DNA from: a virus
Virus record (IMG/VR): IMGVR_UViG_3300020213_000616
Location: 1 to 28,087 of that record
Strand: one strand, 5' to 3'
Length of the DNA: 28,087 bases
Shown here: piece by piece, positions 1 through 28,087 of the stretch
How the letters are laid out: every line of letters starts with the position of its first letter
How positions within the stretch are numbered: the stretch's first letter is position 1
Program-made: the position numbers and the translations under genes
Notes under the pieces: model-generated
The model's database searches: none
What the model was told of the DNA's origin: nothing
The model's input: only the letters and a program-made list of their open reading frames with translations

Positions 1-175
1 TCTTGAGCATCTTGTCACTTACATGATCTGCAATAAAGGTTACCTTTGGCCGTATTTCTGCAAAAGCTCCCATAAAAGTAGCTAAACACCGCATGTTCAG
101 CGTATCCTTATCATCCTGGAATATGGGCGATGGGTTACTTGATGGTATGGAGGTTATTCTATAAACTACGTGCAT
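1..175 (-). CDS. Partial gene of the sugar cassette, possibly a glycosyltransferase
   Basis: The reading frame is open from an ATG at 175 to the left edge of the window, giving 58 residues that begin MHVVYRITSIPSSNPSP. The start overlaps the last codons of the preceding dehydratase gene by 10 nt, as expected for a coupled operon gene, so I take this as the true start. No catalytic motif is reached before the window ends. The N-terminus (a short strand, then a Pro/Ser-rich turn, then a helix and the strand KVTFIAD) fits the first Rossmann-like unit of a glycosyltransferase, and the neighbours are all sugar enzymes. That assignment is inference only; hypothetical protein is the safe label. Confidence 0.6.
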   Translation of the reverse strand, partial: MHVVYRITSIPSSNPSPIFQDDKDTLNMRCLATFMGAFAEIRPKVTFIADHVSDKMLK

Positions 176-1338
176 AACTCTCCAATCACTTGATCTATAA
201 ACGCAATCATTTCAGGCGTGATACTAGGATGTACGCTCAGGAACATACCTTCTTTCATAACACGATCTGCATTAGTCATTTCACCATGAGCTGTGTATGT
301 CGTGTCTTTATACGCTGGATGTCGAAGTACGTTACCCGAGAAAATAGTACGACACTCAATGTTGTTTTTCTCAAGCGTATCCATTACTTTTTTGCGAGAA
401 ATCCCTTTACACAGTAGTGGGAATGAAAACCAACACACCGTTGCATTTTTTGGTGATTCAATCATTTCAAACTGTGGATACTTGGCAAACACAGCTCTCA
501 TGAGCGTGTAGTTTTTAAGTCGTGCTTCTCTAAATGTCTCAAGTTTTTTAAGTTGGACACGTCCCATTGCACACTGTAGCTCAAGCGGTTTCAGGTTAAA
601 GCCAATCTCTTCATAAACGTAGCGTGAGCGATAATCTTCTGGGAAGCCTGGATACTCGTAGATGTCATCTGTTCCAGAGGCGCGACCCCACTCTCTCAGC
701 TTCAAGCACCTATTTGCAAGCTCTTCATCATTAGTAAGACAAGCCCCACCCTCACCAGTTGTAATGATGTGAGCTGCGTGGAATGAGACACAGGATATAT
801 CGGCGTACGTATCAACAAACCTATCTTTCACCAGAGTTCCAAAGCCGTCGCAATTGTCACAGATAATCTTTACGTCCGCGCCGACAATTTCTCTCAACTT
901 CTCATAATCAACAGGATTAGAAGCGATATTAACAGCGATGACAGCACTGATCTTCTCAAAAGTGGTAGCGCGCCTTACCTCCTCTAAATCGAGGTTGAGT
1001 GTTTTTAAGTCCACATCAACTACATACGGGACCAACCCACACTGTAGGATCGCATTAAATGCTGTGGGGAAGTTAACTGCTGGGATAATAACGTGTGATC
1101 CTTTGGGGAGATGTAAAGCGGTCAATGCTACTAGTAGAGCAGAAGAGCCTGAATTGACTACTACAGCACGTTTCACACCAGTCTTTTGGGCCAACTCCTT
1201 TTCAAATGAGACACTATTCTCACCGACTGTCCAGCGAGTGCCACCTTGAGTGAGGATACAGTCCATTATAGCCTTAACTTCCTCTAAACCGATCATTGCA
1301 CCACCGTAAGAAATTCTATCTTTTATTGGGGTAAACAT
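166..1338 (-). CDS. DegT/DnrJ/EryC1-family PLP enzyme, ColD/RfbH-type sugar 3-dehydratase candidate
   Basis: This 390-residue protein has the fold-type I PLP layout of the DegT/DnrJ/EryC1/StrS family: NSGSSALL (about 62-69), the DNCDGFG pyridine-binding segment (about 161-167) and SFHAAHIITTGEGG (about 185-198). In sugar aminotransferases the residue after SFHA-T is the catalytic Lys. Here it is His190. In known relatives His at this position marks the 3-dehydratases (RfbH/E1 and ColD), which remove the C3 hydroxyl of a nucleotide 4-keto-6-deoxysugar on the way to 3,6-dideoxysugars. The four Cys of the E1 [2Fe-2S] site are missing: after REWGR the sequence has no CxC...C cluster. A ColD-like, iron-free mechanism is therefore more likely. 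The start at 1338 has AAGGAAG upstream and overlaps the epimerase end by 16 nt. The nucleotide sugar cannot be read from sequence. Confidence 0.85.
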   Translation of the reverse strand: MFTPIKDRISYGGAMIGLEEVKAIMDCILTQGGTRWTVGENSVSFEKELAQKTGVKRAVVVNSGSSALLVALTALHLPKGSHVIIPAVNFPTAFNAILQCGLVPYVVDVDLKTLNLDLEEVRRATTFEKISAVIAVNIASNPVDYEKLREIVGADVKIICDNCDGFGTLVKDRFVDTYADISCVSFHAAHIITTGEGGACLTNDEELANRCLKLREWGRASGTDDIYEYPGFPEDYRSRYVYEEIGFNLKPLELQCAMGRVQLKKLETFREARLKNYTLMRAVFAKYPQFEMIESPKNATVCWFSFPLLCKGISRKKVMDTLEKNNIECRTIFSGNVLRHPAYKDTTYTAHGEMTNADRVMKEGMFLSVHPSITPEMIAFIDQVIGELCT

Positions 1339-2279
1339 ATTTCTTCCTTAAATTCTATTGGTTTACTAATATCTTGTTTTTTCATCCAGTCCCATGTCTC
1401 ACGTAGCCCCTCTTCAAGGGGGGTCTCGTGATACTCAACTAAGCTAGATTGTAGACTATGATCTGCAATAAATAAATCAATTTCTTGCTTGCGGAGTGGT
1501 TTTCTGTCCACAGGGGTGTCGCTCTTGGTTATTTGTTGCAGGAGTGCTGAGAGTTGTTCAATACTCGCTATGTGTGTCGTCCCAACATTCATGGTTATTT
1601 TACTCAATCCATCGAGAGCTTGAGCGAATATTTTGGCCACATCTGGAGCGTATGAGAAGCCCCTACGAACAGAACCGTCACCAAGTATCGTGTATGGCTC
1701 TTTGAGGAGTATTTTTCTCATGAATATATTAACGACATTCTTAGTGAGATCGTTTGGATTCTGTCCTGGTCCATACAGGTTGTGTGGTCTAAATATCGTG
1801 TAATCAAATCCACACACCTGCGCCATTATCTTTAACTCTTGCTCGAATGCGAGCTTATTAACTCCATAAACATCTTTAGGGTGGGGTTGAGAGTCTTCTG
1901 CATAAGGAACGGGAGCATCTCCATAGACAGACACGGATGAGGCGTAGATAAACTTCTTTACCCCTGATTGAATTGCATATCTGAGTACATTGGTTGAGAG
2001 GAGTAGATTGCGACTCACCATATCAACTGGGCTAACCTGCCCCTTTGCTTCCGCAGCATTTGCTGCCAAATGATACACAGCGTCAAACTTCACCTGCTCA
2101 AATGCATGTCGTGTAACTGTAGACAGACTCACATCTGCCAAATCACCCAAAAAGACATTTCTTATCATTCCCATTCGATCAGTGCGAGACACTCCATACA
2201 CCTCATGCCCCTGCGCTTTTAGCAGAGTAACTAGGTGACTGCCAAGCAAACCTGAGTGACCTGTTACGAGTATTTTCAT
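1323..2279 (-). CDS. NAD-dependent epimerase/dehydratase (extended SDR family)
   Basis: The product is 318 residues, typical for an extended short-chain dehydrogenase acting on nucleotide sugars. The N-terminus MKILVTGHSGLLGSHLV contains the GxxGxxG dinucleotide-binding loop (Gly7, Gly10, Gly13). YASSVSVYG (about 112-120) supplies the catalytic Ser/Thr region and YGVNK (138-142) the YxxxK pair. RPHNLYGPGQNP and the later RRGFSYAPDVA are the usual substrate-side motifs of UDP- or GDP-sugar epimerases and 4,6-dehydratases. I chose the ATG at 2279 over an upstream in-frame ATG (2330) because AAAGGAGT lies just before it and it forms an ATGA overlap with the upstream glycosyltransferase stop. With the following dehydratase it probably makes a deoxysugar donor for the cassette. 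Substrate unknown. Confidence 0.9.
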   Translation of the reverse strand: MKILVTGHSGLLGSHLVTLLKAQGHEVYGVSRTDRMGMIRNVFLGDLADVSLSTVTRHAFEQVKFDAVYHLAANAAEAKGQVSPVDMVSRNLLLSTNVLRYAIQSGVKKFIYASSVSVYGDAPVPYAEDSQPHPKDVYGVNKLAFEQELKIMAQVCGFDYTIFRPHNLYGPGQNPNDLTKNVVNIFMRKILLKEPYTILGDGSVRRGFSYAPDVAKIFAQALDGLSKITMNVGTTHIASIEQLSALLQQITKSDTPVDRKPLRKQEIDLFIADHSLQSSLVEYHETPLEEGLRETWDWMKKQDISKPIEFKEEICLPQ

Positions 2280-3772
2280 GCCCACTCCTTTAAAATTTCC
2301 TTTGTATGTTCGCGCATCCACTTCACACAATCCTCATCCGCAACCTCTTGAGGAATGGTGTATTGAAGATCAATCGTTTTCTCAATCTCCGGATCTCTAA
2401 CAACGGGTAGCTTCCCCGCTTTTACTTGATTCACCATCCACTCAAACCGCGGATCGTTTAATCTTCTTGTACGATTAACACTCTTTCCACCCTCATCCTT
2501 ACCTAAAATACCCCAATGATCAATACACACACATTGATTCGTGTCATCAATCCACAACTTATGGCCAAGCTGTTTGGCTCTCCAGATTATCTCTGTGTCA
2601 TCCCAACCTAACGCTTCATCAAAGAACTCCCAATACCCATTCAAATGCTTGAGGGTAGACAGTGGCACTGCCCCATAGTTCTGCTCAAAGTCTGTTACGC
2701 TTTCAGCTAATCGGATACCACTATTTTGTACACGAATATTCTTACGCATAAACTCACCAATTACATCAAGATTGCCGTTAAACCAGTCTTCTGCATTTGA
2801 TAGGTCTGGTTTAATCTTAGGCGCAAAGTAGCTATCCACTGGTGCAATAAAGTCCCCAGGATGCTTTCTTGATACGTTTAGAAGTTCCTCAAGGGCTGTG
2901 GGGGGGAGTAAAATGAAGTCTTGCAAGAATACGAACAGCTCACCCGATGCTTTCTCAATCGCCAGGTTGTTTGCGTTACAGAGGCTATACGTACGATTCG
3001 TCTTAGGTTGATGAATGTATTTAATATCTAGGTTGTAGTCTTGTGCATACTTCTGGGCTATTTTCTCTCGGCTTTTTTCTTGTGCATCTACAATAATCCA
3101 CTCAAAGTTTTTGTGTGTTTGCGCTGCTAGATTAGAAGCCATCACGTTCCACCAACCATTTCTCAGGGTAGGCGTATAGACTGTTACCCTTCCATCTTTA
3201 GCAGGTTCTTGAAACTTCTCTTGCCACTTAACTGCTTGTTTTGACCAGTCATAATCTCTAGCAAACTTCTGGCACTTGCTACTCAACCGTTTCCACTCAG
3301 GCTTATCACCCATGAGCTTGATTAGCTTCTGCTTAAACTCGTCTTGAACCTCTCTCTTGTAGACTCCACCCTCAATTAAAATACCTTCTGCAGCAGTTTC
3401 TTTTAAAGCCCCCAGAGACATAGTGATAGGGACAAGACCGTCATTTTGACACTCAAGAGCAGTGATACAAAAAATCTCTGTAAAGTAGGTGGGGTACGCC
3501 CAGATACCACATTGCGATCTGATCTCTTCTAGTTTGTCTTTGCCAACTCTTCCGTGTTCGGTTATTCCTGGCTGTTTGAGCAATTCAACAACGTCATTTT
3601 TCCAAGCCTGGCGCTCCTTATTGTTTACAATGGCTTTGTCAAACAAATCCCAGCCGTAGGCGACGTCTAATGTGGCATTTGGGTATTTCTTCTTAACATC
3701 ACCCCACATCAAGAGGAGGATATCTAAGCCTCTATCGTACGAGCTACCATAGAATAATTTATGATGTCGCAT
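2276..3772 (-). CDS. Glycosyltransferase: C-terminal half of a GT4 (GT-B) domain fused to a GT2 domain
   Basis: The 498-residue product starts with what is normally the second half of a GT4-type enzyme. HKLFYGSSYDRGLDILL is the start of the donor-binding Rossmann domain. EIFCITALE is the E-x7-E motif and GLVPITMSLGALKETA the following loop. From about residue 195 a GT2 (GT-A) domain begins (GRVTVYTPTLRNGWWN), with a FLQDF segment where the DxD metal motif is expected and WDDTEIIWRAKQLGH near the end. The first half of the GT4 domain is at the end of the upstream gene, separated by a small zinc-finger ORF, so the original protein appears split. The ATG at 3772 has AAAGGAG six bases upstream, inside that small ORF. 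An in-frame upstream ATG (3877) is rejected because its extension is the small ORF read out of frame. Confidence 0.85.
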   Translation of the reverse strand: MRHHKLFYGSSYDRGLDILLLMWGDVKKKYPNATLDVAYGWDLFDKAIVNNKERQAWKNDVVELLKQPGITEHGRVGKDKLEEIRSQCGIWAYPTYFTEIFCITALECQNDGLVPITMSLGALKETAAEGILIEGGVYKREVQDEFKQKLIKLMGDKPEWKRLSSKCQKFARDYDWSKQAVKWQEKFQEPAKDGRVTVYTPTLRNGWWNVMASNLAAQTHKNFEWIIVDAQEKSREKIAQKYAQDYNLDIKYIHQPKTNRTYSLCNANNLAIEKASGELFVFLQDFILLPPTALEELLNVSRKHPGDFIAPVDSYFAPKIKPDLSNAEDWFNGNLDVIGEFMRKNIRVQNSGIRLAESVTDFEQNYGAVPLSTLKHLNGYWEFFDEALGWDDTEIIWRAKQLGHKLWIDDTNQCVCIDHWGILGKDEGGKSVNRTRRLNDPRFEWMVNQVKAGKLPVVRDPEIEKTIDLQYTIPQEVADEDCVKWMREHTKEILKEWA

Positions 3773-3956
3773 TTTTTCTCCTTTTGTACCAAGCGGCTTG
3801 TCTTGCACTAATCTTTTCTCGATTCTTTGCAGAGTATTCTTTGTAGTTTTTTCCCCTACATTCTTTACACGAACCATCTAATCCATCGGAGTTTTTCCGA
3901 CAAGCATAAAATGCTTCCTCAAGCATAGTCTTTTTGCAGACGGAACACTTCTTCAT
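3759..3956 (-). CDS. Small zinc-finger protein inserted in a glycosyltransferase gene
   Basis: A 65-residue basic protein with a CxxC...CxxC finger (Cys4, Cys7, Cys30, Cys33; Cys19 between) and a Lys/Arg-rich tail. The pattern C-x2-C, F, a Gly-containing turn, C-x2-C, Tyr resembles the zinc module often found in front of HNH endonucleases in phages, but no HNH motif follows. Its ATG overlaps the stop of the upstream glycosyltransferase half (ATGA). Its last codons contain the ribosome binding site and ATG of the downstream half. It therefore sits exactly at the break of a GT4 domain. A similar finger occurs at the C-terminus of the 20372-20794 product. DNA binding is likely; a role as relic of a mobile element is inference. 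Confidence 0.7.
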   Translation of the reverse strand: MKKCSVCKKTMLEEAFYACRKNSDGLDGSCKECRGKNYKEYSAKNREKISARQAAWYKRRKNATS

Positions 3957-5725
3957 GCTCTAATCCCATTACCCACAATAAAGGCCTTTCTTTCAGGCAA
4001 CTTGGGCAGCATCTTTCTGTGATACTGACTCTTAAAGAAAACCCCATCTATGGCGCTCATTACCTCATCAGAATAATCGACTTGATTGACAACATCATGT
4101 AAGTCTACATAGAAATTCTTTGCTTTAATTACTGGAGCTAAGATAGCATTTCTCCATTGAATGAAGATATTAAATTTATCCGCTTTGTTAAAGTAGTACC
4201 AAGGTAAGTATGTCACTCCATTTTGTTCACCCATGTATTCAGGATCACCATACACAGTAACTTTATATCCTAGTTCTACCCACTCAAGAGCAAGCTCAAT
4301 CACCGCCGTCTCAGAACCGCCAATACCTTTTTGCAGACTCCTACCATCCCACTTCTCAAAATGCTTCCCTCCAAAGTTAGCAAAGTAGCAGATCTCGTTT
4401 TCTTTCCAAATTCGAGGTGGAGTATTTGTGTGTCTAATCTTAATAGCCCACGGCTGCTCACTAATGACAATGGGGAGAGAGTTTAAGACACTCATTGCAG
4501 CCTTCTTGTCTCCAATAGCCTCCAGATACTCAAGCACCTTCTTTGAGTCCTCTGAGGCTGTCTGCAAATCGAGCAAATCCATGAGAAATAAAAGGTTTTG
4601 GTGATTGGCTTCAATCGGTTGCTCTCTATACAAAAGATTGGCTGCTTCGACTGCTCCCTTGAGGTCTTTGTCTACGTTATATTTAATCTTGAGAAGGAGT
4701 TGCGAGAATAACACCTTTAGCTCTTTAATGTTATTTATCCCGGCGGTCTTGCTGTCTAAATCTAACTGAGAGGCAATGCCAAGCCAGTGTTTACTCTCTC
4801 TAAACTTATCCATATTGAAATAGGACAGGGCAAGACGAATGTAGTGGAGTGGTTGATGTGGGTACTCCTCAATCGCTTTGTGTAGAAACTTAATAGCAGA
4901 TGGGTAGTTTCCAATCTTCGTATAACAAATTGCCATGAGATCGCAACAGTTCGCTCGCTCTTCATCCCAACCACTCTTGAGCAAATATTCTTCACCCATC
5001 TCTAAGCAAAGATTCAGATACTTAACATCCTCTTCCTCTGTGTAAATCTTCATTAGGTACAACAAAGTACGGGGATCAGATTCACCCTCTTCGCGCTCTT
5101 CTTCTAGTTGTAGCTCAAGTATCTCTCTGTTGCGCTCCAGCTTTCCCACCGCATCATCCATAGTAGAGAGGTGCATTACAGCAATGGGGCATTCATCTTC
5201 ATTGTAAGCGAATTTGGTGTAGTTATTCTTCTGGCCAAAAAGAGGGACCGGGGTCTCATGTAGTCTCCCTTTCCACTCAATTACTCCCGGACGGATAAGT
5301 CGCTCCCGGTAGTGTTCAATGTCAACCTCTTTAAAAGTTTCTAGTGATGGGTCCCCCTCAAACCTACATCCATACCAATACGCAAAGAATACAATATCTT
5401 TCCCACCCTTTTTAGCCATTTGCGCGCACTCTTTTAAGTATTGCCCACCAACAAGAATGTCGTCAACATCTTGCCACCAAATATAATCGACACCCTCTGG
5501 GACTTTGGAGAATATAAAGTTTCTCTGCTCGCTAAAGTCTTTATTCCAGGGTAAAAAGTGATAATCTCCGCCATGAGACCTCACAAAAGCCTCAATTTCG
5601 GCTGTTTTCTCGCCATTGGCTACAATGTGCCAAGAATCAACAAAGGGGATCACCGAAAGAGCGGATTTCTCAAAAGAACCCAGCTCTGAGTCGTCTTTTA
5701 TGATGAAAGTAGCTGCAATTTTCAT
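3953..5725 (-). CDS. Multidomain glycosyltransferase: GT2, TPR region, and N-terminal half of a GT4 domain
   Basis: The 590-residue protein begins with a GT2-like domain (MKIAATFIIKDDSELGSFEK, then VDYIWWQDVDDI with the DxD-like metal site, about residues 80-91). A helical TPR-type region follows (about 215-330; ICYTKIGNYPSAIKFLHKAI is a clear repeat). The C-terminal 150 residues are the acceptor-side Rossmann domain of a GT4 enzyme, marked by KGIGGSETAVIELAL. The protein stops right after FIVGNGIRA, where a GT4 enzyme would normally cross into its donor-binding half. That half starts the gene two positions downstream. The start ATG overlaps the stop of the upstream gene (ATGA) and has no obvious ribosome site, so coupling is likely. 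Role: transfer of sugars onto a phage or host surface glycan; acceptor unknown. Confidence 0.85.
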   Translation of the reverse strand: MKIAATFIIKDDSELGSFEKSALSVIPFVDSWHIVANGEKTAEIEAFVRSHGGDYHFLPWNKDFSEQRNFIFSKVPEGVDYIWWQDVDDILVGGQYLKECAQMAKKGGKDIVFFAYWYGCRFEGDPSLETFKEVDIEHYRERLIRPGVIEWKGRLHETPVPLFGQKNNYTKFAYNEDECPIAVMHLSTMDDAVGKLERNREILELQLEEEREEGESDPRTLLYLMKIYTEEEDVKYLNLCLEMGEEYLLKSGWDEERANCCDLMAICYTKIGNYPSAIKFLHKAIEEYPHQPLHYIRLALSYFNMDKFRESKHWLGIASQLDLDSKTAGINNIKELKVLFSQLLLKIKYNVDKDLKGAVEAANLLYREQPIEANHQNLLFLMDLLDLQTASEDSKKVLEYLEAIGDKKAAMSVLNSLPIVISEQPWAIKIRHTNTPPRIWKENEICYFANFGGKHFEKWDGRSLQKGIGGSETAVIELALEWVELGYKVTVYGDPEYMGEQNGVTYLPWYYFNKADKFNIFIQWRNAILAPVIKAKNFYVDLHDVVNQVDYSDEVMSAIDGVFFKSQYHRKMLPKLPERKAFIVGNGIRA

Positions 5726-6138
5726 AAAAAGTAGTTCGTTCTTTTAAGCTCAGGTATTTTTTTTAATAAAGGCATCCAAAATCGCTTATCTTGTGTCTTG
5801 ACCTTGGGGAGTAGTATTTTATACAAGCCGTCTAAGCGCGTGGGATAAGCAAGTGGAGAGTACCCACCCGCTTTGAGCGAATCAGTTATTGGTCGTTCAT
5901 ATTTTAGGTCATACTCAGTGTTAAGTATGAACTCACGATGCTCCTCAGGATATAGTGCTGCCCAGACCTTAAAGATTTCAACAGCATACGCTAAAATAAT
6001 TCTATTATTCTCTTCTAGCTGCGCTTCTTCTGGGATTCCAAACTTATCTTTTAACCGGATTAAGTATTCGGTTGCAATGCGAGCCTCATCTGGAACGCTC
6101 TCGTATACATCATCACCAATTTGAAAGGATCCGCTCAT
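5722..6138 (-). CDS. Hypothetical protein, first gene of the sugar operon
   Basis: A 138-residue soluble, mixed-charge protein without a recognised domain. It has a helical middle part (NRIILAYAVEIFKVWAALYP) and motifs ERPITDSLKAGGYSP and KKIPELKRTNYFL that look like a conserved phage family of unknown role. It is the first gene after the capsid terminator and is ATGA-coupled to the glycosyltransferase, so it may serve the glycan cassette, or be a virion accessory protein. The ATG at 6138 has no good Shine-Dalgarno site and lies only seven bases after the -10 box of its promoter, so the mRNA is probably leaderless. Confidence 0.75.
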   Translation of the reverse strand: MSGSFQIGDDVYESVPDEARIATEYLIRLKDKFGIPEEAQLEENNRIILAYAVEIFKVWAALYPEEHREFILNTEYDLKYERPITDSLKAGGYSPLAYPTRLDGLYKILLPKVKTQDKRFWMPLLKKIPELKRTNYFL

Positions 6139-6145
6139 AGTCTCT

Positions 6146-6175
6146 TTTATACCCCTTTATTTCGTAGGTTGTCAA
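6146..6175 (-). promoter_or_regulatory. Late-type promoter for the sugar operon
   Basis: On the minus strand, TTGACA (6175-6170), an 18-bp spacer and TATAAA (6151-6146). The bases after the -35 read ACCT, as in four other leftward promoters here. Predicted transcription starts at about 6140-6138, on or next to the ATG at 6138. Confidence 0.7.
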
Positions 6176-6180
6176 ATACA

Positions 6181-6214
6181 AAAGACCCCCACTAATTTAA
6201 TAGTGAGGGTCTTT
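6181..6214 (-). terminator. Intrinsic terminator after the major capsid gene
   Basis: A 14-bp inverted repeat (6181-6194 with 6201-6214) with a 6-nt loop. In the minus-strand RNA it is fully paired, the single imperfection being a G-U wobble, and is followed by UUUUGUAUUU. On the plus strand the same position is a C-A mismatch, though GTTTTT follows, so weaker bidirectional use is possible. It sits between the capsid gene and the promoter of the sugar operon. Confidence 0.85.
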
Positions 6215-6236
6215 GTTTTTAGGACAAAGATCAGCT

Positions 6237-7178
6237 TTACAAGCTGTTCATGTACCCAGTTCTTCGGACACTAGCACGTTGTGCGAACGCTACAAGTGTG
6301 AATTCCGTCTTGTACATACCATTTTGACGGTGACCGTCTCGTGCCAACTCTTGCCACTTTGGTTCTTGGCCAACGAGGAAAGCGTGTTTAAACGTCTCTT
6401 CTCTTAGGGCGTAGACTGCCAAAGCATTTCCAAGTGTTGCAGACAAGTTGACGTTGCGGACATCTTTGTGAGGGATAATCTTAACTGTTTGACCGACAGT
6501 AGAGTCATATACTCTAATTTCGTTATCCAGTTTCTTATCACTTGCATCGATGTTGCGTGTCAAGTTGGACGTGAACGTCGCAATACGTCTCTTGATGATC
6601 ATTGGACAGACCAATAAGTCAGCAATGAATTCCATAGACACCTGGTCATAGGAATTTTGCATCATATCGTTCAATTCAAGCTCAGTAAAAGAAGTACCAC
6701 TTGATCGAGCCGTCACGTTGGTAGAGATCATGTTGTGGAACCCTGCCATACCTGAAGCGATACCAGAAGCACGAGCGACTACATCACCGTTGATGGTGAC
6801 ATACTCCATCTTTGCTTTGAGACGCTTGAGTGCGCGATCTTTTTGAAACGCCATAGGGTTCTCACCAGTGATGGCAGACATTGCCATTTGCGTATCAGAG
6901 ATGCGTACCGACTCGTCTAAGAGAACGGTGGAGTTACTCGATTTCTCAGGTGTAGCCAAGTCATCGTATGATGGGACTGAGCCTTCAATTACTCCAGTGA
7001 CTGAAGTTGGACGCGCCGTGTTGTAGACACCCCACTGATGTAGTGTGTTGGTGGCTGCAGGGGCAGTACCCAAGTTTGTCACGAAATAGTTATCTGTGTT
7101 AGGACTAACGTCTTTCAGAATAGACAAGAGTGACTCTCGCTTATCTGTAGCGTTAGAACTTTGTAGTCCAAATGGCAT
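6237..7178 (-). CDS. Major capsid protein (SU10-like, DUF5309-type)
   Basis: The 313-residue product matches in order and length the major head proteins of podovirus SU10-type phages: an N-terminal arm (MPFGLQSSNATDKRESLLS), a VTNLGTAPAATNTLHQWGVY segment, a DESVRISDTQMAMS stretch and the helical TINGDVVARASGIASGMAGF region. It then has long beta-rich HK97-fold segments, and ends KTEFTLVAFAQRASVRRTGY. The family call is from memory of its motifs. Support comes from context: it directly follows a scaffold-like gene and is followed by a strong terminator. The ATG at 7178 is preceded by AAGGAAAC. Confidence 0.8.
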   Translation of the reverse strand: MPFGLQSSNATDKRESLLSILKDVSPNTDNYFVTNLGTAPAATNTLHQWGVYNTARPTSVTGVIEGSVPSYDDLATPEKSSNSTVLLDESVRISDTQMAMSAITGENPMAFQKDRALKRLKAKMEYVTINGDVVARASGIASGMAGFHNMISTNVTARSSGTSFTELELNDMMQNSYDQVSMEFIADLLVCPMIIKRRIATFTSNLTRNIDASDKKLDNEIRVYDSTVGQTVKIIPHKDVRNVNLSATLGNALAVYALREETFKHAFLVGQEPKWQELARDGHRQNGMYKTEFTLVAFAQRASVRRTGYMNSL

Positions 7179-7202
7179 AGTTTCCTTTATTTAAAATTAA
7201 GT

Positions 7203-8012
7203 TTAGTGACCACTGCGCTCTAATCTCTCAAATAGTGCATTCGCATCATTTCGGCTTCTTCGCTTCAAATCCTCGAAATCACCACTTGATTGGTATTGCA
7301 CAGTACCTGGTGTGGCAGCCTGGCTGCGTTGTTCTTGTGCTTTGGTTGGAGCTTGCGTTCTAAAGTATTTACTCATGTTTTCGGCTGCCTTCATTGCATC
7401 TCGCTTTCCTGAAGTGACTATTTGACTAGTCAGCTCATTCCGGACGAGGTTGTAGGCCTCCTGCTTAAATACATCAGAGAGCGGATTGAGTTCGGGATAC
7501 GATTGATAGAGTGCCTTCGTTTCAGCGTCTTGCTCAAACTTAGAGATTCTATTTTCAGCATCCTGCGCTCTTCGCTCTGCTTGCTCTGCCATTTGCCGAG
7601 CCTTTTTAGCCTCGTCAAGTTCACGACGCAACACATCGCCATTAACATATCCTTGCTCATCCACCAATTGGGACTCGCTGACCTGTGGGGGTTGGTACTG
7701 CATTTGTGGCACAAACTGTTGAGGTTGTGACACATATTGCGGCACTGACGCAGGCGCTAGATAGTCAAGCACAGAAGGAATGGGTTGAGAATTCCCCTTC
7801 AGTTTTTTATTCTCCTCAGCCAGCTCTTTATTATGCTGCTTGAGTTTTTCAAATTGCTCACGAGTGCGATCTCTCACATCTTCTGGCAATTCATCACCTT
7901 GCGGTGCTTCTGTTGGTTCTTCTGGAGTGGACACTTCTCCGGGTTGTTCCTCACCTTGAACTTCTTCGATATTCTCGATTGGTTCTTCTTGTCCGTTTTG
8001 GTCTATAGGCAT
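7203..8012 (-). CDS. Capsid assembly scaffolding protein
   Basis: A 269-residue protein with an acidic, Pro/Glu-rich N-terminus (about 1-50), a short coiled coil (about 52-70), a Pro/Gln-rich linker (about 75-110) and a second long heptad region (about 125-160) rich in Ala, Glu, Arg and Lys. The C-terminal helical part is basic at the end. This composition and the position immediately before the capsid gene are the usual signs of a scaffold. The start at 8012 has GGGGAGG upstream. Its mRNA from the promoter at 8078-8107 would have a roughly 60-nt leader holding a 6-bp hairpin (8040-8045 with 8054-8059) and a nine-codon ORF (8055-8026). Whether these regulate translation is unknown. Confidence 0.8.
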   Translation of the reverse strand: MPIDQNGQEEPIENIEEVQGEEQPGEVSTPEEPTEAPQGDELPEDVRDRTREQFEKLKQHNKELAEENKKLKGNSQPIPSVLDYLAPASVPQYVSQPQQFVPQMQYQPPQVSESQLVDEQGYVNGDVLRRELDEAKKARQMAEQAERRAQDAENRISKFEQDAETKALYQSYPELNPLSDVFKQEAYNLVRNELTSQIVTSGKRDAMKAAENMSKYFRTQAPTKAQEQRSQAATPGTVQYQSSGDFEDLKRRSRNDANALFERLERSGH

Positions 8013-8077
8013 AAGACCTCCCCACTCAGTTGGTTTCGTGCTGATTTATAGTCATCAGCAAAGACTCGAGTAAATTG

Positions 8078-8107
8078 TTTATACTCAGAAACGACTAAGG
8101 TTATCAA
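8078..8107 (-). promoter_or_regulatory. Late-type promoter for scaffold and capsid
   Basis: On the minus strand, TTGATA (8107-8102), an 18-bp spacer beginning ACCTTAG, and TATAAA (8083-8078). The box ATTGATAACCTTAG is identical to the one before the 1474-residue gene. Confidence 0.75.
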
Positions 8108-8118
8108 TGCTCATTTTT

Positions 8119-8436
8119 TTATTCACCCTTAAAGATGTGTTTTTTCGGACTAAAGCTCTTTACTTTTTTATGATTTACATTTAATGTTCCAAAAAGCTTC
8201 CCTTTGTTTACTCCAAGCGAGCCTCCAAGATTCTTTTTACCTACTTGAACATTTGCTCCAATAGATCTAACACCTGGTGCTTTTCCCATTCCAATACTAG
8301 CACTGATAAACTTTGGCAATACCCCAGCAGGGGATCTTTTTATTGATGCAATTTGATTTGATGTAAAGTTAGTAGTTTTCCCTTCTTTAGCATTCGCTTC
8401 ACTTCTAATCGGTCCTTGTCCTTTTGGATAACCCAT
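8119..8436 (-). CDS. Small basic virion-cluster protein, unknown function
   Basis: A 105-residue protein rich in Gly, Lys, Ser and Asn. Its alternating pattern (SIGANVQVGKKNLGGSLGV, then KGKLFGTLNVNHKKV) looks like amphipathic beta strands. There is no signal peptide, membrane segment or known motif. It lies between the putative ejection protein and the scaffold, is preceded by AAAGGAAT, and has its own promoter candidate at 8470-8499. A minor capsid or decoration role is possible from position only. Confidence 0.65.
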   Translation of the reverse strand: MGYPKGQGPIRSEANAKEGKTTNFTSNQIASIKRSPAGVLPKFISASIGMGKAPGVRSIGANVQVGKKNLGGSLGVNKGKLFGTLNVNHKKVKSFSPKKHIFKGE

Positions 8437-8469
8437 ATATTCCTTTCTTTGTTAACTAAATATAAAGAA

Positions 8470-8499
8470 AAGATACCACTGTGAAATTGAGGTTAGCAA
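8470..8499 (-). promoter_or_regulatory. Weaker late-type promoter candidate
   Basis: On the minus strand, TTGCTA (8499-8494) followed by ACCTCAA, an 18-bp spacer and TATCTT (8475-8470), four of six -10 matches. The conserved TTGnTAACCT box is the main support. A leader of about 27 nt would precede the ATG at 8436. Confidence 0.5.
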
Positions 8500-8581
8500 T
8501 GAGGTTATTAAAAATAGGTGTATGTAGCGCGATCATCCCAAATGTAGATGTACTCAACGGCAAATATCATTTAATACCACA

Positions 8582-11500
8582 TTATCTTCCTGAGAAAGTA
8601 AGACCCTTAGTATTAATTCGTTGACTTTGTGTGGTTCTGATTTTGGAAGTACCAATCTTGATCTTCCTGAGGTCTTCCCCCAGATCATTAAAGGCTTTTA
8701 GCTGGGCTGCGTTAGATTTCTTACCTCCACCCCCGCTTCGTCCACCCTTTCGTGATTTAATCGTACCCTTACGAGTACCATCCTCATTCAGATCAATATC
8801 TTTAATATCTTTGCCAAGTGCGTAAGGAATAACTCCATCAGCGACCAAGTTGTCAATGACTCCATCAGACACAAGTATTTGTCCGTTGACTGGTTTTCTG
8901 CCATTTACTAGGTAGCTCATTGTATCGTCAAAGGACGTTGATTTATCAATCTGGTCATAGGCATACATTGTTTTAGAGTCGTTATCTCCTTTGGCAACAG
9001 AATAGATCTGTAGGTCTTGAGGTGTTTTCCCTAGCTCTAAGGCTACCTTCCCCTTTAAATCAGTCTTTTGTTGCTCAGTTAGATACTCATTGCTATCTAT
9101 AGTTGAAAGGCTTGAGTACAGTCCACTCTCTCGCTGCGACTTCTCATACCGATTTGATTGAGGCATTGAGAGAGTGTTGTTTAGGTACGTCGTTTCTAAT
9201 TCTTGCTGAGTAACTTCAATCCCAGCTTCAACCTTTTTCTTCGTAAGACTAGCCACCTGCTTTGCAAGCATTCCATCAGTGTTGATCTTGATGTCTTCTC
9301 CGGCCTCTATTTTATCAAGAACTTTATTAACTTCTTTTTTTTGATTCCTAAGTTCTTGCCTCGCATCGTAGTATTCTTTTTCTTTTGGGTTTTCTTTACT
9401 TATTGAGAAAGGGCTGTACGCATTAATAGTAGGAAATTGTCTCAGGGATTCTTCTCCGAACGGGGTTTGATGAGCCTCTAGTGATTGAGAAGCAAACGGA
9501 ATTTGAGAAACTATACTCTTTCCGATTTGTTCTGGGATTGAGCCACCAGATGATTTTCTACGAACAGGGTCTACCTGTCTAGCAACCCAGCCCATGAATG
9601 AGCGGTAAGGAACGAGCTGTGCTGGAATGTTAGATAATCCTCGAGCTTGTTTATACTCATCTCCTCTGAGTGCATCAATAATGTCTCCAATACCTCTGAC
9701 ATACGACTGGTCTGCGAAGAATCCGAGTGTCCCTGAGAATGCCGAACCCATTGTTGTGAGTGCGTCGTCATCTCCCCCATTATCTTGCGCCCACTTAAGA
9801 GCTGAAGCCATAGCGATAGGGTACGCGAGTGGTCCTAACTTCGAGTAGGAAACCCACGTGCCACCAATTTTCATTGAATATGGTTGTAGTCCTGCTGCGT
9901 AAAACTCTGCTTTCTCTGTTGCATTAGTTGGCGTATCCCACGTCGTTAATCCACTCGATGCCATAGCGTACGCACCGGTGAAAACCGTTGAGCCTATAAT
10001 GGCCTTAGCCATTTGTGTGGCTGGTTCACTAGATCCACGTACGGTCGTAAACCCTAGCGGTGAGTATTCAAACCCCTGCTTTAAGATGTTGGTAGGAGTT
10101 TGTAAGAAAGGGACAAGCCACTTTCCACCTGGGACATTCCGAAGACGGTTGATTGCAACGTTCCACTTGTCCCACATCTTCAAAACACCGTTTTGTCCCA
10201 ACTTACCATCTGGGTCAAATGCTTGTCTAAATGTACGATAGTCTGCTTGCTGTTCTGCTATCTTGCTCGCCTTAGCTCCAGTGATTCCCTCGGTCTTTAG
10301 CGACTCAATCTCTCCACCCTTCACCAGAGTTCTGAAGAATTGGTCTGAAGCCTCAAGAGCCTGGAGTGGAAATGTGTATATTTGTCTGAGTTTAGAGGTG
10401 CTAGTGGGGATGAACTCTATATCTGGTTTGGTGAGGCCCTCAGTGCCGGCAAGTGTCTTTTTAAAGTTACCAAAAGCCTCAGGTAACGCTTTCCAGTATC
10501 CTCTAGCGTAATCAACACCTTGTCGAGCAAAGTATTCCTGTTCTTTTCCGGTAAGTTTTGATTGTGCGAAGTTAACGACACCCCTCACTGTCTTCTCCAC
10601 TGGGACGAGTACTGCTGTTTGGATAAAGTTAGAGAATGCGTTGTTGATGTGAGTGTTAGGACTCGAGAGCATATTGGTATATCGAAACTCATCGAGCTTG
10701 TCTGCGAGGGTTGCCGGCTTAAACTTGCGGTAAAAGTCTGTTACCTCTTTTGAATTATTCCAGTCCACATCTTTACCCGCTTTTAAAATGTCCTCTATAT
10801 CTGCGCCTGTTTTAAGGATATCCCGCAAAAGCATTTCTTTGATAGTGATATCTTCTGCTCCAATGTTGAAAGCCTGCAATCTGCGCCCTGCGTCTGCTGC
10901 GACTGATGAAACTATCTCTAACTGCTCCAGGAACTTAGGAGTTATCCCCACCTGCGCCTGTTCTGATCGTAGTAAGTTACGTGAAGCCTGCAAGCTCTCA
11001 CTAAATTGCTTTGCCTCATCTCTGCCCACTACCTCTACGAGAACCTGAGCTTTCCGGCCTCCATTTATAATTTCTTGCTTCGTGAGTGTTTTTCCCTTGT
11101 TTTCCTCGAGGACTGGTCGCATAACCTCAACTACAGCGTCTAGCTCTTTGCTTTGCGCCTCATCTAGCTGTAACTTCTGTTTATTGATATTAAAAGCGTA
11201 TTTTTTGTCACGTGATATAATAATCTTCGATGAACCATCAGAAACTGCCTTTACCTTTTCAGCTTTTTTCGTTAGTATCTTCACTCCTGTTGGTTCTATC
11301 GGTTTTCCTTGGAATGTTTGTAGCTTGGGGTTTTGGGTTTCTTGTGTTGCAATCTTTATTCTCGAACTTTTTCCTGTCTCTGGCTGCAATGATTTTAATG
11401 GCGTACTTTCTTGGAGCTTTGGTTGAGAAGTACCTTTAGCTTGGTTGTAGATGTCGGTGAGTTGGGATTTGGTTTTGATTTCATCTGCAAATAGTTGTTT

Positions 11501-13006
11501 ATTAACAGCATCCATTGCCCTAAAGTATCTCTCGCCAGCGGGTTTAGTATTTTCCATGCCCGTTCCCTGCGATTTTTCAAAGGCAATTCTAGCATCAATA
11601 AATTCTTTTCTAACATCTGGAGTAAGGTCTTTCAAACTTCCAACAGCTTCTTTTTCTCCTTTAGCACCAGCTCTATAAAATGTAGTTCCTTGTGCATTAG
11701 TCTGTACATCAGCCTCTTGTGCAACATTATATCTGTTCTCTCCTCTTATTTTTGCATCAGCAAACTCCTCAGCACTTCCATACTTCCTGGCTTCTGCCGT
11801 GAGTGGGTCTGAGTCTGGATTCAACTTCCCAGTATCATCAATCTTGCCAACAAAGCCACCTTGACTCAATGTACCTCGAGCGTGTCGGTGTAAATCAGTA
11901 ACAATCTCCTCGTTAGTCATGTGGGAGGCAAGATTGGGAGATGATGAATTGCTTCCCCAGAACTCACGAGCATCTGCTGCGTCTGCTGCGCTAACTTTAC
12001 CCGTCTTTTTAAGATCGTTATATATTCTTTCAATAACACTAGATGGTTGTATGCCTATCTTCCCCTTCAGTTTAGACACAGGCTCGTCAAAGTTGTTCAT
12101 GTAGTCAGTGATGGACTTTTTGAGAGCTTGAGCGGTTCGATTGTCTCCCACCGCTCTTTCTGACAGATCAGCAAACTGCTTCTGGTTCTCTTCTATTTGT
12201 CCTATGTACTGTCGAGTAGCCACACCTTGAGAAAATCCACCCATGGCTGCACCGATTGCACCACTTGTTACTCGCTCTTGAGTGGTGGGTGCGCGGCCCT
12301 CATTCACTCTAGTTAAAACCTCATCTTCACCGATATTAGCGAAAGCATTGACCCCTGCACCAACACCAACGCGAGCAATCATACTCCCTTGTTGCCCCAA
12401 CTTACTCATAATTGGATTAGTGAAGAACTTGTCGCTTCCCTTATTAATACCTTTATACTGGAGTGCTTTACCCCCTCCGGCGCCAGCAGCTACTAAGGCC
12501 TCTTCATTAGATCCACCCATAGCTCTAGTTATTCCATACCCCAGACCACCAGAAACTCCCGTAGCGCCTACAAACCCACCTACCCCCATACCCTTTGCTC
12601 CAACGAGTTGGAGTGCTGTCCCTGCCGTTCCAAATGCCGCATCAGTCCGATCCTTATTCATTTGCTGACCCATGGTGATTTGTCTATCAGCTATGCGCTC
12701 TTGGGTTCCTGCAACAAACTGTGCCCTGTCTCGAGCAGCACTATAATTACCCTGACTCATAAACCTTTGTTCTTGGGAGCGAAGTGTGTCTGCAACACTA
12801 TTATCAATCTGCGCATTTCGACTGTTGAAATACATATCAAAAGGAGCGCGGATAGCCCCACCAACCCCACGACCCATTTGCTGAGGCGCTTGTCTGAAAG
12901 CTTGTCTGTGGTTTTCGGTAAGAGTACGTGCGCCAGAAGAAAGGTTGCTTATAACCTTACCTAGTCGGGAATTTTTCGCTTTTTCAACCAAGTCTTTAAC
13001 TGCCAT
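8582..13006 (-). CDS. Very large internal virion (ejection-type) protein
   Basis: At 1474 residues this is the largest gene. The N-terminal third has Gly/Ala-rich hydrophobic stretches (for example GTAGTALQLVGAKGMGVGGF and SGAIGAAMGGFSQGVAT) that could enter membranes. A mostly helical, charged middle follows. The part around FRYTNMLSSPNTHINNAF and VPFLQTPTNILKQGFEYSPL resembles the large-polyvalent-protein-type domain found in many phage internal virion proteins. Further hydrophobic segments (KAIIGSTVFTGAYAMASSGL) come next. The C-terminus is coiled, then basic and Gly-rich. Its place between portal-associated genes and scaffold fits a protein ejected with DNA in podoviruses. No lysozyme, protease or polymerase motif was recognised. 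The ATG at 13006 lies six bases after a -10 box, with no ribosome site. Confidence 0.75.
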   Translation of the reverse strand: MAVKDLVEKAKNSRLGKVISNLSSGARTLTENHRQAFRQAPQQMGRGVGGAIRAPFDMYFNSRNAQIDNSVADTLRSQEQRFMSQGNYSAARDRAQFVAGTQERIADRQITMGQQMNKDRTDAAFGTAGTALQLVGAKGMGVGGFVGATGVSGGLGYGITRAMGGSNEEALVAAGAGGGKALQYKGINKGSDKFFTNPIMSKLGQQGSMIARVGVGAGVNAFANIGEDEVLTRVNEGRAPTTQERVTSGAIGAAMGGFSQGVATRQYIGQIEENQKQFADLSERAVGDNRTAQALKKSITDYMNNFDEPVSKLKGKIGIQPSSVIERIYNDLKKTGKVSAADAADAREFWGSNSSSPNLASHMTNEEIVTDLHRHARGTLSQGGFVGKIDDTGKLNPDSDPLTAEARKYGSAEEFADAKIRGENRYNVAQEADVQTNAQGTTFYRAGAKGEKEAVGSLKDLTPDVRKEFIDARIAFEKSQGTGMENTKPAGERYFRAMDAVNKQLFADEIKTKSQLTDIYNQAKGTSQPKLQESTPLKSLQPETGKSSRIKIATQETQNPKLQTFQGKPIEPTGVKILTKKAEKVKAVSDGSSKIIISRDKKYAFNINKQKLQLDEAQSKELDAVVEVMRPVLEENKGKTLTKQEIINGGRKAQVLVEVVGRDEAKQFSESLQASRNLLRSEQAQVGITPKFLEQLEIVSSVAADAGRRLQAFNIGAEDITIKEMLLRDILKTGADIEDILKAGKDVDWNNSKEVTDFYRKFKPATLADKLDEFRYTNMLSSPNTHINNAFSNFIQTAVLVPVEKTVRGVVNFAQSKLTGKEQEYFARQGVDYARGYWKALPEAFGNFKKTLAGTEGLTKPDIEFIPTSTSKLRQIYTFPLQALEASDQFFRTLVKGGEIESLKTEGITGAKASKIAEQQADYRTFRQAFDPDGKLGQNGVLKMWDKWNVAINRLRNVPGGKWLVPFLQTPTNILKQGFEYSPLGFTTVRGSSEPATQMAKAIIGSTVFTGAYAMASSGLTTWDTPTNATEKAEFYAAGLQPYSMKIGGTWVSYSKLGPLAYPIAMASALKWAQDNGGDDDALTTMGSAFSGTLGFFADQSYVRGIGDIIDALRGDEYKQARGLSNIPAQLVPYRSFMGWVARQVDPVRRKSSGGSIPEQIGKSIVSQIPFASQSLEAHQTPFGEESLRQFPTINAYSPFSISKENPKEKEYYDARQELRNQKKEVNKVLDKIEAGEDIKINTDGMLAKQVASLTKKKVEAGIEVTQQELETTYLNNTLSMPQSNRYEKSQRESGLYSSLSTIDSNEYLTEQQKTDLKGKVALELGKTPQDLQIYSVAKGDNDSKTMYAYDQIDKSTSFDDTMSYLVNGRKPVNGQILVSDGVIDNLVADGVIPYALGKDIKDIDLNEDGTRKGTIKSRKGGRSGGGGKKSNAAQLKAFNDLGEDLRKIKIGTSKIRTTQSQRINTKGLTFSGR

Positions 13007-13012
13007 GTGTTT

Positions 13013-13042
13013 GTTATAAATGATCTAGGCTAAGGTTATCAA
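13013..13042 (-). promoter_or_regulatory. Late-type promoter for the 1474-residue gene
   Basis: On the minus strand, TTGATA (13042-13037), an 18-bp spacer beginning ACCTTAG, and TATAAC (13018-13013). The predicted start falls on about 13007-13005, coinciding with the ATG at 13006, so a leaderless transcript is expected. Confidence 0.75.
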
Positions 13043-14257
13043 TCAGGGATAGGTTGGTTGGCGAAAGTTTTGGAACCTTTGGTCTGTATCACTAGAACCC
13101 ATAATGCTTCCATACAAATCTTCTGGCCTTCTGATCTGCCCAGTCATCTGTTGCTGACTACCTTGTCCTTGAGAAGTGACTCCTGGAATAGCGCTTTGTT
13201 GAGCTGATGAGAAGCTGTTCACCCCTTGCTGGCCTTGATTCGTTGCACTTAAGTATTGCTGTGCTTGATTGTCTAGGCTTGCAGAGTTTTGCTGTGCCTG
13301 CATTTGTAGCTGTGATTGGAACTGCGCTCTTGAGACATCAATTTGATATGCCGCGTTACGCAATTCTTGCAATGCGCCCATACGCGCCTGTGATTTTGCA
13401 GATTCAGTCTCACCACGTCGACCATTGATCTCAAGCAGCCTGTCTTGGAATGTCCGTTGAATTGTATTTACGGCTTGCTGCCTGTTTACTTCCAACTGCT
13501 GTATTCCCTGTTGGAACTCTCGCTCTACAACCTGGCGCTGTTGGTTGATTTGTTGGAATGCCTGCTGTGCTTGCTGACCAATTTGAAAAGTATTTCTCTG
13601 GAACTCTCTCCCTTGCAACTCACCTGCGGCCTGTCCCGCACTCGATGCGCCCCCAAAGCGTTGCTGATTAGCAGATTGTAACTCCTGTAAGGTTTGGCGT
13701 TGCTGTCCGGTTTGAGCTTGTTGGGACTGGAACGCTTGTTGCTGTTGGCCACTCAGTAACTCATTCGCACCAGTTCTTTGATTATCAAGCAACCCACGAG
13801 ATGCTTGAGCCTGTGCCTCTGCTTCTCCAATGAGTCCAGGCAATTGTCCACGTAAGTTGCTTTCTGCCTGATTGTAAACATCAAAAATAGGATTAAATTG
13901 TGAATCTATCTCTTGTTGGGACGGCCCTTGTGGCGCACTAATGTTGTCATAGGGATTTGATACTGGGCTAGGACTTTGTTGACTACCTCCTTGACCACTA
14001 GTCCCGCCAGTGCCACTGCGGCTAATCCTGGGAGAGGATGTTTGGTTGGGAGCATAGCTCATCTGTTGGGAGGAGTTGGGAGGTGTATATTGTGTCTGAG
14101 ATTGTTGTGCCTGAGGCTGACTCGCACTAAATAAATTGCTCCCACCCTGAGCGTCTCTTGATTGACCTAAAAGACCACTTATAGCTTCAGAAGCACCGAA
14201 CTCATAGTTCGATGGGTTGAACCATGATTTTCCTTGTGTTCTTGGTATAAGTCCCAT
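13043..14257 (-). CDS. Gln-rich virion protein
   Basis: A 404-residue protein of extreme composition: Gln, Ser, Gly and Ala dominate. The first 115 residues are low-complexity and probably disordered (QPQAQQSQTQYTPP and similar). Residues about 120-330 form a long helical, coiled-coil-like part (NQQRQVVEREFQQGIQQLEV, IQRTFQDRLLEINGRRG). The C-terminus is again Gln/Ser-rich. Such proteins are common next to portal and ejection proteins in podovirus-like phages, so an internal or tail-tube-associated role is likely but not shown. The ATG at 14257 is preceded by AAGGAAG. Confidence 0.7.
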   Translation of the reverse strand: MGLIPRTQGKSWFNPSNYEFGASEAISGLLGQSRDAQGGSNLFSASQPQAQQSQTQYTPPNSSQQMSYAPNQTSSPRISRSGTGGTSGQGGSQQSPSPVSNPYDNISAPQGPSQQEIDSQFNPIFDVYNQAESNLRGQLPGLIGEAEAQAQASRGLLDNQRTGANELLSGQQQQAFQSQQAQTGQQRQTLQELQSANQQRFGGASSAGQAAGELQGREFQRNTFQIGQQAQQAFQQINQQRQVVEREFQQGIQQLEVNRQQAVNTIQRTFQDRLLEINGRRGETESAKSQARMGALQELRNAAYQIDVSRAQFQSQLQMQAQQNSASLDNQAQQYLSATNQGQQGVNSFSSAQQSAIPGVTSQGQGSQQQMTGQIRRPEDLYGSIMGSSDTDQRFQNFRQPTYP

Positions 14258-14271
14258 ATTGTGCTTCCTTT

Positions 14272-14280
14272 TGCTATAAT
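14272..14280 (+). promoter_or_regulatory. Extended -10 promoter for the antisense membrane gene
   Basis: TGCTATAAT gives a perfect -10 with the TGn extension. No -35 is visible at the right distance. Transcription would start near 14287, which is the GTG of the following gene. Confidence 0.5.
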
Positions 14281-14286
14281 ATAAGT

Positions 14287-14505
14287 GTGCTAAAAGTTTT
14301 ATACACCCTCATACTTATTGTTTTGGCTTTTCCAGCCACTTGTTTGTTGTTATATTTTTTCCAAGCCTTTTGGTATCAGCCTTTTATTCAAGACAACCCT
14401 GGGAGCAAGTTAGATGCTTGGTTCCTGATCTTCATTTTAGTATTAGTTGCTATTACAAGATTCTTTATAATCAAAATGATTAGTGGTTTGAAAGAGGCAG
14501 TTTAA
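14287..14505 (+). CDS. Small two-helix membrane protein on the opposite strand
   Basis: A 72-residue product starting at GTG, with two hydrophobic segments (about 4-24, LYTLILIVLAFPATCLLLYF, and about 45-62, WFLIFILVLVAITRFFI) separated by a polar loop, and a short charged C-terminus. It is the only rightward gene within the packaging and virion block, and its stop overlaps the stop of the neighbouring leftward gene. There is no ribosome site; the GTG lies at the expected start of a transcript from the perfect extended -10 at 14272-14280. Size and topology fit a holin-like or superinfection-exclusion protein, but nothing proves either. A chance ORF is less likely given the two clean membrane segments. 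Confidence 0.55.
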   Translation: MLKVLYTLILIVLAFPATCLLLYFFQAFWYQPFIQDNPGSKLDAWFLIFILVLVAITRFFIIKMISGLKEAV

Positions 14506-14702
14506 GTTTGGGAAGCTTGCACGAGCTTTAGTATTCCTGGTCCCTGGTAGCCAACTGGACACTTCCGACAACGCGCCTGCGTAGAAGAGACTAGATACAA
14601 CTCATGCTGACACTTGGGGAAACTCAACTCAAGCCGATGCGAGACCTCATCAGCGTATGGCTCATGGGTTGTGTGAAGTGGTGGGAGATTAATGTCAGCC
14701 AT
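14502..14702 (-). CDS. Small zinc-binding protein near portal
   Basis: A 66-residue protein with a CxH...CxxC site (Cys31, His33, Cys45, Cys48) in its second half (KCQHELYLVSSTQARCRKCP), followed by GYQGPG. This arrangement is common in short phage proteins near the portal gene, of unknown role. The start at 14702 has GAGGAAGC upstream and overlaps the end of the preceding gene by 8 nt, indicating co-translation with it. Confidence 0.65.
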   Translation of the reverse strand: MADINLPPLHTTHEPYADEVSHRLELSFPKCQHELYLVSSTQARCRKCPVGYQGPGILKLVQASQT

Positions 14703-15051
14703 TTTTTGCTTCCTCTAACCCTATTCTTTTTTGCAGGTCTCGCATCCTACCCTCAGAGCCTGATAGTAAGGTTGTAAGTTCCTCAAAGGCTTTAGCCCTT
14801 GCCCACATCACGTTGTATGCCCTCTGAAACGCCACATCATTCTCAAACGATTGCGGGTCCAGCCATTTGTTGGCTTGGGTCAAAAGGGGGAGCAGCACCT
14901 GCTGGAGATCCTGACTGATCCAGAGGCGGTTGAGCGCCTGCTGCTTGATTAGATCCTTGCTGAACGCCTCCAGTCGCAATATCTGAGAAGAATCTGCTAG
15001 CGTCTCGCGTACCACTTGATTCAAAGATTTCGGTGAGGATTTCGGTAGCAT
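14695..15051 (-). CDS. Small helical protein overlapping the portal 3' end
   Basis: A 118-residue, almost entirely helical protein (VVRETLADSSQILRLEAF, then LWISQDLQQVLLPLLTQANK, then AFQRAYNVMWARAKAFEELT). The segment WLDPQSFENDVAFQRAYN resembles a family of small portal-adjacent phage proteins of unknown role. The first 70 residues are encoded in a different frame of the last 209 nt of the portal gene. Both products look protein-like there: the portal frame encodes a typical Gly/Pro/Gln-rich tail. AGGAAGGG about ten bases before the ATG at 15051 supports this start. A shorter internal start would remove a helix that looks conserved. Confidence 0.65.
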   Translation of the reverse strand: MLPKSSPKSLNQVVRETLADSSQILRLEAFSKDLIKQQALNRLWISQDLQQVLLPLLTQANKWLDPQSFENDVAFQRAYNVMWARAKAFEELTTLLSGSEGRMRDLQKRIGLEEAKNG

Positions 15052-16873
15052 TTGGTTTTTTCCCTTCCTGTTGCAGCAATGTTATCACATTCTGGTTATT
15101 GAATAATAAGTCGGTTGCTTCTCTTCGAGCTTGTTGCATCTCGCTATCAGCTCCAGCACTCATACTCTTCACATCTGGGATATAATTAAACGTACCGTTC
15201 ATGTCTTCAGGAACCAAGCTCAGCTCAGCTTCTGTCCCGGTTTCATCAATCTTCATCTTAGGTTTTATCTTCAGTTTTTCATAGTCTGTCTCTTCTGGGT
15301 TCTCAACTACTGGGTGTTTAGGTGTGTACCCAGCGTTCATTAACTCCTGCATCTGCAAGTCGTTCACATCACCATTTTGGGCAAGGATTGCATCAGCTAT
15401 TGTCTGGGTTGCCTCGTGGTCTAACCCCATCTCATCAAGCCCAGCCTGCTTGAAGAATGCAAAGTCTTTTTCTCCGATAATCTTAAGTACATACTCGTGC
15501 ATCCCCTGATTCGCAAAGAGAAACTGTTGGTTGTTGGAGAGCCACATATCCATCATGTCTACCAAAGCATCTGACAAGGCGTTTTGGTTGTCTTGATCTC
15601 GTACGTTCTGTTGCTTCTCTTGCTTATTCACTTCTGTAGCGGTCTTGTCTGGATTAAATGGGTCAACACTCCCAACACCCTGACTAGAATCTCCCATTGC
15701 TGTGCTAAAGGCAGATTTAAGCGCTGAATAGGTGGTTTGGAAGTATCGAAGTGGCTCACCTGATCCAACGTGTTCTGTAACAGCGTTCTCTTGATTGATA
15801 ATCCATTGCGCTTCTGGACCCCATTGGATCGTTTCCATGCGGGCCAAGCCCTCCAAGATCTTAAGCGGTGGCTTCATGTGAATATTCATGGTGTCCATGA
15901 AACCGTTGATAGTCGCCTGAATACCTCTCCAGAGTGAGAGAACAGACTCAACCTCAGACTCTCCCATAGGGTCATCTGAGAGAGAGAAATATTTTAATTG
16001 AACGAGAGGGATTTTCTTATGCTTATACGGGTTTTCAATATCCCGAAGTAAAACATTGTGTTTTGGGCTAAAAGTGATCCACTGGTTCTCCCGATACTCC
16101 GTTACAACCTCAATGACGGGGAAGGCCTCATCTTCACCAAGCCGGTCTGTTAAGCCTTTAAGCGACTTGATTCTTGACGTGTAGTTTCCATCACGCCTGT
16201 CTTGTGAGTTTTCTGCCAACGAACTCCTCAACTGCTCAAGGCCAGGATATTTAGGCTTGCCGGGGAGCTGGTTTTCGTTTTCCAACTCCTCAAAGGTGAC
16301 CCAATCGCAGACTTGTACCCACTTGGCATTGCGTATGTTGTCGCCGTGAGTTAAACCTACGTTTCTAACATCTAGGTGCTTGAACTCATTCCCGTTAAAC
16401 GTAACCTTTTTCTCTCCTTTTTCATCCGCATACTCACAGTATTTCCAGGTAACTAGCCCGAAGCATGAGGCAAAGAGCCGGGTGTCTTGATCCATCAATC
16501 CCCACTTATGGTTCATTGATCCACCATCTTTGGCGTTATCCCATTGGAAGTCTAGTAAGGCGTTGTTAATTTTTGCTCCAACAATGTCCGCCCCCTCCCG
16601 AGGAACTAAACGGCCTCGTAGCTTAGAGTTGGTGAGTCGCGCTTTCTTTTCAATGATTGTGGTGCGGAGAACAGGGTCGACAATTTGAGAGAGATACGGC
16701 CAGTTGTCAGGCAACCTGCCGAAATAAGCGTCTAAAACATCATTCCACCCATTCTCACGGGTCATTCTAATATCGCGGTCCTCTGTCCAGTCGACATAGT
16801 GGGCTTGAACCTCTTGGAGAATAGTACCCTTCATCGGCGAGGTTTTGTATTTTGTTTGTTTTTTGTCAGCCAT
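14843..16873 (-). CDS. Portal protein, podovirus type
   Basis: The product from the ATG at 16873 is 676 residues, the size of large podovirus portals. Recognisable parts are KLRGRLVPREGADIVGAKIN (clamp and wing region), a central block with KIPLVQLKYFSLSDDPMGESEVESVLSLW and IQATINGFMDTM (typical of portals, membrane-distal core), TATEVNKQEKQQNVRDQDNQ (stem and crown helix) and a Gly/Pro/Gln-rich tail. It would form the dodecameric DNA channel and bind terminase. Its position downstream of the terminase genes agrees. A TTG 12 codons upstream is rejected: it lies inside the -35 element of the promoter at 16882-16909, and the ATG sits where a leaderless transcript would begin. Confidence 0.85.
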   Translation of the reverse strand: MADKKQTKYKTSPMKGTILQEVQAHYVDWTEDRDIRMTRENGWNDVLDAYFGRLPDNWPYLSQIVDPVLRTTIIEKKARLTNSKLRGRLVPREGADIVGAKINNALLDFQWDNAKDGGSMNHKWGLMDQDTRLFASCFGLVTWKYCEYADEKGEKKVTFNGNEFKHLDVRNVGLTHGDNIRNAKWVQVCDWVTFEELENENQLPGKPKYPGLEQLRSSLAENSQDRRDGNYTSRIKSLKGLTDRLGEDEAFPVIEVVTEYRENQWITFSPKHNVLLRDIENPYKHKKIPLVQLKYFSLSDDPMGESEVESVLSLWRGIQATINGFMDTMNIHMKPPLKILEGLARMETIQWGPEAQWIINQENAVTEHVGSGEPLRYFQTTYSALKSAFSTAMGDSSQGVGSVDPFNPDKTATEVNKQEKQQNVRDQDNQNALSDALVDMMDMWLSNNQQFLFANQGMHEYVLKIIGEKDFAFFKQAGLDEMGLDHEATQTIADAILAQNGDVNDLQMQELMNAGYTPKHPVVENPEETDYEKLKIKPKMKIDETGTEAELSLVPEDMNGTFNYIPDVKSMSAGADSEMQQARREATDLLFNNQNVITLLQQEGKKPNATEILTEIFESSGTRDASRFFSDIATGGVQQGSNQAAGAQPPLDQSGSPAGAAPPFDPSQQMAGPAIV

Positions 16874-16881
16874 GGATACGG

Positions 16882-16909
16882 TATATAACAATGTATTTGA
16901 GGTTATCAA
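16882..16909 (-). promoter_or_regulatory. Late-type promoter for portal
   Basis: On the minus strand, TTGATA (16909-16904) followed by ACCTCAA, a 16-bp spacer and TATATA (16887-16882) with a TG extension one base upstream. Only eight bases separate the -10 from the portal ATG, so the leader would be about 0-3 nt. Confidence 0.7.
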
Positions 16910-17196
16910 TCACGACTAACACGCACAACCCTGATTATGGCCTCGATAGTTACAGCAACACTCATCTTCGAGACAACGTTGGTGCAGGGGGGGCAGATTC
17001 TGATGTATTCTCCAGGGTAAAGCTCAAATAAGAACGGTTTAATCTCCTCAGGCACTTCACGCCCGCAGGTCTGACAACACCAAGCCTCTCTTATACGCTC
17101 TTTTTTAAGTCCATAGATGGCACCGCCATACTTAGACCACTTCCCTGTTTTTAGACCCTTAAGCGGGTCATCTTTGCCGGCAGGCTGGTTTGGCAT
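16906..17196 (-). CDS. Small zinc-binding protein upstream of portal
   Basis: A 96-residue protein with CCxxC (Cys40, Cys41, Cys44) and CxxC (Cys68, Cys71) in the pattern WCCQTCGREVPEEIKPF...RICPPC, a treble-clef-like zinc site. The N-terminus is Lys/Gly-rich (PLKGLKTGKWSKYGGAIYGL). The start at 17196 has AAGGAG seven bases upstream. The stop overlaps the -35 of the portal promoter. Role unknown; a small DNA- or terminase-associated factor is possible from context. Confidence 0.7.
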   Translation of the reverse strand: MPNQPAGKDDPLKGLKTGKWSKYGGAIYGLKKERIREAWCCQTCGREVPEEIKPFLFELYPGEYIRICPPCTNVVSKMSVAVTIEAIIRVVRVSRD

Positions 17197-17227
17197 GAGT
17201 TACTCCTTACTTTTATTCTACCTTTTT

Positions 17228-17319
17228 GTTACTTATCATCTACATCAAGTAGAGTCTTAATGTTACTTATCATTTTCCTATAATGTTACTTATCATTTTC
17301 CTATAATGTTACTTATCAT
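17228..17319. repeat. 23-bp tandem repeats with a GTTACTTATCAT core
   Basis: The 12-mer GTTACTTATCAT occurs at 17228, 17262, 17285 and 17308. The last three are spaced exactly 23 bp, with nearly identical flanks (TTTCCTATAAT between units). The first is 34 bp away and diverged outside the core. They fill most of the 148-bp gap between two leftward genes. The pattern suits an iteron-type origin site or a repeated operator. Confidence 0.75.
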
Positions 17320-17344
17320 TTCCCTATTTTGTACTTGGCATAGA

Positions 17345-17698
17345 CTATTTCTCCAATTCTTTTTTTACAGCGTCCCAAAGAGTGTCGCAAATGTTTATAA
17401 CACTATCCTCTCTTAGATTTAACGAAACCATTGATTTGTTGTGAGTCCAGTGACCACTATCTTCTAAAAACCCAATTATTTGACCGATTGAGAGCAATAA
17501 TTCTCCAGATTTCTTTTTCTCGTGGCTTGGGTTGAAGCAAATCTTACAAATTCCACTTTCATATTCATGCCCAGTTAAGCGATAACACTGCTGATTGGAA
17601 TCACCAGGCACGAACGGAGTGTTAAAAAAATCTCTCAATATATTATTTGAGATGTTGTCCAACTCACGAAGCTGATCCATAGTTATGTATTGCTTCAT
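17345..17698 (-). CDS. Mosaic small protein of the MKQ(H/Y)IT family
   Basis: A 117-residue protein in three parts. The first is a leader MKQYITMDQL shared with two other genes at 19150-19756. The second is a zinc module CYRLTGHEYESGICKIC (Cys38, His44, Cys51, Cys54), similar in order to the one in the 19753-19935 product. The third is a C-terminal block SIGQIIGFLEDSGHWTHNKS through DTLWDAVKKELEK, nearly identical to that of the 19424-19756 product. The ATG at 17698 overlaps the terminase stop (ATGA) with GGAGG five bases upstream. An ATG 12 nt further up is rejected on this basis. Function unknown; it looks assembled from reusable segments. Confidence 0.7.
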   Translation of the reverse strand: MKQYITMDQLRELDNISNNILRDFFNTPFVPGDSNQQCYRLTGHEYESGICKICFNPSHEKKKSGELLLSIGQIIGFLEDSGHWTHNKSMVSLNLREDSVINICDTLWDAVKKELEK

Positions 17699-18861
17699 CC
17701 TATCCTCCATTTATCTTTTTTATACGTTGAGAGGAGTGTCTCCTGCTGTGGGTTCATGCTTGCAATGGCATAGCGAATATCATCCATGTGGTGATTCAGA
17801 TAATCTACTGGCTCGTTTATGATCTTACCGTTCTTATCAGTCTGCCAGAGATAATTGCGATACTCCTTGATAGTGTTAACACTGCGCTTGGTTACTGATA
17901 TTCTTTGGTTTTGTACGAGCTGTATGCCTTGCAGAACAGATCCTTGGCCCTTAGTAGCAGGAAGTACGGTAACTCCATACGACTTAATCTCATCGTTTGA
18001 TTTAGGCTCAGAACTATCTGCAATGATTAATGCTCTTGGTAAGTTCTTAAATATGTTCGCTATCTCTGAGTTACCCAGACCCTTTTGGTGAACAACCTCA
18101 TCAATAATTATTCCACCGTTATATTTATAGATTCCGTCAGAGGCAGTAGGATCGTTAGTATACCCATAATCAAGCCCATACCGCTCCAATCTCGCTTCAT
18201 GTGGGACCTCGTCAATAATCTGCCAGCCGGTGTATATGCGTCCCTCGGATTCTCCAAGTTGACCAAGACCATACACATTCCACCAATTCTTATTCCCCCT
18301 GCGACTTTCAATAGAGTCGACAATTGATTGATCGAGTCCCTCATTATCTAAGTAGGTAAGAACGATAAAATCTACATCTCTGTTTGGTTTAACATCCGTA
18401 TCCCACCAGAACTCTGCTACTGGATTCCAGTCAAGCCATATCTCCTCACTTGTACGAATTTCTAATTGGTCGAAAGTTTCAAGAGGATTGTTGTTTGCTT
18501 CGTTCATGAATAATCTATGCCGTCTTGGACCGCGCACTTTATGTGGCATATCAAGAGAGAAGAACTCCATACGCGACCCGGTCTCAAAGGTGTAGACAAA
18601 ATCTGTTTTATTCCAAGATTTATCATTGAAGTAGTTGTGCGTCTGCATGATATTGAGAAAGTCTCGAATAGCACCACGCTTGAGATGAGGCATTGATTCA
18701 CTGGTGACTGAAGTTAGTTTAGGAGTCTTGTCGCTTTGTGATTTATCAATCAATATTTGGAGAATGGAAATAGTCTTTCCAGCAGAAGTTCCACCGGCTA
18801 CGCCGCGGATTCTCTTGTTTAGCTTAAGTAGTTTTTGGGTTGCTGTCGTTAATTTGTACAT
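17695..18861 (-). CDS. terL: Terminase large subunit (PBSX/Terminase_3-like)
   Basis: The 388-residue protein has both parts of a packaging motor. The ATPase has Walker A GGTSAGKT (23-30), Walker B RLFMNE (about 116-121) and the coupling segment LDWNP (about 144-148). The RNase H-like nuclease has GLDYGYTNDPTA (Asp231), IIADSSEPKS (Asp282) and NHHMDDIRYA (Asp360/Asp361) as metal ligands. KGQGSVLQGIQLVQ lies between them, as in PBSX-type terminases. It translocates DNA through the portal and cuts it. The start overlaps the small-subunit gene by 38 nt, with GGGGGA upstream of the ATG. All key residues are present. Confidence 0.95.
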   Translation of the reverse strand: MYKLTTATQKLLKLNKRIRGVAGGTSAGKTISILQILIDKSQSDKTPKLTSVTSESMPHLKRGAIRDFLNIMQTHNYFNDKSWNKTDFVYTFETGSRMEFFSLDMPHKVRGPRRHRLFMNEANNNPLETFDQLEIRTSEEIWLDWNPVAEFWWDTDVKPNRDVDFIVLTYLDNEGLDQSIVDSIESRRGNKNWWNVYGLGQLGESEGRIYTGWQIIDEVPHEARLERYGLDYGYTNDPTASDGIYKYNGGIIIDEVVHQKGLGNSEIANIFKNLPRALIIADSSEPKSNDEIKSYGVTVLPATKGQGSVLQGIQLVQNQRISVTKRSVNTIKEYRNYLWQTDKNGKIINEPVDYLNHHMDDIRYAIASMNPQQETLLSTYKKDKWRIG

Positions 18862-19138
18862 TAGATAATCCCCCTAGGATTGGGATAACGTGTGTGACTT
18901 CTACCTTCTGCTCAATCGCCTGACTTGGCATACCATCCATGTACGACCAGACCAACTTCTGAGCTGTTACATCGCCCTCAAGAGCCTTATTCATGATCGA
19001 CTTTCCTATTGCATCCTTGACCTCTGGCTTGCTCGCTAGCATCTCTTTGAACCACTCAGTAATAGAGTAGCCTTTTTTAGGTCTGCCGTTAGGATTATGC
19101 ACTTCGCCTGGTTTAAATGATGTTGATGTTTTTGCCAT
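18824..19138 (-). CDS. terS: Terminase small subunit-like DNA-binding protein
   Basis: A 104-residue protein starting MAKTSTSFKPGEVHNPNGRP. The FKPGxxxNPxGRPKG-like N-terminus is the hallmark of a DUF5681-type domain commonly found just before large terminase genes. Helices with SITEWFKEMLASKPEVKDAI and ALEGDVTAQKLVWSYMDGMP follow. The gene overlaps terL by 38 nt. Recognition of the packaging site is inferred from position and this N-terminal pattern. Confidence 0.75.
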   Translation of the reverse strand: MAKTSTSFKPGEVHNPNGRPKKGYSITEWFKEMLASKPEVKDAIGKSIMNKALEGDVTAQKLVWSYMDGMPSQAIEQKVEVTHVIPILGGLSNVQINDSNPKTT

Positions 19139-19149
19139 TTACTTGCCTT

Positions 19150-19419
19150 TTATTTTTTTACTTCCCAACTGTATAGAAATCGTTTTTGTATTTTCTTTCC
19201 AAACGTGAAAAGAGTCCTCCAAATAAAGCCAAAAACCCACTGATCGTCATTTCGCTCTCCCTCATCGTTATAGCTTTTCTGGATGTATGGAATCGGTATA
19301 CTTACGTAGTGTCTAGGGACAATCTCTTCCACCTCTACTTTAGAGCTGAAAGGAGAGGTTGTAAGCATGGCACTAATCGCCTTCTTAGCATAGAGCTCGT
19401 CTGTTATGTGTTGTTTCAT
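19150..19419 (-). CDS. Small protein with MKQHIT leader, unknown function
   Basis: An 89-residue protein whose first six residues and ribosome-site surroundings repeat those of the upstream gene, while the rest is unrelated. The body contains EVEEIVPRHYVSIPIPYIQK and an aromatic, basic C-terminus (WVFGFIWRTLFTFGKKIQKRF) that could lie on a membrane. The start at 19419 follows the upstream stop by four bases; GGAG within the end of the upstream gene may serve as ribosome site. It looks like an old leader joined to a new body. Confidence 0.55.
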   Translation of the reverse strand: MKQHITDELYAKKAISAMLTTSPFSSKVEVEEIVPRHYVSIPIPYIQKSYNDEGERNDDQWVFGFIWRTLFTFGKKIQKRFLYSWEVKK

Positions 19420-19423
19420 ACAA

Positions 19424-19756
19424 TTATCCCTTCTCCAATACTTCTTTTACAGCTTCCCAAAGAGTGTCGCAAATGTTTGTAACACTATCCTCTCTTAGAT
19501 TTAATGAAACCATTGATTTGTTGTGAAGCCAATGACCATTGTCTTCTAAAAACTCAATCATCTGACCGATTGAAAGAATTGGGTAATACTTAACACCAGA
19601 AGTACCCACAAAAGGAGTGTCTGCCTCTATCATCACCTTATACCTACCCTCAAAGTAAGCATGATCTCCAGGTCGAAGTCTCCACCAGTCTCTAAGCAAC
19701 TGTCTTTGTTTGTTTCCTAGCTCGTCGAATTGTTCTACTGTTATGTGTTGCTTCAT
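19424..19756 (-). CDS. Mosaic small protein of the MKQ(H/Y)IT family
   Basis: A 110-residue protein with leader MKQHITVEQFDELGNKQRQL, a middle part with a beta-like stretch (GRYKVMIEADTPFVG) and the C-terminal block SIGQMIEFLEDNGHWLHNKS through DTLWEAVKEVLEKG. It shares leader and C-terminal block with the 17345-17698 product but not the zinc module. The ATG overlaps the upstream stop (ATGA), with GGAG 11 bases before. Function unknown. Confidence 0.65.
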   Translation of the reverse strand: MKQHITVEQFDELGNKQRQLLRDWWRLRPGDHAYFEGRYKVMIEADTPFVGTSGVKYYPILSIGQMIEFLEDNGHWLHNKSMVSLNLREDSVTNICDTLWEAVKEVLEKG

Positions 19757-19935
19757 AGGTCATTCACTCCGCCACTAAAATATGCCAACTGGGTGTCTTT
19801 TCCACATCTCCTACAAATAGCGTCAGGCATTTTTATTCCTATAAAAGTGACCTCCATTTTTTGATACCTTTTCCGATTTGCTTTTGCCTCAGTATCATGC
19901 CCAGTTATTCGACAAATCATGTTTTTCATATTCAT
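19753..19935 (-). CDS. Small zinc-binding protein
   Basis: A 60-residue basic protein with MICRITGHDTEA (Cys8, His13) and AICRRCGKD (Cys41, Cys44), a C...GH...CxxC zinc site. The same site occurs in compact form in the 17345-17698 product. The start at 19935 has GGAA upstream; in-frame ATGs at residues 3 and 6 are alternatives. The stop overlaps the next ATG. Function unknown. Confidence 0.6.
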   Translation of the reverse strand: MNMKNMICRITGHDTEAKANRKRYQKMEVTFIGIKMPDAICRRCGKDTQLAYFSGGVNDL

Positions 19936-19965
19936 ACGGTTATTCCTTCGGCTTGTATCCTGCTA

Positions 19966-19992
19966 CTACTTTTCCAATTCTTCTTTTACTGC
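19966..19992 (-). pseudogene. Remnant 3' end of an MKQHIT-family gene
   Basis: Read in the frame different from groES, this stretch encodes AVKEELEK and a stop, matching the ends AVKKELEK and AVKEVLEKG of the two family members with about 20 of 24 bases conserved. The groES stop overlaps it. It looks like the scar of a recombination that placed groES on the tail of a third family copy. Confidence 0.5.
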
Positions 19993-20291
19993 ACAACCGC
20001 AATCAGATCTTCATACGTGAGAATCTGAAATTTTTTGTCGTCAGCATTCACCTCATAGCCACTCCACTTTTTGTAAAGCACTCTGTCGCCAACCTTCACT
20101 GGACACCTGATTTCTTTGCCATGTTCCGTCATAACGCTCTCGGAAGCAGCTACCACGGTGCCAATGCTATCCTTTTCTTCTTGAGTATCCGCTAAAAAAA
20201 TGCCTGAGGTCGTTTTTTCTGCAACTTCTTGCGGCTCAATCAGCACGAATCCGGCTAGTGGGTGAATGCTCTTGATGGTAAGTTGATCCAT
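19986..20291 (-). CDS. groES: GroES-like co-chaperonin
   Basis: A 101-residue protein of typical Cpn10 size. It has HPLAGFVLIEPQEVAEKTTS at the N-terminus, the mobile loop TTSGIFLADTQEEKDS that binds GroEL, then GTVVAASESV, a beta hairpin with KVGDRVLYKKWSGYEV, and ends FQILTYEDLIAVVQ, equivalent to the usual ..ILAVV. It would cap the host GroEL ring, probably to fold the phage capsid protein as T4 gp31 does. AAGGAGAG lies six bases before the ATG. It is the first leftward gene after the divergence point, so it may be the promoter-proximal gene of the block, although I see no convincing promoter there. Confidence 0.9.
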   Translation of the reverse strand: MDQLTIKSIHPLAGFVLIEPQEVAEKTTSGIFLADTQEEKDSIGTVVAASESVMTEHGKEIRCPVKVGDRVLYKKWSGYEVNADDKKFQILTYEDLIAVVQ

Positions 20292-20371
20292 ATTGTCTCT
20301 CCTTGGTCGTTCTTAATTACGCGACTGGCTAGTTCTACAATAGCACAAAAGAGGGTAGAATAGAAGAGTAT

Positions 20372-20794
20372 ATGAACTCATTTTGCATAACTTGCGACAA
20401 ATACTTCAACTCCCTCGGAGTGGCGAAATACTGCCCCCCTTGCAAAGAGAAGCGGCTTCCAAAGGCTCTCCCGAAGAAGAAGGAGTCTCTCTGCCTTACC
20501 CTCAAGGATCGCCAGAAGATCAACGCCTATGGCCGCTCAATTGGAGTCATTCAAGACTTCCGAGAGGTCAACGAAAAACTTGGGGATTTGTCGAGGCTTA
20601 AAAAAGACTACAAATCGAAGTTCGCCGATTCTATCCAGATAGAGGGTGGTTTCTTCTGTGACGTCTGTGGGAAAAGTCGCGCTGACCACTTTTTCAAGAA
20701 AGATTCTTCTGGGAAAAGAGATGGAACCTGTAGTTTCTGCCGGTATCAAAAGAAGAAGTATGGGGAAGCCTTCGCGTTTGATAACGACGCGTAG
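20372..20794 (+). CDS. Double zinc-ribbon protein, first rightward gene
   Basis: A 140-residue basic protein with two CxxC...CxxC sites: Cys5, Cys8, Cys21 and Cys24 (FCITCDK...KYCPPCKEKR), and Cys96, Cys99, Cys120 and Cys123 (FCDVCGKSRADHFFKK...GTCSFCRYQKKKY). A Lys-rich linker and a helix join them. The second finger is the same kind as in the 3759-3956 product. Two zinc sites around a basic middle suggest nucleic-acid binding. It is divergent from groES, where a regulator often lies. The ribosome site before the ATG at 20372 is weak (AGAAGAG). No nuclease motif was found. Confidence 0.7.
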   Translation: MNSFCITCDKYFNSLGVAKYCPPCKEKRLPKALPKKKESLCLTLKDRQKINAYGRSIGVIQDFREVNEKLGDLSRLKKDYKSKFADSIQIEGGFFCDVCGKSRADHFFKKDSSGKRDGTCSFCRYQKKKYGEAFAFDNDA

Positions 20795-20803
20795 TCTTTT
20801 ATT

Positions 20804-20812
20804 TGGTATAAT
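20804..20812 (+). promoter_or_regulatory. Extended -10 promoter in front of the structured region
   Basis: TGGTATAAT is a perfect -10 (20807-20812) with the TGn extension; no good -35 is visible. Initiation would fall near 20819, exactly at the left arm of a 21-bp imperfect inverted repeat. Confidence 0.5.
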
Positions 20813-20818
20813 AAACAC

Positions 20819-21430
20819 AACAAACCCTCGTTGGTATTGAACGGATAAGAAGTTCTCCAGATTTTCTCCCCGAAAATTTTCAATACCTGCGGGGGTTTGT
20901 TTATTCCCAAAAATTCGGCGCGGGTCGTTTTTTAAGGCTTTGATAGGGCTACGGTAGCCCCACCCTGAAAGAGCAATCTTTTCTCTCGGCTTATGAGAGC
21001 AAACTAATATACAGGACGGTTGAGGGAGCTGAGAAGCCGTTCTCCCCCCTACCCCCCTCTTAGAGAGAGCATAACATTGAGAGCGATTACTTCAGCCAGA
21101 TCATATTTCAATCTGGGGGACACACCCACCTAAAGCTCGAAGGGTCTTTGTGTCCATTTCTCATACAGTCCGGGTATCGGTCGCTTTATGAGCCTAGAGG
21201 GGTATTTTAACGTCGCACCCTCACATTAAAGTTCTCCTAGACGATTCCCAACAACCATATCTCCAATTGCTTAGCGATGCAAGGCTCTGTTTAGAAAACG
21301 GCAAAAAAGCTCTAGAAGGATCACCTCGCATAGTCTTGTGGACGCCGCCAAGTGATTTTTCTAAAGCTCTCGATGTATCAATATAAAAGCACACTAAAGG
21401 GAAAAAATCAACAGACCCAGCCTCACAATC
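20819..21430 (+). ncRNA. Candidate large structured RNA in a gene-free region
   Basis: No convincing gene lies between 20795 and 21488. Helices found by eye for the plus-strand RNA: 20820-20840 with 20880-20900 (18 Watson-Crick, 2 G-U, 1 mismatch); 20946-20951 with 20955-20960; 20980-20987 with 20995-21003 (one bulge); 21013-21021 with 21035-21043 (9 pairs, 2 G-U); 21080-21086 with 21181-21187 enclosing hairpins 21096-21116, 21118-21155 and 21170-21180; 21308-21324 with 21352-21368 (16 of 17 paired, 2 G-U). Seven G-U pairs on plus would be A-C mismatches on minus, against one case the other way, so plus is favoured. A weak terminator-like stem and T6 at about 20913-20934 could end a shorter RNA. 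Boundaries are uncertain. Large phage RNAs such as GOLLD and ROOL are the nearest concept; identity not established. Confidence 0.5.
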
Positions 21431-21436
21431 TCACTC

Positions 21437-21465
21437 TTGACACTGGGGTGCAGGTCGTTTATAGT
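21437..21465 (+). promoter_or_regulatory. Sigma70-like early promoter
   Basis: TTGACA (21437-21442), a 17-bp spacer and TATAGT (21460-21465). It leads into the small-gene cluster starting at 21489, whose ATG has GGGGAG upstream. Confidence 0.75.
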
Positions 21466-21488
21466 TGAGTGAAACAAGGGGAGAAAAG

Positions 21489-21656
21489 ATGGATCAATTA
21501 CTTGAAATACACCAGTCAATGAGAGTGAGCCGAAGCGTGTACCACTTCGAGGTGTACTGCGAATACTGTGGCGAAGAGACCACAGAGCTTTATGACGAAG
21601 ACACCGGCTGGATGTACCTTTGCGCTTGCTCAAACAATAAGGAGGGCTTTTTATGA
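21489..21656 (+). CDS. Small zinc-binding protein
   Basis: A 55-residue protein with CEYCGEE (Cys24, Cys27) and LCAC (Cys45, Cys47), probably one zinc site. The ATG at 21489 is preceded by AAGGGGAG at good spacing; a TTG in frame further up is rejected because it lacks a ribosome site and lies at the predicted transcript start. It is the first gene after the 21437 promoter, and its stop overlaps the next ATG. Function unknown. Confidence 0.7.
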   Translation: MDQLLEIHQSMRVSRSVYHFEVYCEYCGEETTELYDEDTGWMYLCACSNNKEGFL

Positions 21657-21769
21657 AGCTTTACGTCTTAAAGAAGAAGCGCGAGACAATCTCCCTCGCG
21701 GTATATCTCCCATGGGTTCTTGTCTTCTGGTTGATCGCAGCACTCATTCTCACACAGAAAGGGTTTTAG
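21653..21769 (+). CDS. 38-residue single-pass membrane protein
   Basis: The product starts MKLYVLKKKRETISLAVYLP, a basic cytoplasmic end, followed by one hydrophobic helix (LAVYLPWVLVFWLIAALILT) and a short QKGF tail, so N-in topology is expected. AAGGAGG lies seven bases upstream, and the ATG overlaps the preceding stop (ATGA). These translation signals make it credible despite its length. Function unknown. Confidence 0.7.
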   Translation: MKLYVLKKKRETISLAVYLPWVLVFWLIAALILTQKGF

Positions 21770-21770
21770 T

Positions 21771-21977
21771 ATGACATACAAGCAACTTGGGTGGGAGCTA
21801 TCCTTTGTGCAGCAGCAACTTGTGTCAGCAGATCCCTATATGGTCGGGGTTAAGAGATCATTCGATCAAATCCAAAGAGCTTCGTCAGACCTAGCGGCCA
21901 TCATGACCCACATAAGGGAGCTTGAGGTTGAGCATGAGAACCTGCTTGAGGAGTTAGGAACAAATGATCTCGCCTGA
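21771..21977 (+). CDS. Small helical protein, unknown function
   Basis: A 68-residue protein, mostly amphipathic helix: VGVKRSFDQIQRASSDLAAI and MTHIRELEVEHENLLEELGT, the latter with heptad spacing, so a short coiled coil is likely. It starts one base after the preceding stop, with AAAGGG before the ATG. The next gene starts inside its last codons. No motif was recognised. Confidence 0.65.
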   Translation: MTYKQLGWELSFVQQQLVSADPYMVGVKRSFDQIQRASSDLAAIMTHIRELEVEHENLLEELGTNDLA

Positions 21978-22137
21978 CGCCCTTTTCTTCTTCACAACCC
22001 TCTTTTTCGTACTCGGCACCTGGTTTGGGATGTACCTAAGCTACTCAATGGGTCTTTATCCGAGAGACCAGTGGGGCAGACAAAAGCAGTGTGTCATGCC
22101 TATTGACACTCTAGCGACAAACATCTATAATAAATGA
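21964..22137 (+). CDS. 57-residue single-pass membrane protein
   Basis: The product has one hydrophobic helix near the N-terminus (ALFFFTTLFFVLGTWFGMYL) and a polar C-terminal tail. It overlaps the end of the preceding gene by 14 nt. The tail codons from about 22103 onward coincide with a perfect promoter, so the protein's last residues (DTLATNIYNK) are dictated by promoter sequence. This suggests that either the promoter captured the gene end or the true product is under little constraint there. Function unknown. Confidence 0.6.
   Translation: MISPDALFFFTTLFFVLGTWFGMYLSYSMGLYPRDQWGRQKQCVMPIDTLATNIYNK
22103..22131 (+). promoter_or_regulatory. Consensus early promoter for the recombination genes
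   Basis: TTGACA (22103-22108), a 17-bp spacer and TATAAT (22126-22131), a perfect sigma70 match. The first 17 bases TTGACACTCTAGCGACA are identical to the promoter at 27393. GGGAGAG and the ATG of the ERF gene follow within 20 bases. Confidence 0.9.
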
Positions 22138-22149
22138 AAGGGAGAGAAT

Positions 22150-22749
22150 ATGGAATCAGAACAACCAATCAAAAACATATACTTCAAGCTGCAACAGCTG
22201 AGAGTTTTAATTTTGGAGAAGAGATTAAAAAAGAGTGGGAGAAATGACTACTCCGGATACTCATACTACGAGATGGAAGACTTCCTCCCGCAGACAACCC
22301 TCATTATGAGAGACTTGGGGATAACTTCTCTCTTTAATATCGAGACTGATAGCCAAGGGAGAGAGTGGGCTACTCTGGATATTTACAATATGCAAGATGG
22401 TGAAAGGGTCTCGTTCCAATATCCAACAGCTGAGGTATCCATCGGCTTAAAGAACGGCAAGGGTGGCGCACAGCCTATCCAAAACCTAGGTGGCAAGACA
22501 ACCTACATGAAGCGGTACTTATTCATCAACGCGCTTGATTTGACCGAGACGGATACTGTAGAGAATGACGCCCAAAAAGCCCCAAAGGTTGAGGTGATGA
22601 AAGATGAAGACATCTCAGCGATTGAGCAAACCAAAACCTTCGAAGACCTGCTTGTTGTGTGCGGAGGATTAAAAGAGAAGTATTCTAACTCGACGATTCT
22701 CCCCTACTTCCAATATAAGAAAATTAAAATAGAACAGGATGCGCAATGA
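22150..22749 (+). CDS. ERF-family single-strand annealing protein
   Basis: The 199-residue product has the core signs of the ERF superfamily of phage recombinases: an N-terminal helix, SGYSYYEMEDFLPQTTLIMR, a strand region (ATLDIYNMQDGERVSFQYP) and the GGKTTYMKRYLFINALDL motif equivalent to the family's GAxTYxRRYxL signature. It anneals complementary single strands during phage recombination and end-joined replication. The next gene encodes the exonuclease that would feed it, and their coding regions overlap by four bases, giving a Red-like pair. The ATG follows GGGAGAG, and a consensus promoter lies just upstream. Confidence 0.88.
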   Translation: MESEQPIKNIYFKLQQLRVLILEKRLKKSGRNDYSGYSYYEMEDFLPQTTLIMRDLGITSLFNIETDSQGREWATLDIYNMQDGERVSFQYPTAEVSIGLKNGKGGAQPIQNLGGKTTYMKRYLFINALDLTETDTVENDAQKAPKVEVMKDEDISAIEQTKTFEDLLVVCGGLKEKYSNSTILPYFQYKKIKIEQDAQ

Positions 22750-23348
22750 TTATTCACTCAGAGCTTAAACAGGGAACGGTAGAGTGGTTAGAGCTTCGCC
22801 TTGGGAAGTTTACAGGCTCAGACGCCAAGGTACTCAACTCGACAGGTTTAGGGTTTGAGTCTCTCTGCTTCGAGAAAGCTGGAGAGATCATCACAGGCAA
22901 GATTCAAGAGGAGGGGTTTATTAGCGCAGATATGCTCAGAGGTCGGGAGTTAGAGCCGGTCGCTCGGGCAATGTATGAGCTTCAGACAGGGTCTCGGGTG
23001 ACGGAGGTGGGGTTCATTCAAACGGGTGAGTACAGCGGCTTCTCTCCAGATGGTCTGGTCGGAGATGACGGCATGATTGAAATTAAGTGTCCAGGAGATC
23101 GCGTCTTTATAGAGTACGCCTACCGATTTATAGAAAAAATCAACCCATCCCATAGGGCGCAAATGCAGTGGGCAATGCTCGACTCGGGCAGGAGCTGGGT
23201 TGACTATGTGATCTACAACCCGAACATTATGGGAAAGCTTCTCATTAAGCGAATCAACCGAGATGACAAGATGTGTAGTGAACTCGAGGCCTCCAAAGCC
23301 CGCGGGATTGAGATGGTTCAGCAAATTATAAAAAGAATAAAGGAGTAA
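22746..23348 (+). CDS. YqaJ/lambda-exonuclease-like recombination nuclease
   Basis: The 200-residue product has the PD-(D/E)xK layout of the YqaJ viral recombinase family: QGTVEWLELRLGKFTGSDA at the N-terminus, then GRELEPVARAMYE with the helix Glu, then FSPDGLVGDDGMIEIKCP with Asp102, Glu112 and Lys114 as the metal and catalytic residues, and a late helix with HRAQMQWAML (equivalent to the QxQ motif). It would resect double-stranded ends and hand the strand to the ERF protein encoded immediately upstream (ATGA overlap). Confidence 0.92.
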   Translation: MIIHSELKQGTVEWLELRLGKFTGSDAKVLNSTGLGFESLCFEKAGEIITGKIQEEGFISADMLRGRELEPVARAMYELQTGSRVTEVGFIQTGEYSGFSPDGLVGDDGMIEIKCPGDRVFIEYAYRFIEKINPSHRAQMQWAMLDSGRSWVDYVIYNPNIMGKLLIKRINRDDKMCSELEASKARGIEMVQQIIKRIKE

Positions 23349-23350
23349 AT

Positions 23351-23809
23351 ATGAAAAAGCCAACAAGCCTAAAAGTAGGCGATATGTTTAGAGTGATTGG
23401 GGAAGACGGCGTCTTCGAGTCGGGAGAGATTATCTCGCTCAAAGAAGACGATGGTAGTGTTTGGCCATCCTTCTGGAATGCGAATAGATCTGATTATCAT
23501 TATATAAACTTCTCCGACCTCGAACCCCACGCCAAAACAGTTAGAGATGCCCAAGTTGATGATGTTGTGATTGGGAAAACTAGTGGAGAGGAATGCTTGG
23601 TGCTTGAGAGAGGACAGAGAACGGTTTTGCTTTCGCAAGCCAATAACTTCAAAAATTCAATGGGCAACTATACCTTTGACCGACTAGAAGAATTTTTCAC
23701 CCTCAAAGCTGCGCCAGAGGTAGTAGACGACAATATAGTCTTAACAATGAATGAAATCGCTGAGAAGCTTGGAGTTGACGTCAGTAAACTAAAGATAAAG
23801 AAGGAGTAA
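23351..23809 (+). CDS. Copy 1 of a four-member SH3-like paralogue family
   Basis: A 152-residue protein in two similar small beta domains. The first runs LKVGDMFRVIGEDGVFESGE, then SLKEDDGS and a variable W/F-rich loop (FWNANRSDYHYINF), to LEPHAKT. The second runs VRDAQVDDVVIGKTSGEECL to FDRLEEFFTLK. A C-terminal helix (LTMNEIAEKLGVDVSKLKIK) follows. VGDxxxV with short strands is typical of SH3-like barrels, but I do not recognise a named family. AAAGGAG precedes the ATG. Copy 2 follows directly and is very similar in DNA, pointing to recent duplication. Confidence 0.75.
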   Translation: MKKPTSLKVGDMFRVIGEDGVFESGEIISLKEDDGSVWPSFWNANRSDYHYINFSDLEPHAKTVRDAQVDDVVIGKTSGEECLVLERGQRTVLLSQANNFKNSMGNYTFDRLEEFFTLKAAPEVVDDNIVLTMNEIAEKLGVDVSKLKIKKE

Positions 23810-23811
23810 AT

Positions 23812-24267
23812 ATGGAAAAGCCAACAAACCTAAAAGTAGGCGATATGTTTAAAGTGATCGTGGAAGACTGCGTCTTCGAGTCGGGAGAGATTGTCACGCT
23901 CAAAGAGGACGATGGCACTGATTGGCCATACTTCTGGGATGCGCATAAGTCTGACTGGCATTGTATAAACTTCTCCGACCTCGAACCCCACCAAAAAACA
24001 GTCAGAGATGTCCAAGTTGATGATGTTGTGATTGGGAAACTTAATGGATTTGAATACATGGTGCTTGAGAGAGGACAGAGAACGGTTTTGCTTACGTATT
24101 ACGATAACTTCAAAAATTTAAAGGACAACTACACCTTTGATGAACTAGAAGAATACTTCACCCTCAAAGATGCGCCAGTAGTAGACGACAACGTAGTCTT
24201 AACAATGAATGAAATCGCAGAGAAGTTTGGAATTGATGTTAGCAAACTAAAGATAAAGAAGGAGTAA
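23812..24267 (+). CDS. Copy 2 of the SH3-like paralogue family
   Basis: A 151-residue protein, closest to copy 1: same leader AAGGAGTAAATATG, same opening TNLKVGDMFKVIVEDCVF and same C-terminal helix EIAEKFGIDVSKLKIKKE. Differences from copy 1 cluster in the aromatic loop (FWDAHKSDWHCINF) and in the second domain around LNGFEYMVLERG. Changes concentrated in the loop while the frame stays constant suggest the loop is the functional surface. Confidence 0.75.
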   Translation: MEKPTNLKVGDMFKVIVEDCVFESGEIVTLKEDDGTDWPYFWDAHKSDWHCINFSDLEPHQKTVRDVQVDDVVIGKLNGFEYMVLERGQRTVLLTYYDNFKNLKDNYTFDELEEYFTLKDAPVVDDNVVLTMNEIAEKFGIDVSKLKIKKE

Positions 24268-24269
24268 AT

Positions 24270-24497
24270 ATGACATATAAAGATGTCGCCGTCGCATGGA
24301 TAAGAAAAGACAAAAACGGGAAAGACTTCATTTCCATGAAAGCATCAAGGGATATTCGGGAGGGGGAAACTGTTCGGCTCTTTACTAACGCAAAAAACGG
24401 GGTTGAGACCAGGCCAGACTATAGAGCGTATGAAACCGTTGAGGAAGCCCCTCAACAAATAACACAACAGGTTGATATTGACGAGATCCCTTTTTAA
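24270..24497 (+). CDS. Small protein with SSB-like acidic tail
   Basis: A 75-residue protein. The body (VAVAWIRKDKNGKDFISMKA, then TVRLFTNAKNGVETRPDYRA) is beta-rich and resembles small OB-like phage proteins with a K-N-G-K strand and an F-x-N...RPDYR motif. It ends VDIDEIPF, closely similar to the DDDIPF/DDDLPF tail by which SSB proteins recruit replication and recombination partners. Next to the ERF and exonuclease genes, a single-strand-binding or recruitment role is plausible but inferred. GGAG precedes the ATG as in copies 1 and 2. Confidence 0.7.
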   Translation: MTYKDVAVAWIRKDKNGKDFISMKASRDIREGETVRLFTNAKNGVETRPDYRAYETVEEAPQQITQQVDIDEIPF

Positions 24498-24521
24498 TAA
24501 ATAAAAAACAGAAAGAATAAT
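24496..24521 (+). repeat. Repeated translation leader, copy A
   Basis: Ends CAGAAAGAATAAT directly before an ATG; lacks the GCC/GGC stem of the later copies. Shares its 3' half with the leaders at 24952, 25972 and 26712. Confidence 0.6.
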
Positions 24522-24956
24522 ATGACAAAGCCAGAAAACCTAAAAGTAGGCGATATGTTTAGAGTGATTGAGGAAAAAGGACTCTTTAATGCAGGTGAGA
24601 TTATCACGCTTAAACATGATGATGGCAGTGATTGTCCATACTTCTGGAAAGAAGATAAGTCTAACTATCGTGGTATGTTCTGGTCAAACCTCGAACCCTA
24701 CGCCAAAACAGTCAGATGCGCTCAAGTTGGGGATATTGTGATTGGTAGAGGTGGAGATGAATACCTTGTGCTTGAGAGGTGGCAGAATACTGTTGAGCTT
24801 TCCTGTAGCAATAACTTCAAAAAGTCAAAGGACAACTACCACTTCGATGAATTAGAAGAACACTTCACCCTCAAAGCTGAGCCAGAGGTAGTAGACACAA
24901 TAGCCGAGGCGATGAAGCTGTTGGAAGAAGCGGGATATAAAGTTACTAAAGAATAA
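24522..24956 (+). CDS. Copy 3 of the SH3-like paralogue family
   Basis: A 144-residue protein with the same two domains (LKVGDMFRVIEEKGLFNAGE; RCAQVGDIVIGRGGDEYLVL) but a different C-terminal helix, EAMKLLEEAGYKVTKE, shared with copy 4 rather than copies 1 and 2. The aromatic loop is FWKEDKSNYRGMFW. Copies 3 and 4 thus form a second subfamily, and both use the repeated leader without a strong Shine-Dalgarno site. Confidence 0.75.
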   Translation: MTKPENLKVGDMFRVIEEKGLFNAGEIITLKHDDGSDCPYFWKEDKSNYRGMFWSNLEPYAKTVRCAQVGDIVIGRGGDEYLVLERWQNTVELSCSNNFKKSKDNYHFDELEEHFTLKAEPEVVDTIAEAMKLLEEAGYKVTKE

Positions 24957-24982
24957 TAGCCGAAAAGGCAGAAAGAATAAAT
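24952..24982 (+). repeat. Repeated translation leader, copy B
   Basis: AATAATAGCC, GAAAA, GGCAGAAAGAATAAAT before an ATG. GCC (24959-24961) can pair with GGC (24967-24969). The upstream gene's stop lies in the AATAATAG part. Confidence 0.65.
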
Positions 24983-25966
24983 ATGAATGACCTAGCAAAA
25001 CTAACCCAAGAACTATCAGCACCAGAGGCGATAACCAAAACGCTCATGGAAAAGATGTCATCATTTTTTAATGATGCAGAGGCGCAGAGAGCAGTGATTG
25101 AGGGGATTGTAGTTACACAACCAGACCAAGTGGTAGAGATGCAACAAGCCAGAGGTATCCGATTGCAGATAGCAAAGAGAAGGTTTTTAGCCAGGGACAT
25201 CGTAAAAGAAGAACGCGAGAAGCTAAAAAACGCAATGTCAGACTTTAAGCTGCAGGATACATTGTGGCTGAAGTCATTTCAGATGCTTGAGGCAGTTTGT
25301 GACAACCTTGAGAGCAAGTGTGAAGAAAAAGAGAAGTTTGCGGAGCGCTATGAGGCTGAGCAGAAGCAGGTGAGATATTTAGCAAGAGCGGCTAAGCTGT
25401 ACCAGTTTGGCATAGATCCAAGTATCTATGCGCGCTCAGATATGACCAATGAAGCCTTTGAACAGCTCTTGGAAAACGAAAAACTAGCTTACAACACAAG
25501 AATTGCAGCGCAGAAAAAAGCTGAGGCGGATGTAGTATTAGAAGCCAAAGCAGAAGCGGATCGACAGGAAGCTGTAAGACTAGAAAATATAGAGCTTAGA
25601 GCGCAGGCAGAGATCAAAGAAAAAGAGCTTGCCAAAGAGCGAGAAGCCGGGCAGAAGATACTTGACGCTGAGCGTAAAGCCAGAGAAGCAGTTGAGGCCA
25701 AAGCTAAAGCAGAAAAAGATGCTCAAGCAGAAAAAGAAGCAGCAGAAGCCACACGACTTGATACTCTCAAAAAGGCTCAAGAAGATCAAGACCGCAAAAA
25801 GCTACTCGCACCGGACAAAGATAAGTTACTGGAACTGGCAAGCATGATTGAGCAGATTGGTATGCCAGCGGTGAATAGTAAAGAGGCATCGTCAGTGATT
25901 AGAGCTACCGAGGAAATGCTTGGGAAGGTAACAAGCTATATTCGAGAGAAAGCAAAAACTTTATGA
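24983..25966 (+). CDS. Coiled-coil protein of the recombination region
   Basis: A 327-residue protein in three parts. The N-terminus is a helical domain (about 1-155: TLMEKMSSFFNDAEAQRAVI, MQQARGIRLQIAKRRFLA, KEEREKLKNAMSDFKLQDTL). A long Ala/Glu/Lys-rich coiled coil follows (about 160-270, for example AEKDAQAEKEAAEATRLDTL). The C-terminal helical cap is LAPDKDKLLELASMIEQIGM to MLGKVTSYIREKAK. Similar three-part proteins occur beside phage recombination genes, but I cannot assign a named family. No nuclease or ATPase motif is present. The start follows leader copy B. Confidence 0.75.
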   Translation: MNDLAKLTQELSAPEAITKTLMEKMSSFFNDAEAQRAVIEGIVVTQPDQVVEMQQARGIRLQIAKRRFLARDIVKEEREKLKNAMSDFKLQDTLWLKSFQMLEAVCDNLESKCEEKEKFAERYEAEQKQVRYLARAAKLYQFGIDPSIYARSDMTNEAFEQLLENEKLAYNTRIAAQKKAEADVVLEAKAEADRQEAVRLENIELRAQAEIKEKELAKEREAGQKILDAERKAREAVEAKAKAEKDAQAEKEAAEATRLDTLKKAQEDQDRKKLLAPDKDKLLELASMIEQIGMPAVNSKEASSVIRATEEMLGKVTSYIREKAKTL

Positions 25967-25971
25967 AAAAA

Positions 25972-26002
25972 AGAATAATAACCCAACGGCAGAAAGAATA
26001 AT
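25972..26002 (+). repeat. Repeated translation leader, copy C
   Basis: AGAATAATAACCCAACGGCAGAAAGAATAAT-type leader before an ATG; the stem seen in copies B and D has decayed here (CCC and GGC no longer form the GNRA hairpin). Confidence 0.6.
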
Positions 26003-26476
26003 ATGACAAGACCAACAATCTTAAAAGTAGGAGACCAATTCAGAGTGATTTGGGAAGACAGCAACTTCGAGTTGGGAGAGATTATCACGCTTAAAAAGGA
26101 CGATGGCACTGATTGTCCATTATTCTGGAATGCGCATAAGTCTGACTGGCATTGGCCATTCTTCTGGAATGCGGATAAGTCTAACTGGCATTATATAAGC
26201 TTCTCACACCTCGAACCCTACGCCAAAACAATGAGAGATGCCCAAGTTGGGGATGTTGTGGTTGATAAAGATGGAGAAGAATACAGGGTACTTGAGAGGT
26301 GGCAGAATGGTGTTTTGCTTTCTGACTCAGATAACTTCCATGATATTTACACCTTTGACCAACTAGAGAAATACTTCACCCTCAAAGATGCTCCAGATGT
26401 AAAATCTGCCAAAACAGCCGAAGCGATGAAGCTACTCAAAGAAGCTGGATATAAAATTGTGATTGTGAAAGTATAA
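26003..26476 (+). CDS. Copy 4 of the SH3-like paralogue family, with an internal loop duplication
   Basis: A 157-residue protein of the same family (LKVGDQFRVIWEDSNFELGE; RDAQVGDVVVDKDGEEYRVL; C-terminal helix EAMKLLKEAGYKIVIVKV). Its aromatic loop is doubled: CPLFWNAHKSDWH followed at once by WPFFWNADKSNWH, encoded by a 39-bp tandem duplication. This is the only copy with two loops, so it is longer than copy 3 despite the same tail type. Confidence 0.75.
   Translation: MTRPTILKVGDQFRVIWEDSNFELGEIITLKKDDGTDCPLFWNAHKSDWHWPFFWNADKSNWHYISFSHLEPYAKTMRDAQVGDVVVDKDGEEYRVLERWQNGVLLSDSDNFHDIYTFDQLEKYFTLKDAPDVKSAKTAEAMKLLKEAGYKIVIVKV
26114..26191. repeat. 39-bp in-frame tandem duplication
   Basis: 26114-26152 and 26153-26191 are 35 of 39 bases identical and each encode 13 residues with the FWNA(H/D)KS(D/N)WH loop of the paralogue family. 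Confidence 0.9.
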
Positions 26477-26479
26477 ATT

Positions 26480-26710
26480 ATGAGAAAAATGCCCCTCAAA
26501 GAAAGATATAAGTGTGAGTATTGCAATTACATCAGACTATCAACAAAGCTAGTTATTCGGCACGAAAAAATTTGTTATAAAAATGCTAATCGTGATTGCC
26601 CGATTTGTGAAAATGCGGGTACAGAGTTTCATTATGGGAGTGAAAAGCCTTGCACAGCTTGCGAAAAAGCCAAGTTACGAGGTGGAAAAAGTTATTTAGA
26701 AATTTGCTGA
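26480..26710 (+). CDS. Two-finger zinc protein
   Basis: A 76-residue protein with a C2HC-like finger (Cys12, Cys15, His28, Cys32: KCEYCNY...VIRHEKICY) and a zinc ribbon (Cys40, Cys43, Cys58, Cys61: DCPICENAG...PCTACEK). The C-terminal GGKSYLEIC is basic. The first finger's spacing and Leu before His resemble classical DNA-binding fingers. Nucleic-acid binding is likely; target unknown. Confidence 0.7.
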   Translation: MRKMPLKERYKCEYCNYIRLSTKLVIRHEKICYKNANRDCPICENAGTEFHYGSEKPCTACEKAKLRGGKSYLEIC

Positions 26711-26711
26711 A

Positions 26712-26741
26712 GGAATAATAGCCGAAAGGCAGAAAGAAAAT
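26712..26741 (+). repeat. Repeated translation leader, copy D
   Basis: AATAATA, then GCC (26721-26723), a GAAA tetraloop and GGC (26728-26730), then AGAAAGAAAAT before the ATG at 26742. This copy has the perfect GNRA-capped mini-hairpin. Confidence 0.65.
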
Positions 26742-26954
26742 ATGGGCAACGAAATAACACTAATGATCTATTTATTGGTAGGGGGAAAACTTGAGAGGTA
26801 CATTCTTGAGACTACCCTCGATGAAACTTTGTCAGAAAGCAAAGAAGAATTTGAGAAAAAAGTTATGGAGATTTTATATATAAAAAGACCACACCTCGTT
26901 GGAAAATCTCAATTTCTTGAAATTGAAGACCTTGATGTAACAATAGTAGATTAA
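26742..26954 (+). CDS. Small acidic protein, unknown function
   Basis: A 70-residue acidic protein of alternating strands and one helix (LMIYLLVGGKLERYILETTL, then SKEEFEKKVMEILYIKRPHL, then FLEIEDLDVTIVD), probably a compact alpha/beta fold. No motif was recognised. It is preceded by leader copy D with a poor ribosome site (AGAAAG). Confidence 0.65.
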   Translation: MGNEITLMIYLLVGGKLERYILETTLDETLSESKEEFEKKVMEILYIKRPHLVGKSQFLEIEDLDVTIVD

Positions 26955-26962
26955 AAAATAAT

Positions 26963-27109
26963 ATGCAAAACCTAACCCCAAAAGAACTCGATGTAGTGCA
27001 GCAGAAAAGAGAAGCATTGGAAGACTATTTTGCAACAACAAACGCAAAGTGGGATGACTACAAGGCTAGGTGTGAAGAAATAGACGCTGAAGCAAAGGAC
27101 TCACTATGA
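26963..27109 (+). CDS. 48-residue helical protein
   Basis: Product MQNLTPKELDVVQQKREALE and onward to EEIDAEAKDSL, charged and helical throughout. It lies eight bases after the preceding stop and ends in a stop that overlaps a decayed ATG (27106). Codon use and composition match the neighbours. The ribosome site is weak. Confidence 0.55.
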   Translation: MQNLTPKELDVVQQKREALEDYFATTNAKWDDYKARCEEIDAEAKDSL

Positions 27110-27126
27110 CAGACACACAAAGATAA
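27106..27126 (+). pseudogene. Remnant start of the 27733 gene
   Basis: ATGACAGACACACAAA is identical to the first 16 bases of the gene at 27733 (both encode MTDTQ), but here a stop follows after one more codon. The upstream bases (GGACTnACnT) also match. It is a leftover of duplication or recombination at translation starts. Confidence 0.6.
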
Positions 27127-27186
27127 ACAAAATTAGCAAATTCGTTCACATTAAAAACAAAGACATAAACTAAATAAGGATCTCGC

Positions 27187-27390
27187 ATGAGCGACCAAAT
27201 AATCGGAGCAAATAACATCTCCAAAGCCCTTGGAGTCAACAAGAGAACGTTTTACAGAATGGTTTCTGGTGGAATGCCTCGGAACCCGATAATCACTGAA
27301 AAGATAATCTATGGCTACGACCTGGAGGCTTGCAAAACATTCGTTGAAAAATGGGCTAAAAAGAGATGGTCGACGGATTCATTAGTCTAG
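27187..27390 (+). CDS. Small helix-turn-helix DNA-binding protein
   Basis: A 67-residue protein whose first half is an excisionase-like winged helix-turn-helix: IIGANNISKALGVNKRTFYR with the recognition helix in NKRTFYRMVSGG, then the wing MPRNPIITEKIIYGYD and a final helix ACKTFVEKWAKKRW. It probably represses or activates a nearby promoter, such as the one that begins three bases after its stop (27393). It could also act as an excisionase, though no integrase is seen. Confidence 0.75.
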   Translation: MSDQIIGANNISKALGVNKRTFYRMVSGGMPRNPIITEKIIYGYDLEACKTFVEKWAKKRWSTDSLV

Positions 27391-27392
27391 GA

Positions 27393-27421
27393 TTGACACT
27401 CTAGCGACAGACAGTTACAAT
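27393..27421 (+). promoter_or_regulatory. Early promoter, twin of the 22103 promoter
   Basis: TTGACA (27393-27398), a 17-bp spacer and TACAAT (27416-27421). The first 17 bases equal those at 22103. GAGAGGAG and an ATG follow within 20 bases. Confidence 0.85.
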
Positions 27422-27440
27422 AAATAAGAGAGGAGAAGCT

Positions 27441-27722
27441 ATGATAATATTTTTACTTTTAACAGCATTAGCAATTTTAATACTCAATGATATCAATGAG
27501 GAAATAAGATGGAATAAACTAAAAAATTATAGACCCAGTGAAGATGAAATTGCCAAAGGGATTGATACTATTAAAGCTGAAGAAAGGTATAAAAGGATGT
27601 TTATAACTCCACCACCACTTAACAGCTGGATAGATATCCCAACCTATAAAACAGGTAATAATCAAAAAGAAATAGATAGATGGTATAAAGAACATTTTGA
27701 CTGGCTAGAGAAAACTAACTAA
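27441..27722 (+). CDS. Membrane-anchored small protein
   Basis: A 93-residue protein with an N-terminal hydrophobic helix (MIIFLLLTALAILILNDI) and a charged soluble part (RPSEDEIAKGIDTIKAEERY, PPPLNSWIDIP, WYKEHFDWLEK). There is no cleavage motif after the helix, so it is probably an anchor rather than a signal peptide. The ATG has GAGGAG upstream and is the first gene of the 27393 promoter. Function unknown. Confidence 0.7.
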   Translation: MIIFLLLTALAILILNDINEEIRWNKLKNYRPSEDEIAKGIDTIKAEERYKRMFITPPPLNSWIDIPTYKTGNNQKEIDRWYKEHFDWLEKTN

Positions 27723-27732
27723 GGACTAACCT

Positions 27733-27900
27733 ATGACAGACACACAAAAAGTACTAGACGAAAATTATGCAAAAGGATTTGAACTGTTGCTGAACGCTTT
27801 GAGAATCAGCAAGCCCGATTTAAGTAGAGAAAACGCTGAGGCAATTATCAGCAACATTGGCAATTGGTTGCAATTAAAGAAGCTAACCAAAAAGGACTAA
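27733..27900 (+). CDS. 55-residue helical protein
   Basis: Product begins MTDTQKVLDENYAKGFELLL and continues with NALRISKPDLSRENAEAIIS and IGNWLQLKKLTKKD, three helices. AAGGA lies before the ATG, in the context AAGGACTAACCTATG that is repeated exactly before the next gene. A truncated copy of its start is at 27106. Function unknown. Confidence 0.6.
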   Translation: MTDTQKVLDENYAKGFELLLNALRISKPDLSRENAEAIISNIGNWLQLKKLTKKD

Positions 27901-27903
27901 CCT

Positions 27904-28087
27904 ATGAATATAAAGACTTTCGGAACTATAGACCAAAGAGCATACGAACAATTAGTGAGGTGTGCTGAAAAAGGGAGTGCTGATTATGCTGTGCTTTGTG
28001 CCGACCACCACGTTGGCTACAGTCAACCCATTGGTGGAGCGATTGCTTATGAGAACTTCATTAGTCCATCTGGAGTAGGATATGACA
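27904..28087 (+). CDS. rtcB: RtcB-like RNA ligase, N-terminal part (cut by window edge)
   Basis: The 61 residues present include CADHHVGYSQPIGGAIAY and ISPSGVGYD, the conserved Asp-containing entry to the RtcB active site (family pattern D-x-H-x-GY-x-x-PIGG...P-x-VG-x-D-I-x-CG). The metal-binding Cys would be just beyond the window. RtcB joins RNA 2',3'-cyclic phosphate or 3'-phosphate ends to 5'-OH ends with GTP and Mn2+. In a phage it would repair tRNAs or other RNAs cut by host defence nucleases. The N-terminal 30 residues are shorter than in many bacterial enzymes. AAGGA precedes the ATG. Confidence 0.9.
   Translation, partial: MNIKTFGTIDQRAYEQLVRCAEKGSADYAVLCADHHVGYSQPIGGAIAYENFISPSGVGYD

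Follow-up and report, generated by a model that had tools for sequence, protein, structure and literature searches.

A modular junction region with an inverted candidate RNA module between the late and early operons of an environmental phage

We analyzed the 28,087-base IMG/VR record IMGVR_UViG_3300020213_000616 (the window, which is the whole stretch of DNA considered here; W in comparisons). Its genes include a leftward late block with a portal-like gene, the terminase large subunit, a DUF5681 protein and a GroES-like gene, and a rightward early block with an ERF-type annealing protein and a YqaJ nuclease (gene annotation). A small plus-strand gene (20372–20794) lies between the blocks, and after its stop at 20794 there are 694 bp without a convincing gene; the inner ORFs in the ORF list are short, and the next plausible start is the ATG at 21489, behind a GGGGAGAAAAG site. 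An earlier reading, made from the sequence only, had described this stretch as gene-free, and it is. A near twin, IMGVR_UViG_3300020192_000038, has the same arrangement as the window. The portal-like protein (14843–16909, minus) finds no counterpart among 50,697 named phage records, placing the group far from cultured phages, and the best named relatives of the terminase are Flavobacterium phages at 47% identity.

The surrounding genes have several features of their own. The GroES-like co-chaperonin gene (19986–20291, minus; Cpn10, E 1.3e-25) stands at the start of the late operon. The late strand also carries sugar genes (166–5725, minus), among them a DegT-type aminotransferase and glycosyltransferases, several with relatives in contigs L040 and L041. 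One early operon contains four paralogues of ~150 aa (23351–23809, 23812–24267, 24522–24956 and 26003–26476, plus) that share the motif KPxxLKVGDxFRVI, copies of which are also found in L004, L034, L035 and L036. At the right end, an RtcB RNA ligase gene begins (27904–28087, plus); by eye, no RtcB appears among the translated ORFs at the corresponding position of the near twin, so the two phages may part there. The features of the junction are as follows.

20795–21488, no strand: gene-free junction between the late (leftward) and early (rightward) operons (ORF list, sequence, gene annotation)
20804–20812, plus: extended −10 TGGTATAAT, which would start transcription at the foot of hp1 (sequence)
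20811–20906, probably plus: hp1, a long hairpin with a U-rich tract at its end (folding z-scores, inverted repeat)
20946–20960, no strand: palindrome GGGCTACGGTAGCCC (sequence)
21000–21245, minus: core of the module, with sharp ends (identity to a relative, covariance model R2, helix counts on both strands)
21044–21057, minus: G6-UA-G6 tract (C6-TA-C6 on plus), invariant in the alignment of three core homologues
21096–21116, minus: core hairpin H3 (21096–21102 with 21110–21116), whose changes keep pairing on minus
21118–21155, minus: core hairpin H2 (21118–21123 with 21150–21155), with compensatory changes across three phages
21160–21192, minus: core hairpin H1 (21160–21165 with 21187–21192), which pairs on either strand and slightly better on plus in one relative
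21197–21222, minus: core hairpin H4 (21197–21201 with 21218–21222), with a conserved loop and an invariant stem
21303–21372, minus: hpA, the module's 5′ hairpin (covariance model R1, energies, near-twin comparison)
21437–21465, plus: sigma-70-like promoter TTGACA-17-TATAGT before the early operon (11 of 12 consensus positions)

We compared the folding energy of the region with that of shuffled sequence. The sequence-only reading had proposed a single large structured RNA running rightward, with nine hairpins arranged around a multi-way junction. The whole region does exceed shuffles on the plus strand (z is −4.1 or −3.4 in two runs, compared to −1.9 or −2.2 on minus), but the excess stems from two hairpins alone: hp1 (20811–20906; z is −7.5 on plus and −4.8 on minus) and hpA (about 21300–21380; z is −4.9 on minus and −3.1 on plus). 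The intervening stretches, 20907–20999, 21000–21245 and 21246–21300, have z-scores between −1.1 and +0.7 on both strands; the ~390 nt separating hp1 and hpA fold no better than shuffles, and by energy the multi-way junction is not above chance. The helix proposed to close it (21080–21086 with 21181–21187) retains just the inner 5 of its pairs across the three core homologues, without variation. In a 100-nt scan of the record (1400 windows), hp1 on plus ranked second and hpA on minus third, and the core was ordinary. The strongest hairpin of the entire window lies elsewhere (6161–6260, minus, z is −6.7), in a gap between two late genes, and is probably a terminator. A whole-region folding score can arise from two isolated hairpins. 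Since the energy is confined to these two and the relatives divide the region into independently inherited modules (see below), a single large ornate rightward RNA is not supported.

The arms of hp1 (20819–20841 with 20879–20901) are an inverted repeat that is 87% complementary, in agreement with the long stem first read at 20820–20840 and 20880–20900, and the extended −10 said to precede it is present. The hairpin's energy is −37.6 kcal/mol on plus and −34.2 kcal/mol on minus, its foot is U-rich on both strands, and it differs from the near twin by 1 change in 103 nt. It is probably a terminator or leader hairpin, possibly a bidirectional one, and for hp1 only, behind the extended −10, a rightward reading is plausible. 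Extending that reading to the whole region, transcription from TGGTATAAT at 20804 would pass through hp1 and onward as the leader of the early operon. The −10 at the hairpin foot, the better folding of hp1 on plus by both energy and z-score and the whole-region plus-strand z-scores of −3.4 to −4.1 all agree with such a leader. However, the early operon is preceded by a promoter of its own at 21437 that looks stronger, hpA and the core favor minus, hp1 lacks informative variation and sites of the TGGTATAAT type are found elsewhere in the window (3 compared to 0.7 expected). We consider a rightward early-operon leader decidedly improbable.

The relatives show how the junction is built. Three contigs, L003, L004 and L038, come from the window's phage group (portal protein identity about 89–90%; terminase 93–94% for L003 and L004), and L003 and L004 have about 620–840 gene-free bases at the same junction when small spurious ORFs are set aside. 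In all three, a conserved TTGMTA-17-TATGTT element is followed by 119–140 nt containing a strong, terminator-like hairpin (with a T-run in L003 and L038) and then by an hpA-type hairpin on the strand reading into the early genes. The sequence 3′ of hpA differs between phages: L038 has the core, and L003 and L004 have two unrelated domains of ~230–280 nt, neither of which has sequence similarity to the core above shuffles. The early genes follow the hairpin and its domain, including a RusA-like gene in L003 and L004 (named from sequence by eye). On the late side of the junction, L003 and L038 also carry GGCTACNNTAGG repeats related to the palindrome at 20946–20960.

We characterized hpA with model R1, a covariance model of the junction hairpin of L003, L004 and L038. 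In these three phages, the hairpin has 22 pairs with 95.5% of cells paired. Its changes include two double ones and several that create or remove a G-U pair, and on the RNA strand it folds with −30.2, −29.1 and −26.0 kcal/mol, compared to −15.7, −8.4 and −6.9 kcal/mol on the other strand. With filters off over 901 nt, R1 scored 23.9 bits on minus (window positions 21370–21304; E 3.8e-5) compared to 3.1 bits on plus. The window's hairpin (~20 bp, with a U6 run at its 3′ foot on minus) contains the stem read earlier at 21308–21324 and 21352–21368, has an energy of −31.7 kcal/mol on minus compared to −24.0 kcal/mol on plus, and keeps the conserved loop motif UUGGC...GCGAG though its loop is 11 nt longer than those of the relatives; it has 0 changes in 70 nt from the near twin. 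R1 found the window's copy only with filters off on a short stretch, and its homology is moderate because a larger R1 search with default filters did not report it. Over the whole contigs of 20 related records, R1 reported only L003, L004 and L038. The comparison covers four distinct sequences, and the 3′-letter shuffle control was not exceeded (229 of 500).

Homologous cores are present in W, L002 and L038, with L038:214–467 being 79% identical to window positions 21000–21245. In L038, portal and core match share the plus strand. The window has its core match on plus and its portal on minus; relative to the operons, the core is thus inverted. Two separate contigs, the window and the near twin, show the core in this orientation, which makes an assembly error in the window unlikely. 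In L038 as in the window, hpA precedes the core, and the two lie on one strand. Read on plus, the window has the extended −10 and hp1 in the place of the relatives' promoter and first hairpin, then the flipped module, then the 21437 promoter. The window's hpA and core are unequally similar to L038 (weak compared to 79%), and so may have separate histories. Between hpA and the core, the window also has a promoter-like element, TTGCAT-17-TATGGT (21254–21282, minus; 4 of 6 positions in each hexamer), that resembles the relatives' TTGMTA-17-TATGTT in shape.

Searches beyond this group covered more distant phages and named collections. The models found no hpA or core at the more distant junctions of L011, L012 and L174, where the hairpins are weaker. 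L174 itself has a 1.2-kb gene-free early/late junction (6452–7680 of a 49-kb contig) with one strong hairpin, and L019, which carries a similar terminase, has a group I intron match at gathering score (12661–12920, 50.1 bits). A DNA search of named phage and plasmid collections with the region or its homologue returned no match. The exact 16-mer TTTAACGTCGCACCCT had only chance matches in viral contigs beyond the known homologues, and among the matches listed for the exact 16-mer CGATTACTTCAGCCAG in GTDB genomes, none extends over the core. Altogether, the searches gave three distinct core sequences and four distinct junctions of this type.

We next consider the core's strand. The same four hairpins, H1 to H4, have 1 of 102 cells unpaired on minus compared to 8 of 102 on plus; of the plus-strand pairs, one is non-standard in every row. 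Two neighboring pairs of H2 run U-A, U-G and C-G, and G-C, G-U and A-U, from L038 through the near twin to the window; this is a compensatory path via wobble, and the near twin's G-U intermediate exists only on minus. H3, too, stays paired only on minus, two of its pairs being broken on plus in one or two sequences. Double changes number 4, compared to 0 in all slid controls, and variable-but-kept pairs are in excess on minus (a level reached by 2 of 60 shuffles) and not on plus (43 of 60). The 3′-letter shuffle control was not exceeded (53 of 500), alignment shuffles give a folding z of about −1.7 on both strands, and the covariation test is weak because it has only three sequences. A conserved 9-bp helix on plus, AGGACGGTT/AGCCGTTCT, favors plus, as H1 does. 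The core is also among the fastest-diverging parts of the genome, differing from the near twin by 6.1% compared to <1% for neighboring genes, and a coding role finds no support in it: the three homologues have their longest open stretches in different frames and of different lengths, and the frame is disrupted by indels of 1 and 11 nt.

The compensatory changes and G-U intermediates place hpA on the leftward strand and, less firmly, the core, for which leftward is favored short of proof; conserved structure on one strand is seen in hpA and, more weakly, in the core. The wobble counts that had been taken to favor a rightward RNA fail for these homologous parts, and strand must be read from homologues rather than from wobble counts in one sequence.

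An element that acts as DNA, such as a replication origin or a recombination or packaging site, would work either way round, with hairpins that are incidental. The core's occurrence in both orientations relative to the genes, its ordinary RNA folding energy and the conserved C6-TA-C6 tract, an oddity that the first reading had correctly placed at 21044–21057, are consistent with this, as is a cumulative GC skew minimum at 20–22 kb. That minimum, however, is confounded by the switch of coding strand with which it coincides. The junction region has neither DnaA boxes nor an iteron family, as a DnaA-type origin would, and DNA would not need the changes in H2, H3 and hpA to be kept as G-U on one strand. 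We regard a DNA element as doubtful.

The core's sharp ends at 21000 and 21245, the different flanks in W and L038, the inverted orientation between them and the other domains that occupy this site in L003 and L004 would also be expected of a small mobile cassette, a non-autonomous element that enters junctions in either orientation and has no role for the phage. Yet no terminal inverted repeats or target duplications were seen by eye at the core's ends, and the core was found only at this junction in the contigs searched, with nothing in the phage and plasmid collections. In both phages, moreover, an hpA-like hairpin precedes it on its own strand, as expected if the two cooperate. A mobile cassette is, in our view, quite unlikely.

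From the modularity, inversion, homology and strand bias described above, we infer that the module may be a structured leader or regulatory RNA, modular in design and flipped in this phage to give a separate leftward transcript, a reading that we hold to be evenly balanced. The junction would be a late/early control region carrying several small RNA parts. Its leftward-reading module of ~370 bases would begin with hpA and its conserved loop and continue into a ~245-nt core with small hairpins. In the relatives, the module would lie within the early operon's leader, between the promoter with its terminator-like hairpin and the first early genes; hpA could be a processing, stability or protein-binding hairpin, and the domain downstream of it would be exchangeable. 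With the module flipped in this phage, it would be transcribed on its own as a leftward RNA that is antisense to rightward transcripts from the 20804 promoter and would probably end at hp1.

A bolder version is doubtful: that this is a new class of phage RNA with a constant 5′ hairpin (loop UUGGC...GCGAG) and swappable 3′ domains of ~250 nt, a cassette that is exchanged between phages and can flip, switching a cis-acting early leader into a stand-alone antisense RNA. If transcribed, the module would be an RNA not yet catalogued, found in a group of environmental phages, with its domain swapped and its orientation flipped while the neighboring genes stay.

Among known RNAs, GOLLD and ROOL had been named in the first reading, which took the region for a member of that kind of class or of a new one. 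Rfam (cmscan) gave no match on the whole window at gathering score, and none to GOLLD, ROOL or phage pRNA on 20700–21520 at E up to 5; nothing relevant appeared at the junctions of the relatives at gathering score, nor in L003 and L004 at a relaxed E-value. Membership in GOLLD or ROOL is accordingly rejected, and phage pRNA likewise. GOLLD and ROOL often lie near tRNA islands, frequently but not obligatorily for GOLLD (PMC12286853), and the window has no tRNA genes. Like those RNAs (PMC12286853), the region is phage-encoded and gene-free for several hundred bases. Unlike them, its folding energy is limited to two hairpins and its homologous parts run opposite to the direction first claimed; rather than a single elaborate, covariation-backed fold over several hundred nucleotides, as in ROOL, it is modular, and only hp1 and hpA exceed shuffles. 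The first reading therefore stands in that the region is gene-free, structured and outside any Rfam family, but not as to a single RNA, its direction or its class.

Two other known systems invite comparison. Like phage intrinsic terminators, hp1 has terminator-like anatomy, and so does the window's hpA, which carries a U6 run on minus; but hp1 far exceeds the usual terminator in length, and a terminator has no need of the conserved loop motif seen in hpA. Among the structured leaders of phage early transcripts are the lambda N leader with its RNase III hairpin and the put RNAs of HK022. The module's likeness to them is one of arrangement rather than of sequence or structure, and a simple put-like cis antiterminator does not fit, given the relatives' terminator-like hairpin upstream of the module. 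The relatives likewise have a promoter, hairpins and an untranslated leader before the early genes, and the early-operon leader position fits in L003, L004 and L038, whereas in W the module is inverted and points away from the early operon. By analogy, structured phage early leaders appear to be the nearest functional class.
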